Of a stretch of 64,000 nt of DNA, positions 1 through 64,000 are shown piece after piece. Origin of the DNA: [Clostridium] saccharolyticum WM1. Its GTDB lineage: Bacteria; Bacillota; Clostridia; Lachnospirales; Lachnospiraceae. A model generated the notes under the pieces. The model was not told the origin of the DNA, made no database searches, and saw nothing but the letters and a program-made list of their open reading frames with translations. Where the stretch lies: NCBI RefSeq assembly GCF_000144625.1, contig NC_014376.1:3348001-3412000 (forward strand). The letters are read 5' to 3'. How positions within the stretch are numbered: the first letter of the stretch is position 1; each line of letters starts with the position of its first letter. Made by a program: the position numbers and the translations under genes.

Positions 1-1
1 A

Positions 2-661
2 GATGGTGTGGTTGCCAATGTAAACCTGGATAAGTCCGGAATGAAGGGAGGGGGTTCCGTTCAGGTCTCTTTTGCATGGGGGTTAGCGGTTATGATTCCC
101 GGCTTCATCTTTGGCGCTGCTTCCGGAGCCCATTTTAATCCGGCTGTTACCATTGCCCTGGCAGCAGATGGAAGTCTTCCATGGGACCTTGTTCCTGGAT
201 ATGTGATCGCACAGTTTGCGGGAGCATTTACCGGCGCCGTCCTGGTTTACTTATTGTTTAAGGATCAACTTGATGCAACGGAAAGCAAGGACACGAAAAG
301 GGGCGTTTTCTGCACTTCGCCTGCGATTCCCAATACCGGCCGCAACCTTTTCAGCGAGATCGCCGGAACCTTTGTTCTTGTATTTGCTATTAAAGGCATC
401 GGACAGGCAGGGAACATTCCTGCGGGAGTCAATAACCTTCTGGTGTTTGGAATCATCGTTTCCATCGGTATGTCCCTTGGAGGCTTAACCGGATACGCCA
501 TCAATCCTGCCAGAGATTTAGGCCCCCGCCTTGCTCACGCAGTTCTTCCCATCAAGGATAAAGGCAGTTCCAACTGGAGATATGCCCCCATCGTTATCTT
601 CGGGCCCCTGATCGGCGCCCTAGCTGCGGTATTGCTTTACAGCGCAATCCCCTGGGTATAA
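2..661 (+). CDS. glpF: Glycerol uptake facilitator, aquaglyceroporin (5' end outside window)
   Basis: MIP-family inner-membrane channel for passive entry of glycerol and small polyols. Seen: the two half-helix signature motifs NPAVT (near residue 47 of the visible part) and NPARD, and six hydrophobic stretches. The Asp after the second NPA box and the following LGPRL are the glycerol-facilitator rather than the water-channel version. The frame is open to the first base and reads DGVVANV, which in the family lies about 20 residues after the start, so only a short N-terminal piece is missing. No glpK kinase is visible. A bidirectional hairpin terminator follows the stop. Confidence 0.93.
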   Translation, partial: DGVVANVNLDKSGMKGGGSVQVSFAWGLAVMIPGFIFGAASGAHFNPAVTIALAADGSLPWDLVPGYVIAQFAGAFTGAVLVYLLFKDQLDATESKDTKRGVFCTSPAIPNTGRNLFSEIAGTFVLVFAIKGIGQAGNIPAGVNNLLVFGIIVSIGMSLGGLTGYAINPARDLGPRLAHAVLPIKDKGSSNWRYAPIVIFGPLIGALAAVLLYSAIPWV

Positions 662-700
662 GTTTCCTTATCAATCCTGCAAAGGTGGCTATAAAGAAAA

Positions 701-732
701 AGGCCGGAACACTTACACAGTGTTTCCGGCCT
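701..732. terminator. Bidirectional terminator between glpF and the response regulator
   Basis: Stem AGGCCGGAACAC pairs with GTGTTTCCGGCCT (one bulge), preceded by an A-run and placed between convergent genes, so it can stop transcription from both sides. Confidence 0.8.
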
Positions 733-737
733 GATTC

Positions 738-1430
738 TTACTCTGCCAGACTGTCCTCTTCGATTATGTAGCGGTAAACAACGCCGGGCCTTCCTCCTGT
801 ATTATAATCAATGTCACTGACAACCCTTTGCTTTTCCAGCAGATAATTCATGTACCTTCTGACAGTCACACTGGACAGCTGGACAGCTCTGGCAATTTTC
901 TCGCTTGTCATTGGATTTGGCTGATACATTTTCATATAATCCAATATACTGTTTAAAGTAGCTTCCTGGATTCCCTTGCTGATTTCTTCTGCCTGGGGCA
1001 AAGAAGAAATATGAAAAAGCTTATCTAACTGGGACTGGGAGAAATTACGGGGTTTCAGCAATTCCTGATTTTTCGTAAACTTCTCCAAAGCATGGTTAAA
1101 CCTGGTATATTCAAATGGCTTTATCAGATAATCGATAATTCCAAGTGAAAGAAATTTCTTTACATGCTTTACGTCATTGGCAGAACTTACTACTATAACA
1201 TCCAGATCCTTCTCCTGTCTCCGAATCTCCCGCAGAAGCTCCATTCCATCCATCTTCGGCATATACAGCTCCGTGATGGCCAAATCAACGGAATGCCCCT
1301 CCAGATAATTGAGAGCATCTTGCCCATTGGTAAAACAACCGCACACTTCCATATCTTTATTTAATTCTACATAATGACGGTTAATAGAAGCAACGATAGG
1401 GTCATCTTCTATGATGATTGTTTGATACAT
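738..1430 (-). CDS. CitB/DcuR-family response regulator with Glu at the phospho-acceptor site
   Basis: Receiver domain (residues 1-118) followed by a linker and a C-terminal winged helix-turn-helix, as in regulators of citrate and C4-dicarboxylate use (CitB, DcuR, DctR). Seen: acidic pocket IIEDDP near the start and the conserved Lys in the IKPF box. The usual phospho-Asp in the DLILLDxxMP box is Glu54 (DLAITELYMP; the codon is GAG). ATG at 1430 is preferred because a G-rich ribosome site lies 9 bases upstream; an in-frame TTG lies at 1439. No cognate DcuS/CitA kinase is adjacent. Inferred: Glu may mimic phosphorylation or the protein may work without phosphorylation. The target genes cannot be read from the sequence. 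Confidence 0.85.
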   Translation of the reverse strand: MYQTIIIEDDPIVASINRHYVELNKDMEVCGCFTNGQDALNYLEGHSVDLAITELYMPKMDGMELLREIRRQEKDLDVIVVSSANDVKHVKKFLSLGIIDYLIKPFEYTRFNHALEKFTKNQELLKPRNFSQSQLDKLFHISSLPQAEEISKGIQEATLNSILDYMKMYQPNPMTSEKIARAVQLSSVTVRRYMNYLLEKQRVVSDIDYNTGGRPGVVYRYIIEEDSLAE

Positions 1431-1488
1431 ATTTTCCAACCCCCCTGTAAAATAATGGCATCAAATAAGATCCCTTCTTTCAGGCCAC

Positions 1489-1535
1489 AAAAAAAAGCGC
1501 ACCCAAAAGACAACCTGCTAGTTGTCCTGTTGTGC
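1489..1535 (-). terminator. Hairpin with U-tract in the 5' leader of the response regulator
   Basis: On the minus strand, an outer GCAC/GTGC and an inner GACAAC/GTTGTC stem are followed within two bases by eight T. No minus-strand gene lies upstream, so this terminator-like structure sits between the promoter at 1565-1593 and the start at 1430 and may work as an attenuator. Confidence 0.55.
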
Positions 1536-1564
1536 TCTCTTTCTCTCTGGACTAATATATAATT

Positions 1565-1593
1565 ATTATAACATATCATATCTCCTATTTCAA
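1565..1593 (-). promoter_or_regulatory. Sigma-A-type promoter for the response regulator
   Basis: Minus-strand TTGAAA and TATAAT separated by 17 bases, upstream of the leader terminator and of the start at 1430. Confidence 0.6.
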
Positions 1594-1653
1594 TAACCAA
1601 TCTGGACGAAGATCATATCCTGCAATCACCGTGACATTTATTCCAGGCTGTAT

Positions 1654-1682
1654 TTGCATATCCTCCTATCATCCTATATAAT
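1654..1682 (+). promoter_or_regulatory. Sigma-A-type promoter for the GNAT gene
   Basis: TTGCAT and TATAAT separated by 17 bases, about 35 bases before the start codon at 1718. Confidence 0.65.
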
Positions 1683-1717
1683 GAAATGCACTATAAAAAC
1701 AAACAGGAGACGGAACA

Positions 1718-2221
1718 ATGATCATAAGACCGGTAAGAACAGAGGATTCCCGAAATTTCTTAGATATGCTGAAACAACTTGATAAGGAAACAAGCTTTAT
1801 GATGCTTGAGCCAGGTGAACGAACCACCACGCTTGAGGACATGGAAGCAAATATCAGAAGCGCCGTCACTTCAGGTTCCCTGACTTTGATTCTTGAGGAT
1901 GAGGATCACATTGCAGGCTTTTTATCCGCCTCAAGAGGCTCTGCAGCCAGAATCAGGCACAGGGCTTATATTGTGATGGGAATATTAAAGGATTACAGAG
2001 GAAGGGGATTGGGAAAAAAACTTTTTGAGGAGCTGGAAAAATGGGCGCCGGAACATCATATCACAAGGCTGGAATTAACGGTAATGACCCATAATGATGC
2101 AGCAATACACTTATATGAGAAAATGGGATTTCAGATCGAAGGGACAAAGAAAAAATCACTGCTGGTAAACGGAATCTATGTTGATGAATACTATATGGGC
2201 AGAATTCTTTCAATGCCCTAA
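1718..2221 (+). CDS. GNAT-family N-acetyltransferase
   Basis: A 167-residue single-domain GNAT protein. Seen: the acetyl-CoA pyrophosphate-binding box RGRGLGKKLFEEL (around residues 92-104) and the C-terminal NDAAIHLYEKMGFQ motif, which places it near the RimI/YhhY-like group. The start has a clear AGGAG ribosome site. It is transcribed alone from the promoter at 1654-1682 and ends in a bidirectional terminator at 2227-2264. The substrate cannot be inferred; close relatives acetylate amino acids, aminoglycosides or protein N-termini. Confidence 0.88.
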   Translation: MIIRPVRTEDSRNFLDMLKQLDKETSFMMLEPGERTTTLEDMEANIRSAVTSGSLTLILEDEDHIAGFLSASRGSAARIRHRAYIVMGILKDYRGRGLGKKLFEELEKWAPEHHITRLELTVMTHNDAAIHLYEKMGFQIEGTKKKSLLVNGIYVDEYYMGRILSMP

Positions 2222-2226
2222 TCATA

Positions 2227-2264
2227 CAGCGCCCCTGGTCACAATATAGTCACCGGGGGCGCTG
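2227..2264. terminator. Bidirectional terminator
   Basis: A strong 16-base GC-rich inverted repeat (CAGCGCCCC...GGGGGCGCTG) between the convergent GNAT and ABC-operon genes. Confidence 0.8.
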
Positions 2265-2269
2265 CAATA

Positions 2270-3019
2270 CTAAAGCACCTTGCTTAAAAACAGCTTCAGT
2301 CTGTCATTTTGAGGGTTGGTAAAGAATTCATTTGGTTCATTTTCTTCCAGGAAATAACCCCCATCCATAAACATGACCCGGGTCGCCACTTCTTTGGCAA
2401 AGCCCATCTCATGAGTGACCACCACCATGGTCATCCGTTCCTCGGCCAGTTCCCGCATAACATTCAGCACCTCTCCTACCATCTCAGGATCAAGTGCTGA
2501 GGTTGGTTCGTCAAACAGCATTACATCCGGATTCATACACAGGGCACGGACAATGGCGATTCGCTGCTTCTGTCCGCCGGATAACTGATTGGGATAAGCA
2601 TTCGCCCGGTCAGCAAGGCCTACTTTATGAAGCAGCTCTAAGGCCTGGACTTCCGCTTCCTGTCTGCTGCGCCCCTGAAGCTTCATAGGCGCAAGGATCA
2701 GATTCTTTAAAATCGTCATGTGGGGAAATAAGTTAAATTGCTGGAACACCATGCCCATTTTCTGGCGGTGCTTATCAATGTCCGTCTTTTTATCCACAAT
2801 GTCCACGCCCTCAAACAGGATATGTCCGCCGGTAGGCTCCTCCAGACGGTTTAAGCAACGGAGAAAGGTACTCTTACCTGAACCGGAAGGCCCGATGACA
2901 CATACCACATCCCCTTTATAAATATCAACGGAGATATCCTTAAGCACTTCCACTTCGCCAAATTTCTTCCCCAGATTCTGTACCTGGATCAGGGGTTCTT
3001 CCATTCTATTAATGCTCAC
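2270..3019 (-). CDS. Polar amino-acid ABC transporter, ATP-binding protein (GlnQ/HisP type)
   Basis: A 249-residue ATPase that powers amino-acid import at the inner face of the membrane. Seen: Walker [10 protein letters not shown] (near residue 43), signature LSGGQKQR, Walker [13 protein letters not shown] and the switch His in VVTHEMGFA. The family is usually 240-255 residues. GTG at 3019 has a GGAGG site about 10 bases upstream and overlaps the permease stop by 11 bases, which implies translational coupling. It is the last gene of the operon binding protein-permease-ATPase. Confidence 0.95.
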
Positions 3020-3701
3020 TTCTGTGCAGCCTCCTCTCCAGTAATTTTACGAGATATGAAAATACCATAACCATAACCAGATAAATAATGGCCACTGCAA
3101 TCAGAGGCATGAAGGCAGAATAAGTACGGCTCTTAATGATATCGCCGCCTTTTGTTAAATCCTGCAGCCCTATGTATCCTGCCACGGAAGTCTCCTTTAG
3201 AAGAACAATAAATTCATTGGCAAGAGTAGGGACCACATTTTTAAAGGCCTGGGGCATAATGATGAACCACATGGTCTGGGCGTAGTTAAATCCCAGGCTG
3301 CGGCCGGCTTCAAACTGCCCTCTTTCTATGGAACTGATTCCGCTCCGGAAGATTTCCGCCACGTAGGCACCAGAGTTGATTCCAAAAGCCAGTATGGCCG
3401 TAGGCACCTGACCCGGATTCGTGGATGCGAAGATGACAAAATACATGATCATAAGCTGTACAACCACCGGTGTACCCCGGATCACGGTCAGATATACGCT
3501 GCAGATTGCATTTAGTATTTTCAGCTTATGGGTATTTTCATAGGTTGATCGTATGATGGCAACCAGAAATCCCAGTAAAATACCGATCAAAACTGCAAAA
3601 AACGTGATCTTTAACGTGTTTTGCAGACCGTCGGCGATGTATTTCCAACGGTCATCCACGATAAAATTCTGATAAAAATCATCGATTAGCTTTTCCCACA
3701 T
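3009..3701 (-). CDS. Polar amino-acid ABC transporter permease (HisM/GlnP type)
   Basis: A 230-residue inner-membrane permease with several transmembrane helices and the cytoplasmic EAA loop ([20 protein letters not shown]) that docks on the ATPase. Only one permease gene is present, so it probably works as a homodimer. AAGGAAG precedes the ATG. It lies 18 bases downstream of the binding-protein gene. Confidence 0.94.
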
Positions 3702-3719
3702 GGCACTCTTCCTTTTTAA

Positions 3720-4493
3720 TTATTCCGCAGTAATGTACTTATCCACGATCTTCTTCAATTCACCGGATTCCTTTAATTCTTTGATCGCTCCGTTCATCTT
3801 GTCTAACAGCTCTTTGTTGTCTTTTTTAACGGCGATGGCATATTCTTCTTCAGTAAACGCCTCGTCAAGAATCACCAAACCGGCATTTTCCTTTACAAAC
3901 ACTTTTGCAGGCTCACGGTCAATGATTACTGCATCAATTTTGTCCTGGGAAAGAGCCATAACCGCTTCCATACCCTTATTAAAACGCTGGATATCTGCAT
4001 TTTCAATATCATCTGCGTAAATATCACCGGTTGTTCCGGTCTGTACGCCGATCTTCTTTCCTGCTAAATCATCCGGTGTCTTGATCTGGCTTCCTTCCTT
4101 AACAATGATGACCTGGGCAGCTTCTGCATAGGTATCGGTAAAATCAACGTTTTTCTTACGGTCCTCATTTACGGTCATTCCAGCCGCAGCAAAGTCTGCC
4201 TTACCGGACTGAACAGCCGGGATCAGGGAATCAAAAGCCATATCCTGGATTTCCAGCTCCACCCCCATCTTATCAGCGATTGCCTTTGCAATATCAGCAT
4301 CAATTCCCACGATCTGGTTATTATCATGATATTCATAAGGCGGAAATTCTGCATTGGTCACCATAACCAGCTTTCCGGCAGCTTCCTTCTGGTCTGCTGC
4401 TGTCGTCTCTGTCTTTGTTCCGGAACCGGCACAGGCAGTTAAAAAAGCTGCCATACATATTACTCCCGCAATAGCAATTACGTTCTTTTTCAT
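3720..4493 (-). CDS. Amino-acid ABC transporter substrate-binding lipoprotein
   Basis: A 257-residue family-3 solute-binding protein (SBP_bac_3). Seen: a lipoprotein signal with LTAC lipobox (Cys about residue 21), then a bilobal domain that starts VMVTNAEFPPYEYHDNN and carries the arginine-binding-type loop GAxGMTVNEDRKKNVDFTDTY. The ATG at 4493 is chosen over upstream in-frame codons because AGGAGG lies directly before it. It is the first gene of a three-gene uptake operon with its own promoter. The pocket is typical of cystine, glutamine or arginine binders and the exact ligand is not determinable. Confidence 0.93.
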   Translation of the reverse strand: MKKNVIAIAGVICMAAFLTACAGSGTKTETTAADQKEAAGKLVMVTNAEFPPYEYHDNNQIVGIDADIAKAIADKMGVELEIQDMAFDSLIPAVQSGKADFAAAGMTVNEDRKKNVDFTDTYAEAAQVIIVKEGSQIKTPDDLAGKKIGVQTGTTGDIYADDIENADIQRFNKGMEAVMALSQDKIDAVIIDREPAKVFVKENAGLVILDEAFTEEEYAIAVKKDNKELLDKMNGAIKELKESGELKKIVDKYITAE

Positions 4494-4554
4494 AATGATT
4501 CCTCCTCTTATATACACAAACATGCATAATTATTAAATAAAGTATCAGTTATAC

Positions 4555-4582
4555 ATTATATAGCATTTTCGGAATTAATCAA
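4555..4582 (-). promoter_or_regulatory. Promoter of the amino-acid ABC operon
   Basis: Minus-strand TTGATT and TATAAT spaced by 16 bases, about 60 bases before the binding-protein start. Confidence 0.65.
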
Positions 4583-4632
4583 GTACTAAATAGGAAGAAG
4601 ATACTTATTTTTCACAGGTATTTTCATTTATC

Positions 4633-4661
4633 TTGCATGTTTTCAGGCAATCCTATATAAT
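4633..4661 (+). promoter_or_regulatory. Promoter of the YwaF-like gene
   Basis: TTGCAT and TATAAT separated by 17 bases. A small hairpin (AAGGGCT/AGCCCTT, 4698-4717) lies in the untranslated leader before the start at 4794. Confidence 0.6.
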
Positions 4662-4793
4662 ATGGCTTATCGGAACATACAATACAAGTATTAATAAAAG
4701 GGCTGCTTTTAGCCCTTCAATCCAATGACCGGAATTACTATGCTTCTGGTCATACCTTAGCCGGAAGTATGAAAGAAAGGGCGATAATGGCAT

Positions 4794-5570
4794 ATGAAGG
4801 ATTTTCTTGAAAAAACAGCGTGGCCCATGAATCCGCCGGCCCCTTATTCCCTGTTTCACATCATTTTTATTGCCGTAGGGCTGATGGCTGCGGTTTTTCT
4901 GGCTTACTATACTTCCAGAAAAATAAACGTCTCCAGACTTCCCAGGCTGCTTTTTTTCTGCGGCATTGTTCTGGCCGCCACCGAATGCTGGAAACAGCTT
5001 TTTTTATATTATGTGGTAAATGAACAGACCTACAACTGGTGGTATTTTCCATTTCAGCTTTGCAGCCTTCCCATGTATTTCTGCCTGATCCTGCCTCTGG
5101 TTCCTTCCAGGGATGGGCAAAGAATCCTTTGCACCTTTATGCAGGATTTTAACCTGTTAGGAGGCATCATGGCACTGGCAGAACCATCCGGGCTTTTTCA
5201 TCCTTACTGGTTTTTGACGCTTCACGGCTTAGTCTGGCATCTGCTTTTGATCTTTATCGGACTGGTCATCGCATTTTCCCGCCTTTCTGATACCACGCTG
5301 TTAGGATTTGTGCGGACACTTCCACTGTTTTTCATCTGCTGCATCATTGCCTCCATTATTAACCGGACGGCAAAGCCCCTGGGGCAGGCGGATATGTTTT
5401 ATATTTCTCCCTATTACCCGTCAGCACAGATCGTTTTTCATGAAATTGCGATAAAATACGGAATTTCCGCTGGAAATGCCGTCTATCTGTTTGCTACCTG
5501 TTTGGGCGGATTTCTGTTTCATATCATATTCAGCAGGTTTCGATTTCTGTCTGTCAGAACCGAAGCCTAA
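4794..5570 (+). CDS. YwaF/TMEM164-like integral membrane protein
   Basis: A 258-residue protein with about seven hydrophobic helices. Seen: the conserved PFQLCSLPMY box after helix 3, an NLLGG motif, and a PHYSPSAQ-like segment late in the protein, matching the general plan of the TIGR02206/YwaF family. No function is established for the bacterial members. It is transcribed alone with a promoter at 4633-4661 and a weak ribosome site. The family assignment rests on motif recall. Confidence 0.65.
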   Translation: MKDFLEKTAWPMNPPAPYSLFHIIFIAVGLMAAVFLAYYTSRKINVSRLPRLLFFCGIVLAATECWKQLFLYYVVNEQTYNWWYFPFQLCSLPMYFCLILPLVPSRDGQRILCTFMQDFNLLGGIMALAEPSGLFHPYWFLTLHGLVWHLLLIFIGLVIAFSRLSDTTLLGFVRTLPLFFICCIIASIINRTAKPLGQADMFYISPYYPSAQIVFHEIAIKYGISAGNAVYLFATCLGGFLFHIIFSRFRFLSVRTEA

Positions 5571-5663
5571 GCAGGCTGGATCCTTGGTTTCTGCAACAAC
5601 TGTATCGCAGAAGCCGTAAGGATCTTTGTCTGTGAATTCTTTGGGGAAGAATTAAAATCCTTA

Positions 5664-6398
5664 TCATTCCCCTTCGTCCGTCTGCTTTCTGGCCGTCTTC
5701 ACATCTGAAAGAAACTTCTTCCACTCATCCTCATGAGCTACAAAATACCTTGGGCAGTCCTTTCCAGTGGCATCGTAATGCCTAATAACATTCTTTTCCG
5801 TAAGCCTCAGGTTTTTACAAAGCCACGCAGTCAGCTTTACCAGGGAATCATAGGTTGCTTCATTGAACTTTCCAGTCTCATCCGGATGGCAGCATTCGAT
5901 GGAGACCGTATTCCCATTTTTTTCCTTTGATGTGGAATAAGCCATCTCATAGATGGGAATTCCCTGAAGGATTTCTCCCTCCAGCCCTATAATAAAATGG
6001 CTGCTGGCCGAAATTTTCTTAACCCCGGTCTGATCCTGCAGACTGTTGAAATAATTCATATTCTGCTTGGCTGTTGTCCCTGGATTGGCCACATAATGAA
6101 CCACAATTTCATTGACCCGCTTCATTTCTGTTGTTGGCCGTGAATACGGATTGGGATCAAGAAAATCCGATATCACCCATTCCGGCATGGTAATCTTCTT
6201 TAAATCCACGTAGTTTTTAGAAAATATCAGGCTCATGATCCATAAGATACCGGCTAAAATAACGGTCAGTGCAAGTATCTCAGTCCCTATGTAAAGCAAC
6301 CGCTTTCTTTTCTCTTTTTTCTTCTGTTTCCGGCGGCGATCCCTGGAACGGCGGCGGCGCTCCAGTTCGTCACGGCTTTCCTCTACCTGTTTTTTCAT
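5664..6398 (-). CDS. Membrane-anchored N-acetylmuramoyl-L-alanine amidase (Amidase_2/PGRP)
   Basis: Cleaves the bond between MurNAc and L-Ala of peptidoglycan. Seen: a highly basic cytoplasmic N-terminus (runs of Arg/Lys), one transmembrane helix (TEILALTVILAGILWIMSLI), then an Amidase_2 domain with zinc-ligand candidates in VVHYVANPG, RHYDATGKDCP and the Cys that follows. ATG at 6398 is preferred because CAGGAG lies 7 bases upstream; an earlier ATG at 6419 has no site. Type II topology would put the catalytic domain outside the membrane. It is a single gene, convergent with the YwaF-like gene. Confidence 0.88.
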   Translation of the reverse strand: MKKQVEESRDELERRRRSRDRRRKQKKKEKRKRLLYIGTEILALTVILAGILWIMSLIFSKNYVDLKKITMPEWVISDFLDPNPYSRPTTEMKRVNEIVVHYVANPGTTAKQNMNYFNSLQDQTGVKKISASSHFIIGLEGEILQGIPIYEMAYSTSKEKNGNTVSIECCHPDETGKFNEATYDSLVKLTAWLCKNLRLTEKNVIRHYDATGKDCPRYFVAHEDEWKKFLSDVKTARKQTDEGE

Positions 6399-6483
6399 GT
6401 TTGACTCCTGTATTTCCATTTTCTTAAGTTTACGTCTTTTTTTATGGAAAAGTCAACCTAAAACATGTTATTCTTCCTGTACA

Positions 6484-8067
6484 TTAATCTTTTCGGTTCA
6501 TTTTAACAGTCTCACACACCGACTGCAATAACCGGTGCAGCTCTCCCTGTACGGTTTCATCACACAGGACTACGATCTTATCTCCCGCTGCAAACTTCGT
6601 CTCCCCTCTGGGAACAAACTCAGCCTCTCCTCTCATTAAGGATACCAAAAGACAGGTTCTGGGCCACCGGATTTCAGAAACCTTACAGCCCTCAGCCTCA
6701 CTTCCGTGAAAAACCATACCTTCTACCAGCACCTTCTCCCCTGTGAATGATGACATTTTATCAGGGTTCCGTCTTGAAAGGAGGCGGTGAAGAAGCTGGT
6801 CATATACCGGCGCGCAATGGATCATATCCGGAACCACATATGCTGCAAGAGACACCATGGACAAAGTCAGCAAATGGGAAAAGGAGCCGGTCATCTCACT
6901 GATCAGAATAATGCCTGTAATAGGCGCCCGTACGATGGCAGAAAAATAGCCGGCCATTCCCAGTATAATGAAATTTCCCAAAAGTCCATCCAGGGAGTCA
7001 GAAATCATACCCATCCCACGGAAATAAATGTTTCCGATCAAGGCTCCCAGGACCAAAAGGGGAAGAAAGATTCCTCCCGGTGCTCCGGAACCAAAGCTTA
7101 TCATGGAAAAGCAGAATTTCAAAACCAGGAGCAGGCACAAGGCTCCAAGCATCATCTCTCCTGAAGTCAGGATCTCTACAAGAGAATGACCGCCGCCTAA
7201 TACATAGGGGTAGATAAATCCAAACACTCCTGCCAATAAAAACGGGATCATAAGCCTTGCTGTCTGAAAAGGAATCTTCTGGTACAGATCCTGTGTTGCC
7301 GAAAGACAGGTGTTATACACAACCCCCATTCCTCCCATAATCAGCCCCAGAATTATGACATGCCCATAGGCATGCAAAGGAATCATCTCCGTGATCTGGA
7401 AATTAAAAACAGGCTGGAGCCCAAAGACATTTTTGGAAACAAAATCCGCTGTGATGGAGGCAGCCATGGTGGACAATAGCACCTCCGGTGAGAAATGTTT
7501 ATGAACCTCTTCCAGAGAAAACAGAACTCCTGCAATTGGAGCGTTAAAAGCAGCGGAAAGGCCTGCACTGGCCCCGCAGGTAATAAGCAGCTTTTCCTCT
7601 GTTTTCGCCCTTCGGGTCAGGCGGGAGAACCCCTTGGCCGTCATGGAGCCCAGCTGAATGCTGGGACCTTCTCTCCCAAGAGACAGGCCGCATCCCAGTG
7701 ACAGCAGACCTCCGCCCAGCTTGGCAGCAAGAACCTTCCACCAGCAGGGATCCAGTTCCCCGATCATCTCTCCCTCTACCTGAGGGATTCCGCTACCTGA
7801 TATAAAAGACTCCCATTGAAGGAAAAGAGCCACTGCTAATGCCGCGGCAGCCAGAATAACGAACCAAACCGGTACAAACCAGATATGGTCTTTTCCATAA
7901 GCCAAAACCCGGTGGAGAATTTGATCCCCAAAGCTTAACAGATACCGGAAAAGTACAACGACTGCACCCGAGACAGCTCCTACAGCAATTCCTTCCAATA
8001 TCAGCGCATAACGAAAACTACGGTAACGGTTAATAGTCCTTTTTACCGTATGTCCTTCCGTTCCCAT
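6484..8067 (-). CDS. ClC-family chloride channel/transporter with TrkA-C domain
   Basis: A 527-residue protein. Seen: chloride-filter motifs GSGIPQVEG, GREGPSIQLG and GSGAPGGIFLP over about 10-12 hydrophobic segments, then a C-terminal TrkA_C-like regulatory domain (from about residue 445). The Glu in GREGP is the gating glutamate of both channels and Cl-/H+ antiporters. The domain order matches the Firmicutes ClcA-like group. A good AGGAGG site precedes the start. It is transcribed alone. Confidence 0.93.
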   Translation of the reverse strand: MGTEGHTVKRTINRYRSFRYALILEGIAVGAVSGAVVVLFRYLLSFGDQILHRVLAYGKDHIWFVPVWFVILAAAALAVALFLQWESFISGSGIPQVEGEMIGELDPCWWKVLAAKLGGGLLSLGCGLSLGREGPSIQLGSMTAKGFSRLTRRAKTEEKLLITCGASAGLSAAFNAPIAGVLFSLEEVHKHFSPEVLLSTMAASITADFVSKNVFGLQPVFNFQITEMIPLHAYGHVIILGLIMGGMGVVYNTCLSATQDLYQKIPFQTARLMIPFLLAGVFGFIYPYVLGGGHSLVEILTSGEMMLGALCLLLVLKFCFSMISFGSGAPGGIFLPLLVLGALIGNIYFRGMGMISDSLDGLLGNFIILGMAGYFSAIVRAPITGIILISEMTGSFSHLLTLSMVSLAAYVVPDMIHCAPVYDQLLHRLLSRRNPDKMSSFTGEKVLVEGMVFHGSEAEGCKVSEIRWPRTCLLVSLMRGEAEFVPRGETKFAAGDKIVVLCDETVQGELHRLLQSVCETVKMNRKD

Positions 8068-8292
8068 ATGAATTCCTCCTTTAAAACCAAATGCCGTTTA
8101 TCCATGCACACATTTTTCACCTGCTTTTCCTGCCGCTTGTCAGCCTTACAAATAGCTTTAAAAGCCAGAAGAAATCATGGGCACAAGATTTCCGGTCTGT
8201 TTTTTTCATCTGCAAGCAATCCCTTGCAAACAATATAGAATTATATCCCCTTAAAAGCCTGTTTGCAAGGAAAAATCATTGTTTCATAAAAC

Positions 8293-8325
8293 AAACCGGT
8301 CTCTCCTTAATCGGAGGACCGGTTT
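8293..8325 (-). terminator. Terminator of the HPr-like gene
   Basis: AAACCGGT...ACCGGTTT stem with an inner CTCC/GGAG pairing, followed on the minus strand by TTTGTTTT. Confidence 0.75.
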
Positions 8326-8347
8326 ATTGTTTCTACTTCTATCAGGT

Positions 8348-8560
8348 TTAAGCTGCATGGCCTACTAATTCCTCAGGGGATACTGATGCATTATAACAAA
8401 TGATATCCACCGGTTTTCCAATACCGATGATCATAATGCCCATCAGTGATTTGCCATCAATCTCCAATTGATTACAAACGACTTTCACATCACAGTTACA
8501 CTTTTCTGCTCTAACTACAAATGCAACCAGCTCTTCTACCGTAGAAAATGTGTATTTCAT
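8348..8560 (-). CDS. HPr-like domain protein lacking the catalytic histidine
   Basis: A 70-residue protein with the HPr fold signature around KSLMGIMIIGIGKPVDI, which aligns with the KSIMGVM region holding regulatory Ser46 of HPr. The N-terminal segment that normally reads TGLHARPA is TFSTVEELVAF, so the phospho-His is absent. Known: similar divergent HPr copies in Clostridia are not PTS phosphocarriers. Inferred: a Crh-like regulatory or binding role. ATG at 8560 with a GTGAGG site is preferred over GTG at 8578. It is a single gene with its own terminator. Confidence 0.8.
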   Translation of the reverse strand: MKYTFSTVEELVAFVVRAEKCNCDVKVVCNQLEIDGKSLMGIMIIGIGKPVDIICYNASVSPEELVGHAA

Positions 8561-8578
8561 CTGCCTCACTTTAAGCAC

Positions 8579-8902
8579 CCCCTTGTTTCGGTTCCCATCA
8601 TTTCATCTCTCTTTTTAACAAAAACAAATGAACATTATATGAAAAAATATGTACTTTTTTATATACATTCCTATTATTTCCATAGTACAGAAGCTTATAC
8701 GGGAAAAAAGCAAAAATTTCACTGAAAGTACTACCCAAAACCATTTTTTTCGTGTATAATTGTATCGTTCGTCTTTTGCTAAAGGCCGGATACTTTTCGG
8801 GAAGCTTTAGAGTACAATCTATTGGGACATGTCATGTAATGGTCATTACGAGTATGGCCCGGAATCCTGTTATTTGCCCCGAAAACGGAATCAATAGGAA
8901 AT
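8579..8902. other. Intergenic leader of tRNA-Ser, no gene seen
   Basis: AT-rich for the first 180 bases, with a TATAAT box at 8755-8760 but no convincing -35. Between that box and the tRNA there is a CTAAAG...CTTTAG inverted repeat (about 8779-8811). No open frame with a ribosome site and no recognisable RNA family was seen. Confidence 0.4.
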
Positions 8903-8988
8903 GGAAGCGTATCGAAGTGGTCATAACGAGCCGCACTCGAAATGCGGTAGTCCGCAAGGGCTCGTGGGTTCGAATCCCACCGCTTCCG
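8903..8988 (+). tRNA. tRNA-Ser (anticodon CGA)
   Basis: An 86-base class II tRNA. The acceptor stem GGAAGCG pairs with CGCTTCC followed by discriminator G. The anticodon stem GCCGCA/TGCGGT closes loop CTCGAAA (anticodon CGA). A long variable arm (GTCCGC AAG GGCTC) and T-arm GTGGG TTCGAAT CCCAC are present. The 3' CCA is not encoded. Mobile-element genes start immediately downstream, so the 3' end is a likely integration target. Confidence 0.95.
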
Positions 8989-9046
8989 TCAGAAGATTAG
9001 GTCAAAATAGATACAGGGCTGAAAAAGCCAGTGTTTATGCGGCCTG

Positions 9047-9085
9047 ACGAGGGTTTTGAATGAAAAAATCAAGACCCTCGTTTTT
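9047..9085 (+). terminator. Terminator just inside the presumed ICE left end
   Basis: ACGAGGGT...ACCCTCGT with TTTGA/TCAAG extension and a T-run. The rest of 8989-9272 holds no gene. Further short GC-rich repeats there (for example AAGCGGCTGTGTT/AACACAGCCGCTTTTTT, about 9195-9239) form another hairpin. Confidence 0.65.
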
Positions 9086-9272
9086 CATAGATGCACCCTG
9101 CTTTTTAACAAGAAAGCGGGGTGTTTCTTGTTTTTGACCGGAATCAGTCCGGTAAACAATTTCATAAAGCCAATACCCTACAGGGCAATTTTGAAGCGGC
9201 TGTGTTCTTCGTAACTGAAAAACACAGCCGCTTTTTTTGCGCCCAAAATCAAAAAGAAAGGATGAATGCACC

Positions 9273-9791
9273 ATGAAAAACGAACTGAAAACCCTGCGGT
9301 TGTTCAGCCCTCTCTTCCCGCACATCTACAGGAGAAACGAATGGGGCGATTATGAAAACGAGTCGGAGGATCTGGATGCTTCCGAGCTTTTAGAATACGA
9401 AGATGTCATTCTTGACCGTATCGAAAAAGAAAAGCTGCCCGATGAGGGTGAGCGTGGTCTCGCCGTTTACCTCAATGATGATCTCAGTCAGAAGGTACAC
9501 AGCATCAATCCTACCGTAGAGGAATGGAACGGCGAGCTGTGGGGCGTGACCGAGGTGCAAACTCATGGCACGCTTTCCCCCTCTGAGCTTGCGGAGCTTA
9601 CCGAATGGCTCTCTTCTCAATTTAGTGATGGCTGGGGCGAGGGGATGGAGCAGCGGGAAATCAAGGTGGATGACGGTGAACTGTATCTTAGCTTTTGGGA
9701 TAGTAGTGACCGCTTCTTTATCAAGCCGGAGGATGAGCTGAAAGGCAGCCAATCCTTCGGCTTTGGCATGACGATGGGAGGAATGAGGTAA
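9273..9791 (+). CDS. Conserved ICE hypothetical protein, acidic
   Basis: 172 residues, strongly acidic (clusters such as ENESEDLDASELLEYED), no signal peptide or membrane segment. First gene of the element after the tRNA. ATG at 9273 is chosen for its AAAGGATG-type site; the longer in-frame start lacks one. The stop overlaps the next start by one base, so the two are coupled. I do not recognise a functional family. Proteins of this kind occur at the leading end of Clostridia ICEs, and the acidic, DNA-mimic-like composition could fit an anti-defence role, but that is speculation. Confidence 0.7.
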   Translation: MKNELKTLRLFSPLFPHIYRRNEWGDYENESEDLDASELLEYEDVILDRIEKEKLPDEGERGLAVYLNDDLSQKVHSINPTVEEWNGELWGVTEVQTHGTLSPSELAELTEWLSSQFSDGWGEGMEQREIKVDDGELYLSFWDSSDRFFIKPEDELKGSQSFGFGMTMGGMR

Positions 9792-10381
9792 TGCCAAATC
9801 ATGTAACCAACATTTTAAGAGTATCCGGCGATCAGGAACAGATAAGGGCAATGTTTGAGGCCATCAAGGATGATAAGATCGGCCTCGGCAGCATTGACTT
9901 CAACAAGGTCATTCCGATGCCTGAGCATATCTTTCGTGGAAATCTCGGTATGGCCGAGCGTGAAAAGTACGGAAAAGACAACTGGTACGATTGGTCGATT
10001 TCCAATTGGGGAACCAAATGGAACAGCTACGGCTACGATACTGTCTATACCCCAAAGGAATTTGACGGGGAGCATATCAAATTTCAGACCGCATGGAGCT
10101 ATCCCGATCCGCTCATTGTGGCACTGTCAAAACAATATCCTAATCTCCAATTTGAAGTCATATGGGCAGACGAGGACTTCGGGTACAACACAGGGAAAAA
10201 GGAATACGAAAACGGCGAGGAAACATTCTGTCATGTCCCGCCCGGTGGTTCCAAAGAAGCACTGGAGCTGGCCTCCGAGGTTCACGGCTTAAACCTCTCA
10301 GAGATTGGCTATTTGCTTAACGAGGAAACCGGCGAATACGAATTCTGTAATCCAGACGAGTCGATGTCACTGAAAATGTAG
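9791..10381 (+). CDS. Api92/YubB-like ferredoxin-fold protein
   Basis: 196 residues beginning MPNHVTNIL, the characteristic opening of the Api92/YubB (DUF1281) family found on phages and plasmids. It has conserved aromatic segments (WYDWSISNWGTKW, FQTAWSYPDP). Cytosolic, function unknown. Translationally coupled to the preceding gene through a one-base overlap. Family call from motif recall. Confidence 0.75.
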   Translation: MPNHVTNILRVSGDQEQIRAMFEAIKDDKIGLGSIDFNKVIPMPEHIFRGNLGMAEREKYGKDNWYDWSISNWGTKWNSYGYDTVYTPKEFDGEHIKFQTAWSYPDPLIVALSKQYPNLQFEVIWADEDFGYNTGKKEYENGEETFCHVPPGGSKEALELASEVHGLNLSEIGYLLNEETGEYEFCNPDESMSLKM

Positions 10382-10422
10382 TGATCATCGGCTCTTCTCT
10401 TTTTAGGGGGAGGTGATGGAAT

Positions 10423-11388
10423 ATCAATAGCTTTATCAGCTGGGTGGGCGGCAAGAAAGCCCTCCGCAATATCATTTACCGGCTCTTCCCTAAGGACTTC
10501 GGCAGATATATCGAAGTCTTTGGCGGTGGGGGCTGGGTGTTGTTCGGCAGGCCGCCGGACTGCAAGGGCATGGAGGTCTACAACGACTTTAACGGCAACC
10601 TGACCAACCTGTTCTACTGCGTAAAAAACAGGACGCTGGCATTTCTCAAGGAGCTGGGCTTTCTGCCCCTCAACTCCCGGCATGAATTCAATGTATTGCG
10701 CCGGTTCTTTGAGAAAGGCGAATTCGATAATGAATATCTTGGAAAAGAACTGGATCTGGCACAGCAGAATCTCCCGCCGCCTGAGTTTGAGGAAATCAAG
10801 GCCATTCTTATGGAACAGGCCGAACCAAGTGATGTGTGGAGAGCGGCAGCATTTTTCAAGCTCATCCGCTACAGCTACGGTAGCGGCTGCACCTCCTACG
10901 GCTGCCAGCCCTTTGACATTCGAAAGGTGTTCGCCGCAATATGGCAGGCATCGAGGCGGCTTGCGGATACCGTGGTGGAAAACAAAGACTTTGAGGCATT
11001 GATCCGGCAGTACGACCGGGACGATGCCTTTTTTTATTGCGATCCGCCCTACTATATGACCGAGGGTCACTATGCGGTGGAATTCCTGAAAACCGACCAT
11101 CAGCGGCTCCGGGATACGCTGGCACGCTGCAAGGGCAAATGGATGGTCAGCTATAACGATTGCGATTTCATCCGGGGGCTGTATCAGGAGTACACCATCA
11201 CCCCTGTTACCCGCCTGAGCAATCTGGCGCAGCGGTATGAGGGCGGCTGCGAATACCCGGAGGTCATCATTACCAACTACGATCCCAAGGAGCGGGAAAA
11301 TTCCTCATGTCAGTTAAACTTATTTGATTATGGAATCAGCATGGATGAGGACAATTCCTCGGAATACAGGATCGACCAAGAAAATTAA
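10423..11388 (+). CDS. D12-class (Dam-like) DNA adenine N6-methyltransferase, possible AUC start
   Basis: Methylates adenine N6 in DNA. Seen: the SAM-binding FxGGGG motif (EVFGGGGWVLF), catalytic DPPY box (FYCDPPYY), and late motif WMVSYNDC. The typical family start reads M-NSFISWVGGKK. Here the codon before NSFISW is ATC at 10423, with GGGGAGGTGA about 7 bases upstream, and the frame is closed 9 bases earlier. The first conventional start is GTG at 10444, which would cut into the SWVGGKK substrate motif. No restriction enzyme is adjacent, so it is an orphan methylase, commonly used by mobile elements to evade host restriction or mark their DNA. Confidence 0.88.
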   Translation: MNSFISWVGGKKALRNIIYRLFPKDFGRYIEVFGGGGWVLFGRPPDCKGMEVYNDFNGNLTNLFYCVKNRTLAFLKELGFLPLNSRHEFNVLRRFFEKGEFDNEYLGKELDLAQQNLPPPEFEEIKAILMEQAEPSDVWRAAAFFKLIRYSYGSGCTSYGCQPFDIRKVFAAIWQASRRLADTVVENKDFEALIRQYDRDDAFFYCDPPYYMTEGHYAVEFLKTDHQRLRDTLARCKGKWMVSYNDCDFIRGLYQEYTITPVTRLSNLAQRYEGGCEYPEVIITNYDPKERENSSCQLNLFDYGISMDEDNSSEYRIDQEN

Positions 11389-11415
11389 AGGAGGCTTATG
11401 CTATGAAAATCATTG

Positions 11416-12197
11416 AAGTCAAGACCACCCGTAAAACGGGTGGCTTGTGAAAAGGGTATAACCCTTTGATACTAGGCCAGCGTCTCAAGGCGCTGGCTTT
11501 CACTTCGTTCAAGCCACTATGCTTTTGACTCGTCGCCGCCCCTGAAGGGGCCTTTGTAATACCGACTAACCCTTAAAAGGGTCCTCGTATTCTTTTACAC
11601 TTAGTTTATCTTGCATAATATCCGCTTTTTCCTGCTCCTGTATATATTTTCGGATGGTGTCCTCATTTAGTCCTACTGTGCTTACATAGTATCCTTCCGA
11701 CCAAAAATGTCGGTTTCCGAATTTATACTTTAGGTTTGCGTGGCGATCAAACATCATAAGGGCGGATTTGCCTTTTAGATAACCCATAAAACTGGATATG
11801 CTAATTTTAGGCGGAATACTTACCAGCATATGTACATGATCCGGCATAATATGGCCTTCTAAGATTTGGACCCCCTTATAATTACATAGTTGCTTCAAGA
11901 CTTCTCTCAAATCTTCCTTGTATTGATTATAAATTACTTTTCGTCTATACTTAGGTGTGAAGACGATATGATATTTGCACATCCATTTCGTGTGTGCCAG
12001 TTCATTGGCTTTCTTCGCCATTGAAATCACCTTTCCTTTCTCTAATAGTGGCTTGGACACCTCTATTATAATCGGAAAGGTGATTTTTTGTATAACTTAC
12101 TGACTCGCACCCGCATAGCGGGTGGTTTATTATTTCACATGGATTCATTTCTCTTAAAGAGAAACTCACCCATGTTCAACAGGCTAAAGCCCATAAC
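11416..12197 (-). mobile_element. IS200/IS605-family element, copy 1
   Basis: 782 bp, almost identical to the copy at 58722-59503 (I see one T/C difference, silent in tnpA). Its ends carry subterminal hairpins (ACCACCCG...CGGGTGG; CCCGC ATA GCGGG). There is no target duplication, as expected for Y1 transposases. It interrupts the AbrB-like gene. Ends are set where the two copies stop matching, so they may be off by 1-2 bases. Confidence 0.88.
11566..12021 (-). CDS. tnpA: IS200 transposase TnpA (Y1 HUH)
   Basis: 151 residues. Single-strand 'peel and paste' transposase. Seen: HUH motif DHVHM and the catalytic Tyr in IRKYIQEQE, with the typical opening KWMCKYHIVFTPKYRRK. ATG at 12021 with AAAGGTGAT is chosen over an upstream in-frame ATG at 12060 because it gives the normal family length. 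No TnpB partner, so the IS200 subgroup. Confidence 0.95.
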   Translation of the reverse strand: MAKKANELAHTKWMCKYHIVFTPKYRRKVIYNQYKEDLREVLKQLCNYKGVQILEGHIMPDHVHMLVSIPPKISISSFMGYLKGKSALMMFDRHANLKYKFGNRHFWSEGYYVSTVGLNEDTIRKYIQEQEKADIMQDKLSVKEYEDPFKG

Positions 12198-12601
12198 CAA
12201 GGGCAGGATTGCCGAGGACGGCAGCATCACCCTGCCGCCCGGTGTTTTGGAAACCATGTGCGTCACCGCTGGGGATACCGTGCATCTGGCGTATCTGTCC
12301 CATCACCCGGTGAAGCAGATTAACAGCTACGGTGAGTTTTTTCTCACCAAGGATGGCATCGACCATGTCAACGAGCCGGTGGAAGCGCCGGAATCCGCAG
12401 AGCTGTCGGTACCCCATGCGCTTTTGGAGGCGGCAGGCATTCCGCTGGATGACAATCTGGATATCCGCTGCGAGGACGGTGCCATCATCATCGGCAGCGC
12501 CGATCCCTTAAAGCAGCTGCCGCCCCAGCTCATGGAGCTGTTCGACAGCCTCGGCATGAGCCACGATACCATCCGCTGTGTGCTGGAGGGAGGTGTGGAG
12601 G

Positions 12602-12886
12602 ATGAATAAGAAGCCCCTCTACAAACTCATTGACGGCAAAGGCCGGGTGCTGATTCCCAAGGAGCTGCGCACCGCCAGCGGCATGGATTACGGCGATATT
12701 GTGCGGCTCGGCTTGTCAAACGGTACGGTCAGCGTACAAAAGGTGGATATCATCGAAATCGGCGACCAGTCCCCGGAGGCGGTGGAGGCCTATGTCCGTG
12801 CTGCTTTCAAGACCATGCCGGATGATACAAGGCTCTCCCTCATTTCCGACCTGACCGCCCTGCTGCAGCAGAAAAAGGAGGTCTGA
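12602..12886 (+). CDS. AbrB-family transcriptional regulator
   Basis: 94 residues with an AbrB/MazE-like domain (LIDGKGRVLIPKELRTASGMDYGDIVRLGLSNGTV) at residues 8-45 and a helical tail. Start overlaps the stop of the preceding AbrB-like gene; GGAGGTGTGGAGG precedes it. It binds DNA as a dimer in the family. Probably an element regulator, left without an intact partner by the IS200 insertion upstream. Confidence 0.85.
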   Translation: MNKKPLYKLIDGKGRVLIPKELRTASGMDYGDIVRLGLSNGTVSVQKVDIIEIGDQSPEAVEAYVRAAFKTMPDDTRLSLISDLTALLQQKKEV

Positions 12887-12889
12887 CGG

Positions 12890-13450
12890 ATGGAAAGAAG
12901 ATCGACATATACAGCAGCAGACTGTTCGGCAACCGGCTTGGGCTGCAATATTCAGGGAAAGGTTGTCGTGTTGAGCCACGATAACCCTGAACGACAGCTG
13001 TATTTCTGCCTCTGCGGAAACGGAGCCGGTGCCAACCCCAGCGGCTCTGCTGTCTTTTTGGTGTCCCTGCGTACCGGAGAGTTTGCCCTGAAAAACCGCA
13101 GCGAGGTCATCGGCATTTTGAAGCCGGAGCTTCTGCCGGACAGCGCCAAACTGCAGCTCTCCCAAATCAGGCCGGTGGGCGCATTGGATTTGAAGAATCA
13201 TGAGCCGAAATACAGCGGCTACAGCTTTCTGCCCGATGGCCGTTATGCTTCCGGCGTATGGCTTTGCACCGAGCAGGAGGCGCTTGATTATGTGGAGATG
13301 CAGAAGACCTACCAGCACCGCATCATGCTCTGCGATCGGGATGACTTCTGTGTGCTGGAGCTACAGGATGGTAAGCTCATTCATCCCACAGAGAAAGAAA
13401 TAGAAGCCCTTCAACAGAATTCTCAGGATGGAGGCATGACCATGACATAA
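12890..13450 (+). CDS. ICE-conserved hypothetical protein
   Basis: 186 residues, soluble, rich in Leu/Ser, with several Cys (CNIQG, YFCLCGNGAG). Starts 3 bases after the AbrB-like stop, with AAGGAGG in the previous gene's end. I do not recognise a domain. Its place in the leading operon suggests an accessory role in the element. Confidence 0.6.
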   Translation: MERRSTYTAADCSATGLGCNIQGKVVVLSHDNPERQLYFCLCGNGAGANPSGSAVFLVSLRTGEFALKNRSEVIGILKPELLPDSAKLQLSQIRPVGALDLKNHEPKYSGYSFLPDGRYASGVWLCTEQEALDYVEMQKTYQHRIMLCDRDDFCVLELQDGKLIHPTEKEIEALQQNSQDGGMTMT

Positions 13451-13463
13451 AGGAGGTAACCTC

Positions 13464-14012
13464 ATGCGAAATATCCGGATGGAAAAAGACATTATTCTGT
13501 ACTACAACAACCCTGCCGGGTATGTCAGCGGCGGCAAGGCGGTGGTTGACCCCCTCTTTCAGTCGGAGGAACTGAATGCCTTTCTCAGCCGCCAAAAGGA
13601 TATCGGCGAGGTGAAGTGGACGGACGGTGTATATGACCGCCTTGTCAATGGCCAGCGAGATACTCAAGAACTCACGCTGCTGAAAAGCTGCCGGGTATGG
13701 CAGCTAAAGCCCGAATCAGATCTCCGGATGCGCTTCATCAGCCTTGCGAATTTTTGTAAGGAGTTCGGAGAACCACAAATATCCGATTATCAAACCGTCT
13801 ATGATGGAGAGGTGGAAACCAACGATCTGGAGGCGCTGTACACCAAATTCAATGTAGACCATCCTCCCGGCTATGCGGGGCATTCCCTGTCCATGTCGGA
13901 TGTGCTGGAGCTGTACGATGAAAACGGCAGCAGCTTCTTCTACTGTGACCGCTTCGGATTTCAAGAAATCGGCTTCATGCCACCAGAACAGACACAGACC
14001 ATGCAGCTCTAA
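13464..14012 (+). CDS. YodL-domain protein
   Basis: 182 residues. The C-terminal 75 residues match the YodL domain as seen in other ICE proteins: YQTVYDGE, then a KFNVDHPPGYAGHSLSMSDV box and a closing YCDRFGFQEIGF. YodL domains occur in Clostridia conjugative elements, often fused to antirestriction or LPD modules; biochemical function unknown. AAAGGAGG 8 bases before the ATG. Short non-coding spacer to the SpoVG-like gene. Confidence 0.75.
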   Translation: MRNIRMEKDIILYYNNPAGYVSGGKAVVDPLFQSEELNAFLSRQKDIGEVKWTDGVYDRLVNGQRDTQELTLLKSCRVWQLKPESDLRMRFISLANFCKEFGEPQISDYQTVYDGEVETNDLEALYTKFNVDHPPGYAGHSLSMSDVLELYDENGSSFFYCDRFGFQEIGFMPPEQTQTMQL

Positions 14013-14057
14013 AGGGGCTGTTTTTTTATTGCCAAAATGCGAAAGGAGAAAGAAATC

Positions 14058-14399
14058 ATGCCTGATGTAGAAGTAAAAATCAATTCCATGTACCCGCCCG
14101 GAGCCAGCGGTGGCATCCGTGCCTACGCTTCGGCAACGGTGGACGGCTGCCTCGGTATCCGGGGCATCAAGGTAGTAGAGGGAGGCCGTGACGGTCTCTT
14201 TGTTTCCATGCCAAGCCGTAAGACAGAAAACGGCTACAAAGAAATCTGCTTCCCGGTGACCAAAGAGTTCCGGGAGCAGCTCCATAAGGCGGTGCTGGAC
14301 AGCTACCAGCAGGCCGTAGCCATGAATCAAGCCCCGGCGCAGCCGCAGGAAACCGCACCGGAGCAGTCCCAGCCGACCATGCAGATGGGCGGGATGTAA
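14058..14399 (+). CDS. SpoVG-like protein
   Basis: 113 residues. The SpoVG core is recognisable (EVKINSMYPPG, IKVVEGGRDGLFVSMPSRK, a YKEICFPVTKEFREQL segment), followed by a Gln/Pro-rich tail ending in MQMGGM. SpoVG proteins bind DNA or RNA and modulate gene expression. ATG at 14058 with AAAGGAG site. It stands directly before the Tad-pilus genes and may regulate them; that is inference from position. Confidence 0.8.
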   Translation: MPDVEVKINSMYPPGASGGIRAYASATVDGCLGIRGIKVVEGGRDGLFVSMPSRKTENGYKEICFPVTKEFREQLHKAVLDSYQQAVAMNQAPAQPQETAPEQSQPTMQMGGM

Positions 14400-14441
14400 G
14401 AATTCTATCAACCCAACAAAAAAATTTGGAGGTAAAACACC

Positions 14442-14672
14442 ATGAAAAAAATGATCAACAAGGTAACTCATAAGGCCAATATGCTGGCAATTAAGGCAAA
14501 AATGGCGCTCACCAACAACCACGCCGAGGGCTTCGTGGATACCGCCATCAAGATTTTAATGGCGGTTGTCATCGGTGCTTTGGTGCTGGCCGGATTGTAT
14601 ATGCTCTTTGACAAAACCGTGCTGCCTACCCTCGTACAGCGCATTAAGGATATGTTCAACTATGCCGGATAG
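14442..14672 (+). CDS. Flp/Tad-type major prepilin (ICE-encoded)
   Basis: 76 residues: a basic 30-residue leader ending NNHAEG, then a hydrophobic helix FVDTAIKILMAVVIGALVLA and a short tail. Predicted prepilin cleavage is after Gly30, leaving Phe as residue 1. Glu at +5, usual in Flp pilins, is absent (Ala). A prepilin peptidase gene overlaps its 3' end by 11 bases. Length and organisation match Flp pilins (50-80 residues). Expected product: small pilin in the membrane, assembled outward by CpaF/TadB/TadC. Confidence 0.75.
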   Translation: MKKMINKVTHKANMLAIKAKMALTNNHAEGFVDTAIKILMAVVIGALVLAGLYMLFDKTVLPTLVQRIKDMFNYAG

Positions 14673-15081
14673 GCTGGCCGCTGTGCAGGCGGTCATTTTT
14701 ATTGCCCTGCTGTGTGCGGCATCGGTAACGGACTTGACAAAACGTATTGTTCCAAACTGGCTCTGTCTTGGAATCGCAGGTGTTTCCATAATCGGATTTA
14801 CACCGGTCAAGCTGCTGGGAATCCTGATTGCTCTGCCGTTCCTACTGGCCGCCGTGTTCTTTGGCGGCATGGGCGGCGGCGACATCAAGCTGATGGCAGC
14901 CTGTGGCCTTGTGCTGGGGCTGACGAAAGGACTGCTTGCGGCAATGGCCGGACTCAGCCTGCTGCTCATTTATGTGGGCATATACCGAATTGTGTGTAAG
15001 GTGCAAAGGCGGGAGGCAAAAAAAGCCTTCCCCCTTGCGCCTTTTTTATCGGCGGGATGTCTGCTCGCCTATTTCATTTAA
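14662..15081 (+). CDS. Prepilin peptidase, A24 family (TadV/CpaA)
   Basis: 139 residues, an integral membrane aspartic protease with about four helices. Seen: catalytic Asp24 in SVTDLTKRIVPN and Asp74 in the GGGDIK box (the second Asp of the GxGD class). It lacks the N-terminal methylase domain, as TadV/CpaA do. ATG at 14662 overlaps the pilin gene. Expected to cut the leaders of the pilin at 14442 and the pseudopilins at 19908 and 20300. Confidence 0.9.
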   Translation: MPDRLAAVQAVIFIALLCAASVTDLTKRIVPNWLCLGIAGVSIIGFTPVKLLGILIALPFLLAAVFFGGMGGGDIKLMAACGLVLGLTKGLLAAMAGLSLLLIYVGIYRIVCKVQRREAKKAFPLAPFLSAGCLLAYFI

Positions 15082-15095
15082 GGAGGACTTAAGCT

Positions 15096-15929
15096 ATGAG
15101 CTTTTTCAAGAATAGAACGGTCATCGGCGTGATCTGCATTGTGCTGTCGCTTCTGATCTGCTTTGCAATCACGCCGCTGTTCAACCAAAGCATCACCCAG
15201 AAAACCGAGATTGTAAGGGTGACCAAGCCCATTAAAATCGGAGAAACCATCACCAAGGACATGGTGCAGACCGTGGAGGTGGGCGGCTACAATCTGCCGG
15301 AGGATGTGGTCAGGCATACGGACACCGTCATCGGTAAATTTGCCTCCGCCGACTTAGCACCGGGAGATTACATCATCGCCTCCAAAATCGCCGATGCCCC
15401 TGCTGCGGAAAACGCCTACCTCTATAACCTGACCGGAGAAAAACAGGCCATTTCCGTATCGGTCAAGAGCTTTGCCGCAGGGCTGTCCGGTAAGCTGATC
15501 TCAGGGGATATCGTGTCCATAGTTGCCCCGGATTACAAAAAGCAGGGCGTGACGGTCATCCCGCCTGAGCTGCAGTATGTGGAGGTCATCGCCGTCACCG
15601 CAGACAGCGGCTACGATGCCAACCAGCAGAACGGGAAATCTAATCCGTCTTCGGAGCAGGCAGATGCGGATGAAAAGGAGCTGCCTGCCACCGTCACTTT
15701 GCTGGTCACACCGGAGCAGAGCAAAATCCTTGCCGAACTGGAAGCGAACGGTACCCTCCATGTGTCCCTTGTTTACCGTGGCAGCAAGGAAAATGCTGCG
15801 AAGTTTACTGAGGCACAGGACTCGGTGCTTTCCAAGCTGTATCCGGAGGAAATGGAATCTCAGGAAAGCGAGGATGCCAGTCAGCCGGAAACGCCTGCAA
15901 AACCACCGGTGGAAAGCGGGGCTGAGTAA
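15096..15929 (+). CDS. Flp pilus assembly protein CpaB/RcpC-like
   Basis: 277 residues. N-terminal transmembrane helix (TVIGVICIVLSLLICFAI), then an SAF domain (RVTKPIKIGETITKDMVQ..., LAPGDYIIASKI) and a second beta-rich RcpC-like region, ending in an acidic Pro-rich tail. In Gram-negative Tad systems CpaB helps the outer-membrane secretin; here, with no outer membrane, it may shape the wall-spanning channel. Follows the peptidase with AGGAGG spacing and abuts the CpaE-like gene. Confidence 0.88.
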   Translation: MSFFKNRTVIGVICIVLSLLICFAITPLFNQSITQKTEIVRVTKPIKIGETITKDMVQTVEVGGYNLPEDVVRHTDTVIGKFASADLAPGDYIIASKIADAPAAENAYLYNLTGEKQAISVSVKSFAAGLSGKLISGDIVSIVAPDYKKQGVTVIPPELQYVEVIAVTADSGYDANQQNGKSNPSSEQADADEKELPATVTLLVTPEQSKILAELEANGTLHVSLVYRGSKENAAKFTEAQDSVLSKLYPEEMESQESEDASQPETPAKPPVESGAE

Positions 15930-16745
15930 ATGCTGAACTTCAAAAAAGGCGGCCTGTTCAGCCGCAAGAACAATTCTGAGTTACAGGAGACAGAACCGGA
16001 TAAAGGCGTACAGGTACTGGCGGTTTGGGGCAGCCCCGGCTGCGGCAAAACCACGGTGGCGGTGAAGTTGGCGAAATATCTGGCAGACAGAAAAAAGAAT
16101 GTGGTACTGCTGCTCTGTGACTGCACCACACCAATGCTTCCCTGCATCTGTCCGCCCGGTGATTTGGAGGGAAATCATTCCCTCGGCAGTATTCTGGCCG
16201 CCAATTCTATCACCGAATCGCTGGTGAAAAACAACTGCAATACCCATAAGCGCATGAGTCATCTGGCGGTCATCGGACTACAAAAGGGCGAAAACGAAAA
16301 CTACTTCCCTCCAGTGGATGAAAAGCTGCTCCGGGAGCTGATCGAAGTGCTACGTGATATGGATAGTCACATCATCATCGACTGCGGCAGCGCCATCTAT
16401 TTTGACGAGCTGTCCACCATCGCCATTCTGGAGGCCGATGCGGTGCTGCGGCTCATAGGCTGCGATCTGAAATCGGTGAGTTATCTGTCCAGCCAGCAGG
16501 AATATCTGCGTATGGCAGGCTTTGACTTTGACAAACTGTACAAGGCGGTTAGCAATGTAAAATCCAACGAAGCCAGCCAGAACATGGAGCAGGTGCTGGG
16601 CAGCGCTGTGTTTACCCTTCCGCACTCCCCGGAGCTGGAGGCTCAAGTGCTGGCCGGGAATCTATTCGCAGATTTGTCCCTGAAAGACAGCCGGGGCTTC
16701 CGAAAAGAGATACAGAAAATCTCTGAGGAGGTGTTCGGCGTATGA
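15930..16745 (+). CDS. CpaE/TadZ-like P-loop ATPase
   Basis: 271 residues. Walker A WGSPGCGKTT (residues 33-42), then DCTTP as a deviant Walker A' region and IIDCGS as Walker B. The MinD/ParA superfamily normally has a signature Lys in KGGxGKT, which is not present here. In Tad systems TadZ/CpaE positions the pilus machine at the membrane. There is no N-terminal receiver domain, so it is a minimal form. Start codon follows the CpaB stop directly and its end overlaps cpaF (ATGA). Confidence 0.82.
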   Translation: MLNFKKGGLFSRKNNSELQETEPDKGVQVLAVWGSPGCGKTTVAVKLAKYLADRKKNVVLLLCDCTTPMLPCICPPGDLEGNHSLGSILAANSITESLVKNNCNTHKRMSHLAVIGLQKGENENYFPPVDEKLLRELIEVLRDMDSHIIIDCGSAIYFDELSTIAILEADAVLRLIGCDLKSVSYLSSQQEYLRMAGFDFDKLYKAVSNVKSNEASQNMEQVLGSAVFTLPHSPELEAQVLAGNLFADLSLKDSRGFRKEIQKISEEVFGV

Positions 16746-18094
16746 GCAGGCATAATCTGTTTTTTACTCCAGAGCAGGAAATCGGAGATTTTCACGGCGT
16801 GCTGCAAAAGGTGCAGGAATATATCGCCGGTCAGCACAGCGAGCTGCTGTCGGACGGCAACGCCGCCGAAGCTAAGGCCAACATCAAGAGGTACATCACC
16901 AAATTTGTGCAGGACAGCCGTGTGGCGGTCAAAGGCATGACACAGCAGCAGTTGGTGGATGCCCTGTATACGGAAATGGCCGAATACTCCTTTTTAACAA
17001 AATATATCTTTGCGGACGAAATCGAAGAAATCGACATCAACAGCTGGCGGGATATTGAAATCCAGTATGCCGGTGGGCGCTGCGAAAAGCTACTGGAGCA
17101 CTTTGACAGCCCCGAACACTGCATCAACGTGCTGCGCCGGATGCTTCATGTGTCCGGTACGATTCTGGATGATCAGTCCCCGCTGGTGGTCGGCACCCTT
17201 GCGGAAAATATCCGGATTGCGGTGATGAAAAGCCCTATTGTGGATGCCGGTGTGGGTGCGGCGGCTTCCATTCGTATTGTGAATCCCAATCACATGGAAA
17301 AAGAGGATTTCATAGACGGAGGCACGGCTACCGCTGAAATGCTGGATTTGCTCTCGGAGTTCATCCGCTACGGCATTTCGGTGTGTATTGCGGGGGCTAC
17401 CAGCAGCGGTAAAACTACGGTGGCAGGCTGGCTTTTAACCACTATCCCTGACAACAAGCGAATCTTCACCATTGAAAACGGCAGCCGGGAGCTTTCCCTC
17501 ATCCGGGAAAAGGACGGCAGGGTCACCAATTCCGTGGTGCATACCCTCACTCGCAACAGCGAGAACGAGCTGTATCGTATCGAGCAGATCGACCTTGTGG
17601 ACATCTCCCTGCGCTTCAACCCCGACATTATCGTGGTCGGCGAAATGCGTGGTGCGGAGGCCAACGCCGCACAGGAGGTAGCACGAACCGGCGTGGCGGT
17701 GGTCACCACCATCCACTCCAACTCCTGCGAATCCACCTACCGCCGCATGGTTTCCCTGTGCAAACGAGCCGTGGATATGTCGGACGAAACCCTCATGGGC
17801 TATGTGACCGAGGCCTATCCCATTGTCGTGTTCTGCAAGCAGCTGGAAAACAAACAGCGCAGGCTGATGGAAATCATGGAATGTGAAATTTTGCCGGATA
17901 ACAGCCGGAATTACCGCACCCTGTTCCGGTATGAGATTACCGAAAACCGTTATGAGAACAATCAGTTTTTCATTACCGGACACCATGTAACGGTGAATCC
18001 CATCTCCGACAGCCTGTGCAAACGGCTGCTGGAAAACGGGATGCCGCAGGAACGTATCAACGCCATCAGGAAAGGAGGGCAAATATCCGTATGA
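16742..18094 (+). CDS. CpaF/TadA-type secretion ATPase
   Basis: 450 residues, hexameric cytoplasmic motor of the GspE/VirB11 superfamily. Seen: N-terminal domain, Walker A GATSSGKTT (about residue 218), Asp box RFNPDIIVVGEMRGAEA with Walker B, and the His box VVTTIHSNS. Sequence style is CpaF/TadA rather than VirB11. Overlaps the previous and the next genes by 4 bases. It drives assembly of the pilus encoded around it. Confidence 0.92.
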   Translation: MSRHNLFFTPEQEIGDFHGVLQKVQEYIAGQHSELLSDGNAAEAKANIKRYITKFVQDSRVAVKGMTQQQLVDALYTEMAEYSFLTKYIFADEIEEIDINSWRDIEIQYAGGRCEKLLEHFDSPEHCINVLRRMLHVSGTILDDQSPLVVGTLAENIRIAVMKSPIVDAGVGAAASIRIVNPNHMEKEDFIDGGTATAEMLDLLSEFIRYGISVCIAGATSSGKTTVAGWLLTTIPDNKRIFTIENGSRELSLIREKDGRVTNSVVHTLTRNSENELYRIEQIDLVDISLRFNPDIIVVGEMRGAEANAAQEVARTGVAVVTTIHSNSCESTYRRMVSLCKRAVDMSDETLMGYVTEAYPIVVFCKQLENKQRRLMEIMECEILPDNSRNYRTLFRYEITENRYENNQFFITGHHVTVNPISDSLCKRLLENGMPQERINAIRKGGQISV

Positions 18095-19020
18095 CAACCA
18101 TTCAACTTTTGGCCTGTGCCGGAATGATTACAGGCTTTTTTCTATTGCTCGGCCTAAAGCCGATGGAATTCACCGATGGGCTGTTTTCCTTTCTCACCAG
18201 AGAAAAGAAATCCATTAGAGATGAAATCAAGGCGGCACAGCGCCACCAAAAGCCGGGATTTTTGAAGCGGCAAATCCAGATGGCGCAGGAGGTGCTGGCC
18301 ATGACCGGCAGGAGCAGCCGCTTTTCTTTGATTTGTGTCTGCTCCCTGCTACTGTTTGCCATCGGTGCCGCTATCGCCATTGTGATGGGCAACTTTTTTC
18401 TGGCTCCGGTGATGGCTGTGGGCTTTATGATGCTGCCCTTTTGGTATGTGCAGCTTACCGCCAGCCATTTCAAAAAAGATATTGCCGCCGAGCTGGAAAC
18501 GGCGCTCTCCATCGTAACCACAGCCTACCTGAGAAGTGAAAATATCCTCACGGCTGTGGAGGAAAATCTCCACTATTTAAACCCGCCGGTGCATCAGGTG
18601 TTCAAGGATTTTGTCCTGCGGGTGAAACTGATTGATCCGGATGTGCTGGAGGCCATCAAGGTGCTGCGCACCAAAATCGACAACGAGGTGTTCCGGGAAT
18701 GGTGCGATGCCCTGTGCGACTGCCAGCATGACCGCAGCCTGAAAGTCACACTGACTCCTATCGTCAGCAAGCTCAGTGATATGCGGATTGTCAACGGCGA
18801 GCTGGAATACCTTGTGTTTGAACCCCGCAAGGAATTTATTATCATGGTTATCTTTGTAATCGGCAACATTCCGCTGATGTATCTCCTCAATAAAAGCTGG
18901 TACGATACGCTGATGCATACTCCACTGGGGCAAATCATTCTGGCCATCAGCGCCGCCCTGATTTTTATCTCTACGGCCTGCGTGATACGGCTCACCAAGC
19001 CCATTGAGTACAGGAGGTGA
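18091..19020 (+). CDS. TadB-like pilus platform protein
   Basis: 309 residues with an N-terminal helix, a helix pair in the middle (FSLICVCSLLLFAIGAAIAIV) and two C-terminal helices around a cytoplasmic T2SSF-like domain. Position between CpaF and TadC homologues supports the call. ATG at 18091 overlaps the cpaF stop; earlier in-frame starts lie inside cpaF without a site. Confidence 0.85.
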   Translation: MTTIQLLACAGMITGFFLLLGLKPMEFTDGLFSFLTREKKSIRDEIKAAQRHQKPGFLKRQIQMAQEVLAMTGRSSRFSLICVCSLLLFAIGAAIAIVMGNFFLAPVMAVGFMMLPFWYVQLTASHFKKDIAAELETALSIVTTAYLRSENILTAVEENLHYLNPPVHQVFKDFVLRVKLIDPDVLEAIKVLRTKIDNEVFREWCDALCDCQHDRSLKVTLTPIVSKLSDMRIVNGELEYLVFEPRKEFIIMVIFVIGNIPLMYLLNKSWYDTLMHTPLGQIILAISAALIFISTACVIRLTKPIEYRR

Positions 19021-19025
19021 TGGTG

Positions 19026-19895
19026 ATGGGATTACTGTTTTTATTCGGAGTCACCTTAGCGGCTGGGCTGTTCTTTATTCTTTTGGATCTGCTGCGTCTG
19101 CCGTACCTCAGCACTGCCAAGGCCATGCTGAACACCACAAGGTCGGAGAAAAAAGCGGCAAGGGGCTTGGAAGCCTACCTCATGACTTGGGCGGTAAAGC
19201 TCGCAAGGCTCATCCGCATGGACGAATACCGCAGACATCAGCTGAAAAATGTGCTGAAAGCCACCGGCATGAACATGGAGCCGGAGGTCTATCAGGCGTA
19301 TGCGCTGGTGAAATCCGGCGTGATTCTGCTGCTGGCGATTCCGGCAGGGTTTATCTTTCCTTTGCTGGTGCCGGTGGTGGTGTTCCTTGGGGTCATGGTG
19401 TATTTCAAAGAAACTAAAAAGGCAGACGAAAAGCTGTCCGCCAAGCGAGCTTCCGTGGAAAAGGAGCTGCCCCGCTTTGTTGCCAACATCGAACAGGAGC
19501 TGAAAGCCTCCCGTGATGTGCTGGCCATCATAGAGAACTACAAGAAAAATGCCGGGGAAGCTTTTGCCAGTGAGCTGACCATGCTGGCAGCGGATATGCG
19601 TTCCTCCAGCTACGAGGCCGCCCTTACCCGGTTTGAGGCAAGACTCAATTCGCCCATGCTATCGGATGTGGTGAGAGGCCTCATCGGTGTGCTGCGTGGA
19701 GATGACAGCACGGTGTATTTTCAGATGCTGGCACATGACTTCAAGCAGCTGGAACTGCAGAAGCTCAAGGGTGAAGCACAGAAAATACCGCCCAAAATCC
19801 GTGTGTTTTCCTTCCTCATGCTGATGTGCTTTCTCTTTACCTATCTGGCCATCATTGCCTATGAGATCATCAAGTCCCTCGGTGGGATGTTTTAG
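19026..19895 (+). CDS. TadC-like pilus platform protein
   Basis: About 289 residues. Hydrophobic segments at the N-terminus, at about residues 100-125 (ILLLAIPAGFIFPLLVPVVV), and at the C-terminus flank a helical cytoplasmic domain of the T2SSF class (VEKELPRFVANIEQELKASR). ATG at 19026 has AGGAGG 8 bases upstream; in-frame GTG/ATG at 19017-19023 overlap that site. Forms the inner-membrane platform with TadB. Confidence 0.85.
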   Translation: MGLLFLFGVTLAAGLFFILLDLLRLPYLSTAKAMLNTTRSEKKAARGLEAYLMTWAVKLARLIRMDEYRRHQLKNVLKATGMNMEPEVYQAYALVKSGVILLLAIPAGFIFPLLVPVVVFLGVMVYFKETKKADEKLSAKRASVEKELPRFVANIEQELKASRDVLAIIENYKKNAGEAFASELTMLAADMRSSSYEAALTRFEARLNSPMLSDVVRGLIGVLRGDDSTVYFQMLAHDFKQLELQKLKGEAQKIPPKIRVFSFLMLMCFLFTYLAIIAYEIIKSLGGMF

Positions 19896-19907
19896 GGAGG
19901 GGTGAGC

Positions 19908-20303
19908 ATGAAGAAAATCTTAAAATCCAAACATGGTGAGGGCTACATTGATGTATGTGTCCTTGTCCTTTGCGCCATGCTGGTGATTGCGCTGGCTGTG
20001 CAGGTGCTGCCGGTGTTTATAGCAAAGAATCAGCTGGACACCTATGCTACCGAGCTGTGCCGGGAAGCGGAAATCAGCGGCAGGGTGGGCAGTGAAACCA
20101 GCCGCCGTGCTGCGGTTCTCACCGAGCAGACCGGGTTGAGTCCCCGGATTTCATGGTCAAAGACCGGCAATATCCAGCTCAATCAGGAAGTTACTGTGAC
20201 ACTGACCTTGGACAAGAATATTGGGCTGTTCGGCGGGTTCGGTTCGTTCCCTATCACCCTGCGCTCGGAGGCCTCCGGGAAAAGTGAGGTGTACCACAAA
20301 TGA
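19908..20303 (+). CDS. TadE-like pseudopilin (DUF4320-like)
   Basis: 131 residues. Short basic leader ending HGEG, then YIDVCVLVLCAMLVIALAVQVL as the pilin-like helix, then a beta-rich domain (VTVTLTLDKNIGLFGGFGSFP). Predicted cleavage after Gly12 with Tyr at +1, parallel to the pilin (EGF) and to the next protein (NGF). Start at ATG 19908 with GGGAGGGG. Known only as a conserved ICE protein; minor-pilin role is inferred. Confidence 0.75.
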   Translation: MKKILKSKHGEGYIDVCVLVLCAMLVIALAVQVLPVFIAKNQLDTYATELCREAEISGRVGSETSRRAAVLTEQTGLSPRISWSKTGNIQLNQEVTVTLTLDKNIGLFGGFGSFPITLRSEASGKSEVYHK

Positions 20304-20860
20304 CCAAACTAAGACACATTCTTAGGGATAAGGCCGGGAACGGCTTCCCTTTGGTGGTAGCCATTACGCTGGTGCTTGTGATTATCCTGTGCGGCATAAT
20401 GGAGTTTTTTCGGCTGAATATCATTGCCGCCGGTGTAAAAGAAGCCTTGGAGGGTGCCATTACTGTAACAGTCAACGACAACTATGCCGATGTGTATCAC
20501 GGTGTGCGAGAGGGCTACAGTGGCGGCTACCAACCGGACGGCTCCTCCTTTTCCTACAGCGTAAAGACCGGCGATATTTACAGTTACATGGATGGTGTCC
20601 TCGGTACAAAAAATGTCGGAGGCAGCCATGTGAAATATGCCGGGGAGGCTTTGGAGTACAAACTCTCCGGCTTGGATGTTACCATCCGAAATGCGCCGCT
20701 GGCTCCGTCCTTCCCTAAAAACGCACAGCGCTTTGAAGCAGATGCGGTAATATGGCTGGAGGTACCGGTCTATTTCGGCGGCAAGGAGCTGGCTCCCATG
20801 AAGATCAAGCTCAAGGTTCAGGCGGGATACACTGAAGTATTCGGTGAAAGTGACGTTTGA
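20300..20860 (+). CDS. TadE/TadG-like pseudopilin
   Basis: 186 residues. Leader ends AGNG, then FPLVVAITLVLVIILCGIMEFF, then an extracellular-type domain rich in Tyr, Ser and Gly. Predicted prepilin cut after Gly15. Overlaps the previous gene by 4 bases. Likely a minor pilin of the same machine. Confidence 0.72.
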   Translation: MTKLRHILRDKAGNGFPLVVAITLVLVIILCGIMEFFRLNIIAAGVKEALEGAITVTVNDNYADVYHGVREGYSGGYQPDGSSFSYSVKTGDIYSYMDGVLGTKNVGGSHVKYAGEALEYKLSGLDVTIRNAPLAPSFPKNAQRFEADAVIWLEVPVYFGGKELAPMKIKLKVQAGYTEVFGESDV

Positions 20861-20962
20861 CATGACTGTTCGGGAAATTGTCTGGACTTCCGAAAAAATA
20901 TATAGTATCGTAAGAAATGCAAAGAGGTAGCATTTTACACTTCTTCAAAGGAGGTTGTCTAT

Positions 20963-21481
20963 ATGAGTGAGAAAACAAAAAGGAGGCTCGCCATTGCGGG
21001 CGCTTCGGTGATTTGCATAGCGTTAGTCGTTGCCATCGGAATGCGGTTTGCCAAGGAACCCGCAAAGCCGGATGCTTCCTCGCAGGAGCCGGTCAGCACT
21101 TCGGATGTGGCTCCTGATATACAGAATAGCACAGAGAAAAAAGAGGTAGTGGTTTCTCCGCAGCCAACACCGGAGTCGAATACATCGGAAACACTGCCGT
21201 CCCAAACCGATCTGCCTGAGCAGAAGCTCCAGCTCGATCCGGTAAAGCCGGAAGCTCCTAAAAAGCCTGAACTGCCCAAGGATGCAGATACCACCAACCC
21301 ATCCAAGCCGCCGGAATATAAGGCAGAGGATACGGAAAAGAAGCCGACATCTTCAGAGAGTGTATCGCAAAGCAACGGCGGCCTGCCGGGCTTTGATAAC
21401 GTACCGGACGGCGGTGCCAATCAGGTGATTGAAGTTGATGGCGATGGTGATATTAACAAGCAGGTCGGAGAAATGGATTAA
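20963..21481 (+). CDS. Pro-rich membrane-anchored ICE protein (DUF6550-like)
   Basis: 172 residues. One N-terminal transmembrane helix (LAIAGASVICIALVVAIGM), then about 140 residues of low-complexity Pro/Ser/Glu-rich sequence (KPEAPKKPELPKD and similar) ending in GDGDINKQVGEMD. Such a tail can span the cell wall. Separate transcriptional start possible: 100 bases of spacer and a good AAAGGAGG site. Terminator follows. Function unknown; position suggests a stalk or anchor for the pilus. Confidence 0.7.
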   Translation: MSEKTKRRLAIAGASVICIALVVAIGMRFAKEPAKPDASSQEPVSTSDVAPDIQNSTEKKEVVVSPQPTPESNTSETLPSQTDLPEQKLQLDPVKPEAPKKPELPKDADTTNPSKPPEYKAEDTEKKPTSSESVSQSNGGLPGFDNVPDGGANQVIEVDGDGDINKQVGEMD

Positions 21482-21504
21482 TAAAAAATATATTAGTAGC
21501 AAGG

Positions 21505-21531
21505 AAACACGGTTTAACACCGTGTTTTTTT
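21505..21531 (+). terminator. Rho-independent terminator
   Basis: AAACACGGT/ACCGTGTTT stem with a T-run, between the Pro-rich protein and the Trp-rich secreted protein. Read-through or partial termination would set their ratio. Confidence 0.85.
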
Positions 21532-21550
21532 GTTGCGGAAAGGATAATTT

Positions 21551-23287
21551 ATGAAGCGATTTATGGGAGTGCTGCTCTCAATGGCTATCCTGTTCGCTGC
21601 TGTTTTTCCTATAAGTGCTTATGCCGATACGGGTGGCAGCGGCAACGTAGACGGCGGTGGCGGTGGCATGGGTGATGGTACCAGCACCAACTCGTGGACT
21701 CCAGGCAATGAGGGTGTGCGGGTGACAGTGGTTCGGGCAAGTGATCATGCAGTGGTTACGGCTTCTTTTGATTTTACCAACAAAGCACCGAATTCATCTA
21801 TATACAACTTTGGAAAGGTCAGCAAGCTACAATATAACGGTGGTAGATCGTTGTCGCCTGTCAAGGGTGGATATATTGCAATTAAACCAGCGCAAACCAT
21901 GCCGAAGATCATCAGCACCAATGGAAGCAACAATATCGAAGCTATTAAAAAATATTTCTGTTCCGAATATGTGGTCAAGCGTATCGCAGAGATTACCGGT
22001 ATGAGCTACGATGTGCTGATTGGCGGCGAGTATAAAATATTGCTGGAACCTATCGCCTATTACAAATTTGAGGGTGTGATGATTGCTACCACAGCCACGG
22101 AAGCCGCCATGTATGACGAACGGGTTGGGGGTCTCCTGCGCAGAAGAATGGTATCCCTTTCCCATAAAAATCTGCCCCTTGCCATGTTCTTGGAGGTGGC
22201 CGATCTCGGCTATCCGGCATGGTCAGGAAGCCGAAACAAGGCTGCCTCCAATTCGGAAATCAAGGATGCCCTCGGCCTTGGCATCGTGCGGTTTAAGGAC
22301 ATGCCTGCAGAGCCGCCCAATGTTTCCGTGTATGACTACGAATACCGGGTCAACACCGAGGTCATCACGGCGGTAACTGTCAGCGGAGGTCAGAGCGATC
22401 CGGATCATCCGGTGTCCGCCACCTTCTATGTGAATGGCAGAAGCTATCGGGTCAGCAACATCTACTATCCCGATGGCGACAGCCAGCTGGCGTGGATACG
22501 CTGGACAGCGCCAAGCACCCCACAGCAGATGACCATCACGGTTACTGTGTCTGGAGGCGGCAGCTCCAGCAAGGCAACAATTAATGTAAATATTGTTGAC
22601 CTTGATAAGAATCCGCCGCCCAATCCTGTGGCGAATGACCGCAATGACAGCTTTAGAAAGTCCGCTGTTCCCAACAATCCGCAGCAGACCTCTGCCAACT
22701 GGACAGTGTGGCGTCCTTGGTGGCAGGAGCATTGGGTCTGGCACAGCAAGTGGGTATGGGTTGGAAGCAGCGAAAATGGCCATTGGGTTGATAGAGGAAA
22801 ATGGGTAGACGAGGGATGGTGGGAGTTTGACCTCGACCGGTATCAGGCCAGCCTTTCAGCAAGCATGACAATCCAGCCCGATAACAAAAGCCCCACCGCC
22901 AGCGGAAAAACCATGAAGTCGGGCTATGGCATCAATCAGACGGTTTCCGCCAGAGTTAGCACCAATCAATCCTCGGCGGTAACCGGGGCGCAGACTGCGG
23001 TGACCTATTTCCCGGAATTCGGGTATCAAACCTACTGGCGGCTGCTGGAGCGTATGAGTTCAGGCTACAGTGCCCGGTTTGAATTTCAGAAAAACTCCTA
23101 CAGCACCTATAACCGCAGGACGCATTTTTCACCCATCTGGTTCCCTGACGGAAGCTATACCCCGTACACATGGCTGATAGACAGCTGGACACCCACCGGA
23201 ATGCTTTCCATGAACCTTACGGACAACGTCACCATCCGGGATAATTTGTGGAGCGACTGGCACATTGCGCCGCAGAAACCCCATTAA
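21551..23287 (+). CDS. Secreted Trp-rich, Gly-rich ICE protein, candidate pilus-associated adhesin
   Basis: 578 residues. Sec signal peptide (MKRFMGVLLSMAILFAAVFPISAYA, cut after AYA), Gly-rich region, a globular domain (residues about 50-260), an Ig-like or beta-sandwich region (VTAVTVSGGQ...IRWTAPSTPQQMTITVTVSGG), and a segment at about residues 392-430 dense in Trp (WRPWWQEHWVWHSKWVWVG... and WVDEGWWEFDLDRY). No sortase motif. No enzyme motif recognised. The place between pilus and type IV secretion genes and the signal peptide suggest a surface-exposed adhesin or tip protein, by inference. Confidence 0.7.
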   Translation: MKRFMGVLLSMAILFAAVFPISAYADTGGSGNVDGGGGGMGDGTSTNSWTPGNEGVRVTVVRASDHAVVTASFDFTNKAPNSSIYNFGKVSKLQYNGGRSLSPVKGGYIAIKPAQTMPKIISTNGSNNIEAIKKYFCSEYVVKRIAEITGMSYDVLIGGEYKILLEPIAYYKFEGVMIATTATEAAMYDERVGGLLRRRMVSLSHKNLPLAMFLEVADLGYPAWSGSRNKAASNSEIKDALGLGIVRFKDMPAEPPNVSVYDYEYRVNTEVITAVTVSGGQSDPDHPVSATFYVNGRSYRVSNIYYPDGDSQLAWIRWTAPSTPQQMTITVTVSGGGSSSKATINVNIVDLDKNPPPNPVANDRNDSFRKSAVPNNPQQTSANWTVWRPWWQEHWVWHSKWVWVGSSENGHWVDRGKWVDEGWWEFDLDRYQASLSASMTIQPDNKSPTASGKTMKSGYGINQTVSARVSTNQSSAVTGAQTAVTYFPEFGYQTYWRLLERMSSGYSARFEFQKNSYSTYNRRTHFSPIWFPDGSYTPYTWLIDSWTPTGMLSMNLTDNVTIRDNLWSDWHIAPQKPH

Positions 23288-23296
23288 AAACAGAGA

Positions 23297-23339
23297 AATA
23301 GCAAGGCCGCAGCGAATCAAAAACTGCGGCCTTGCTATT
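23297..23339 (+). terminator. Long perfect hairpin (processing or attenuation site)
   Basis: AATAGCAAGGCCGCAG and its exact complement (16 bp) with an 11-base loop. There is no strong T-tract after it, so it may be an RNA-stabilising or partial terminator rather than a full stop before the VirB2-like gene. Confidence 0.7.
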
Positions 23340-23369
23340 CTCAACCCTATAAAGAAAGGTGGAAAATCC

Positions 23370-23708
23370 ATGAAATCAAAACGAATTGCGATGCTCCTGT
23401 GCATGGTTCTGATGCTGTGCCTGATGTTCAGCACAACGGCCTATGCAGCAGGAAGCGGCGATGTGGCCGGAGCGATTGAGGGAACGTGGTCAACCGCGTC
23501 CCAACAAATCAAAACCGTGGTCAATAAGGTAGTGTTCCCTGCCATCGACTTGATTCTGGCGGTGTTTTTCTTTGCCAAGTTAGGCACATGTTATTTTGAA
23601 TATCGCAAACATGGTCAGATGGAATGGGCGGCTCCAGCGATCCTGTTTGCTTGCCTTGTGTTCACGCTGACGGCTCCCTTATATATCTGGACTATCCTCG
23701 GAATGTGA
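23370..23708 (+). CDS. VirB2/TrbC-like small membrane protein (DUF3852-like)
   Basis: 112 residues: Sec signal (ending TAYAA), then two hydrophobic segments (VVFPAIDLILAVFFFAKLG and APAILFACLVFTLTAPLYIW) joined by a charged loop. This is the plan of VirB2/TrbC pilins of type IV secretion. ATG at 23370 has GAAAGGTGG upstream; earlier codons would run through the hairpin. Pilin assignment is inference from topology and from the TrbL/PrgI/VirB4-like genes that follow. Confidence 0.7.
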   Translation: MKSKRIAMLLCMVLMLCLMFSTTAYAAGSGDVAGAIEGTWSTASQQIKTVVNKVVFPAIDLILAVFFFAKLGTCYFEYRKHGQMEWAAPAILFACLVFTLTAPLYIWTILGM

Positions 23709-23714
23709 TGAAAT

Positions 23715-23752
23715 GAGCAGGCCGAATCCTCATAAAAAGATTCGACCTGCTC
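23715..23752. terminator. Bidirectional terminator
   Basis: GAGCAGG-CCGAATC/GATTCGACCTGCTC stem between the VirB2-like gene and the convergent methyltransferase. Confidence 0.7.
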
Positions 23753-23768
23753 GACAAATTGTATTTGT

Positions 23769-24443
23769 TTATTTCTTCTGCCAAATAAGTGAATAGCGCC
23801 AGAATAATTTGCGATGCACTATTGCACCTGGAAGATGTTGTGCAACGAAAGAGCGAATCTCATGAATGGTCATGTAACTGTCGTGCTCTCCATGTTTCCT
23901 CCATACAGCAGTTGTGTGAGGATCGTCCTTATGCAGACTACCGTTCTTGATTAAGTTCATAATTACATTAGGCAATGCGGCAAATCCCCAAACAAAATGG
24001 TCGGCTATCGAATTGGCTTTTGCTAGATCGAGCAAAATTAGTTTACCACCAGGTCGCAGTTTATCCTTTGCAAACTCCAGTAGCCAGTCGTATGGAAGAT
24101 GATGTGCAGTGGCTGTTGAGATTATGATGTCAAACGACGATGTAGCATAATTCATATCCAGAATATTTCCGCAGATATATTCGATGTTATCAGCCGCGTT
24201 ATTGGAGCGGGCATATTCTATCATCTTGTCTGCGAGATCAACAGCAATTACTTTCTTCGCGTTTTTAGACAATAAGGCAGACAGTTCTCCTTTTCCACAT
24301 CCGATATCAAGACAAGTTCCTACACCAGCAGGTACATGTTGTAACAGATAAGGAAAGTAGCAATTATTGTGATTCCACTTTGGGTCGTCGCCTAATTCGG
24401 CAATTTCATTAAAATCTGATCTAACAATATCATAATTTTCCAT
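23769..24443 (-). CDS. SAM-dependent class I methyltransferase (cargo)
   Basis: 224 residues. Seen: motif I CLDIGCGKGE, acidic end of strand 2 (AVDLA), motif II FDIIISTATAHHLP and LRPGGKLILLDLAK, i.e. a complete Rossmann SAM-binding fold. It lies on the opposite strand to the conjugation genes, in more AT-rich sequence, so it is cargo slotted into the operon. Weak ribosome site. Substrate unknown; rRNA or small-molecule methylation are possible. Confidence 0.85.
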   Translation of the reverse strand: MENYDIVRSDFNEIAELGDDPKWNHNNCYFPYLLQHVPAGVGTCLDIGCGKGELSALLSKNAKKVIAVDLADKMIEYARSNNAADNIEYICGNILDMNYATSSFDIIISTATAHHLPYDWLLEFAKDKLRPGGKLILLDLAKANSIADHFVWGFAALPNVIMNLIKNGSLHKDDPHTTAVWRKHGEHDSYMTIHEIRSFVAQHLPGAIVHRKLFWRYSLIWQKK

Positions 24444-24557
24444 TATTAAATTACCCCGATAAATTCCTGTTTATCTCTATCATACCATACGCTGTTAAGT
24501 TTTTCCACCACCCTTATGCAAGTATTGACTGGCAGGTGCTGGGGATGTAGCGGAGGT

Positions 24558-24728
24558 TTACTCCTCCGACTTATCAGTCAGGCACAGTGGCGTATCGTCT
24601 GCATCCATATATGTTTCCTCGCACTCCTGCTGGACGGTACGCATCATACAAGCAGCTTGAGAAACGAGCTTCTCGGCATTAGTTACTGCGTTAAACATTT
24701 TATAATAAAGTTTTTTGTAATCTGCCAC
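24558..24728 (-). CDS. Small conserved mobile-element protein
   Basis: 56 residues starting at GTG (VADYKKLYYKMFNAVTNAE...) with AAAGGAGG 7 bases upstream. Helical, with two Cys. Related small proteins occur in phages and ICEs of Clostridia. A longer open frame to 24944 has no site and overlaps a decayed gene end, so it is not used. Confidence 0.65.
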   Translation of the reverse strand: MADYKKLYYKMFNAVTNAEKLVSQAACMMRTVQQECEETYMDADDTPLCLTDKSEE

Positions 24729-24864
24729 ACAAGTACCTCCTTTGAAATTATTCCGGCGGCTTCCGTTGTGTGGTATTAAAGCTCTGAAAAAACGGATTGT
24801 CAAGTCATAAATCAGAGAAGAAAAACTAGCCCGGTGCTTAGAAGATAGCAAAGCACAGGAGGTT

Positions 24865-24990
24865 TTAATGCCCCCTGTGCTTTTCCTTGCGTTTTTCCTG
24901 ACGTAAAGCAAACTGGCGCTCTTTTTCAGCTTTTTGTTGCTCACGTGTCTTGCGTTCCAGTTTTCCCTGCTCCTGTTGAAGTTTAAACTT
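24865..24990 (-). pseudogene. C-terminal remnant of a Lys/Arg/Gln-rich coiled-coil protein
   Basis: About 41 codons ending in TAA on the minus strand encode a highly charged helix (KFKLQQEQGKLERKT, RQEKRKEKHRGH). There is no start codon and an in-frame stop lies just upstream. The region 24729-25077 otherwise holds no gene. Confidence 0.55.
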
Positions 24991-25077
24991 TATTTTAGCA
25001 CTCTAACACACAAAAAGCAAGTTATGTATAACGGTTTTGGTGAAACCATTGACTGTCAGGGACTAGGGATGTAGTCA

Positions 25078-25689
25078 TTAGTCCTTATAAATATCATCTT
25101 CAATACGCTTATATGTGTAATAATTAGGCATAACCCATTTGATCGAAATGAGGATAATCATGGAAACAACACATTCTATTCCACTAAGACCCATAAATAT
25201 CATAGAAATGTTTTTGAAGATGTTCCCCCACTGAAAGGATTCCTCGCAAACTGACAAGAGCTTTTCGGGTGCACTGAAAAGCAAGGCAAATGAGGATAGT
25301 GCAACATAGTCAAAGCTACTCAAATAGGCTGTATGTGTTGCACCAAAGACCGTGTGCATTCTATCTGTTGCTCTGAATGGTTTATTGTAGAAAATTTTAC
25401 TTTCAAGTTTTTTTAAAACTGAGTAAGCAATGAATGAAATAAAGCTGGTGGAGGTACTAATCCAAAACAAGAAAATCGCACAGTACCATACCACTAATGC
25501 AACATCTGAAATGAGTTTGACATCAGCCAACACCAAATATTTAACAAATATATCTTTCAAAGGGAAAAAAATCGATGTTGCAAGCAATAGTGTAAATAGA
25601 CAGTTTAAAAAAGAAACAACTCTCGATATAGTATGATCATTTCTATCGGAAATCCCCTTAACCACAGCAGACATAAACGAATTTAGCAT
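25078..25689 (-). CDS. Cargo membrane protein, unknown
   Basis: 203 residues, four to five hydrophobic segments (FLNCLFTLLLATSIFFPL, ALVVWYCAIFLFWISTSTSF, YVALSSFALLFSA, MIFMGLSGIECVVSMIILISI). AT-rich, opposite strand to the backbone. AAGGGG before the ATG. No family recognised; it could be a phage-exclusion or immunity-type membrane protein, but nothing in the sequence proves it. Confidence 0.65.
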   Translation of the reverse strand: MLNSFMSAVVKGISDRNDHTISRVVSFLNCLFTLLLATSIFFPLKDIFVKYLVLADVKLISDVALVVWYCAIFLFWISTSTSFISFIAYSVLKKLESKIFYNKPFRATDRMHTVFGATHTAYLSSFDYVALSSFALLFSAPEKLLSVCEESFQWGNIFKNISMIFMGLSGIECVVSMIILISIKWVMPNYYTYKRIEDDIYKD

Positions 25690-25790
25690 ATAATTTCAGC
25701 CCCTTTTAAACAGCTTTTTATTTTTTATTATACTAGAGCAAAAGGTTATTATCAAATTATTACATTTAAAGAAAGGAGTGAAAACTCTAA

Positions 25791-26693
25791 ATGTTCATAT
25801 GGGATTTTGTCGCCGACACTGTTCTCGGTCAGATTGTGGATTGGATCTACGGTCAGATCGTGGGCTTCCTCGGCGACTTTTTTATGCAGATGGGAAACAT
25901 GGGTGCCGACCTGTTCGAAATGAGCTGGGTACAATCCATTGTGCTATTCTTCTCCTATCTGGCGTGGGCGCTATACGGTGTCGGCCTTGTGGTGGCAGCC
26001 TTTGAATGCGGAATTGAATCACAGTCCGGCAGAGGCAGCATCAAGGATACTGCCCTCAACGCTATCAAGGGCTTCATGGCTGTGGGGCTGTTCACTACGG
26101 TGCCGGTGGAGCTGTATAAGCTGTCGGTGTCTTTGCAGGGCAGCTTTACTGCCGGGATTACCGGCCTTGGAACCGACTTCGGAACGGTAGCCCAAGGTAT
26201 CATTGCATCGTTGCAGGATGCGGGAAATCTGGAGCAGGCCATGACCAGCAATGTATTCGGCGGCTTGAACACAATCACCAGCCCTATCATGATGATTTTT
26301 ATTCTCATCCTTATGGGCTATGCGGTCATTAAGGTGTTCTTTGCCAATCTCAAGAGGGGCGGCATCCTCCTCATCCAGATTGCGGTGGGGAGCCTGTATA
26401 TGTTCAGCGTTCCCCGTGGCTATATTGACGGCTTCGTTTCATGGTGCAAGCAGGTGATTGGGCTGTGCCTTACGGCATTCCTGCAGGCAACGGTGCTGAT
26501 TGCCGGACTCATGGTTGTAAAAGACCATGCCCTGCTGGGGCTTGGCTTGATGCTGGCAGCTGGTGAAATTCCTCGCATTGCCGGACAGTTCGGACTGGAT
26601 ACCAGCACAAAAGCCAACCTCATGAGTACCGTGTATGCGGCGCAAACTGCGGTGAATATGACCAAAACGGTGGTACAGGCGGTGGCAAAATGA
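25791..26693 (+). CDS. TrbL/VirB6-like conjugation channel protein
   Basis: 300 residues, about six transmembrane segments with an extracellular Gly-rich loop, the pattern of TrbL/VirB6 inner-membrane subunits of Gram-positive type IV secretion systems. AAAGGAGTG site. Overlaps the next gene by 4 bases. Interrupted from the VirB2-like gene only by the reverse-strand cargo at 23.8-25.7 kb. Confidence 0.82.
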   Translation: MFIWDFVADTVLGQIVDWIYGQIVGFLGDFFMQMGNMGADLFEMSWVQSIVLFFSYLAWALYGVGLVVAAFECGIESQSGRGSIKDTALNAIKGFMAVGLFTTVPVELYKLSVSLQGSFTAGITGLGTDFGTVAQGIIASLQDAGNLEQAMTSNVFGGLNTITSPIMMIFILILMGYAVIKVFFANLKRGGILLIQIAVGSLYMFSVPRGYIDGFVSWCKQVIGLCLTAFLQATVLIAGLMVVKDHALLGLGLMLAAGEIPRIAGQFGLDTSTKANLMSTVYAAQTAVNMTKTVVQAVAK

Positions 26694-27256
26694 GTGAAAA
26701 TAAGCTGGTCTATATCGCATCCCCATATGCCGGTGAAATACAAAAGAATGTAGAATTTGCAAAGGCGGCCTGCCGGTATGCAATGGAGCAGAATTGTACG
26801 CCGGTAGCTGTTCATCTTCTGTATCCGCAGTTTTTAGATGATAATGATTCTGCCCAGCGGGAAGCCGGTCTTTGCATGGGGCATCGTGTGCTGGAGGCCT
26901 GCGATGAGCTGTGGCTCTGCGGCAGCCGGATTTCCACCGGCATGGCAATGGAACTTCAGGAAGCCAAAAAGCTGGGTATTCCTGTCCGAAAGATATCCGC
27001 AGAACAAATCCAAGGAGGTTTTACGATGGAAAACAAATATGGTGTATGGGCGATGCGCAGCGCCGGTTCGGTGTGCGGAGCTGCTCAGAGCTGGTGCAAG
27101 CACGGCGGCAAGCCGATGGAGTTTGAGTCGATGGAACAGGCTGAAAGCTATGCCAAGCAGTTAAACGAATCCTGTTATTCCCCAAATGTACACTATGCCG
27201 CAAAAGAAATGGAACCGGAGCTGAACCAAGGCTCCGGTTTTTCCATGCGGATGTAA
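26690..27256 (+). CDS. Nucleoside 2-deoxyribosyltransferase-like domain fused to an ICE C-terminal domain
   Basis: 188 residues. Residues 1-108: DUF4406/NDT-like fold starting YIASPYAG, with CMGHRVLEACDELWLCG and ISTGMAMELQEAKKLGIPV, which are the nucleotide-binding elements of the family. Residues 112-188: a separate small domain (YGVWAMRSAGSVCGAAQSWC...) ending in the short SMRM tail. Located between channel genes in one operon (ATGA overlap upstream). Role in conjugation unknown; NDT-like proteins act on nucleotide-derived metabolites. Confidence 0.75.
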   Translation: MSENKLVYIASPYAGEIQKNVEFAKAACRYAMEQNCTPVAVHLLYPQFLDDNDSAQREAGLCMGHRVLEACDELWLCGSRISTGMAMELQEAKKLGIPVRKISAEQIQGGFTMENKYGVWAMRSAGSVCGAAQSWCKHGGKPMEFESMEQAESYAKQLNESCYSPNVHYAAKEMEPELNQGSGFSMRM

Positions 27257-27268
27257 GGGAGGTGCCTC

Positions 27269-27547
27269 ATGTATATCTACCCCGATCACTTAAGGGCAAA
27301 AGCAACCTTGTGGCTGTGGCAGCTGCGGGATATCGGCATCATCGGCGTCGCGCTGCTTCTCTCTGTGCTTGCGGTTTCACAGCTGGGATTTGTGCTACCC
27401 ATCGTGCTGACCGCCGTCTATGCCTTTTTAACGATCCGATTTGAGGACACAAGCATTCTGGATTTTCTCCGATATGCCTGTGCTTTTTTTATCACCAAGC
27501 AGCAATTCTATGAATGGAGGTATACACCCAATGCGCAGGAACGATAA
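27269..27547 (+). CDS. PrgI/VirB3-like membrane protein
   Basis: 92 residues with two adjacent transmembrane helices near residues 20-55 and a basic tail, as in PrgI (VirB3-like) proteins that always precede VirB4 in Gram-positive systems. GGGAGG before the ATG. Overlaps the following gene by 17 bases. Confidence 0.8.
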   Translation: MYIYPDHLRAKATLWLWQLRDIGIIGVALLLSVLAVSQLGFVLPIVLTAVYAFLTIRFEDTSILDFLRYACAFFITKQQFYEWRYTPNAQER

Positions 27548-28121
27548 GGCAGAAGCAAAAAAACGAGCCTCCACCCGGCAACTCATCGGCACCAAGGAAA
27601 TCACCGAGTACAGCCTGCAGACCTATGGGCATGGGAAGCTGGTGTATTTCATTATCAAGCCCAGCAACATATCGGTGCTGTCGGAAGCCAGCATCAGCAC
27701 CCGCATCTATGCCCTGATGACAGTGCTGAAAGGCATTGCAGAAATTGAAATGCTGTGCTTAAACAGCCGGGAGAACTTCGAGGACAATAAGCGGTTTCTC
27801 CGCAACCGCATGGAGCAGGAGCAGAATCCTGTGGTGCGGAAGCTACTCGAAAAAGACCTGTCCTTCCTTGACCGGATACAGGTGCAGATGGCCACCGCAA
27901 GGGAGTTTTTAATCCTGATCCGCCTGCGGAATGAAAAGGAAAAAGAGGTGTTTCCTTATCTATCCCGCATTGAGAAGTCCCTCAAAGAGCAGGGCTTTTC
28001 CGTAAAGCGAGCGGACAAGGAGGATATCAAGCGCATCCTTGCGGTTTACTTCGAGCAGAATGTCACGACCGAGAAGTTCGAGGATTTTGATGGGGAAAGG
28101 TGGATGATTCTGAATGAATAG
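27531..28121 (+). CDS. Cytosolic T4SS accessory protein upstream of VirB4
   Basis: 196 residues, charged, mostly helical, no membrane segment. The opening IGTKEITEYSLQTYGHGKLVYFIIKPSN resembles the N-terminal beta domain of VirB4/TraE-type proteins, so it may be a split-off N-terminal module that works with the VirB4-like ATPase at 28784. GGAGG 11 bases upstream of ATG 27531. Confidence 0.68.
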   Translation: MRRNDKAEAKKRASTRQLIGTKEITEYSLQTYGHGKLVYFIIKPSNISVLSEASISTRIYALMTVLKGIAEIEMLCLNSRENFEDNKRFLRNRMEQEQNPVVRKLLEKDLSFLDRIQVQMATAREFLILIRLRNEKEKEVFPYLSRIEKSLKEQGFSVKRADKEDIKRILAVYFEQNVTTEKFEDFDGERWMILNE

Positions 28122-28140
28122 AGATAATAATTTGATAGAG

Positions 28141-28177
28141 GAAAAGCTGGTCTCCTGCAATAGGAAACCAGCTTTTC
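28141..28177. terminator. Bidirectional terminator at a cargo slot
   Basis: GAAAAGCTGGT/ACCAGCTTTTC stem between the conjugation operon and the reverse-strand TrmO-like gene. Confidence 0.75.
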
Positions 28178-28194
28178 ACTATAATCAGTTGTTC

Positions 28195-28671
28195 TTAGAA
28201 ATTAAAGACCTTACTCCAGTCGAAGTCTCCTGATGCTTCAACATCCTTTGGCCAGCTGGCGCACCAATCTGGAACAATAGGACGCTCAACCCGATCAAAG
28301 CTCGGCGTATAAGGTTTGATGTCGATAACCGGAGTTCCGTCTTCTGCATCAATAAAAGCCAAACCTATGATTCCGTTATCGCAATCCAGATAAGTGATAT
28401 AGGTACAAGTAAGTGCGATTGGATTTGGACGCTCTGGAGAACGTGTCGCAAAAGTTCCTAAAGTATCCGGAGAGCCTTTGTAAGGGCTTTTTTCAATGAG
28501 TTTTGAACGAGAGCCTTCATTATCACTTTGATGAAACCACCAAAGAACGTTAATGTAACCAAAGCCTTCAAGGTTCGTAAGAGCTGGGATGAACTCTTTT
28601 TCCATTTCTATGCGCATTCCACTCTCATCTGAACGCACTTTCCCGATTGATTTTACTGTGAATTTCTCCAT
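28195..28671 (-). CDS. TrmO/TsaA-like tRNA N6-threonylcarbamoyladenosine methyltransferase (cargo)
   Basis: 158 residues. TsaA/UPF0066 fold: ALTNLEGFGYINVLWWFH, TLGTFATRSPERPNPIALT and IDIKPYTPSFD are family motifs that form the SAM site of TrmO, which methylates t6A37 of tRNA-Thr. AGGAG site 8 bases from the ATG. Lies on the opposite strand between two conjugation genes, so it is a cargo gene. Several homologues of this family travel on mobile elements, where another substrate is possible. Confidence 0.85.
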   Translation of the reverse strand: MEKFTVKSIGKVRSDESGMRIEMEKEFIPALTNLEGFGYINVLWWFHQSDNEGSRSKLIEKSPYKGSPDTLGTFATRSPERPNPIALTCTYITYLDCDNGIIGLAFIDAEDGTPVIDIKPYTPSFDRVERPIVPDWCASWPKDVEASGDFDWSKVFNF

Positions 28672-28783
28672 AAATAAATCTCCTATTCAGTTTATTTACG
28701 GCGCCGTTATATTCAGTATATCAATGTGTTTTTATACTACAACCCCTTTTTTGAATTATTTCTAATGAAAGGATAAATCTCAT

Positions 28784-30613
28784 ATGTCAAGAAAAAGAAA
28801 GCCCCAATCTCCACCGCAGGAGGATGCCAGAATCCAAGAGTTTCTGGATATGATTGCCCCCTCGGTGATTAAATTCAACACCGACTACTTCATCTGCGGG
28901 AACACCTACCGCTGCGTTTGGGCACTGCGGGAGTATCCAACCGCCACGGAGGAACAGGCCATCCTCCGTCACTTGGGAGAAAAGGATGGTGTGACCCTGC
29001 GTATCTATACCCGCCATGTCACGCCGGTGGAGGAAAAGAAAATCATCAGCAACGCCGCCAACAAAAACCGCCTGAGCAAGTCCAATACCAGCGATTTGCA
29101 GCAGACCGTCATGGCCGAAAGCAATCTGCAGGATGTGGCCACCATTGTGGCGCAGGCACACCGAAACCGGGAACCCTTCATCCACTCTGCTGTGTATATT
29201 GAGCTATCGGCACACGATCTGGATCAGCTCAAGCTGTTGCAGACCGAGGTCATGACCGAGCTGATCCGCAGCAAGCTCAACGTCGACCGACTGATGCTCC
29301 GCCAGCAGCAGGGCTTCCAGTGCGTGATGCCCAGCGGCTTTAATGTGTTTCGTGACCAGTTCGAGCGTGTCCTCCCGGCAAGCTCTGTGGCGAATCTCTA
29401 TCCCTTCAATTACTCCGGCAAGACGGATGCCAATGGCTTCTATGTGGGGCGGGATAAGTTTGGCAGCAATGTGCTGGTGGACTTCAACAAGCGATCCGAT
29501 GACAAGACCAATGCCAACATCCTGATTCTCGGCAACAGCGGTCAGGGCAAGAGCTATCTGCTCAAGCTCATCCTGTGCAATCTGCGGGAATCCGGCATGA
29601 ATGTGTGCGCTCTTGATCCCGAAATGGAGTACGAGGATCTGACAAACAACCTCGGCGGCTGCTTCATCGACCTCATGTCCGGGGAATTCATTATTAATGT
29701 GCTGGAGCCGAAAACATGGGATGAAAACGGCAGCCCGGAGGATAAGGATGCGCCTCAAACCTTCCGCATCAGCAGCAAGCTCAGTCAGCACATTTCCTTT
29801 CTCAAGGATTTTTTCAGGACATACAAGGACTTTTCTGACCGGGAGATTGACACCATCGAAATCATGCTGCAAAAGCTGTATGCCAAGTTCGGCATCAACG
29901 ACAGCACCAAGTTCGACCACCTGACCGCTAAGGACTATCCCATTCTGTCCGACCTGTATGCGCTGATTGAGGAAGAATACAAGGCCTTTGACGAAAGCAG
30001 CCGCCAGCTCTATACCGCAGAGCTGCTCCAAAATATCCTGCTGGGGCTGCACTCCATCTGCAAAGGTGCGGAGTCGAAATTCTTTGACGGACACACCAAT
30101 ATCACCGATTCCAGCTTTGTGACCTTTGGCGTGAAAGGATTGCTGCAGGCCAGCAAGAGTCTGAAAAACGCCCTGCTGTTCAACATTCTGTCCTACATGA
30201 GCAACGAGCTTCTCACCAATGGCAACACCGCCGCCAGCATTGATGAGTTCTATCTGTTCCTTACGAACCTCACCGCTGTGGAATACGTCCGCAACTTTTC
30301 CAAGCGTGTGCGCAAAAAGGATTCGGCGGTTATCATTGCCTCGCAGAATCTGGAGGACTTCAACATTGAGGGCATCCGGGAATACACGAAGCCCCTGTTC
30401 AGCATCCCTACTCATCAGTTTCTGTTCAACGCCGGGAATATTGATGCCAAGTTTTACATCGATACCCTCCAGCTGGAGCAGAGCGAATACAACCTCATCC
30501 GTTATCCGCAGCGTGGTGTGTGCCTCTACAAATGCGGCAATGAGCGTTACAACCTGATGGTCAATGCCCCGGAGCATAAGGCAAAGCTGTTCGGAAAGGC
30601 AGGTGGCCGTTAA
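28784..30613 (+). CDS. VirB4-like conjugation ATPase
   Basis: 609 residues. Seen: Walker A GNSGQGKS (about residues 250-257), Walker B region ASIDEFYLFL, and the Arg/Gln motif AVIIASQNLEDF. Energises DNA transfer and substrate loading at the membrane. Length and style match the VirB4-like ATPases of Clostridioides difficile CTn4-type elements. AAAGGAT site. Core gene for the conjugative assignment. Confidence 0.93.
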   Translation: MSRKRKPQSPPQEDARIQEFLDMIAPSVIKFNTDYFICGNTYRCVWALREYPTATEEQAILRHLGEKDGVTLRIYTRHVTPVEEKKIISNAANKNRLSKSNTSDLQQTVMAESNLQDVATIVAQAHRNREPFIHSAVYIELSAHDLDQLKLLQTEVMTELIRSKLNVDRLMLRQQQGFQCVMPSGFNVFRDQFERVLPASSVANLYPFNYSGKTDANGFYVGRDKFGSNVLVDFNKRSDDKTNANILILGNSGQGKSYLLKLILCNLRESGMNVCALDPEMEYEDLTNNLGGCFIDLMSGEFIINVLEPKTWDENGSPEDKDAPQTFRISSKLSQHISFLKDFFRTYKDFSDREIDTIEIMLQKLYAKFGINDSTKFDHLTAKDYPILSDLYALIEEEYKAFDESSRQLYTAELLQNILLGLHSICKGAESKFFDGHTNITDSSFVTFGVKGLLQASKSLKNALLFNILSYMSNELLTNGNTAASIDEFYLFLTNLTAVEYVRNFSKRVRKKDSAVIIASQNLEDFNIEGIREYTKPLFSIPTHQFLFNAGNIDAKFYIDTLQLEQSEYNLIRYPQRGVCLYKCGNERYNLMVNAPEHKAKLFGKAGGR

Positions 30614-30631
30614 TGGGAGGTGAAAGAAAAA

Positions 30632-31666
30632 ATGGACATGAAAGCCCAGCGCTTCGGCATTGAGGTCGAGCTGACCGGCATCACCCGCAAGGCTGCCGCC
30701 GATATTGCTGCCACCTATTTCGGCACAACAGCTGTGTATGACGGCAGCTATTACGATACCTATTCCGCTATCGACTCCCAAGGCCGCAAGTGGAAATTCA
30801 TGAGTGATGCCAGTATTACTCCGGAGAGAAAAAATGGCAGACAGACGGTATCCGCCTCTTCGGAATATAAAACAGAGATGGTCAGCCCCATCTGCCGTTG
30901 GGAGGACATCGAAAAAGTGCAAGAGCTGGTGCGCAAGCTCCGGGAAGCCGGTGCCATTTCCAACAGCTCCTGCGGCATCCATGTTCATGTGGATGCCTCG
31001 CCCTTTGATGCCAATACCCTGCGGAACATCACGAACATCATGGCTGCCAAGGAAGATTTGATTTATAAGGCGCTGCAGGTGTCCGTGGCCAGACAGCACC
31101 GCTGGTGCAAGCCGGTGGACAACCGTTTTCTGGAGGAACTGAACAGCAGAAAGCCCCGGACACTGGATCAGGTCAGTCGCATTTGGTACAACGGCGAGAG
31201 CCGCAGCAACATACACTATGATGACAGCCGGTACCACTGCCTGAATCTTCATTCGGTGTTTCAGAAAGGTACGGTGGAGTTCCGTTTGTTCAACGGAACC
31301 ACACATGCCGGGAAAATCAAGGCCTATATTCAGCTGTGCATGGCCATATCCGCACAGGCGCTCAATCAACGCTGTGCCAGCCGAACCAAGACACAGACCA
31401 CCAACGAGAAGTACACCTTTCGCACTTGGCTGTTGCGCTTGGGGCTGATTGGGGATGAATTCAAGACCGCCCGTGAGCATCTGCTGAAGAATTTGGACGG
31501 CTGCATCGCTTGGCGTGATCCGGCACAGGCAGAAAAGCAAAAGGAACGGATGCGGCAGAAAAAAGAAAAAGAGCTGGATCAGGCACGGCAGGAAGCACAG
31601 CCGTCCGCTCCCGAACCAACCGAAGCCGAGGCAGAAGATGCCCCGGCTTTTACTATGCATATGTAA
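30632..31666 (+). CDS. Amidoligase (COOH-NH2 ligase) domain protein
   Basis: 344 residues. Amidoligase_2 fold related to glutamine synthetase: FGIEVELTG at the start, KTEMVSPI, CGIHVHVDASPF, and GTVEFRLFNGT near residue 210. These acidic and His residues form the metal/ATP site in the family. C-terminal helix rich in Lys/Gln and ending in MHM. Expected to make amide or peptide bonds on a carboxylate, for example gamma-glutamyl or protein-tail modification. The next gene is a gamma-glutamylcyclotransferase-like protein, a pairing known in amidoligase systems. ATG at 30632 is used for the GGGAGGTG site. Confidence 0.85.
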   Translation: MDMKAQRFGIEVELTGITRKAAADIAATYFGTTAVYDGSYYDTYSAIDSQGRKWKFMSDASITPERKNGRQTVSASSEYKTEMVSPICRWEDIEKVQELVRKLREAGAISNSSCGIHVHVDASPFDANTLRNITNIMAAKEDLIYKALQVSVARQHRWCKPVDNRFLEELNSRKPRTLDQVSRIWYNGESRSNIHYDDSRYHCLNLHSVFQKGTVEFRLFNGTTHAGKIKAYIQLCMAISAQALNQRCASRTKTQTTNEKYTFRTWLLRLGLIGDEFKTAREHLLKNLDGCIAWRDPAQAEKQKERMRQKKEKELDQARQEAQPSAPEPTEAEAEDAPAFTMHM

Positions 31667-31692
31667 ATTTGTGTGAATGTAAGGAGGAAACC

Positions 31693-32196
31693 ATGACAAA
31701 GAACCGCTTATACATTGCTTATGGCAGCAATCTTCATCTGCCGCAGATGGCGTTCCGCTGCCCTACCGCTAAGGTGGTGGGAGCCAGCGAGGTCAAAGGA
31801 TATGAGCTGCTGTTCCGTGGCGGCAGCCGTGGTGCCGTTGCAACCATTGAGCCGCTGGAGGGTAGCTCCGTGCCTGTGCTTCTATGGAAGATCAGGCCGC
31901 AGGATGAGCTTTCCCTCGACCGTTACGAGGGATACCCGAACTTTTATCGCAAGGAAATGCTGGAGGTGGAGCTGAATGGCAAGCCGGTGAATGCGATGGT
32001 CTATGTCATGAATGACGGCAGGGAGTTCGGCGCACCCTCGGATTTTTATCTCCACACCATCGCCGAGGGCTATGAAACCGCAGGCTTTGATACGGATTTC
32101 CTGGATCAGGCGGTGGAGAAATCCATTCGGCTGGCACAGGAGCAGCAGGCTGTAGAAGATGCGCAGTTCAACCTTTGGCAGCAGAAATGGTGGTGA
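31693..32196 (+). CDS. Gamma-glutamylcyclotransferase-like (GGCT/AIG2) protein
   Basis: 167 residues. Seen: the substrate-binding YGSNL loop (residues about 8-13) and the downstream LDRYEGYPNFYRKE segment with the Glu position used for catalysis in the GGCT fold. Members release 5-oxoproline from gamma-glutamyl amines or peptides. Directly follows the amidoligase, so it may edit or remove the linkage made by it. AAGGAGG before ATG 31693. Confidence 0.85.
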   Translation: MTKNRLYIAYGSNLHLPQMAFRCPTAKVVGASEVKGYELLFRGGSRGAVATIEPLEGSSVPVLLWKIRPQDELSLDRYEGYPNFYRKEMLEVELNGKPVNAMVYVMNDGREFGAPSDFYLHTIAEGYETAGFDTDFLDQAVEKSIRLAQEQQAVEDAQFNLWQQKWW

Positions 32197-32202
32197 TCCC
32201 CG

Positions 32203-33294
32203 ATGGCAGACCCGGCAACCATTACCCTTGCGGTGAAAGCGGCAATCGCCGCCGCCACTGACAAACGGACATGGAAAGCGGTAGGTGTAGTCATCGCCGC
32301 CATTCTCACCCCGTTTATTTTAATCATCGTTATGATCATGAGCCTGCTTTCCGGTACCGCAGACCACAACAATTCCGCTGTGGATTTGAGCTTTCACGGC
32401 GGCAGCATTTCCTCGCAGGTGCCAGCTGAGTACCGGCAGTACATCGAGGATATGCGGGTCAGCTTTTCCGACTTGGATGATACTGTGTCTGAGATTACAC
32501 CCATCATTGAAAGCGGCAGTATCGACAGCACCCGCATGAAGTCCATTTTTTATTCTCTGTATTTCGGCGCTGAAAATCTGCGGATGAACGCTTCCGATTA
32601 CCGAGCCTTTGTAGATTGTTTCGTCCGGTACGAGGAGCGCACCGTCACCGATGAGGATGGCAATGAAACGGAGGAAACCTATACGGTAGCTGTTCCCATT
32701 ACTGACCTGAATGAGATATATGCAAACCTTGAAAGCTCTCTTGGCAGAACCATCACAGAGGAAAATAAGGTGAATGCAGCGCAAATTTACAGCCGCGTGC
32801 TTTATGGTCACGGACTGCCAAGAGATGGAAGCATCGGCGAAGATGAATGGTTTGGCAGTGTGTTTGACGGTGAAATTTACACTGGCGGCGGTGATTTTGC
32901 CAGTCCCCTTGGAGCAAACTGGCGCAGCATGGTCACCTCAGAATTCGGCTGGAGGCCGAATCCGTTCGGCGGTGGCGGCGGCGAGGGTCACTCCGGGATT
33001 GATCTCGGCGCGCCCAAAGGCACACCCATTCAGGCTGTCCGTAACGGCGTGGTCAGTTATGTGAAGAACTCCGGCAGCAGCGGCTATGGCTACCATGTGG
33101 TTATTGATCATGGAGATGGCATGGTCACTTTATATGGTCACTGCTCCAAGGTATATGTTCGTTCCGGGCAGACGGTGCAGCAGGGCGATGTGATTGCCGC
33201 CGTCGGCAGCACCGGGCGAAGCACAGGAAACCACCTTCATTTGGAGGTGCGCATCGGCGGTAAGAAAGTGAATCCAAGACAGTTTTTGCCGTAA
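32203..33294 (+). CDS. Membrane-anchored M23 peptidase of the conjugation apparatus
   Basis: 363 residues. N-terminal transmembrane helix (VGVVIAAILTPFILIIVMIM), middle domain, then LytM/M23 zinc endopeptidase: HSGIDLGAP (first His/Asp ligands), YGHCSKV and NHLHLEV (catalytic HxH). Cleaves peptidoglycan cross-links to open the wall for the transfer machine. The middle domain might be a degenerate partner of the NlpC/CHAP or lysozyme parts of other ICE hydrolases; I see no second catalytic motif. Weak ribosome site, close spacing to the GGCT gene. Confidence 0.9.
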   Translation: MADPATITLAVKAAIAAATDKRTWKAVGVVIAAILTPFILIIVMIMSLLSGTADHNNSAVDLSFHGGSISSQVPAEYRQYIEDMRVSFSDLDDTVSEITPIIESGSIDSTRMKSIFYSLYFGAENLRMNASDYRAFVDCFVRYEERTVTDEDGNETEETYTVAVPITDLNEIYANLESSLGRTITEENKVNAAQIYSRVLYGHGLPRDGSIGEDEWFGSVFDGEIYTGGGDFASPLGANWRSMVTSEFGWRPNPFGGGGGEGHSGIDLGAPKGTPIQAVRNGVVSYVKNSGSSGYGYHVVIDHGDGMVTLYGHCSKVYVRSGQTVQQGDVIAAVGSTGRSTGNHLHLEVRIGGKKVNPRQFLP

Positions 33295-33309
33295 AGGAGG
33301 CGGCGTGAT

Positions 33310-33933
33310 ATGAAAGCAATCTTTGAAAGAAAGCCCTCAGATTTTAATCCACAGGACTTTGAGGTATCGAAAACCCTACGGCTTCCCGCTGAAGTTTTTG
33401 AAGCTGTGCTGGAAAATCCTCAGCGGGAGTATGACTTTATTCAGGAAAATATTGAGCAGATGCACTGCGACAGTAGTGGTGTGTATCACTGCCTGCTTCT
33501 CACCGGCGAGGGCAGAAATGACGGACTGCTGGTGGAATCGGAGGGTTACGGTTACTGCCGGTACGCCTCCTATGTTCCCAACATTTCCGGACTAATCACC
33601 CCGGGCAGCAGCCTGAAAGACCTTCTCCATGTCCGTTGGGAGGACATCCATCTGCTTCACAAGGATGTGGAGGTGCAGCCTGCCACCATCGTGGAGCTGG
33701 ATGAGCATACCCTGACCAATGCCGGGAAAGAGGCGTGGACTGATATTTTGGATGCCGAAGTGGTCAAGATTTACAACGGCTACTACGGTTTGCAGATGGA
33801 GCTGGACAAGGTGAAGCCCTCCCGATTGGAGGAATTCTCGTCCATGCTTGCCGGGTACTGTCCGGTATCGGATTATGAAAAATGGGTCACGCAAGAGGGC
33901 GATGCGCCTTCCCAGTCACCCGAAATGAAATGA
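33310..33933 (+). CDS. ICE-conserved hypothetical protein (DUF6329-like)
   Basis: 207 residues, soluble, mixed alpha/beta, acidic. Opens MKAIFERKPSDFNPQDFEV with AAAGGAGG upstream. No catalytic motif seen. Common at this location in related elements by my recollection; function unknown. Confidence 0.6.
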   Translation: MKAIFERKPSDFNPQDFEVSKTLRLPAEVFEAVLENPQREYDFIQENIEQMHCDSSGVYHCLLLTGEGRNDGLLVESEGYGYCRYASYVPNISGLITPGSSLKDLLHVRWEDIHLLHKDVEVQPATIVELDEHTLTNAGKEAWTDILDAEVVKIYNGYYGLQMELDKVKPSRLEEFSSMLAGYCPVSDYEKWVTQEGDAPSQSPEMK

Positions 33934-33952
33934 TGAAATGGAGGAAAGTATA

Positions 33953-34201
33953 ATGAAAAAAGCAACACTGACGGTCAGCTTTGACAGTGAAAAGCTGGAT
34001 GCCCTGACCTATCACATGGGTAAAAAGGATGCGAATTTGCAGACAGAGCTGGAGGATACCGTCCAGAAGCTCTACGAAAAGCACGTTCCGCAGACCACCC
34101 GTGAGTACATTGACGATAAGCTCTCCCGTGAGGCCGCTGCAAAGCTCAAAAGGCCGATTCGCCCTGCTTCGGCAAGTGGTTCCGACAACAGGCTGGTGTA
34201 A
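33953..34201 (+). CDS. Small ICE protein (DUF6103-like)
   Basis: 82 residues. An N-terminal beta strand (ATLTVSFDSEKLDAL) is followed by helices, which could be a ribbon-helix-helix-like fold. Basic C-terminus. GGAGG site before ATG 33953. It stands directly upstream of the candidate oriT, so a DNA-binding role in the relaxosome is possible but unproven. Confidence 0.6.
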   Translation: MKKATLTVSFDSEKLDALTYHMGKKDANLQTELEDTVQKLYEKHVPQTTREYIDDKLSREAAAKLKRPIRPASASGSDNRLV

Positions 34202-34594
34202 GCAGAAACGCTGTCCGGGCATGTGAGCGGCGGTGTTGCCCTGTGTAGCCTTTTGGCAGGCGGGGTGGCATCCTGATACCTATTAGCATCGTATCGCCCA
34301 CGTAGCGCCCGTGTGGAGAGAATGTGAGAAAGCCCCGGATGCGGTGAAGAATCCTCAGAATCAGGGCATTCCGGTAGGGTCGAAAGTGGTGCAGGTTAAA
34401 GGGTTTATGCTGCTTTGGCAGCCTAAACCCGAAAAACACCGACCGGCAAAGCCGTTCGGGGATTATGAAGTGACATAACTTTCTGCCCGAAGCCCTCATT
34501 TATTATGCTGGTTTCAGAAAAGGGCAAGGAAATCCGAGCATTTGCGGGGCTTGTTTTGCATACCGGGGCAGGAATCACAGAAAAAGGAGGCAGT
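34202..34594 (+). other. Candidate origin of transfer (oriT), non-coding
   Basis: About 390 bases without a supported gene, upstream of the RHH accessory protein and the relaxase. Contents: an ATCCTG hexamer at about 34270-34275 like the nick region of MOBP relaxases, next to a GATAC...GTATC inverted repeat; a long hairpin at 34401-34430 (GGGTTTA-T-GCTG loop CAGC-C-TAAACCC); and a second imperfect one near 34440-34460 (CCGACCGGC/GCCGTTCGG). Structure, place and lack of genes support oriT; the nick site is not proven. Confidence 0.5.
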
Positions 34595-35008
34595 ATGGCA
34601 AAGGAACCGGAGAAAGTCCGCACCGGCTTTTATATCGAAAAGGAAGTACTGGAGCGGTGCGATGAGCTGCTGGAGCAAGCCAATGTGAAATCTCGCAATG
34701 AATTTGTCACCGAGGCGCTGAGGTTTTACTGCGGGTATCTTATCTCACAGAAAATTGAAAATTATCTGTTGCAGAGCTTATCCTCCGTTCTCGTCAGCAC
34801 TATCCGGGATACGGAAAACCGTCTGGCCAGAATGGATTTTAAAATAGCCACCGAGCTTTCCAAGCTCTCTCATGTGGTGGCGTATACCCATGCGGTTGAC
34901 GATCAGGCACTGCAAAGCCTACACTTAAAATGTGTGGAGGAAGTAAAACGGATCAACGGTGCGATTGATTTTGAAGATGCATATAACTACCAAAAGCGGC
35001 GAACCTAA
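34595..35008 (+). CDS. Ribbon-helix-helix relaxosome accessory protein (MobC-like)
   Basis: 137 residues. N-terminal RHH fold (KVRTGFYIEKEVLERCDELL...RNEFVTEALRFY) followed by a long helical tail. AAAAAGGAGG before the ATG. Adjacent to the candidate oriT and upstream of the relaxase, so it probably binds oriT and helps the relaxase. Could instead be a partition or copy-control repressor. Confidence 0.75.
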   Translation: MAKEPEKVRTGFYIEKEVLERCDELLEQANVKSRNEFVTEALRFYCGYLISQKIENYLLQSLSSVLVSTIRDTENRLARMDFKIATELSKLSHVVAYTHAVDDQALQSLHLKCVEEVKRINGAIDFEDAYNYQKRRT

Positions 35009-35112
35009 AATTGTAAGATAAATTTGTTTCTTTTGGATATGGACTATGAAAGCATATCCGTTTATATGTTGGTGTACAGCATTGTAGTGCTGGGAAAGGA
35101 GATGAAAATGCG

Positions 35113-35400
35113 ATGGAGAAGAGTGAAATCTTTGAAATGGCAGTCCGGGAACTGACGGAAGCTTCAATAGAAAAGCGCAAGGAAGTTCTGGATGACAATG
35201 AGCTGCAGCTTTATGCCGAGGTAAAGTCTCTCAGCGCACAGGCTCGTGAGATTTTGAAATCACTGCCGGAGGATCAGCAGAAATTTCTCACCGATTATTT
35301 TGAGAAAACAAATCTGATTGCGGATCACGAATGCCAGCACCTCTATGTGCAGGGCGCAAAGGACTGTGTGGAGCTACTCAAAAAACTTGGTGCGCTGTAA
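35113..35400 (+). CDS. ICE-conserved small helical protein
   Basis: 95 residues, fully helical and acidic, no membrane segment. Ends before a terminator; the following 2.6 kb is AT-rich cargo, and the relaxase comes after that. Domain not recognised. Confidence 0.6.
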   Translation: MEKSEIFEMAVRELTEASIEKRKEVLDDNELQLYAEVKSLSAQAREILKSLPEDQQKFLTDYFEKTNLIADHECQHLYVQGAKDCVELLKKLGAL

Positions 35401-35410
35401 CGAAACATAG

Positions 35411-35446
35411 GTAAGCGGCCTCTGCGGGAGTAGGGGCCGTTTTTCA
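35411..35446 (+). terminator. Rho-independent terminator
   Basis: CGGCC...GGGGCCG stem followed by TTTTT, ending the operon before the cargo block. Confidence 0.75.
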
Positions 35447-35554
35447 TATGCATAATTTCTTAATGATTTCTTTAGAGTAGGATGATATAATATTTCTAAA
35501 CAAACGCAATGTTGTTTGCGGATAAATAAGAATTTAACAGGGGTAATTTATATA

Positions 35555-35998
35555 ATGGAGCTAAAGTACAAACCAGCTAGAAATATGGATATTGAACCTA
35601 TATTCAAACTTAATAAAGCACTAATTGACGAGTATGAAAACATAGAAATTATTGATTATCAGAAAGTTTTGTTATGGGTACGGAATAAGATTGAAACGCA
35701 TATACAAGAGTATATATACGTTATGTTTAACGGAAAAAAAGTGGGATATTACTATTTCCATCATACAGATGGAAAAATGGAAATTGATGATTTGTATGTT
35801 TTCCCTCAATATCGAAATATGGGCATAGGAACAGAAATATTGAAAAAGTGTATTTCTGAAACGAACCTTCCCATTTTCCTTTATGTTTTTGCAAGCAACA
35901 AAAGAGCCATTGCTTTATATCAAAGGTTAGGTTTTGAGATAACAGAAACAATTAAAGGCTCTCGATATATTATGCAGCGTCAGGGGCTTTTCACATAA
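35555..35998 (+). CDS. GNAT acetyltransferase (cargo)
   Basis: 147 residues. GNAT motifs: IDDLYVFPQYRNMGIGTEIL (motif A with acetyl-CoA loop) and NKRAIALYQRLGFEI (motif B). AT-rich compared with the flanking backbone, with TATAAT box at about 35485. Weak ribosome site. Substrate unknown; many mobile GNATs modify antibiotics, but this is not shown here. Confidence 0.82.
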   Translation: MELKYKPARNMDIEPIFKLNKALIDEYENIEIIDYQKVLLWVRNKIETHIQEYIYVMFNGKKVGYYYFHHTDGKMEIDDLYVFPQYRNMGIGTEILKKCISETNLPIFLYVFASNKRAIALYQRLGFEITETIKGSRYIMQRQGLFT

Positions 35999-36058
35999 TT
36001 CAAAGATATAGTAAATTTTGTTTAGCAAAGATGATATAATAAAAACGAAGGGGAAAAG

Positions 36059-36481
36059 ATGATTTATAAAGAAAATATATTACAGTACGATGATTACTAT
36101 AGATTAAGAAAAAGTGTAGATTGGAACAATTTCTCAAAAGAACAAACTATATCAGCACTTAAAAGAAGTCTTTATGATATAGTTGCGATTGATAATAAAA
36201 CTGTTGTTGGTATGGGTAGATTAATTGGAGATGGCTTATATTACACAATTGTGGATATAGTAGTAATGCCTGAGTACCAGTCAAAAGGAATTGGCAGTGA
36301 ACTGATCAAAAGAATACTAGACTATGTGGATAGCCAAACGCCGCTTTGTGGACGTGCCAGCATTCAATTAATTGCGGATAAAGGAAAAGAATCGTTTTAT
36401 GAAAAAATGGGGTTCAAGAAAATCCCTCATGAGAATTGTGGTTCAGGTATGAGGAAAGTTATACGTAAAGGCGAAATCTAA
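36059..36481 (+). CDS. GNAT acetyltransferase (cargo), second
   Basis: 140 residues. Motif A VDIVVMPEYQSKGIGSELI and a C-terminal KGKESFYEKMGFKK. GAAGGGGAAAAG precedes the ATG and a TATAAT box lies at about 36035. It follows the first GNAT by 60 bases; both share a GATGATATAATA promoter element, which points to paired acquisition. Confidence 0.83.
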   Translation: MIYKENILQYDDYYRLRKSVDWNNFSKEQTISALKRSLYDIVAIDNKTVVGMGRLIGDGLYYTIVDIVVMPEYQSKGIGSELIKRILDYVDSQTPLCGRASIQLIADKGKESFYEKMGFKKIPHENCGSGMRKVIRKGEI

Positions 36482-36530
36482 ACCTCGACTTATTAGGAGA
36501 GTATAAGAAACTCTCATTGGAGGTGGTATT

Positions 36531-36880
36531 TTGGCAAAGCATGATTTTGGAATCCTTGATCAGTTTGAAGAAAACATATGGTATCAGGAGTATGAGCCTG
36601 AAAAATATAACTGTATTTCTGTGGACATGGATGTGATGGATGAGGTCTTCGGCGTCTATCGGGAAGAAATAGAGCAAATCAAATCCTTTGCTTGCATTTC
36701 CACTCAGCCAATATGCGGGCTTGAAGAAAGCGGAATTACCCTCCATATTCTCTTAAATCCTTCTGTGATGTTATTACCAAAGCAAACCGCCAACTTCAAT
36801 CACATCAGCTTATTTTATTGATTGATAAAATACAGGAAGCAATAAAAAATGATAAATACTTAATACATTTTGGCATATGA
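36531..36880 (+). pseudogene. Frameshifted conserved hypothetical gene (cargo)
   Basis: Starts at TTG 36531 with GGAGGTGG. The frame reads ...CGLEESGIT to about 36741, and the homologous-looking continuation PPYSLKSFCDVITKANRQLQ...YLIHFGI is in another frame and ends at TGA 36880. One missing base near 36739-36742 explains both. About 116 residues if repaired. Family not recognised. Confidence 0.65.
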
Positions 36881-36925
36881 ACGGTTCTTAATGAACGTAT
36901 TCAAGGGCAAAAGGATAATTCCAAT

Positions 36926-36953
36926 GAGCGACCCGTTGTCGCTCTTTTCTTTT
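36926..36953 (+). terminator. Terminator
   Basis: GAGCGAC CCGTT GTCGCTC followed by TTTTCTTTT. Confidence 0.85.
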
Positions 36954-37011
36954 ACTCAAATTTGATAATACTGTTTTATTAATGTGATCGCCAAACAAAT
37001 ATAAGAAGTAC

Positions 37012-37042
37012 TTGACTATCCCCTTGGGGGTTGGCTTAAGAT
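37012..37042 (+). promoter_or_regulatory. MerR-type promoter with 19-base spacer
   Basis: TTGACT and TAAGAT are separated by 19 bases holding the dyad CCCCTTGGGG. A long spacer with a central dyad is the hallmark of MerR-controlled promoters. It drives the MerR gene itself, implying autoregulation. Confidence 0.7.
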
Positions 37043-37082
37043 AATTTTGAGAGCAATAAGAATCGTGTTAGGAGGAAAATTT

Positions 37083-37979
37083 ATGCTGATAAAAGAAGTT
37101 TGTGAGAAATGCAGGCTAACAAAAAAGGCAATAGAATATTACGAGTCTAAAAATCTGATACATCCGCAGATACTCGAAAACGGATACAGGAATTACAGCG
37201 ATTCCGATATATCTGCACTGAAAGAGATATCTGTGCTTAGAAAATGTGGTATCAGCATTGCCGATATTGCAGAGATACTAATTAGCTCAAATAAACCGGC
37301 GGCTTTAGCCAAGTGCAAATATATCACGGAATTACGGATGCAACGTTTGAATGATATACAAAAGTGTATGGACAGTCTGATTGCCAATTACGATGTGAAT
37401 CGTGAATTTGACTATCTGCAAACGCATGATGCGGACTTATACACCGTAAAAGAGAAATTGGTTTTTGCTTTTCCCGGAAACTATGGCCTTTATGTATCAA
37501 TGCATTTTGGCAGATTCCTGAACGGGACAATTGAAACTGAGAAACAACGAAAAGCTTATGATGCTATCGTGCAGTACCTTGATCATGTGGATGTGTATTT
37601 GCCTTCAGAGCTTTCTGAATTTTTGGAATTGCTTTTCAATGCAAGTGAAAAAATTGATGCGCTAAAGATGGAAGAAGAAATAAACGGAAAAATGCATAAA
37701 ATGCTTGCTGATACAGACTGTTACTTGGAACGCAACCGGGAAGAAATTGAACGGTATATTGAATTTAAAAGCTCTGATGAGTATCAGAATTCCGATGCAG
37801 GCAAAATTCAAAGGTACATGTTGGATTTTCAAAAAGAAAGCGGCTATCAAGAGGTTTTAATAGCCAACATGAAAATACTCAGTCCCGCTTATGCTGAATA
37901 TTTGAAAAAGGTTGAAGCAGCAAATGACATTATGCTGAAAAAGTTTCCAAAAGCAAAGGATATGTATGAATTAAATTAA
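37083..37979 (+). CDS. MerR-family regulator with large effector domain (cargo)
   Basis: 298 residues. N-terminal winged HTH (MLIKEVCEKCRLTKKAIEYYESKNLI...NGYRNYSDSDI) and coiled-coil, then about 200 residues of helical C-terminal domain, longer than in metal-sensing MerR proteins and more like the drug-sensing TipA/BmrR style. No Cys metal site is seen. TAGGAGG before ATG 37083. No target transporter is adjacent apart from itself. Confidence 0.85.
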   Translation: MLIKEVCEKCRLTKKAIEYYESKNLIHPQILENGYRNYSDSDISALKEISVLRKCGISIADIAEILISSNKPAALAKCKYITELRMQRLNDIQKCMDSLIANYDVNREFDYLQTHDADLYTVKEKLVFAFPGNYGLYVSMHFGRFLNGTIETEKQRKAYDAIVQYLDHVDVYLPSELSEFLELLFNASEKIDALKMEEEINGKMHKMLADTDCYLERNREEIERYIEFKSSDEYQNSDAGKIQRYMLDFQKESGYQEVLIANMKILSPAYAEYLKKVEAANDIMLKKFPKAKDMYELN

Positions 37980-38003
37980 TATACGATTTATGATTTATTC
38001 TTT

Positions 38004-38036
38004 AGGGCGATCATAAAGTTGATCGCTCTTTTCTTT
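38004..38036 (+). terminator. Terminator
   Basis: AGGGCGATC...GATCGCTCT stem followed by TTTTCTTTT; ends the cargo block 30 bases before the relaxase. Confidence 0.8.
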
Positions 38037-38064
38037 TGCCCAAAAACGCAGAAAGGAGGCTGCC

Positions 38065-40863
38065 ATGCCGAAAATCATCTTTACCTCGCAATATATGCGG
38101 GATGCCCCGCCAGCCCAGCTTGAAAACTATGTGAAGTACATCGGAACCCGTGAGGGTGTGGAAAAAATTGATGAGAGCAAGCTGTTGCTTTCGGCTACGG
38201 TAAAACAGCAGCAGCTGATCCAACAGATCATCCGGAATATTCTCTCTGCCAAAGATATGCTGGAGTATGCCGACTACTGTGAAAGCCCTACCATCGGCAA
38301 CGCTACCGAATTTATTTCCCTGGCATTGGAACAGAACCTAAACCTCATTGGCAAGCGGGAAAATTATGTGGAGTATATCGCAGGCCGTCCCCGTGTGGAG
38401 CGGACCGGCGAGCATGGTCTGTTTACCGATGTGGGAGTGCCGGTGGTGCTGGCGCAGGTACAGGAGGATGTGTGCCAGCACAAGGGTGCTGTCTGGACTC
38501 ATGTCATCAGCCTACGCCGGGAGGATGCCGCAAGGCTTGGATATGACAGAGGCAGGCAGTGGCAGGATTTGCTCCGCAGCAAAAAAGCCATGCTCTGCAA
38601 GTATATGAAAATCGACAGTGAAAACCTCTGCTGGTATGCTGCCTTTCATAATGAAAGCCATCATCCCCATGTGCATCTCATGGTTTACTCCGCCAAAGAC
38701 GATGACGGCTTCCTTACCGAGCCTGCCATTGAAGGCATGCGCTCGGAGCTGGCACACGATATCTTCCGTCAGGACTTCGCCCACATTTATGAGCATCAGA
38801 ACGAAGCCCGCAGCCAGCTCAAGCAGGGTGCCGCCGATGTGATGGCCGAGCTGCTTTCACAGGTACAGGATCGTGTCTGTGAAAACAAAGCCATCGAAGC
38901 GGATCTGCTGCTGTTATCGAAACGGCTTCAAAACACAGGGGGTAAAAAGGTGTATGGATACCTCAAGGCAGATGTTAAAGCCATCATCGACCGCATCGTA
39001 GATGAGCTTTCTAAGGAAGAACGGATCGACAAGCTCTACCGGGCATGGAACGACTGGCAGAATGAAATCCTCAAGACTTACACGAATAAGCTGCCACCCC
39101 TTCCTCCTCTCTCCCAGCAGAAACAATTTAAGAGTATTAAAAACATGGTGATCGCCGAAGCATTAAAGCTGGGTGGTCACCATTTCTCATTTGAGGATGA
39201 AGATGCACCAGAACCGGAGCTTACAGAGCCTGCGGACGGCGAAACGGAGGAAGCCTTTATGGAGCCTGCCGATGTGGTCTTTCGTGCCGATTGGAGCAAG
39301 CAATACAAGCTGGCGAGAAAATATTTCTACGGCAGCGAGGACGTGCCTCAGGATTTTGATAAGGCATACATTCTTTTCTTGCTGGAAGCGGAATCCGGAA
39401 ATGCCCTTGCCATGCATGATCTCGGCAGAATGTTCGCCGATGGCTTGTGTCGTGAAATTGACTTGCAGATTGCTCACGCATGGTATGAAAAAGCACTGGC
39501 TGCTTTTTTATCCGCAGAGAAAGAAAAGCCGAAACCCTATCTGGAATACCGCATCGGAAAAATATACGCCGCTGGTCTTGGAACCGAACAAGATTATGGG
39601 CAGGCAGCCTCATGGTTTCAGGAGGCGGCAGAAAAAAATCATAAATACGCCCAATACTCCCTCGGCTGTTTGTATTACCGTGGTCAGGGTGTTCCACAGG
39701 ATTATACAGAGGCGCTCTGTCTCTATACTCTGTCTGCCAATGAGGGGAACCCCTATGCGGATTATGAGCTTGCCAAAATGTATCGTAACGGTGTTGGTAC
39801 GCTCGTGAATGCGGATATATCCACCCAGCATTTCAAAGCCGCCTTTTCCGGATTTTATCGTCTGGAAAAGGACAGCCATGATGACAAGCTGCAATACCGC
39901 CTTGGTCAGATGCTTTACACCGGAACTGGTACGGACAAAGATATGCAGGCTGCAGTTTCTTATCTGGAGAAATCAGCACAGCTTGGAAATGTAAATGCCC
40001 AATGTCTGCTGGGCAAGGTGTGTCTGGAAACCGGTATCGGAAACCCTGTACAGGCGGTGGCTAGGATGGTCAAAGCAGCGGAGGCCGGAAACGCCGGAGC
40101 GCAGTATGCCCTCGGAAAGTTGTACCGGGATGGCACTCATGTAGATAAAGACATTCCAAAAGCAGTGGCTATGTTCACAGCTGCCGCAGAACAGAAAAAC
40201 GAGTATGCCGCTTACCAACTCGGCAAGCTGTATCTGTCCAGTGCGGATCTTCCGAAGAATCTTCCGGAAGCGGTCAAGTGGCTCACGCTTTCCTCCGACC
40301 TTAGCAATGCTTATGCCGGGTACTCACTGGCCAAGCTGTATCTTTCCGGTGATGGCATTCCCAAGGATGTCGGTGCGGCAATCAGGCTGTTCACCTTATC
40401 GGCAGAGAAGAAAAATGAATTTGCCGCCTATCAGCTCGGCAAGCTCTATCTCCAAGGGGAAGATGTCCCAAAGAATGTGGAAGCCGCTATCCGTTGGCTG
40501 ACCGCTTCTGCCAATCAGGGAAACCAATATGCACAGTATGCTCTTGGTAAGCTGTATTTTTATGACGGCGATGTTCCCCGTGACAAGGAAAAGAGCCTTT
40601 ACTGGCTGGGACTGGCTGCGACGCAGGGCAATGTCTATGCGCAGTACTTTATTGACAACATCAACAACTATCGCAATCCCTCGGTGCTACTGGCAGCCAC
40701 CCGGCTTATGCATCGGCTGGAGAATTTGTTCCGGGAGGATTACCGAAGAACCGCAGGAATCGCTGCCGGTCAAATCGACTGCAAGCGCAGACGGAAGCTG
40801 CAGGAGAAAAAGCAGGCGCAGGGTCACAAGCGGGATGACTATGCGCCGCAAATTTATTTATGA
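38065..40863 (+). CDS. MobP-type relaxase fused to Sel1-like repeats
   Basis: 932 residues. The N-terminal part (about 1-340) is a relaxase: it opens PKIIFTSQYMRDAPPAQ with a candidate catalytic Tyr nearby, and the metal-binding motif ESHHPHVHLMVYS lies at about residues 195-207. Nicks oriT and pilots the strand. The C-terminal part (about 410-870) is a row of roughly a dozen Sel1-like repeats (e.g. AMHDLGRMFADG, AQYSLGCLYYRGQG, AAYQLGKLYLQGEDVP), an alpha-solenoid for protein binding. Most MOBP relaxases end in primase or helicase-type modules, so the solenoid is unusual. AAAGGAGG site. Confidence 0.9.
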   Translation: MPKIIFTSQYMRDAPPAQLENYVKYIGTREGVEKIDESKLLLSATVKQQQLIQQIIRNILSAKDMLEYADYCESPTIGNATEFISLALEQNLNLIGKRENYVEYIAGRPRVERTGEHGLFTDVGVPVVLAQVQEDVCQHKGAVWTHVISLRREDAARLGYDRGRQWQDLLRSKKAMLCKYMKIDSENLCWYAAFHNESHHPHVHLMVYSAKDDDGFLTEPAIEGMRSELAHDIFRQDFAHIYEHQNEARSQLKQGAADVMAELLSQVQDRVCENKAIEADLLLLSKRLQNTGGKKVYGYLKADVKAIIDRIVDELSKEERIDKLYRAWNDWQNEILKTYTNKLPPLPPLSQQKQFKSIKNMVIAEALKLGGHHFSFEDEDAPEPELTEPADGETEEAFMEPADVVFRADWSKQYKLARKYFYGSEDVPQDFDKAYILFLLEAESGNALAMHDLGRMFADGLCREIDLQIAHAWYEKALAAFLSAEKEKPKPYLEYRIGKIYAAGLGTEQDYGQAASWFQEAAEKNHKYAQYSLGCLYYRGQGVPQDYTEALCLYTLSANEGNPYADYELAKMYRNGVGTLVNADISTQHFKAAFSGFYRLEKDSHDDKLQYRLGQMLYTGTGTDKDMQAAVSYLEKSAQLGNVNAQCLLGKVCLETGIGNPVQAVARMVKAAEAGNAGAQYALGKLYRDGTHVDKDIPKAVAMFTAAAEQKNEYAAYQLGKLYLSSADLPKNLPEAVKWLTLSSDLSNAYAGYSLAKLYLSGDGIPKDVGAAIRLFTLSAEKKNEFAAYQLGKLYLQGEDVPKNVEAAIRWLTASANQGNQYAQYALGKLYFYDGDVPRDKEKSLYWLGLAATQGNVYAQYFIDNINNYRNPSVLLAATRLMHRLENLFREDYRRTAGIAAGQIDCKRRRKLQEKKQAQGHKRDDYAPQIYL

Positions 40864-40878
40864 TGGGAGGTTTTACTC

Positions 40879-41811
40879 ATGTCAGACTACATCCATTTTA
40901 CAGACGAACAAAAGGAACGAGCCAACTCCGTAGACTTGGTGGACTTCCTCCAGCGGCAAGGAGAAAAGCTCCTGCCATCAGGGAGGGATAAGCGGCTGGC
41001 CAGCGATCACAGCATCACCGTTCGGGGCAACCGCTGGTACGATCACGCTTCTGAGGAGGGCAGTTATGCTATTGATCTTGTGAAACGGCTCTATAATCTG
41101 TCTTTCCCGGAGGCGGTTAGCCTCCTGCTGGGTGGTGAGCAAGGAGTAGAATACCGGCAGCACAGCAAATTCAGTGAACCGGAGCAGCGAAAGCCATTCG
41201 CTCTGCCGCCAGCGCACACGGATATGCGCCGGGTGTTTGCTTATCTCATTAAACAGCGCTGTATCAGCCGAGAGGTGGTGTCGGAGTTTGCCAGAGAGAA
41301 GCTGCTGTTTGAGGATGCAGAATACCACAACGCTGTGTTTGTTGGCTTCGATGAAAAATGCGTTGCCCGCCATGCCCATAAGAAAAGTACGGCAACCGGC
41401 AGTGCTTTTCGCATCAATGTAGAGGGCAGCCATCCGGCCTACAGCTTTCATTACGTTTCCAAGAATCCAAGCCCCAACAACCTGTTTGTGTTTGAAGCAC
41501 CTATTGATCTGCTGTCCTACATCAGTTTGCATCCACAGAATTGGAAAAACGCCAGTTATGTGGCGCTGAACGGTGTGTCGGAACAGCCGGTGCTAAAACT
41601 ATTGGAACTGTACCCTCAGCTTCAACGAGTGACACTTTGTCTGGACAATGATAAAGCTGGTCATAAAGCCGCCAGCCGCATTCATGAAACATTACGGCAG
41701 CAGAGATTTGAAGATGTGGTGTATGATGTTTCCGCACACAAGGACTGGAATGAAGATTTGAAAGCATTATACTCGCAGGAGCAAGCCGCACCATCTATGG
41801 TAATGACATAA
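40879..41811 (+). CDS. DUF3991/TOPRIM primase-like protein
   Basis: 310 residues. N-terminal zinc-free primase-like region (NRWYDHASEEGSYAIDLVKRLY), middle DUF3991-like part, C-terminal TOPRIM domain with the acidic Glu of FVFEAPIDLLSY and LCLDNDKAGHKAA. Expected to act in DNA priming or processing after transfer. Starts 15 bases after the relaxase with GGGAGG. Confidence 0.87.
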   Translation: MSDYIHFTDEQKERANSVDLVDFLQRQGEKLLPSGRDKRLASDHSITVRGNRWYDHASEEGSYAIDLVKRLYNLSFPEAVSLLLGGEQGVEYRQHSKFSEPEQRKPFALPPAHTDMRRVFAYLIKQRCISREVVSEFAREKLLFEDAEYHNAVFVGFDEKCVARHAHKKSTATGSAFRINVEGSHPAYSFHYVSKNPSPNNLFVFEAPIDLLSYISLHPQNWKNASYVALNGVSEQPVLKLLELYPQLQRVTLCLDNDKAGHKAASRIHETLRQQRFEDVVYDVSAHKDWNEDLKALYSQEQAAPSMVMT

Positions 41812-41897
41812 AAAGCATGACAGCTGATGAGTAACCGTCATGCTCAGTTTGCTTATTAACCAAATGTTACTAAAGCGGATTAACTGGAGTTTGCAGA

Positions 41898-42437
41898 CTA
41901 TATTCCAACTATTTTTCTTGCTGTATTTGCTGTTCGGATTGTAATCTTGTCCCTTATATTTGAACTGGCAGTCTTTGACCACCAATTTGTCTTTTGATAA
42001 TCTTTTCGGTTAAAAGACCAGAAAACAGCATTTTTATAATTGTATACTTTCTCATACTCCTCTTTAGGATTTCCAACCTTATTATAAAACTCGTTATAAG
42101 ATAAGGGAGGAAACATAAAAATAAGGTTATCATATATGTCCTTGTTATCATCGCCCCACCAATCGGGCGCATTATTTAATATATCTTCCAATTCTTCCTG
42201 TAAAATAATAAAAACTGGTATATCTAACTCAAACTTGTTTTTTATCATCATTTTTATTGTATTTACAAGAATAGCCGTATCATCTATATCACTTGAAAAG
42301 ATAACGTTGCCGCTATTGAGGTGTGTAAAAACTTCTGTATAGCCCATTTCTACAAAACCTGTTTTTAGTTCAGACATTGCTATCTTATTTTTGCCGCTTA
42401 CATTGATACCTCTTAATAATGCAATGTATCTTTTCAT
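41898..42437 (-). CDS. DUF1697 family protein (cargo)
   Basis: 179 residues. Family opening MKRYIALLRGINVSGKNKI and the HLNSGNVIFSSD box are clear. Function unknown. AGAGGTGA before ATG 42437; a GTG 12 bases earlier is less likely. AT-rich, opposite strand, with TATAAT promoter facing it at about 42545. A cargo gene between the primase-like and coupling-protein genes. Confidence 0.85.
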   Translation of the reverse strand: MKRYIALLRGINVSGKNKIAMSELKTGFVEMGYTEVFTHLNSGNVIFSSDIDDTAILVNTIKMMIKNKFELDIPVFIILQEELEDILNNAPDWWGDDNKDIYDNLIFMFPPLSYNEFYNKVGNPKEEYEKVYNYKNAVFWSFNRKDYQKTNWWSKTASSNIRDKITIRTANTARKIVGI

Positions 42438-42584
42438 ATACAATTTCACCTCTTAGAATTCTGATTTAATAATTCGTCTACTATCTTAAACTTGATTAAC
42501 AATTGCCGAGCCTTATATTTCTAAGGCCAATATTTACAGTCATTATACTACAAGTTCAATTCAAATAAAAGAAAGGAGTTCCCT

Positions 42585-44387
42585 ATGTTATCCCAAGTAA
42601 CTATTCTAATTGCAGTGGCCGCCGTGATGTTTTTTGTCATCGGCGGTCTTTCTCTTTTAGCACACTATTATACCCTTAGCGGCATTAAATCTAAAACGGT
42701 CGGTGACGGTCAGCACGGTACCGCCCGTTTTGCCACAGAAAGCGAAATCAGACGGACATACACACATGTAACCTACGAGCCGGAAAAATGGCGGCGTGGG
42801 CAGAATCTGCCCACCTTGCAGGGGCTTGTGGTAGGGAGTAAGCAAAAGGCAGGCTCTACCACCGCCCTTATTGATGACGGCGATATTCACTGCCTCATGA
42901 TCGGTGCTGCCGGTGTAGGTAAAACCGCAAACTTTCTATACCCCAACATCGAATACGCCTGCGCCTCTGGCATGAGCTTCCTCTGCACCGATACCAAGGG
43001 GGATTTGTTCCGAAACTACGCAGGCATCGCAAAGGATTATTATGGCTACAAAATATCTGTGCTGGATCTGCGTAACCCCACACGCTCGGATGGGGATAAC
43101 ATCCTGCAGCTGGTGAACCGTTATATGGATGCCTACATGGAAAATCCGGAGAATCTCGCGCTGAAAGCTAAAGCGGAGAAGTATGCCAAAATCACTGCCA
43201 AGACCATCATCTCCAGCAGCGGCGAGGATTCGGCAAGCTATGGGCAGAACGCCTTTTTCTACGATGCCGCCGAGGGATTATTGACATCCGTGATTCTGCT
43301 GATTGCAGAATACTGTCCTCCGGAGAAGCGGCACATCATATCGGTGTTCAAAATGATACAGGATTTGCTGGCTCCCTCCCCGGTGAAGAATAAAAGTCAG
43401 TTCCAGCTGCTTATGGATAAGTTACCGACTGACCATAAGGCAAGATGGTTTGCGGGAGCCGCCCTCAACACCGCAGACCAAGCAATGGCCTCCGTGCTGT
43501 CTACGGCTATGTCACGCCTCAATGCCTTTCTGGATTCCGAGATGGAGCAGATTCTGTGCTTCGACAGCTCGCTGGACACGGAAACCTTCTGCAAGGAGAA
43601 GTGTGCCATCTTTATTGTGTTGCCGGAGGAAGATAACACGAAATACTTTATGGTGTCGTTGTTCCTGCAACAGCTCTACCGGGAGATGCTGACCGTGGCC
43701 GATGAATACGGTGGCAAGCTTCCCAACCGGGTCATGATCTTTGCCGATGAGATCGGAACCATCCCTAAGATCCAGTCAATGGAGATGATGTTCTCCGCAG
43801 GCCGTTCCCGCCGCATCAGCATGGTACCCATCATTCAATCCTTCGCTCAGCTTGAGAAAAACTACGGCAAGGAGGGTTCCGCAATTATCATTGATAACTG
43901 TCAGGACATTTTATTTGGAGGCTTTGCACCCAACTCGGAAAGCGCAGATATCCTCTCAAGGGCGTTGGGGAATAAAACCGTCATGTCCGGTTCCATCAGC
44001 AGAGGAAAGAACGATCCCAGCCAGAGCCTGCAGATGATCCAGCGCCCGCTGATGACACCGGATGAGCTGAAAACTCTGCCCAAGGGGAACTTTATTTTGG
44101 CCAAAACCGGCTGCTGTCCTATGCGTACCAAGCTGCCGTTGTTTCTGAAATGGGGCATCCGATTCGAAAAGCCCTTTGAGGGGGAGGAACGTGCCGCCCG
44201 AAAGGTTCACTATGCCGACCGCTTTGAGCTGGAGCAGGAAATCCTCCAGCGAGGCTGTGCTTATGAGGAAGATGACTTTGCTGAATTTCCGGAGCCTCCC
44301 GGTGATGACCGCAACGGAGGTATGCTGCATACTCCAGTGCAGGAGCATGAGTCGGAGCTTCCCACCATGCCTCTACGTACCGATTAG
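42585..44387 (+). CDS. VirD4/TraG-like type IV coupling protein
   Basis: 600 residues. One N-terminal helix (VTILIAVAAVMFFVIGGLSLL), Walker A GAAGVGKT (about 106-113), Walker B VMIFADEIGTI, and conserved SFAQLEKNYG and DNCQDILFGG boxes. Recruits the relaxosome to the channel. A single N-terminal helix suggests that another small membrane protein may support it. AAAGGAG site. Confidence 0.93.
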   Translation: MLSQVTILIAVAAVMFFVIGGLSLLAHYYTLSGIKSKTVGDGQHGTARFATESEIRRTYTHVTYEPEKWRRGQNLPTLQGLVVGSKQKAGSTTALIDDGDIHCLMIGAAGVGKTANFLYPNIEYACASGMSFLCTDTKGDLFRNYAGIAKDYYGYKISVLDLRNPTRSDGDNILQLVNRYMDAYMENPENLALKAKAEKYAKITAKTIISSSGEDSASYGQNAFFYDAAEGLLTSVILLIAEYCPPEKRHIISVFKMIQDLLAPSPVKNKSQFQLLMDKLPTDHKARWFAGAALNTADQAMASVLSTAMSRLNAFLDSEMEQILCFDSSLDTETFCKEKCAIFIVLPEEDNTKYFMVSLFLQQLYREMLTVADEYGGKLPNRVMIFADEIGTIPKIQSMEMMFSAGRSRRISMVPIIQSFAQLEKNYGKEGSAIIIDNCQDILFGGFAPNSESADILSRALGNKTVMSGSISRGKNDPSQSLQMIQRPLMTPDELKTLPKGNFILAKTGCCPMRTKLPLFLKWGIRFEKPFEGEERAARKVHYADRFELEQEILQRGCAYEEDDFAEFPEPPGDDRNGGMLHTPVQEHESELPTMPLRTD

Positions 44388-44401
44388 GGGGTGTTCGTGA
44401 T

Positions 44402-44656
44402 TTGAACTATCTTTCCTCACTCTATGCTGAAAATGTCCCACACCGTGCCGTGGCGGTTTACCGGTATCTGAAAGACCGGGCGAACAGGGACGGAACCTGT
44501 TATCCTGCAATCGGTACGATTGCTAAGGACTTGAAGCTCTCCCGCCGCACGGTACAGCGAGCCATCGCCGACCTCGAAAAGACCGGCTATCTTCAAAAGG
44601 AACAGCGCTGGCGGGAAAACGGCGGCAAGAGTAGTCTGCTGTTTACGGTGAAATGA
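44402..44656 (+). CDS. HTH_36-type winged-helix protein
   Basis: 84 residues. Helix-turn-helix (AVAVYRYLKDRANRDGTCYPAIGTIAKDLKLSRRTVQRAI...EKTGYLQKEQR) as in replication-initiator/RepA-like N-termini. TTG start at 44402, 14 bases after the coupling-protein stop. A 57-base palindrome follows at once, a possible binding site. Likely a regulator or replication accessory of the element. Confidence 0.8.
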   Translation: MNYLSSLYAENVPHRAVAVYRYLKDRANRDGTCYPAIGTIAKDLKLSRRTVQRAIADLEKTGYLQKEQRWRENGGKSSLLFTVK

Positions 44657-44660
44657 GAAA

Positions 44661-44717
44661 ACACATACCCTACCGCCAAGGGAGCAGTGCGTCCTGTCGG
44701 CGGCATATGGTATGTGT
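44661..44717. repeat. 57-base imperfect palindrome
   Basis: ACACATACC pairs with GGTATGTGT, and inner CCGCC pairs with GGCGG; the loop is about 21 bases. It begins 5 bases after the HTH_36 gene. Candidate origin-like, single-strand origin or regulatory structure. Confidence 0.6.
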
Positions 44718-44834
44718 CATCATGGCCTATGCAGTGAACTTGTCACTCTAAGGATTTCTTTAAACACAGAGAAACAACAATAATTACTTTAACATGAAGA
44801 AAATCCACCTCCGAAGAAAGAAGATGGATTCTGC

Positions 44835-45158
44835 TTATCTGGCATCCAATAGCGCCTTGATGGTTGCGGCGGCTATTTTGATTTCCTTTTTGCCGCACAG
44901 CTGAATCATATGCATGAGCTGTTCTTTTTCTCTGTCTGAATGTTGAATTTCTGGGTAAAAGATCGTATCGGCTGATATTTTCAAGGCGCGGATAATCTTA
45001 AGTAGTACCGGCATTCTTGGGTGTTTGTTTTCATTTTCAATGGCCATTATGTATCTTGGCGTGACTCCGACCTGTTCCGCAAGGGCATCCTGTGTCATGC
45101 CTGCGGCAATCCGGGCTTCCTTTATGGTCTGACCAAATGAGTTCAGCAATTCCTCCAC
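44835..45158 (-). CDS. XRE-family regulator
   Basis: 107 residues. HTH_3 domain (FGQTIKEARIAAGMTQDALAEQVGVTPRYIMAIENE, residues 8-60), C-terminal helical tail. Minus strand, opposite to the conjugation operon. Probably a repressor of element or cargo genes. A hairpin AATCCA...TGGATT lies just after its stop. Confidence 0.87.
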   Translation of the reverse strand: MEELLNSFGQTIKEARIAAGMTQDALAEQVGVTPRYIMAIENENKHPRMPVLLKIIRALKISADTIFYPEIQHSDREKEQLMHMIQLCGKKEIKIAAATIKALLDAR

Positions 45159-45322
45159 TGTAAGTTCACCTCCTCACCCAATTTTACAGTATGGGCTTAG
45201 GATTGAGAACGAACCAGTGATGACTGTTAGGGAGAACAAAAAACAATAATAACCTAGGTCATTGATGAAAAGCAAGATATACTGGTTGTTTTTTGAAGGT
45301 AACTTAAGAATAAACGATAGAC

Positions 45323-45958
45323 TTAGGAAAGTTTCCTTCCTATGAAATAAAATCCATTCGATTTGTGTCCGTTCATAGTTGTAAATGTCAGGCGTTCATA
45401 CTTTAATGTACGGAAATCAAGCAAAAGCTCCTTCAACCATTTCTCTGAGTGATGGCGAAGAACGGCGCCTTCCGGCAATTCAAAGACACCATAGATGCCA
45501 TACTTTTCTTCAAAGCTTTGATAGCGGGCTTGATTTCGTTCATCTGAATTGATAAGGAAATCGTTGATGTAGAGAATTCCGTCAGGTTTTAATACACGAT
45601 TTATTTCGGAAATCAGAGCCTGCTGTTCTTCATTGCTTTTGATACAAGTCAGGACGGCAAAGAGTATCACTGCGTCTATACTATGATCCGGCAAATCAAT
45701 CCCTGCATCTTTTTTCAAACGGAGGTCAAGATAAGGAGCCTGCTGTTTTCCCCGTTCGATCATTCCCTGCGAAAAATCCATGCCAATCAGATGCCTGTAC
45801 CCAAGATGATGTAATTCGTTTAATGTACGGCCATAGCCGCACCCAACATCAAGAATGACGGCATTGAGATCGAGATAATTGGCGAATTCATTTGCCTGAA
45901 ATGGCGTTGTAAACTGTTTTGTCTCCGATACACTGTTCCAGTAATCTTTTTGTTCCAT
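45323..45958 (-). CDS. SAM-dependent methyltransferase (Methyltransf_11/25 type)
   Basis: 211 residues. Motif I AVILDVGCGYGRTLNEL, motif post-I GMDFSQGMIERG, motif II IDAVILFAVLTCI and III LKPDGILYINDFL. AAAGGAGG before ATG. First or last of a minus-strand cargo set (it lies 90 bases downstream of the amidohydrolase-like gene and may share its transcript). Substrate unknown. Confidence 0.85.
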   Translation of the reverse strand: MEQKDYWNSVSETKQFTTPFQANEFANYLDLNAVILDVGCGYGRTLNELHHLGYRHLIGMDFSQGMIERGKQQAPYLDLRLKKDAGIDLPDHSIDAVILFAVLTCIKSNEEQQALISEINRVLKPDGILYINDFLINSDERNQARYQSFEEKYGIYGVFELPEGAVLRHHSEKWLKELLLDFRTLKYERLTFTTMNGHKSNGFYFIGRKLS

Positions 45959-46049
45959 CGGATTATTCCTCCTTTTGTGATTTTATTGATTATATCGGGA
46001 TACGTAGAAATTATTTCCATTGTAGACATATACCGTAAAATACGCGTTG

Positions 46050-46916
46050 CTATTTCGACTGTTCTATATTTACCCCCCAAAACAAAGGCAGTCGCATAAA
46101 CGCTTCCTTTAGCTTCTGCTTTGCAGATTGAAAAAGCATTTCGTTTCTATCCGTTAGCTCTTCTTCTCCAAAGTAGCGGTCTGCGATATATTTTGTATAC
46201 CGCAGTTCCATCATCACACCCTCAATCCGCTCGCCAAAAAGCTCACGGTAATGATTAATAATATGTCCTCCCAAGTTTGCATTATCTATAACACTGTAGC
46301 CTTGTGCTGTAAGATTTTCGTGCAGTCCATACAACGTCTGCTCAGAGGATGTAACGCCGCATCGGTTGGATAAATAAATATCTTGGCTGCCGCCATCGCC
46401 AAAGTCAAGGAAGAAACTGTGCAAGTCCAAAAGGAGAACCGACGGATACACCTTTAATTTTTCACGCAAAAGTTTTTCAAGCGCCTGATGATAAGGGTCA
46501 TAATACAGGCCTACCCGACGGTTAATTTCATTCTCATTCAGCGGTGAAGAATACAAACGGCTGCCTTGAGTGTTTTCCTGATAGACCACGGTTTGACGAT
46601 AATCCCCCTTTTTTGCACTTTCGGCCGGCCGGTTCATATCTACCACATAACGGCTTAGGTGGTTGATGATCGTGGTGCAGCCCATTGCAGGAAGAAAGTC
46701 GTATAGCTCCGGCAAGAACCAATCTGTGTTTGACAGACAGACGCCTTTAAGGAAGCTACTGCGAATGTCTTCGGGGACAAAGGTGCCGCTGTGGGGTAAA
46801 TCAATCACCACCGGAAACTGGTGTACGTTTTCATTTAAAACCGTATAGTGTTCCAAAATGCTCCGCTCCAATCTTACGAGTCTTTGATTTCTATTTGAAC
46901 TTAACGGATGACCCAT
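46050..46916 (-). CDS. N-formylglutamate amidohydrolase-like protein
   Basis: 288 residues. Seen: VVIDLPHSGTFVPEDI, SRYVVDMNRP and LLDLHSFF, the metal-site motifs of the FGase/HutG2 family, which release formate or an acyl from N-formyl-glutamate and similar compounds. The start at 46916 overlaps the ECF gene by 26 bases; the ribosome site is weak, so an alternative start inside is possible. Together with the folate-type ECF component behind a ZTP riboswitch, it points to formyl-folate or one-carbon metabolism. Confidence 0.8.
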   Translation of the reverse strand: MGHPLSSNRNQRLVRLERSILEHYTVLNENVHQFPVVIDLPHSGTFVPEDIRSSFLKGVCLSNTDWFLPELYDFLPAMGCTTIINHLSRYVVDMNRPAESAKKGDYRQTVVYQENTQGSRLYSSPLNENEINRRVGLYYDPYHQALEKLLREKLKVYPSVLLLDLHSFFLDFGDGGSQDIYLSNRCGVTSSEQTLYGLHENLTAQGYSVIDNANLGGHIINHYRELFGERIEGVMMELRYTKYIADRYFGEEELTDRNEMLFQSAKQKLKEAFMRLPLFWGVNIEQSK

Positions 46917-47793
46917 TCATTATCTCTTGCAGGGTATTCTGTTTTCTGCAAATGCCCATCAGAATGACCACAAAATATGCCTTGACTGTATTGCCAAGGA
47001 TTTCTTCAATTACTCTGGGAATCCATATGACTGCAAACGGCAGTACCTTCCATGCGGTAAAAATTGTTTCACGCAATACGACTGTGTTAAGAGTTGTGAC
47101 AATCAAACCGGAACCAATCATAGCGATAAGAAGTTGGGGGATATGCTCCCTGCTTGTGTCATGAAAAATCTTTTTCGACAGGAAGAGATCAGCGGCTAAC
47201 AACAGGATGCCGAGAGTTGCGCATCCAATCATTGCGGTTGTGACCCAAGAAATATATGTTGCCAGATTTCCCGATGGATCTTTTGTACCAATGGTTCTTT
47301 CAATCAGCATTTTACTGATAAGGTGCATGTTGTCCGTATTGACGTTTTCTTTTTGTACATGATTGTAGAATTCACGATTAACGCCATCGGCAGCCAGAAA
47401 CGCAATATTACAAATCCCTGCTAATAACATGAGTACGGAAAAAATTGCAACTATCATTCTCATTTTCTTGTTGTCTTTGTTGCGCAGGACAGACCATAAT
47501 GCGCCCCGGATAAATCCACCGGCAGCTACGACCAGCGTCATAAGAGGTATATAGGTTCCAACAGGCTTTAAAAGGTAACCCAAAAAGTCAGAAAGCCCGG
47601 ACACAACCGCGCCATATACTGGCCCGAATAACAGGGATGGCATAATGGAGAAAATGCCGGAGATGCCAACACTCATTCCATTTTGACCAAACACGGGTAT
47701 GTAGAAAGAAAATGTTGTTTTTAAAACAAGTGAAATACTGAGAAATACCGCAGAGATTGTGATGCGGCGCACATATAAAGTTGTATTCTTCAA
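46891..47793 (-). CDS. ECF transporter S component, folate type (FolT-like)
   Basis: 300 residues, six or more hydrophobic segments; the N-terminal part reads like ECF substrate-binding S components (TFSFYIPVFGQNGMSVGISGIFSIMPSLLFGPVYGA...GLSDFLGYLL). Starts at TTG 47793 with GAAGGGAGA. Gathers a vitamin for the shared EcfAAT energy module (not in this window). ZTP riboswitch control upstream supports folate or a related pterin as ligand; exact substrate is inference. The central insertion makes it longer than typical S components (about 170-200). Confidence 0.75.
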   Translation of the reverse strand: MKNTTLYVRRITISAVFLSISLVLKTTFSFYIPVFGQNGMSVGISGIFSIMPSLLFGPVYGAVVSGLSDFLGYLLKPVGTYIPLMTLVVAAGGFIRGALWSVLRNKDNKKMRMIVAIFSVLMLLAGICNIAFLAADGVNREFYNHVQKENVNTDNMHLISKMLIERTIGTKDPSGNLATYISWVTTAMIGCATLGILLLAADLFLSKKIFHDTSREHIPQLLIAMIGSGLIVTTLNTVVLRETIFTAWKVLPFAVIWIPRVIEEILGNTVKAYFVVILMGICRKQNTLQEIMNGSSVKFK

Positions 47794-48126
47794 TTTAACT
47801 TCTCCCTTCTTAAATAGAACGTGACATAGAAAGTTTATTGTTAAATTGAAATTCTAAGTTATAACCATCAAATACACCTCCTGTCATGCAGCACAGCTAC
47901 ACAACAAGAGGCACAATCATTACACCGCTTCTCCTTATGCAGCAGCGGGATGCGAACCTTGTACCGTAAGCCCTAAAAGGCTTTTCGTCCCTCTGACAAC
48001 TCCCCGTTCAGAAGGCACTGCAAATCAATGATTTACGCACAACGTTCTACTCTGCTCTGATTCAAATGTTCTCTGAATGGTATTAAGTGCATTCAGAAAA
48101 TAAAAAAGACCCACCAATCCAAGCAT
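47794..48126 (-). other. Long structured leader after the ZTP aptamer
   Basis: Read on the minus strand: a six-base U-tract right after the aptamer (expression platform), hairpin TTCTGAATG/CATTCAGAGAA, then about 150 bases with conserved-looking pieces (GGGGAGTTGTCAGAGGGAC, AAAGCCTTTTAGGGCTT) and a four-codon ORF (ATGGTTATAACTTAG) behind a perfect AGGAGG. No family assigned to the second part. Confidence 0.5.
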
Positions 48127-48200
48127 CATGCCCAGACGGTCGGCTTTCCAAAACGCTGTACTCCCTGTGGTTGAATCCACTTCCGTCAGTCATACAGCAC
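48127..48200 (-). ncRNA. ZTP riboswitch (pfl motif)
   Basis: Minus strand: GTGCTGTATGACTGACGGAA... with the AACCACAGGGAGTACAGC core, a linker, and the closing CCGACCGTCTGGGCA box. These are the two conserved halves of the ZTP aptamer, which senses ZTP/ZMP when 10-formyl-tetrahydrofolate is low. A U-run follows, so it probably acts by transcription termination. Controls the ECF-amidohydrolase operon. Confidence 0.85.
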
Positions 48201-48204
48201 ATTT

Positions 48205-48233
48205 ATATTACCACTGCTCATTAGTATTGTCAA
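48205..48233 (-). promoter_or_regulatory. Strong sigma-A promoter of the ZTP-controlled operon
   Basis: Minus-strand consensus TTGACA and TAATAT with exactly 17 bases between them; the aptamer begins about 5 bases downstream of the -10. Confidence 0.85.
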
Positions 48234-48283
48234 CTTCAAGGCACAAATAGAAATTTATTGGACTCGTTGCATGATATAGCGTG

Positions 48284-48340
48284 AGCTCGCAGGCTTTCAA
48301 GAATTCTTTCCAAGCAAAAGAACCTAATAGAAATTTTTCG
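48284..48340 (+). pseudogene. Remnant of a Tn916-type sigma-70-like gene, 3' end
   Basis: About 19 codons read ARRLSRILSKQKNLIEIF, matching the last residues SRRLSKILSKLKKLIEI of the intact gene at 55416-55829; an in-frame TGA lies just before. After it, 48352-48390 holds a hairpin (AGCCAG..CTCTC/GAGAG..CTGGCT). Marks an older copy disrupted before the cargo at 44.8-48.2 kb arrived. Confidence 0.6.
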
Positions 48341-48404
48341 AATTTGCGCACAGCCAGCTCCCTCTCTTAATTAAAGTGAGAGGACTGGCTTTGCAAGGCG
48401 GTTG

Positions 48405-48433
48405 TTGCTTTCATTCGCGATTGCGTATATACT
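48405..48433 (+). promoter_or_regulatory. Promoter of the HTH-RR-HK module
   Basis: TTGCTT and TATACT with 17-base spacing, 30 bases before the start at 48464. Confidence 0.65.
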
Positions 48434-48463
48434 GAGAGAAAGACACAAGTTGGAGGAATACAA

Positions 48464-48640
48464 ATGCTTGATTATATATCCGTACAGCAGGCCGCTGATC
48501 AATGGGGTATCTCAAAGAGAAGAATACAGAAGCTCTGCGAGGAAAACAGAATAGCCGGAGCGGTTCGCTTCGGTCGCGCATGGGCAATTCCAAAGGATGC
48601 GGAGAAACCAGCTGATGCGAGAAAGAAAGAAAAAAAGTGA
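48464..48640 (+). CDS. Small excisionase-like HTH protein
   Basis: 58 residues: MLDYISVQQAADQWGISKRR... with VRFGRAWAIPKDAEKP, a MerR-like/excisionase (HTH_17) domain. TTGGAGGA before ATG. Sits 60 bases upstream of the response regulator. A near twin (63167-63352) holds the same place before the second two-component system. Probably a local regulator rather than an excisionase. Confidence 0.8.
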   Translation: MLDYISVQQAADQWGISKRRIQKLCEENRIAGAVRFGRAWAIPKDAEKPADARKKEKK

Positions 48641-48702
48641 ATTGATAACTTTGGCTTTTATTTTCTATGTGAGAAAATGAATTGATACAGGGAGGATTGA
48701 AA

Positions 48703-49398
48703 ATGAGCTATAAAATCTTAGTGATTGATGATGATAAAGAGCTGTGTGCTTTGATCAAGCAGAGTGTGGCGGTTGAAAGTATAGACGCAGATCACTGCTA
48801 TTCCGGCACGGACGGGCTCGCTATGCTCCAGAAGAATGATTACCAGCTTATTCTTTTGGATGTGATGATGCCGGGACTGGACGGCTTTCAGACTATGGAG
48901 AAAATACGGCAGAAAAGCAGTGTTCCCATACTAATGCTGACCTCCAAAAATGACAGCACATCAAAGATTCGCGGACTGCGCTCCGGTGCGGATGATTATC
49001 TGACAAAACCTTTTGATATGGATGAACTGATTGCCCGTGTGGTTTCCTTAATCCGCCGTTATACGCGGTTCAATACGACTGGAGATCATTCTCAGCCGCT
49101 GACTTATCAGGGGCTGACCATAGACATGGACAGCCGGAGCGTAACCACTCAGAACGGGACGTTTGAATTGCCGCCGAAAGAATTTGACCTGCTGCTGTTT
49201 TGCGCGAAAAATCAGGGGAAGATTTTAACAAAACAGCAGATTTACGAGGAAGTTTGGGGTGAATCATACGTTTATGATGACAGCAATATTATGGCGATTA
49301 TCAGCAGGCTCCGCAAAAAAATCGAATCTGATTCCAGCGCTCCCTATTACATCCAGACGGTAAAAGGAATCGGCTACCGCTTCAACAAGGAGGTGTAG
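48703..49398 (+). CDS. OmpR-family response regulator
   Basis: 231 residues. Receiver with Asp9/Asp10, phospho-Asp53 in LILLDVMMPGLDG and Lys in YLTKPFD; winged-helix DNA-binding domain at the C-terminus (ELPPKEFDLLLF...IQTVKGIGYRF). AGGGAGG before ATG 48703. Co-transcribed with the kinase at 49401 and probably acts on the 11-bp repeats at 50366-50405. Confidence 0.93.
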   Translation: MSYKILVIDDDKELCALIKQSVAVESIDADHCYSGTDGLAMLQKNDYQLILLDVMMPGLDGFQTMEKIRQKSSVPILMLTSKNDSTSKIRGLRSGADDYLTKPFDMDELIARVVSLIRRYTRFNTTGDHSQPLTYQGLTIDMDSRSVTTQNGTFELPPKEFDLLLFCAKNQGKILTKQQIYEEVWGESYVYDDSNIMAIISRLRKKIESDSSAPYYIQTVKGIGYRFNKEV

Positions 49399-49400
49399 GC

Positions 49401-50324
49401 GTGATTCTCGATGTGACATTAGGCATACTCCTCTTCCTTGCTCTTCTGCTCGGTATGATTTGTATGGGAAAACTCCTTGGCGTTAAGCGGCAGCTTCAGG
49501 ACATGACAGATGCTCTGAATGACATTGAAGCCGGAAACGGAAATCGCAGAATTCTTGCCGTGGACAATGAGTTGACCGCAGACCTTTCCTACAAAATGAA
49601 TGAAATTGTTACCCGTTACGAGGAACAGCTCTCCGGGCTCAGGGCAGCAGACGAAACCAACCGCCAGCTCATGACCAGCCTCTCCCATGACGTGCGGACA
49701 CCGCTCACTACCCTGATCGGCTATCTGGATGCGTCGCATAGAGGCGTTGTCACAGGAAAAGAGCGCGAAGATTATCTGGAAATCGCCAGACACAAAGCCC
49801 ACGACCTGAAGGATTATATCGACATCCTGTTCGACTGGTTCAAGCTCAATTCCAGCGAATTCGCCTTATCCATAGAACGGGTGGAGCTTGCGGAGCTAAC
49901 CCGAAATGTTCTGAAAGACTGGATTCCCATATTTGAAGAAAATCATCTGGACTACGAAATTAATATTCCGGAAAGGCCGCTGTTTGCAAAGGTGGATTTG
50001 GACGGATATGCCCGTATTATCAACAATCTGGTGCAAAACGTCATTACCCATAGCCGGGCCACACAGATAAAAATCGAAATGACACAAGAAGGAAATAATA
50101 TTGAAATCCGTATCACAGACAACGGGATCGGCATCGAGAAAGCGGATTTGCCGCACATCTTTGAGCGGTTGTATAAATGTGATAAAGGCCGCTCTGATAA
50201 GGGAAGCGGATTGGGACTGTCCATTGTCTGGCAGATGGTCGAAAAAATGGACGGTAAGATTACCGCCCAAAGTGAACCAAACCGATATACAGCGTTTATC
50301 GTTGGCTTCTCAGTAAAAAATTGA
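49401..50324 (+). CDS. Sensor histidine kinase
   Basis: 307 residues. One N-terminal helix (ILDVTLGILLFLALLLGMICM), HAMP-like linker, HisKA with His in SLSHDVRTPL (about residue 96), ATPase boxes NLVQNVITHS, ITDNGIGIEK, DKGSGLGLSI. No extracellular sensor domain, so it is an intramembrane-sensing type kinase as in bacitracin/lantibiotic detox modules (BceS/LiaS-like logic), which often sense through the partner ABC transporter. GTG start, 2 bases after the regulator. Confidence 0.92.
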   Translation: MILDVTLGILLFLALLLGMICMGKLLGVKRQLQDMTDALNDIEAGNGNRRILAVDNELTADLSYKMNEIVTRYEEQLSGLRAADETNRQLMTSLSHDVRTPLTTLIGYLDASHRGVVTGKEREDYLEIARHKAHDLKDYIDILFDWFKLNSSEFALSIERVELAELTRNVLKDWIPIFEENHLDYEINIPERPLFAKVDLDGYARIINNLVQNVITHSRATQIKIEMTQEGNNIEIRITDNGIGIEKADLPHIFERLYKCDKGRSDKGSGLGLSIVWQMVEKMDGKITAQSEPNRYTAFIVGFSVKN

Positions 50325-50327
50325 GTG

Positions 50328-50356
50328 AATCCCTGTCTGTGGGCAGGGATTTTTTC
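50328..50356 (+). terminator. Terminator between kinase and ABC genes
   Basis: AATCCCTGTC TGTG GGCAGGGATT followed by a T-run; separates the regulatory pair from the separately controlled transporter. Confidence 0.8.
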
Positions 50357-50365
50357 TGCCAAAAT

Positions 50366-50405
50366 TGCAAGGTTAATGCAAGGTTAATGCAAGGTTAATG
50401 CAAGC
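50366..50405 (+). promoter_or_regulatory. Triple 11-bp direct repeat, response-regulator operator
   Basis: TGCAAGGTTAA is repeated three times head to tail with a partial fourth (TGCAAGC). Phase of 11 bases puts the sites on one DNA face. It stands just before a TTACACT -10-like box and the ABC operon, the expected place for OmpR-type activation. Confidence 0.8.
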
Positions 50406-50449
50406 TTGGCGTGTTACACTGGTTTCAGTAAGAAAAGGAGGTTCTGAGA

Positions 50450-51373
50450 TTGAGTGATATAATCATTGAAACAAAAAATCTTACCAAACAATATGGCGCG
50501 CAGAAAAGCGTTGCCAACCTGAGTATTCATGTAAAAAAGGGTCGTATTTATGGGTTGCTCGGACGAAACGGTGCCGGAAAAACCACGACGATGAAAATGC
50601 TGCTAGGCCTGACGCAGCCGACCTCGGGAGAGGTGAAAATTTTCGGTAAAAGCATTCGTGGAAATGAGAAAAAAATCCTGCCACGTGTCGGCAACCTCAT
50701 TGAGTCGCCGGGCTTTTACCCAAATCTGACCGGCACGGAAAACCTGAATATCTTTGCCCGACTCCGGGGTGTTTCCAAGCGCAACGCTGTTTCCAGCGCA
50801 TTGGAAGTTGTCGGGCTGCCATACGGCGATAAAAAACTGTTTTCACAATACTCACTCGGTATGAAGCAGCGTCTGGCCATCGCGCTTGCCATCATGCACG
50901 ACCCGGAACTGCTGATTCTGGACGAGCCGATCAACGGGCTTGACCCCATCGGCATTGCGGAAGTCCGTTCGTTCATCCGGGAGCTGTGCGACGCGAGAGG
51001 AAAAACCATTTTGATTTCCAGCCACATTCTTTCGGAAATATCCCTGCTGGCGGACGATATCGGTATCATCGACCATGGGGCTCTGCTGGAGGAAGAAAGT
51101 CTTTTTGAATTAGAAGAAAAAAACAGTAAGTATGTTCATTTCATCGTCTCCGACACGGCACAGGCGGCCAGAATCATGGAGCGAAGCTTTGGGGCAAAAA
51201 ATTTTACGGTGGAAAATGACCGCAGTCTGCGCCTGTACGATACGAATTTGCCGGTGACCGCGCTCACCCGCGCTTTTATTGAGAATGGATTGGAGGTCGC
51301 GGAAGCCCACACCTGCGAGGACACGCTGGAGGACTACTTCAAGCGCGTGACCGGGGGTGAGGGCATTGCATAA
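50450..51373 (+). CDS. ABC transporter ATPase, bacitracin/lantibiotic-type (BcrA/LanF-like)
   Basis: 307 residues. Walker A LLGRNGAGKTT, signature YSLGMKQRLAIA, Walker B LLILDEPINGLDP, switch ISSHILSE; C-terminal 80-residue extension typical of self-immunity ATPases. TTG start with AAGGAGG. With two ABC-2 permeases it should expel or clear a peptide antibiotic. Confidence 0.92.
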   Translation: MSDIIIETKNLTKQYGAQKSVANLSIHVKKGRIYGLLGRNGAGKTTTMKMLLGLTQPTSGEVKIFGKSIRGNEKKILPRVGNLIESPGFYPNLTGTENLNIFARLRGVSKRNAVSSALEVVGLPYGDKKLFSQYSLGMKQRLAIALAIMHDPELLILDEPINGLDPIGIAEVRSFIRELCDARGKTILISSHILSEISLLADDIGIIDHGALLEEESLFELEEKNSKYVHFIVSDTAQAARIMERSFGAKNFTVENDRSLRLYDTNLPVTALTRAFIENGLEVAEAHTCEDTLEDYFKRVTGGEGIA

Positions 51374-52151
51374 CCTGATCCTTTGTGAATTTCAAAAGTT
51401 CAAACGGCGTCCCATGTTTCTGCTGGCGACACTGGCGGCATTCATTTTTCCGATTGTGATGACAGCGCTGTACTGGAACACCCCAACGCAGCCGGATTTT
51501 GACAATCTATTTTCGGGAATTGTTGACTACGGAGATTTCCTTCTACTGCTTCCCATTTTGGTGGTAATCTCTACTTCGCTGTTTTTTACGGAGCAGGACA
51601 GCGACACGTTAAAAAACCTTGCGACGATCCCGGTCTCAAGAGAAAGGCTTGTGCTGGCGAAAATAAGCGTCATGGCGATTGTTGCCGTGGCCTATTCCCT
51701 CGGCGGATTTCTAGCCAGTGCAGTGTGCGCAAAGCTGCTGGGCATGGCTCTTATCAATATGGGGCAGAAATTTTTTCTCAGCATTTTGCTTGGGCTTATG
51801 CTCCTGGTAGCGTCTCTCCCATGCGTAGTATTAGTGGTGTGGTTCAATAAGAACAACCTGATTTCCATTGTCATCACCCTGTTTTATACGATTGTCAACT
51901 ACGTCGTCCACTTTACGGACGCAGGCATGCTGACACCTGTCGGTGTGAATATCGGGACGGTGCTGCCCATCCCGCTGATCAACCGCTGGATCTATCAGTT
52001 TTACGATCCGGGGAAAGGTTCAGCATCGGAATTTTATGAAACCATGAGGCCATACTTTGTTTCCACCCCCGTCTGCCTTGTAATCCTTGCTGTGATGGCG
52101 GTTGTGTTTACCGCGCTGATGATACGGATTTACAACCAGCGCGAACTATAG
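51366..52151 (+). CDS. ABC-2 permease 1 (LanE/BcrB-like)
   Basis: 261 residues, six transmembrane helices. The N-terminal amphipathic stretch NLILCEFQKFKRRPMFLLA is typical of immunity permeases. TTG at 51366 is preferred (GGGGGTGA 7 bases upstream); GTG at 51357 is possible. Overlaps the ATPase end. Confidence 0.85.
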   Translation: MHNLILCEFQKFKRRPMFLLATLAAFIFPIVMTALYWNTPTQPDFDNLFSGIVDYGDFLLLLPILVVISTSLFFTEQDSDTLKNLATIPVSRERLVLAKISVMAIVAVAYSLGGFLASAVCAKLLGMALINMGQKFFLSILLGLMLLVASLPCVVLVVWFNKNNLISIVITLFYTIVNYVVHFTDAGMLTPVGVNIGTVLPIPLINRWIYQFYDPGKGSASEFYETMRPYFVSTPVCLVILAVMAVVFTALMIRIYNQREL

Positions 52152-52165
52152 AAGGAGGCGTGACG

Positions 52166-52975
52166 ATGAATTTGATTCGCACAGAATTTCAAAAACTGAA
52201 ACGGTACAGCATCATCCTCGTTGGCATCATCGGTGTAACCTGTTCTCCTATCATTTCGATTGCAATGCAGAACATGATGTCGGACGACGCCAAGACCGTT
52301 TTGAACTATACATTTCCTGATTTACTTAACAGCACCATCTGGAACAACATGACAATCTTTTTCCCTATGATTCTCGCCCTGATCGGTGGCTATATGATTA
52401 ACCGGGAATACACGGATGACACTCTCAAGAATCTGCTGACCGTCCCCGTCAGTTTTCCACGCCTTATGACTGGCAAGCTGACCGCCCTCGGTATGGTTGC
52501 GTTGCTGCTCGGTCTTTATAACGCATTCGTTACAATAATCGTCGGCCTGATCTGCTGCCCGGAAAACATGTCGCTAAGCATCATTTTATCGGGTAGTGTC
52601 CAGATTATCGGAATGGCCTTGTTTATCTGCATTGGGGAATTCCCTCTGATCGCCCTTTGCGGGCGCAGACAGGACGCTTTCCGGGGCGGAGCCGTGGTTG
52701 CATTCCTTCTCGGATACATTACGATTTACTTTAAGAATCCCGTGATTCGCAATCTGTGGCCGTTGTCAGCCGGACTCAGTATCGTACGCTTCGGCGGCGA
52801 GGGCTTTGTGTCCGATACCGCAGGCAGCTATGCTTCCACGCAGAACGTTTTAATTGGCATCTGCGTAATCTTAGCAATGATACTGCTGACCGGAATCATT
52901 ATCAATATTCCGAGCAAAGACGCAGCTGCAGCCGCTTCCTTAAAGAAGAGCGGTCACGGCAAGCATAACCGATAG
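52166..52975 (+). CDS. ABC-2 permease 2 (LanG-like)
   Basis: 269 residues, six helices, opening NLIRTEFQKLKRYSIILVG, paralogous to permease 1 (EFQKxKR core). AGGAGG site. Forms the heterodimeric membrane part with permease 1. Confidence 0.86.
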   Translation: MNLIRTEFQKLKRYSIILVGIIGVTCSPIISIAMQNMMSDDAKTVLNYTFPDLLNSTIWNNMTIFFPMILALIGGYMINREYTDDTLKNLLTVPVSFPRLMTGKLTALGMVALLLGLYNAFVTIIVGLICCPENMSLSIILSGSVQIIGMALFICIGEFPLIALCGRRQDAFRGGAVVAFLLGYITIYFKNPVIRNLWPLSAGLSIVRFGGEGFVSDTAGSYASTQNVLIGICVILAMILLTGIIINIPSKDAAAAASLKKSGHGKHNR

Positions 52976-52986
52976 GAGGTTCACAA

Positions 52987-53448
52987 GTGAAAAAATCAAT
53001 CCTTTTTTTAATGATAGCGTGCTGCTTCGTTTTTGTACTGACAGGCTGCACTAAAGATGAGATCGTTGATCACTACAACCAAACTCTTCAGGAAGCCGGG
53101 GACGATAACCTGACAAAAGACAGCAAATTGCAGGGAAAGCGCAGCTTCGGCTCCGACAGCTATGTCGGGAACTATTCCGCTGATTACGACGGATTCACAG
53201 GAACGGAAACCCTGTTTGGCGGAACGGCGCTGGAACGGGAGGACGGAAATAAAATTGAAATCACCTGCACCCTCAACATCACGGATGGGACTGCAAAGGT
53301 TGTTTTTAAGTCAGGGACGGATGACCCTCAGGTGCTGATCGAAAGCAGCGGCGATTATTCTGAAACAATTGAGCTGCCATCTGCCAGCAACTATATAGCC
53401 GTTGAGGGCGATGGCTTCACTGGCTCTGTAGAACTGGAAATCAAATAA
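52987..53448 (+). CDS. Small lipoprotein of the ABC module
   Basis: 153 residues. Signal MKKSILFLMIACCFVFVLTGC with lipobox LTGC, Cys about 21; then a beta-rich domain (FTGTETLFGGTALERED...). GTG start, AGGAGG 6 bases upstream. Cell-surface lipoprotein beside an antibiotic-type exporter, comparable to LanI-like immunity proteins in position only. Confidence 0.8.
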   Translation: MKKSILFLMIACCFVFVLTGCTKDEIVDHYNQTLQEAGDDNLTKDSKLQGKRSFGSDSYVGNYSADYDGFTGTETLFGGTALEREDGNKIEITCTLNITDGTAKVVFKSGTDDPQVLIESSGDYSETIELPSASNYIAVEGDGFTGSVELEIK

Positions 53449-53464
53449 AAGGAGTAAAAAAACC

Positions 53465-53728
53465 ATGAAAAATAAAATTCTAAGTATCATTGCCTTTATA
53501 ACGATCTTTGTCCCAATTACTATTCTCTTTGTGTGGAAGCCGTCCGACCCGAACGCGACAGGTATCGTGATCGGTTACTTCATCTTCATCGCGCTCAGCT
53601 TTATTTATTCACTGTTTCTGTTTGCCAAAAAGCATTTGAGAGATATTTATACCAAAATTGCTCTTGGCCTGAACGCGGTGTACCTTGTGGGTATTCTGGC
53701 TTTTGTCGTGATTCCGCGTCTTATCTAA
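53465..53728 (+). CDS. Small membrane protein of the ABC module
   Basis: 87 residues, three hydrophobic segments (ILSIIAFITIFVPITILFVW, GIVIGYFIFIALSFIYSLFLFA, IALGLNAVYLVGILAFVVIP). AAAGGAG site. Follows the lipoprotein by 16 bases. No family recognised. Confidence 0.72.
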   Translation: MKNKILSIIAFITIFVPITILFVWKPSDPNATGIVIGYFIFIALSFIYSLFLFAKKHLRDIYTKIALGLNAVYLVGILAFVVIPRLI

Positions 53729-53859
53729 GATTGTCAGAAAAAATAACACGGGATTATCTATGAAACTGAGCGTGTATATTTGCAGTCAGCAAATCATTGC
53801 TGTATACAGTAGTCCTTGGGCATATTAATTTTTCAGGAAAGGAGCATGAACATTGTAAT

Positions 53860-54480
53860 ATGAACCGTGATGTACTGCACTGTACCGGTCTCACGAAAAT
53901 AGAGGCCGGGGAAACAATCTTTCATGATATCAGCTTTAATCTGCACTACGGGAAAATCATAGCCTGTACAGGAGCCGGAACCCACGCGCTAATACGGATT
54001 TTGATCGGCAAAGATGCCAATTACATAGGGAAGTTTCAAATCGACGGGTCTATGGGATATGTGCTGCTGTCGGACACAGTCCCACTGGAGCAGACCCCCT
54101 TACAGGTCTTACAGAAAGCAAATGCAAAGCACGAAACTGACAATATGCTAACCGGTATGCTGTTGATTGCCGGGCTGGATGGTAAGGAGAAGATGCTATG
54201 CAGCGAACTGACATCAGGCGAGATCCGCAGACTGCTGGTGATACGAGAAATCCTGAAAGCTCCTGATTTATTGGTTCTGGAGGATATGTTTACAGATGCT
54301 TCAGCGTATGATCAAAAAATCATAAAGAGAATGCTCATTGAGGTTAACGCATACATAGCCGTGCTTCTAACCGCGTCCTCCGCAGAGCGTATGCGCGGAC
54401 TTACTGATCAGGTTATAAATCTGAATACCGGTCAAATGAAGCTGGAAGAGGATGGGCAGCATAATGAATTTCGACAGTAA
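53860..54480 (+). CDS. Degenerate ABC ATPase-like protein
   Basis: 206 residues with the ABC ATPase layout but altered catalytic boxes: P-loop TGAGTHALIRIL lacks the GK[ST] motif, signature is SELTSGEIRRL, and the Walker B region VLEDMF lacks the DE pair. It likely cannot hydrolyse ATP and may be a regulator or dead subunit. Start at ATG 53860 chosen from alignment to the domain; the ribosome site is not ideal. Ends inside the GntR gene. Confidence 0.7.
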   Translation: MNRDVLHCTGLTKIEAGETIFHDISFNLHYGKIIACTGAGTHALIRILIGKDANYIGKFQIDGSMGYVLLSDTVPLEQTPLQVLQKANAKHETDNMLTGMLLIAGLDGKEKMLCSELTSGEIRRLLVIREILKAPDLLVLEDMFTDASAYDQKIIKRMLIEVNAYIAVLLTASSAERMRGLTDQVINLNTGQMKLEEDGQHNEFRQ

Positions 54481-54877
54481 AATTCCCATCTATCTTCAAT
54501 TACATAATCACTTTCAAAAATTGATTTTATCCGGTGAATTGGCACCGGGTATGCCAATTCCTTCGTTTAGAAAAATAGCGTCCGAAGCACAGGTCAACAC
54601 AAATACCGTACAGCGCGCCATGATTTCTTTGGTTCATGAAGGTTTGGTGGGGAAGGAAACAGGAAAAGGTTACTCGGTGATTAAGGATCAGGAAAAAATC
54701 ATGTACCGGCGTCAGGAACTGGTTCAGTATACAACCAAGCAGTTCCTGCATGCAATGAAAGCACTTGGATATGACAGGCAGCAGATCATTGAAGTGGTAT
54801 TTCAATATTCCAATGACAACTCTGATTATGGTTTTGAAAATAGAATTCCGACAAAGGGCAAACTTGCCGAAAGGTAA
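54464..54877 (+). CDS. YtrA-type GntR regulator
   Basis: 137 residues. GntR winged HTH (IPIYLQLHNHFQKLIL...PSFRKIASEAQVNTNTVQRAM...GLVGKETGKGYSV), then a short effector helix pair, as in YtrA repressors of ABC transporter operons. Overlaps the degenerate ATPase by 17 bases. The last 10 or so codons lie within the c-di-GMP aptamer (PTKGKLAER), so the native C-terminus may have been altered by a rearrangement. Confidence 0.85.
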   Translation: MNFDSKIPIYLQLHNHFQKLILSGELAPGMPIPSFRKIASEAQVNTNTVQRAMISLVHEGLVGKETGKGYSVIKDQEKIMYRRQELVQYTTKQFLHAMKALGYDRQQIIEVVFQYSNDNSDYGFENRIPTKGKLAER

Positions 54878-54931
54878 GGACGCAAAGCCGAGGGTCTAAA
54901 GTGCGAGAGCATTATGACAGTCTGGCTGCCG
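54851..54931 (+). ncRNA. c-di-GMP-I riboswitch (GEMM)
   Basis: GGGCAAACTTGCC then GAAAGGTAAGGACGCAAAGCC, GGGTCTAAAG and ATGACAGTCTGGCTGCC: the conserved aptamer core with GAAA tetraloop, its receptor and P1b arm. Followed by a terminator, so ligand probably sets termination. No gene starts for about 440 bases after it except the short leader peptide. Confidence 0.9.
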
Positions 54932-54947
54932 TAAAGGATTGCGTATG

Positions 54948-54977
54948 AAACCTGCCCTTTTGCGGCAGGTTTTTTTC
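54948..54977 (+). terminator. Expression-platform terminator of the c-di-GMP riboswitch
   Basis: AAACCTGCC/GGCAGGTTT stem with a strong T-run, 17 bases after the aptamer. Confidence 0.85.
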
Positions 54978-54996
54978 ATAATAAATGAAAGGCGCT

Positions 54997-55030
54997 ACCC
55001 GCCAACAAAAAAAACGTGAGTTTGGCGGGT
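54997..55030 (+). other. Hairpin in the riboswitch-sigma gene gap
   Basis: ACCCGCCAA and TTGGCGGGT stem with a 16-base A-rich loop. No T-run. Part of a 440-base structured non-coding stretch (54978-55415). Confidence 0.6.
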
Positions 55031-55061
55031 CTATCTTAATGCCTGAATAAGCATATCGTAA

Positions 55062-55092
55062 CCCTCCAAGCTCACCAGTTTGGAGGGTTTTC
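55062..55092 (+). terminator. Terminator directly before the leader peptide
   Basis: CCCTCCAA/TTGGAGGG with TTTTCT tail; the same kind of hairpin precedes leader peptide B at 63698-63730. Confidence 0.7.
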
Positions 55093-55093
55093 T

Positions 55094-55153
55094 ATGTGTA
55101 TTCAATATGCCTTGAACTTAAGGCGACCACTGCTCAGCAGCGGTCGGGCGTGA
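55094..55153 (+). CDS. Candidate leader peptide A (19 aa)
   Basis: ATG starts 7 bases after the hairpin; peptide MCIQYALNLRRPLLSSGRA. Followed by structured RNA (AACACG/CGTGTT hairpin, then an attenuator). A matching peptide, MCWSLQAIPLRICCSDIRPSS, occurs in the parallel leader at 63735. The layout resembles ribosome-mediated attenuation upstream of Tn916-family genes. No clear ribosome site; call is inferential. Confidence 0.4.
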   Translation: MCIQYALNLRRPLLSSGRA

Positions 55154-55283
55154 TGAAGCGGACATCTATCTCCTACATACAGCTATAATCGGTAACTTGT
55201 CAAAAAAAGGCTATGCTGCGCATGGGCGCAGAGCGGTCACAAACACGAACTAACAGAACGTGTTAAATACGAACATATCTACA

Positions 55284-55327
55284 AGAGTGTATCAACGGAC
55301 GACTATGTCCGCTGGTGCGCTCTTTTT
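55284..55327 (+). terminator. Attenuator before the sigma-70-like gene
   Basis: AGAG...CTCT stem with inner GGAC/GTCC, then TTTTT. The homologous element at 63910-63952 keeps the inner GGAC/GTCC and U-tract although flanking bases differ. Confidence 0.7.
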
Positions 55328-55415
55328 GCGTTTTTAGGAGATATTCCTCGTTGTAGATCACCGCCTTCTTGTCCTTCGTTTTCAACAAAATTTTGAAAAT
55401 TAGGAGGACAAACAT

Positions 55416-55829
55416 ATGTCAGTGAATAAAAAATATACCATTATTGTAAAAAGGCAGCGTGTGGAGGTCAGCGAAGCCGTCTACCGTGCCTATCATAAAG
55501 AGCGTGAAGCGGAGCGCTATCAGAACAAGCTGATTCGCCAGAATGAGCTGTCGCTGGAGCGGTTCCATGAGGATGGTGTTAACATTGATTACCTCATAGT
55601 CCGTGTTCAGCCGGACATAGTGGACAAGCTCATACATCAGGAGCAGCTGGAGTCACTGTGGGCTGCTCTTGACATCTTGCCGGAGGATGAACGCTCTCTC
55701 ATTGACGAAATATTCTTCAATGAGAAAAGCGAGTCACAGATTGCTCAAAGCATTGGACTCAACCAATCTACGGTTAGTCGCAGGCTTTCAAAAATTTTAT
55801 CTAAGCTGAAGAAACTAATAGAAATTTAG
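55416..55829 (+). CDS. Sigma-70 region 4-like factor (Tn916 orf7 type)
   Basis: 137 residues. C-terminal sigma region 4 HTH (LDILPEDERSLIDEIFFNEKSESQIAQSIGLNQSTVSRRLSKIL); the N-terminal half is a short helical domain. TTAGGAGG before the ATG. In Tn916-family elements this protein controls excision and integration genes. Here xis and int are not next to it; IS66 and IS200 lie downstream. Confidence 0.85.
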   Translation: MSVNKKYTIIVKRQRVEVSEAVYRAYHKEREAERYQNKLIRQNELSLERFHEDGVNIDYLIVRVQPDIVDKLIHQEQLESLWAALDILPEDERSLIDEIFFNEKSESQIAQSIGLNQSTVSRRLSKILSKLKKLIEI

Positions 55830-56041
55830 TTTTTTAGCGCATAGGTGTAAAGCTGATTTATCTTCTGAGGACAGGTCAGAAAAAGTCACTTCGCGTATCT
55901 TGCTGACTCTTCGTATCCCTATGGGCGTTGGCTGCTTCGTTCTTCAACGCCCGTTTGCAGTAACCGTTAAAGGCGCGCATGATAATAAAAAATAGGCACG
56001 GTGATACCTCCCTGATATCGCCGTGTCCTAAAAAAGGGTAA
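55830..56041. other. Non-coding gap after the sigma gene
   Basis: About 210 bases, no gene. Holds a GGGCGTTG/CAACGCCC hairpin near 55922-55951 and the stem at 55994-56029. Confidence 0.5.
55994..56029 (-). terminator. Terminator-like hairpin
   Basis: AGGCACGG-GATA...TATC-CCGTGTCCT stem; on the minus strand it is followed by ATTTTTTATT. Confidence 0.65.
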
Positions 56042-56111
56042 CACTAATAGTAAATGGTAAATAACCAGTCCCGGCCAACAAGTTCGCCGCCCGATTGGGG
56101 CGGCGGTATAT

Positions 56112-57779
56112 TTACCGTGTTTTTAGTTTTCTACAACGATCTGGCAATTCCTCTGACCACGGCATTAGTTTTACCAGTTCATCATCCGGAACATTATTTC
56201 TTGGATAATGCATTAACTGCTCAAGCAGATAAGAGAAGTACTCATACGGCTTAAGACCATTCGCTTTTGCTGTTTCAGCAATGCTATATAAGGCAGCGCT
56301 AGCCTCTGCACCGTTCTTCGAATCGATGATGTGCCAGCTGTGTTTACCAACACAGAATGAACGGATACTTCTTTCTGCATCATTGTTATCAAGAGGTATT
56401 TTCGGATCTTCAAGAAATACTCTTAAAAACTGTTCCTGATGAATGGAATAATCAAGAGCACCTGCCAGTTTTGAACTTTTATCCAGTCCCGTTTTACCTG
56501 CATTCTCTTTTATCCACTCAAAATAGGCATCCATCAGAGGTTTGACTGAGTTTTTTCTATGATCCAGTCTTTCTTCATCGGATGATTTTTCATACATATG
56601 ATCCACATGATAGATAGCAGCGATCCTTTTTACTGCTTCAGCTGCTATTTTCTGTCCAGGTGTGGAAGGACCGTTTTTTCCACTGGCTTTTACAATCTCA
56701 GCGAACCGTCTTCTGGCATGAGACCAGCAGCCAGCAACCTTCAGATCATCAGACCGTTCCTTCGCCAGGGTGTGATATACCTGATAACCATCTGTCACAA
56801 GAGTCCCTTTGTATCCTTTTAGGAATTCTCTTGGGGCGGCAGTCCCTCTCGTTCCTGGATACTCGTAAAGGAAGACCGGTGGTTTTTCCGAACTGCCAGG
56901 TGAATGGTAGACCCACATGTACTGCTTACATTTTTCTGGCATTACAAAAGGGGTTTCGTCACAGTGTATATGATGGCTTTTCATAATCTCTGCCTTCATC
57001 ATGTCATGTATCGGGCCAAGATAGTATTGGTGAATACGGATCATCCACCCTGCCATATCCTGTCTTGGAATGTTAACGTCATTCCTTAAAAACTCTTCAG
57101 AAAGCCGGTTTAATGGTACCGCATTGACATACTTGGCGTTAATGATGGCTCCTGCCAGTTCCGGGGTAAGGATGCTGTGACTTAATAGACGCAGAGGAAC
57201 CTCTGCGCGAAGAATCCCACCGGTATCATGATTTCCGGCATATACTTTGATGTGATGCTCCAGTACTTCGAAGTGAGCCGGTACATACTTTAGCTCTTTG
57301 TATATTTCATCCGGCAGATAATGCCAGCCCTTTGGGAAGTGTTCTGAGAGCTCTTTTTCAGTACGTTCATGCGATACGACGATGGTCTCGATATCCTTCA
57401 GGTTGATATCACGCTTTCCCTTGGAACGAGGCTTGCGCTTACGAACAAGGACTGTTTCCATATCTAGTTCTTCGGGAATTCCATTCTCAGTCAGTGACTC
57501 AGCCTCATTGAGGATACACAGGTTTTCAAGATCGAAAGATAATTGTCCTTCTGTCGGCAGAGTCTTCTCAGATTTCCTGCCAAACCGATTCTGTGTAAGA
57601 ATAGAGATTTGTTCCTTTAGACTTTCAACTTGATGGAGCATCTGCTCATTCTGCTTTTGAATGGTAGTATTCTGCTCCGAAATAAGCTGGAAACTTTCAT
57701 GCAGCTGCAAGTAAAGCATAACAATCATATCTTTAGAGAGATTATTCAGTTCATCCTTAGTAATAGTAGTCTTTTCCAT
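56112..57779 (-). CDS. tnpC: IS66 transposase TnpC
   Basis: 555 residues. N-terminal coiled-coil (LQLHESFQLISEQNTTIQKQ), zinc/HTH region, and the DDE catalytic core (HIHCDETPF, TLVTDGYQVYHTLA, GCWSHARRRF, and PLDNNDAERSIRSF near the end). Intact, full length for the family. Confidence 0.95.
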   Translation of the reverse strand: MEKTTITKDELNNLSKDMIVMLYLQLHESFQLISEQNTTIQKQNEQMLHQVESLKEQISILTQNRFGRKSEKTLPTEGQLSFDLENLCILNEAESLTENGIPEELDMETVLVRKRKPRSKGKRDINLKDIETIVVSHERTEKELSEHFPKGWHYLPDEIYKELKYVPAHFEVLEHHIKVYAGNHDTGGILRAEVPLRLLSHSILTPELAGAIINAKYVNAVPLNRLSEEFLRNDVNIPRQDMAGWMIRIHQYYLGPIHDMMKAEIMKSHHIHCDETPFVMPEKCKQYMWVYHSPGSSEKPPVFLYEYPGTRGTAAPREFLKGYKGTLVTDGYQVYHTLAKERSDDLKVAGCWSHARRRFAEIVKASGKNGPSTPGQKIAAEAVKRIAAIYHVDHMYEKSSDEERLDHRKNSVKPLMDAYFEWIKENAGKTGLDKSSKLAGALDYSIHQEQFLRVFLEDPKIPLDNNDAERSIRSFCVGKHSWHIIDSKNGAEASAALYSIAETAKANGLKPYEYFSYLLEQLMHYPRNNVPDDELVKLMPWSEELPDRCRKLKTR

Positions 57780-57882
57780 AGGATCATTATACCATGAAAA
57801 GCTCTGAAATTCATCGTATTTCTGGTGTTTTTTAGCTTTAGGATAAAGGATTTAACTGTCAAGGTACTTATGTAATTCGCAG

Positions 57883-58239
57883 TTAATAGAGTTCCGGTTT
57901 TACCTTGGATATGATTCTTTTTTGTTCGATGGAAAGACCCTCCATCAGCCATCGGAATTGCTGTTCGGTAATTGATTGTGCTTCCTGCCTACTGCGTGGC
58001 CACTTTAGATGACCGCTAGTCAGCCTCTTATATAAAAGTAGCCAGCCATCGCCCTCATACAAAAGTGCTTTTAACCGGTCTGTTTTTCTTCCACAAAACA
58101 GATAAATACTTCCGGGTTCCGTTGGATCGAGCCCAAAAGAGCCACTGATAATAGCTACCAGTCCATCCACTCCTCGGCGCAGATCCACATATCCAGTACA
58201 GATATAAATGTGCTTAAAGCCGACAGCATCATTAAGCAT
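57883..58239 (-). CDS. tnpB: IS66 accessory protein TnpB (Orf2)
   Basis: 118 residues. Opens [23 protein letters not shown] with [28 protein letters not shown], the IS66 Orf2 signature. Start at 58239 is standard; it overlaps tnpA by 8 bases. Confidence 0.94.
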
Positions 58240-58576
58240 TACGAACCACCTCCAGCACTTTGGAGAGAAGTTCCATTGGAGTTGATTCGCTAACTCCCAA
58301 TATAGTATTTCCAATAGCAATAGTCATTTGATAAGTAAAAAGATTTTCACTTGTTGTTGCAGGAACAGTTTTTTCCGGGAGAGCCGGCAGTTCAACAAAG
58401 CTGTTATGAATCAGAGCAGCTTCTTTCACTTTTCTTAGCCAGTAGTAATAGGCGTGGCGTGATAACTGGTGTCGTTCACAGTATTCATCGACCTTTATAC
58501 CACTTTGACAACGGTCTTTAATGATCCTGGTCCACTCACTGAGTCGGATCTGGTTGGTTGCAAGTCGTGTGTTCAT
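58232..58576 (-). CDS. IS66 accessory protein TnpA (Orf1)
   Basis: 114 residues; HTH-like segment [48 protein letters not shown] precedes the ATG. First gene of the IS66 operon. Confidence 0.92.
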
Positions 58577-58721
58577 GTGGAGTTTCTCCTTGAGTTCTGA
58601 GCGAAAAGTTTGTTAGAAACTTTTTCAACTTTACACCATTATCTCAATTTTGCGAGGAACCAGAAAGTAGACGCGTTATTTACCATTTACCACTAATACA
58701 CCTTCCGTTATCCAATTATTC

Positions 58722-59503
58722 AAGTCAAGACCACCCGTAAAACGGGTGGCTTGTGAAAAGGGTATAACCCTTTGATACTAGGCCAGCGTCTCAAGGCGCT
58801 GGCTTTCACTTCGTTCAAGCCACTATGCTTTTGACTCGTCGCCGCCCCTGAAGGGGCCTTTGTAATACCGACTAACCCTTAAAAGGGTCCTCGTATTCTT
58901 TTACACTTAGTTTATCTTGCATAATATCCGCTTTTTCCTGCTCCTGTATATATTTTCGGATGGTGTCCTCATTTAGTCCTACTGTGCTTACATAGTATCC
59001 TTCCGACCAAAAATGTCGGTTTCCGAATTTATACTTTAGGTTTGCGTGGCGATCAAACATCATAAGGGCGGATTTGCCTTTCAGATAACCCATAAAACTG
59101 GATATGCTAATTTTAGGCGGAATACTTACCAGCATATGTACATGATCCGGCATAATATGGCCTTCTAAGATTTGGACCCCCTTATAATTACATAGTTGCT
59201 TCAAGACTTCTCTCAAATCTTCCTTGTATTGATTATAAATTACTTTTCGTCTATACTTAGGTGTGAAGACGATATGATATTTGCACATCCATTTCGTGTG
59301 TGCCAGTTCATTGGCTTTCTTCGCCATTGAAATCACCTTTCCTTTCTCTAATAGTGGCTTGGACACCTCTATTATAATCGGAAAGGTGATTTTTTGTATA
59401 ACTTACTGACTCGCACCCGCATAGCGGGTGGTTTATTATTTCACATGGATTCATTTCTCTTAAAGAGAAACTCACCCATGTTCAACAGGCTAAAGCCCAT
59501 AAC
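58722..59503 (-). mobile_element. IS200/IS605-family element, copy 2
   Basis: 782 bp, one visible base difference from copy 1. Lies 32 bases after the IS66 right end. It separates ...CCAATTATTC from AAAAGCGGCGGC; no target duplication. Confidence 0.88.
58872..59327 (-). CDS. tnpA: IS200 transposase TnpA, copy 2
   Basis: 151 residues, identical in protein sequence to copy 1 at 11566-12021 (the single base change is synonymous, CTA/CTG). HUH motif DHVHM and catalytic Tyr in IRKYIQEQE are intact. Confidence 0.95.
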   Translation of the reverse strand: MAKKANELAHTKWMCKYHIVFTPKYRRKVIYNQYKEDLREVLKQLCNYKGVQILEGHIMPDHVHMLVSIPPKISISSFMGYLKGKSALMMFDRHANLKYKFGNRHFWSEGYYVSTVGLNEDTIRKYIQEQEKADIMQDKLSVKEYEDPFKG

Positions 59504-59505
59504 AA

Positions 59506-59540
59506 AAGCGGCGGCTTTGATTTTCTCAAAACCGCCGCTT
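59506..59540. terminator. Strong hairpin after IS200 copy 2
   Basis: AAGCGGCGGCTTTGA and TCAAAACCGCCGCTT arms with a 5-base loop; one base asymmetry. No T-run. The rest of 59541-59680 holds no gene. Confidence 0.65.
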
Positions 59541-59680
59541 AGCGTTTACGCGTTTCACTTTCTGAACAACGGTTTTATGTTCAATGTAAAAAGTGTCAGC
59601 AATTGCGTAGTGTTTATGTACAATGATATGGAAGTAAAAATACAAAGGTAATTGCCAGGATTAAAAAAACTATGATTTAA

Positions 59681-60148
59681 TTAAGAAATAAATTCTTCTA
59701 TGATAGATATCACTTTATCTCCTTGAACTTCAACCCAAAAAGGCGTTTTAGCTGGAATGTCTCTATTACCATACAAAAACTTCCGAAATTGTTCTTTGTC
59801 TGTTGTAGTATATTTTTTATCATCATCTTCTGATACGAATAGATTTCCTACATCAAAAAATGTGAACTTCGTTTTATCATCAATTGTAAAAGATATAGTC
59901 TCATCTGATTCATTATAAATATAGTATCCACCTGGCATATCACTCTCGGATAAATTTAATTCTTTGATTCGTTCTTCGTCTTTTTGCGTGATAAACTCAA
60001 ATTCATCTAACTCAAGAGTATCACCATCTAAAGCGATATATCCGATATATATTTTGCTTTGTGTAACCTGTGTATTATCCGATCTTTTACAAGAAATTAA
60101 TGAAAAAAGTAATATGACAATCAACAAAAAAGCAAGTATTCTTTTCAT
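59681..60148 (-). CDS. Lipoprotein of the VanZ-like module
   Basis: 155 residues. Signal MKRILAFLLIVILLFSLISC with lipobox LISC, then an acidic domain. ATG at 60148 has AAGGAGGC upstream; an earlier start at 60256 adds no signal features. Lies 170 bases after the VanZ-like gene and might share its regulation. Function unknown. Confidence 0.78.
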   Translation of the reverse strand: MKRILAFLLIVILLFSLISCKRSDNTQVTQSKIYIGYIALDGDTLELDEFEFITQKDEERIKELNLSESDMPGGYYIYNESDETISFTIDDKTKFTFFDVGNLFVSEDDDKKYTTTDKEQFRKFLYGNRDIPAKTPFWVEVQGDKVISIIEEFIS

Positions 60149-60321
60149 GTCATGCCTCCTTATAAACTTGATATTCCATTTTATTGTACTTTTAGATATA
60201 GCATAAATAATCCAAGCACCCAATAAATATATACCAAATTGCCTGTGGTATTTCACGTAGTTTAATACCGCTAAATGGTCACCTCGACAAAGCTTTTTAC
60301 CGCATTGGCAATCATTTTTGG

Positions 60322-61266
60322 TTATTCAAGCCATTCAAATACAACTAAGTTGTCAACTTTTTTCCCATCTGAACTCCAAATACTAACATTGTTGCCTTTT
60401 TTGATTACTTCGCTTTCATTTGAAATAAAATCAGAATACAATATTTGTTCATAACGTTGATGTTCACCGGAAACTGTACTGAAAAAGTAGTCTATTTTAA
60501 CATAGCAAATATATATTCGACTGTCGGGCGTTATTTTAACGTCCATGAGTTCCTTCTTTTCCGAAGCATTTTGTACCCTTTTTTCAACCGTAAGTGTGGA
60601 ATCCTTTACTTCAACAAACTTTCCGCTAAGATAATTTTGCGTTTCGATAAAATCCTGAACAAATTCTCTGTTTTCTACAGTAGTTTCCCTTGGAGATATT
60701 AAAAACAAATCCGTATTGTTCACAAACAAAATGCCAAAGGCAATACTTCCCGATATAAATACCAACACTGTCATGGAAATAAGAAATGATAAATTTGATT
60801 TCGATTGTTTCTTTATAGTTGTGAATAACAGATATCCGGTGATAACTCCTATTGTGTTAAATATTAAATCATCAATATCAGTGCTTCCTAATCCCAAAAT
60901 AAACTGTATTATTTCGATAAAGGCACTAAAAATAACACCGTTCAAAATAATATTCTTATTTTCCTTTTTCAAGATAATTGGTAGTAGTAAGCCAAAAGGA
61001 ATGAAAATAATAATATTTCCAAGAACATTTTCCAAGATTCGCATTAATGAAACGTCAGTACTAATCATATCAAAAATTGACTTGAAAGGAATGATACTTA
61101 TTGTCCGCTCGCTTGCGCCAATGGCAGCGAATAAGTTATACATAGGTGCTTGTTTAAAAAGTGTAATGCGAAGCAAAAAAACGATATAAAGTATAAAAAA
61201 TGCATATATGCAAAAACTCAATATTCTTTCTTTTTTACTAATCTTATTATCAATAATTTTATCCAT
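60322..61266 (-). CDS. VanZ-family membrane protein with C-terminal extension
   Basis: 314 residues. N-terminal VanZ-like membrane domain (residues about 10-170: NVLGNIIIFIPFGLLLPIIL, FIEIIQFILGLGSTDIDDLIFNTIG), then another helix and a 120-residue outer domain. VanZ proteins raise resistance to lipoglycopeptides or cationic peptides. GGGAGG before ATG 61266. Downstream of a VanR/VanS-like pair but beyond a terminator. Confidence 0.86.
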   Translation of the reverse strand: MDKIIDNKISKKERILSFCIYAFFILYIVFLLRITLFKQAPMYNLFAAIGASERTISIIPFKSIFDMISTDVSLMRILENVLGNIIIFIPFGLLLPIILKKENKNIILNGVIFSAFIEIIQFILGLGSTDIDDLIFNTIGVITGYLLFTTIKKQSKSNLSFLISMTVLVFISGSIAFGILFVNNTDLFLISPRETTVENREFVQDFIETQNYLSGKFVEVKDSTLTVEKRVQNASEKKELMDVKITPDSRIYICYVKIDYFFSTVSGEHQRYEQILYSDFISNESEVIKKGNNVSIWSSDGKKVDNLVVFEWLE

Positions 61267-61295
61267 AATTCCTCCCTTGTAATTTGCCCTATAAA

Positions 61296-61344
61296 AACGG
61301 TTTGCTAAATTCAGTATGATTGTACCAAATAAAAGCAAACCGTT
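61296..61344 (-). terminator. Terminator between VanS-like and VanZ-like genes
   Basis: AACGGTTTGCT/AGCAAACCGTT stem with a 27-base loop; on the minus strand followed by TTTTTATAG. It may let only part of the transcript reach the VanZ-like gene. The loop contains a TACAAT box. Confidence 0.65.
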
Positions 61345-61382
61345 GATTTTTAATTTCTTTTGAAAATCTTATTTTTTTCTTA

Positions 61383-62489
61383 TTATTGCTGTATATTATT
61401 ATCAATAGGCAAGGTAATAGTAAAAACGGTATTTTCTTCAAAACTTTCTGCGGTGATTGTTCCATTGTGCATTCTCATAATCTCCTTTGCGATTGCTAAC
61501 CCAAGTCCTGTACCGCCTATATCAGAATCTCCGAATTCATCTGTACGATAAAATTTATCAAATATACGTTCTAATTTATCATTTGGTATTGTTTCACCAT
61601 GATTTTTAATTTTCGCAATTATATATTCGCTTGATTTCTTTGCCGAGACTTCAATAACACTTTGTGGGTAACTATATGTGATTGCATTTTTTATGACATT
61701 ATTAAAAACCCTCGCAATTTTTTCTGCATCAACAAAAATAAATAAATCGTCAGCAAGGTCTAAATTTAAGCATAGCCCTTTTTGCTGTAGAAACGGATAA
61801 AATTCATCAGCTATTTGTTCAATTAAAAAGCACAAATCAGTTTCTTTTTTTACTAATGCTTTGTCTGATAGGCTGTAACGTGTAATATCAAAAAATTCGT
61901 CTATTAAATTTTCAAACTTCAATGCTTTTTCAAAAGCTGTTCTTATAAATTTATTTCTTTGTTCTTCCGGCATATCCGGCGCTTCACATAAAAGGCTTAA
62001 ATATCCGACAACGGAAGCAAGAGGGGTTCTTATATCATGTGCGAGGTAGGTAAGAGTATCAGATTTTTTCTGAACTTCTATTTCCTTTAAATGCTGTTGT
62101 TCTCTATTTTGAGTTTTTAAAAGATTGAGCCAATTTTGCAAATCAGAAAATTCTGTGGGCAATCCGATATCGTCTGCGGAATTATCTAAAACAGAGTCCA
62201 GACTGTCCATGATTTTCATAATCTTTCGTGAGGAATTCCATTCAACTCCAATCCATACCAGAAATTGTGATGTTACAATAATAAAGAGAATAACTGCCGG
62301 TTCATAGCTATGAATTAAATAAGCTAAATCATAGCCAATCATTCTTTCAAGTATTATATAAAAATTATCCGGATATGCTACCATTATCATAAAATAGCAA
62401 ATAGCAAAAATAACTAATATAGCAATTGCCCATACTAAATGCCGAAGTAAAATTGTTTTTTTATATTTTCCTGAAAATTTCTTATTCAA
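61383..62489 (-). CDS. VanS-like sensor histidine kinase
   Basis: 368 residues. Two transmembrane helices (LVWAIAILVIFAICYFMIMVA and PAVILFIIVTSQFLVWIGV) with a short outer loop, HisKA His in TYLAHDIRTPLASVVGYLS (about residue 154), N box VFNNVIKNAITYS, G boxes (IGGTGLGLAIA). Overlaps the regulator by 8 bases. Short outer loop means membrane or lipid-level sensing. Confidence 0.92.
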   Translation of the reverse strand: MNKKFSGKYKKTILLRHLVWAIAILVIFAICYFMIMVAYPDNFYIILERMIGYDLAYLIHSYEPAVILFIIVTSQFLVWIGVEWNSSRKIMKIMDSLDSVLDNSADDIGLPTEFSDLQNWLNLLKTQNREQQHLKEIEVQKKSDTLTYLAHDIRTPLASVVGYLSLLCEAPDMPEEQRNKFIRTAFEKALKFENLIDEFFDITRYSLSDKALVKKETDLCFLIEQIADEFYPFLQQKGLCLNLDLADDLFIFVDAEKIARVFNNVIKNAITYSYPQSVIEVSAKKSSEYIIAKIKNHGETIPNDKLERIFDKFYRTDEFGDSDIGGTGLGLAIAKEIMRMHNGTITAESFEENTVFTITLPIDNNIQQ

Positions 62490-63174
62490 TGATATATCCC
62501 ACTCCCCATACAGTTTTTACAAATTTTGGTTTATTTCCGGTATCATATAGTTTCTCTCTTATATGCCTAATTTGAACCATTACTGTATTCCTACTGTTTT
62601 TAAAATATTTCTCACCCCATATCTGTTGAAAGAGTTCGTCTGCGCTAAAAACTTTTCCTCTGTTTTTGCACAAAAGCCATAATATAGAAAATTCTGTAGG
62701 TGTCAACTTAATTGTTTTACCGTTTAAATTACATTCATGAGAAGTTTTATTAAGAAAAAGTCCCATTACCATAAGTGTTTCCGATGTATTGTTTTCTTTT
62801 CCGTCATAATGCTGCACTCGTCTTAATTGAGCCTTTACCCGTGCTACTAATTCAAGTGGCAAGAAAGGTTTTGTAACGTAATCATCTGCTCCCAAAGATA
62901 GTCCCGTAACACGATCTATACCCTCTGTTTTGGAAGTGAGCATAATGATAGGATAAGTATACTTTTCTCGGATTAATTTGCACAATTCAAATCCATTTCC
63001 ATCTGGTAACATCACATCTATAATTGCCAGATCAAAACTTTCGTTTTTGATAAGCATAAGTGCGTCCTGTGAAGAATAGCACTTGAACACTTGGAAATTT
63101 TCATTTTGTAAGAACACTTCTATTAAATCAGTAATTTCTTTTTCATCATCAATAATTAGTATTTTCTCATTCAT
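62482..63174 (-). CDS. VanR-like OmpR-family response regulator
   Basis: 230 residues. Phospho-Asp53 in LAIIDVMLPDGNG, Lys in YVTKPFLP; C-terminal winged helix (IKLTPTEFSILWLLCKNRG...FVKTVWGVGYIIE). TAAGGAGCG before ATG. Overlaps the small HTH gene by 8 bases. No vanH, vanA/B or vanX is present. Confidence 0.93.
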   Translation of the reverse strand: MNEKILIIDDEKEITDLIEVFLQNENFQVFKCYSSQDALMLIKNESFDLAIIDVMLPDGNGFELCKLIREKYTYPIIMLTSKTEGIDRVTGLSLGADDYVTKPFLPLELVARVKAQLRRVQHYDGKENNTSETLMVMGLFLNKTSHECNLNGKTIKLTPTEFSILWLLCKNRGKVFSADELFQQIWGEKYFKNSRNTVMVQIRHIREKLYDTGNKPKFVKTVWGVGYIIE

Positions 63175-63352
63175 TATATACGCTCCTTACCTTATATCTT
63201 TTATCTGCGGGCTTTTCTGTATCTTTTGGTATCAGCCACATACGGCCAAACCGCACCACGCCGGGTATACGGTTTTCCTCGCAAAGTTTTTGCACCCGCC
63301 GTTCCGAAATGCCCCATTTTTTCGCTGCTTCCGGGGCAGAAATATAATCCAT
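63167..63352 (-). CDS. Small excisionase-like HTH protein, paralogue of 48464-48640
   Basis: 61 residues: MDYISAPEAAKKWGISERR... with VRFGRMWLIPKDTEKPADKR. Over 60 percent identical by eye to the protein at 48464. AAAGGACGGGTG before ATG 63352. Coupled to the VanR-like gene. Confidence 0.82.
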   Translation of the reverse strand: MDYISAPEAAKKWGISERRVQKLCEENRIPGVVRFGRMWLIPKDTEKPADKRYKVRSVYNE

Positions 63353-63515
63353 ATTCACCCGTCCTTTCCAAGTCAATAATAATATTGTATACGGACGACC
63401 GAATAATAGCAAGATATTAACCGAGATACCAGTTAGCAAACCAAATGCACATTGCCCCTAGGTATATTGCGTCATTGAAAACTGGACAGCACCCAAGCCT
63501 GCAAATCTTTTATGA
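63353..63515. other. Non-coding gap
   Basis: About 160 bases, AT-rich, upstream of the small HTH gene on one side and of the remnant frame on the other. No clear promoter pair or RNA recognised. Confidence 0.4.
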
Positions 63516-63733
63516 GCTTGTCACTCTTTTAGACGTATCGCGGTAGACCAATTCTTTTTTCCAAATAAGGAAACGGACAAATACACGCAGCGCAGACAGC
63601 TTGAAAGCCTGCTTGATGATATGAGCGATAAAGGATTGCGGATAGTTACCGCCACGGCAAAAGAGATTAAGGAAGTCGAAACAGATATATTTCCTAAAGT
63701 CCCTCCAAACCTGTTAAGTTTGGAGGGACTTTA
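63516..63733 (+). pseudogene. Truncated 3' end of a mobile-element gene
   Basis: A frame without a start reads ...PNKETDKYTQRRQLESLL and IVTATAKEIKEVETDIF, a convincing coding stretch (codon use, charged helix), continuing through the hairpin at 63698 into the leader peptide B frame. In Tn916-like elements a conjugation gene stands before such a leader, so this may be its decayed tail; identity is not settled. Confidence 0.5.
63698..63730 (+). terminator. Hairpin before leader peptide B
   Basis: AGTCCCTCCAAAC/GTTTGGAGGGACT perfect 13-bp stem followed by TTTATAT. Counterpart of 55062-55092. Confidence 0.8.
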
Positions 63734-63734
63734 T

Positions 63735-63800
63735 ATGTGTTGGTCTTTACAGGCTATACCGCTGCGCATCTGCTGCAGCGACATTAGGCCATCTTCATAA
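63735..63800 (+). CDS. Candidate leader peptide B (21 aa)
   Basis: ATG 4 bases after the hairpin; peptide starts MCWSLQAIPLRICC. Its counterpart A starts MCIQYALN. Frame is shared with the upstream remnant, so coding independence is uncertain. Confidence 0.35.
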   Translation: MCWSLQAIPLRICCSDIRPSS

Positions 63801-63909
63801 CTAGTTGTTACATAGGTAATTCGTTAAAAAAAGCCTATATTCCTTAGTGGATAACCATGCCTATCAACACGAACCGCCAGAGCGTGTTAAACGTGAAATA
63901 AAGTGCAAG

Positions 63910-63952
63910 AGCGTACCAACGGACAGTCATGTCCATAGGTACGTTCCTTTTT
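63910..63952 (+). terminator. Attenuator at the window edge
   Basis: GCGTACC/GGTACGT stem with inner GGAC/GTCC followed by TTTTTT. An AACACG/CGTGTT hairpin precedes it (63866-63888), as in the copy at 55242-55264. The next gene starts outside the window. Confidence 0.7.
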
Positions 63953-64000
63953 TGCATAAAATTATTCCCCGGTGCCGGTCACCGCCTCTTGTCCTTCGTT

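Follow-up and report, generated by a model that had tools for sequence, protein, structure and literature searches.

Why does a conjugative element of a Gram-positive bacterium carry nearly all the genes of a Tad-type pilus? The question is raised by a stretch of 64,000 nucleotides from [Clostridium] saccharolyticum WM1 (NC_014376.1, positions 3,348,001 to 3,412,000), termed the window in the following, in which a pilus operon precedes genes of a type IV secretion system (T4SS). A preliminary description of the sequence had proposed that the element carries its own attachment pilus, bringing cells together for transfer in the gut. Conjugative pili are not encoded by Gram-positive systems according to the excerpted text of a 2025 review.

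The Tad block and the element around it

Reading of open frames combined with Pfam searches delimited a compact Tad-type pilus operon at 14442-23287. Unless stated otherwise, all genes named here lie on the forward strand. Eight of the ten intergenic gaps measure -11 to +14 bases and the other two 102 and 69, with ATG codons at 14662 and 18091 chosen as starts of the peptidase and TadB genes. The nearly complete, co-directional Tad operon of the preliminary description was thus recovered with every named gene present in one direction. The span given for it, 14058-23708, ends correctly with the VirB2-like gene, but starts inside a SpoVG-family gene (14037..14399; Pfam PF04026, 6e-24) that lies immediately 5' of the pilin gene. 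By tblastn, elements B and C also have a SpoVG homologue beside the pilin.

The first gene (14442..14672) encodes a prepilin of 76 amino acids assigned to DUF6133 (Pfam PF19629, 8.1e-32) and supported by relatives and by its sequence, which suggests likely cleavage between AEG and FVDTAIK and a mature part of about 46 amino acids. In this pilin and its relatives, the mature protein begins with FVDTA or YIDTA, i.e., with Asp at +3 and Ala or Gly at +5. Flp pilins are marked by a Glu-Tyr (Flp) motif near the start of the mature protein, with Glu at +5. Because this Glu is absent and the matching Pfam family is DUF6133, with no hit to the Flp family down to E 0.1, we do not class the protein as a Flp pilin, although it had been called Flp-like. 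Overlapping the pilin stop, a TadV-type prepilin peptidase follows (14662..15081; Pfam Peptidase_A24, 1.8e-12), then CpaB/RcpC with a SAF domain (15096..15929; RcpC 3.7e-17, SAF 1.8e-6), a CpaE/TadZ-like P-loop ATPase (15930..16745; AAA_31 2e-6 and synteny in relatives) and the CpaF/TadA motor ATPase (16742..18094; T2SSE 4.1e-22), which has a CpaF as its top PDB match (6e-21) and contains GATSSGKTT, presumably its Walker A motif. The A24 peptidase, CpaB/RcpC and the motor, each a component by which Tad systems are recognized, are therefore all present.

Two proteins occupy the places of the membrane platform proteins TadB (18091..19020) and TadC (19017..19895) 3' of the ATPase. Their identity leans on position, relatives and plasmid labels, since Pfam T2SSF remains below cut-off for TadC (0.0089; 16.4 bits, cut-off 25.2) and gave no match for TadB in the Pfam scan. 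The TadC homologue is labeled "secretion protein F" in three plasmid records. Further downstream lie a TadE-like pseudopilin (19902..20303; DUF4320, Pfam PF14208, 5.6e-38) with an apparently prepilin-like N-terminus (GEG before YIDV), a second TadE/G-like pseudopilin (20300..20860) that is assigned by synteny in relatives and matched no Pfam family, and a Pro-rich DUF6550 protein (20963..21481; Pfam PF20187, 3.7e-27) with a hydrophobic segment at its N-terminus, a possible anchor. The last gene (21551..23287) encodes a Trp-rich protein of 578 amino acids, Trp578, with a signal-peptide-like N-terminus. It matched no family in Pfam or NCBIfam, while models and fold searches placed an Ig-like domain at 252-350, a generic match; we regard it as a candidate tip or wall-spanning part. 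In agreement with the absence noted in the preliminary description, Pfam shows no secretin family among the block proteins. As the lack of an outer-membrane secretin is expected for a monoderm Tad system, the block is classed, by its predicted gene content, as monoderm rather than diderm.

The VirB2-like pilin gene (23370..23708; DUF3852, Pfam PF12963, 1.1e-46; TrbC/VirB2 25.9 bits, cut-off 27.9) begins 82 bases 3' of the block when ATG 23370 is taken as start. That T4SS genes directly follow the block, as had been claimed, applies to VirB2 only, 2 kb of reversed genes separating it from VirB6, VirB3 and VirB4. These are a VirB6-like TrbL_5 protein (25791..26693; Pfam PF19511, 4.6e-154), a VirB3/PrgI-like TraL protein (27269..27547; Pfam TraL 0.0041, below cut-off), the N-terminal part of VirB4 as a separate gene (27441..28121), which is recognized by syntenic homologues without a convincing Pfam family and probably starts further in, and the VirB4 ATPase part (28784..30613; Pfam AAA_10 and P-loop_TraG; NCBIfam VirB4 Mbov_0397 2e-87, with 294 bits below the cut-off of 590). 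An M23 peptidoglycan hydrolase (32203..33294; Peptidase_M23 2e-33) may have a VirB1-like role. A MobP3 relaxase with Sel1 repeats (38065..40863; NCBIfam 387.5 bits, cut-off 150; Pfam MobL 3e-27) and a VirD4 coupling protein of the CD1115 family (42585..44387; NCBIfam 272 bits, cut-off 250; Pfam T4SS-DNA_transf 2e-47) reside together with VirB4 on one chromosomal segment (a single 4.66-Mb contig), a combination expected of an integrative and conjugative element (ICE), which would also have an integrase and attachment sites. Three serine recombinases 2.7-5.5 kb to the right of the window are possibly part of the element; a search of the window and 238 loci found the tRNA-Ser 3' end nowhere repeated. 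That the region accepts insertions is indicated by genes in reverse orientation (23769-25689 and 28195-28671) and by low GC content between 35.5 and 38 kb.

Recurrence of the block beside transfer genes

A search for co-occurrence, as advised in the preliminary description, found Tad core genes upstream in 61 of 80 named VirB6 (TrbL_5) relatives, 59 within the base locus and two (L120, L127) in longer sequence. In three relatives the last Tad-block genes are visible up to the sequence end, in twelve (L049, L052, L055, L058, L075, L077, L089, L110, L112, L122, L125 and L126) the sequence ends too early for a call, and four are without visible Tad core genes, two of them bearing a sortase module instead. 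Of 59 relatives read, 57 have the same gene order; L104 and L123 each contain two frames that start at locus bases 1 and 2 and cannot be ordered by start. Clostridium porci (L063) has lost the Tad core genes and still possesses Trp578, and CpaF matches in its genome are distant (best 29%). At L117, 9.7 kb of upstream sequence are free of Tad genes and read by eye as host-like genes; this locus, like the twelve short ones, was left unassigned. Among the twelve short loci, L049 and L077 are free of Tad-block genes for 1.9 and 2.3 kb 5' of VirB2 before the contig ends, the stretch in L049 containing what resembles a group II intron protein; close CpaFs are located on other contigs of both genomes.

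A class sample of 391 genomes, drawn separately, has DUF4320 upstream, co-directional and within 15 kb at 14 of its 21 full-length TrbL_5 loci; the window's own genome contributes two of these loci. Conversely, 34 of 45 DUF4320 loci above cut-off share a contig with T4SS genes (one via VirB2 alone, one via remnants only), six are limited by contig ends, three are T4SS-free in the 18-60 kb available, and two (G225:C29 and G438) were left out. Besides the window type, Tad modules adjoin at least three other conjugative backbones: a C-type backbone, in which the block lies between VirB6 (TrbL_4) and VirB4, CD1115/pLS20-type plasmids with similar modules, and ICEs, which we take to be Tn1549-like, with VirD4, VirB4 and relaxase beside the module. 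Pfam confirmed the T4SS labels for the C-type backbone and these ICEs. The hosts span many families and include Desulfosporosinus, Sedimentibacter and Gracilibacter, which are not gut bacteria, and the gut therefore does not hold as the general setting.

That the block is an accidental insertion, a condition under which the preliminary description was to be abandoned, is rejected for this lineage. The insertion tolerance noted above would fit such an event, but the block is common to the 61 relatives, keeps its order where readable and diverges together with the T4SS (see below), which leaves a negligible probability. A passenger trait, a pilus that helps the host adhere to surfaces or tissues so that a fitter host spreads the element, deserves more weight, although we consider it unlikely. 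Tad loci are known colonization factors, plasmids of Cutibacterium acnes with tad and conjugation genes are interpreted in this way in the excerpted sources, and many of the features seen here would also be expected of a colonization pilus that benefits the host. Against it, the block has a fixed place in the transfer operon instead of being among variable cargo, is embedded between VirB6 and VirB4 in the C-type backbone, diverges along with the T4SS and is retained across hosts of many families.

Co-divergence, slot exchange and the motor ATPase

Distance matrices of block and transfer genes are strongly correlated, with Mantel r values of 0.91 for VirB4-TadC, 0.82 for TrbL-TadB, 0.81 for TrbL-TadC and 0.80 for TrbL-Trp578 (0 of 2000 permutations as high in each case) and 0.86 for TrbL-VirB4 as reference within the T4SS. 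TrbL-CpaF reached just 0.55, a value to which the many CpaF frames cut at locus edges may contribute. The Tad-block genes are under purifying selection, as dN/dS was 0.05-0.35 for ten of them, the pilin excluded, against three relatives, with two gene pairs unmatched.

The slot of some Tad-less relatives holds a sortase pilus or a sortase/SpaA adhesin, and nesting of such relatives among Tad carriers is firm in one case and probable in another. The sortase-bearing elements and L063 retain T4SS genes without Tad, and the Tad machine is therefore not strictly required. A Tad machine or another surface adhesin in the same place suggests help in cell-to-cell grip during DNA transfer, since the contact factors known from Gram-positive bacteria are LPxTG adhesins; sortase adhesins could also serve colonization.

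The same exchange bears on a further explanation, quite unlikely in our estimation, by which CpaF, TadB and TadC would be a VirB11-like energy module of the T4SS channel that moves the VirB2 pilus or channel, DUF6133 forming a short pseudopilus and not a long fiber. Competence pseudopili are precedents for the latter. The short distance to VirB2 would agree with such a module, as would the name virB11 of the pLS20 homologue and an NCBIfam tie, CpaF scoring 119.9 bits against both the VirB11 and TadA models, each far under cut-off. CpaF as the VirB11 of the window's T4SS is nevertheless disfavored, because the sortase-module elements have the same VirB2/B3/B4/B6 without an adjoining CpaF, and the genome that carries An44 (L095) has no CpaF match at 1e-3. 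In addition, a phylogenetic tree separates the window's CpaF from VirB11/TrbB (support 97/94), and the block possesses its own pilin and prepilin peptidase. A Listeria plasmid ATPase is annotated "Flp pilus assembly" (PMC9484302) and a VirB11 homologue is ascribed to pAW63 (PMC9673590) in the excerpts of these papers.

A proposed pilus for mating contact

Linkage, recurrence on four backbones, co-divergence with the T4SS, slot exchange, dN/dS and the precedents of R64 and PAPI-1 lead us to conclude that the block probably is a monoderm Tad-type pilus belonging to the element's transfer machinery, and a mating-contact pilus of clostridial conjugation appears the best reading. A secretin-less, nearly complete Tad machine in a conjugative element plausibly serves cell contact. 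TadV would process the pseudopilins as well as the DUF6133 pilin, CpaF would power TadB/TadC for filament extension and probably retraction, and CpaB, DUF6550 and Trp578 might cap the filament or lead it across the wall. Once bound to a recipient, the filament would hold the two cells or pull them together during passage of the relaxase-bound DNA by way of the channel (VirB2/B3/B4/B6) and VirD4.

Very unlikely in comparison is a machine that takes up or passes DNA as in transformation pili or secretes Trp578 as an effector. A tad locus of Micrococcus luteus is required for transformation (cited in the excerpted PMC5696575), but ComEC- and ComEA-like families are absent from Pfam scans of the block proteins. 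Trp578 does look secreted and, among plasmid records, occurs in the same six that have a CpaF of this kind with at least 35% identity; on the other hand, it is conserved (dN/dS 0.12-0.16) and Ig-like domains, generic as the match is, are frequent in surface proteins.

The pili of R64 and PAPI-1 are not of Tad type. As described in the excerpted PMC12857230, IncI R64 is likewise a conjugative element with a type IV pilus beside its T4SS, which presumably unites cells, yet it is Gram-negative and the pilus augments transfer in dilute liquid; for PAPI-1 of Pseudomonas aeruginosa, also Gram-negative, a type IV pilus is essential for transfer of the integrated element, whose clear T4SS homologues are VirB4 and VirD4 only. 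PrgB-type LPxTG adhesins mediate mating contact but are single wall-anchored proteins without an assembly motor (same excerpts); sortase modules fill the slot of the Tad block in relatives of the window element. Among the closest known systems are linear plasmids of C. acnes, Gram-positive replicons with tadZ/A/B/C/E and VirB4-like transfer genes and with a putative pilin that mass spectrometry detected in the surface fraction; they belong to Actinobacteria, their tad genes are taken to serve adhesion, the plasmid being possibly conjugative, and recurrent linkage to T4SS families or slot exchange is not described in the excerpted text (PMC5696575, PMC3666418). Thaumarchaeal integrative-conjugative elements differ as Archaea with undetected relaxase candidates (excerpts of PMC6563490). 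pLS20/CD1115-type plasmids share a T2SSE ATPase and two further proteins 5' of VirD4, adjoining a thioester-domain adhesin, whereas CpaB, CpaE and prepilin peptidase are unannotated in the 25-kb stretch and TadB/TadC-like matches are weak; the "virB11" region of pLS20 may be a reduced version of the Tad module. Titles and abstract openings found in a search mostly of non-subscription literature describe no Tad pilus that takes part in clostridial conjugation, and a term search of the available text of PMC6907783 returned no pilus terms.

Position and descent thus tie a pilus machine to Gram-positive T4SSs in many Clostridia. This tie, together with the sortase pili or adhesins that occupy its slot in some relatives, means that gene deletion can address the question directly, and pLS20 in Bacillus subtilis is indicated as a workable model. 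The findings also provide leads to the function of DUF6133, DUF4320, DUF6550 and the Trp578 family. It is conceivable, although we advance it only tentatively, that a dynamic Tad-type pilus serves a large share of the conjugative elements of Clostridia as a standard organelle of mating contact, swappable with sortase pili or adhesins and present in reduced form in the pLS20 "VirB11" region. If true, Gram-positive conjugation would have a conjugative pilus of its own, contrary to the textbook view.

Gene content of the Tad-type operon and its surroundings

The Tad block is a compact, co-directional operon (14442-23287, +) that encodes, in this order, a DUF6133 prepilin, an A24 prepilin peptidase (TadV), CpaB/RcpC, a CpaE-like P-loop protein, a T2SSE ATPase (CpaF), the proteins in the places of TadB and TadC, DUF4320, a second TadE/G-like pseudopilin, a Pro-rich DUF6550 protein and Trp578, a Trp-rich protein of 578 aa with a signal-peptide-like start (21551-23287, +). 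Eight of its ten gaps measure -11 to +14 bases, the remaining two being located before DUF6550 (102 bases) and Trp578 (69 bases). Pfam revealed no secretin among the block's proteins. The putative assignments of TadB (no Pfam match) and TadC (16.4 of 25.2 bits) are weak in Pfam and were made by position and with the help of relatives. In the pilin, a leader of 30 residues with EG at its end precedes the mature part, which begins with FVDTA (YIDTA in many relatives). The pilin is devoid of Glu at position +5, the mark of Flp pilins, and we therefore speak of an assembly system of Tad type whose pilin belongs to DUF6133 and not, as in the preliminary description, of an Flp-like pilin.

The element contains a VirB2-like gene (DUF3852) in addition to the Tad block, starting 82 bases past it. 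Then follow 2 kb of reversed genes, VirB6 (TrbL_5), a DUF7768 gene, VirB3, a VirB4 split over two genes, an M23 hydrolase, a MobP3 relaxase and a VirD4 of the CD1115 family. VirB4 (27441-30613) is interrupted by a reversed gene read as TrmO-like (28195-28671); the two-part form also occurs in many relatives, often with intervening sequence. A gene pair for Amidoligase_2 and a gamma-glutamylcyclotransferase (GGACT) is situated within the transfer operon (30620-32196) and is also present in element B of the same genome and in two further genomes (G021, G107). Two stretches look inserted, one with a reversed methyltransferase and two uncharacterized genes (23769-25689), the other, of low GC, with two GNAT acetyltransferases and a MerR regulator (35516-37979). 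Further features of the window are a c-di-GMP-I riboswitch (54847-54933, +) upstream of a small sigma-70-like gene, THF and ZTP riboswitches (47941-48056, - and 48123-48203, -) and two IS200-type Y1 transposases of equal Pfam score (11566-12060, - and 58872-59366, -), while three serine recombinases cluster just to its right (genome positions 3414722-3417527).

With regard to the motor ATPase, a PDB search yielded CpaF as the best match (78 bits, vs. 43 for the best VirB11-like chain), and NCBIfam gave a tie between VirB11 and TadA at 119.9 bits, both far below cut-off. A tree built from 32 T2SSE proteins separates the window's CpaF from VirB11/TrbB (support 97/94) and places it in a clade (98/96) that includes Tad-type ATPases of a Thermoanaerobacterium and of a Virgibacillus plasmid as well as the long-branched "VirB11" encoded by a Bacillus subtilis plasmid of pLS20 type. 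The surroundings of the latter gene (L237, 11683-15348) look like a Tad module in reduced form. Behind the ATPase come, in this order, proteins of 267 aa (hhalign to TadC, E 3e-4, probability 41%), 245 aa (to TadB, E 2e-3, probability 13%) and 120 aa (Pfam DUF4320, 0.0058, below cut-off) and two identical proteins of 47 aa that contain a hydrophobic stretch; the region is preceded by a gene for a thioester-domain protein and followed by VirD4. The single matches are weak and the order is right, and we take a possible kinship with Tad modules as a lead rather than a result.

Linkage and co-inheritance with the type IV secretion genes

The genome of strain WM1, a single contig of 4.66 Mb, contains two further elements. 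In element B, Tad and T4SS genes are arranged as in the window element, with 34-79% identity, DUF7768 being unmatched. Three clustered tyrosine recombinases are located beside the VirD4 of element B (3030470-3032914). In element C, the Tad-block proteins are 34-61% identical, VirB4 only 28% and VirD4 only 26%.

Distribution is patchy: in the sample drawn from the order, DUF4320 was found in 12 and TrbL_5 in six of 146 genomes. A VirB6 scan of 84,980 species, each represented by one genome, returned 193 relatives, the best 80 loci of which were kept (73-99% identical). Tad core genes are present upstream in the fetched locus in 59 of these 80 loci, and a wider fetch placed them 10-19 kb away on the same strand in two more (L120, L127). 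In three loci, DUF6550 or Trp578 is visible up to the end of the sequence (L114, L115, L116), and two feature a sortase module instead of Tad (L093, L095). Clostridium porci (L063) has lost the Tad core and kept Trp578; upstream there, Pfam identifies the reverse transcriptase of a group II intron, and some frames look like recombinases. One locus (L117) and 12 that end too early are not assignable. The genes follow a common order in 57 of the 59 loci with the Tad core in the fetched sequence; in the other two, frames cut at the locus edge give no order. These counts cover relatives of at least 73% identity. More distant ones are included in a small sample drawn separately at class level (391 genomes, some of which recur from the scan: G179 is the An44 genome of L095). 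Of its 21 full-length TrbL_5 loci, 14, two of them from the window's own genome, have a co-directional DUF4320 gene 4-15 kb upstream; in one locus, DUF6550 and Trp578 lie where the contig ends, five have sortase or SpaA genes in the place of the Tad block and one is not assignable.

An accidental insertion of the Tad block was considered and is rejected, given the order shared with element B and the Tad core upstream in 61 of the 80 relatives. The gut, proposed in the preliminary description as the place of action, does not hold as a general setting, as carriers include Desulfosporosinus, Sedimentibacter and Gracilibacter, which are not known as gut bacteria.

Mantel correlations between Tad and T4SS proteins of window-type elements (near-copies thinned, 33-53 rows) amounted to 0.91 for VirB4-TadC, 0.82 for TrbL-TadB, 0.81 for TrbL-TadC, 0.80 for TrbL-Trp578 and 0.55 for TrbL-CpaF, with 0.86 for the T4SS reference pair TrbL-VirB4; for every pair, none of 2000 permutations was as high. 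These values reveal shared descent of both protein sets, which the permutations do not set apart from host relatedness. Window-type CpaFs, thinned to 20 rows, form one clade (SH-aLRT 100). For ten Tad-block genes, from TadV to Trp578, dN/dS against three relatives was 0.05-0.35, TadV and DUF6550 being unmatched in one relative in which dS is near saturation.

Sortase modules in the place of the Tad block

In G129, whose VirB6 is 54% identical, the place upstream of VirB2 is taken by genes for a sortase, a CHAP protein and a protein of 1833 aa that comprises 14 SpaA stretches besides a thioester domain. G315 has a sortase and an 1842-aa SpaA protein with C-terminal LPQTGF, G447 a 1739-aa SpaA protein with C-terminal LPRTGY and no sortase in the available piece, and G247 a sortase and the apparent end of a surface protein. 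A sortase-assembled pilus, i.e., a GramPos_pilinD1/SpaA protein with two sortases, is encoded in Pseudoflavonifractor An44, and An85 has sortases that match by eye. These elements keep their T4SS genes and are without an adjacent CpaF; in the An44 genome, no CpaF match was obtained at 1e-3.

Four changes are required to account for the sortase state on the VirB6 tree, a quick tree with SH-aLRT only that gives no direction of change between Tad and sortase. The An44/An85 pair is nested in a clade (96) with four Tad carriers, G447 forms a long branch within a clade (100) with Tad carriers, and the other three are long branches of uncertain placement. The mating-contact factors described for Gram-positive systems in PMC12857230 are sortase-anchored wall adhesins. 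A sortase pilus or adhesin in the place of the Tad pilus is, in our view, the best hint at the function of both.

Transfer backbones and putative role in mating

In the reverse direction, 34 of the 45 DUF4320 loci above family cut-off in the class sample have T4SS genes on the same contig, namely 16 of window type (G235 by VirB2 alone), eight of C type, nine of other types, most of them Tn1549-like, and a remnant (G170). Contig ends limit six further loci (G275, G203:C17, G406, G425, G201, G227), and two were not fetched. Around the last three (G194, G158, G348), which have the weakest DUF4320 scores among fetched loci (38-57 bits), no T4SS genes were found within 18-60 kb, and a few such Tad loci may therefore be plain chromosomal ones. 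In the C type, TrbL_4 (VirB6) and VirD4 border the block at one end and VirB4 borders it at the opposite end, with a single strand for all of them. The type that we label Tn1549-like features VirD4, VirB4 and a MobA/VirD2-type relaxase (Pfam). G495 has two adjacent elements (L211 with L245), a Tn1549-like ICE and a window-type element, each with a Tad block of its own; the former perhaps lies within the latter.

CpaF matched nine plasmid records at 1e-30, six of which (35-49% identity) are the only ones also matching Trp578. Conjugation genes are nearby in five of these six: three have annotated VirD4 CD1115 and pLS20_p028, the fourth has PrgI and a large ATP-binding protein read as VirB4, and the fifth has DUF3852 and TrbL about 14 kb further on. 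For the sixth plasmid, which is unannotated, a profile scan placed frames resembling VirB4 and VirD4 upstream of the block. The Tad module thus accompanies at least four transfer backbones.

As a mechanism we propose that TadV would cleave the DUF6133 pilin and the pseudopilins, which CpaF would assemble together with TadB/TadC, while CpaB, DUF6550 and Trp578 may provide the route of the fiber through the wall. The conserved N-terminal domain and the Ig-like domain of Trp578 fit a tip or wall-spanning part but prove nothing. The fiber would attach to a recipient cell and, if CpaF powers extension and retraction, pull it in, whereupon DNA would be transferred by the T4SS. In Caulobacter, CpaF is reported to drive both movements (PMC11300603).

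R64 and PAPI-1 are Gram-negative cases which show that a type IV pilus can have a role in transfer (PMC12857230). Also reported are VirB4/VirD4 together with TadC, pilins and prepilin peptidase in thaumarchaeal ICEs (PMC6563490) and tad together with transfer genes on C. acnes plasmids, interpreted as adhesion loci (PMC5696575, PMC3666418). Literature searches within an open-access library yielded no prior description of the clostridial association. All parts belong to known or named families; what is new is the recurrent, co-inherited and exchangeable pairing of a Tad block with Gram-positive T4SSs.
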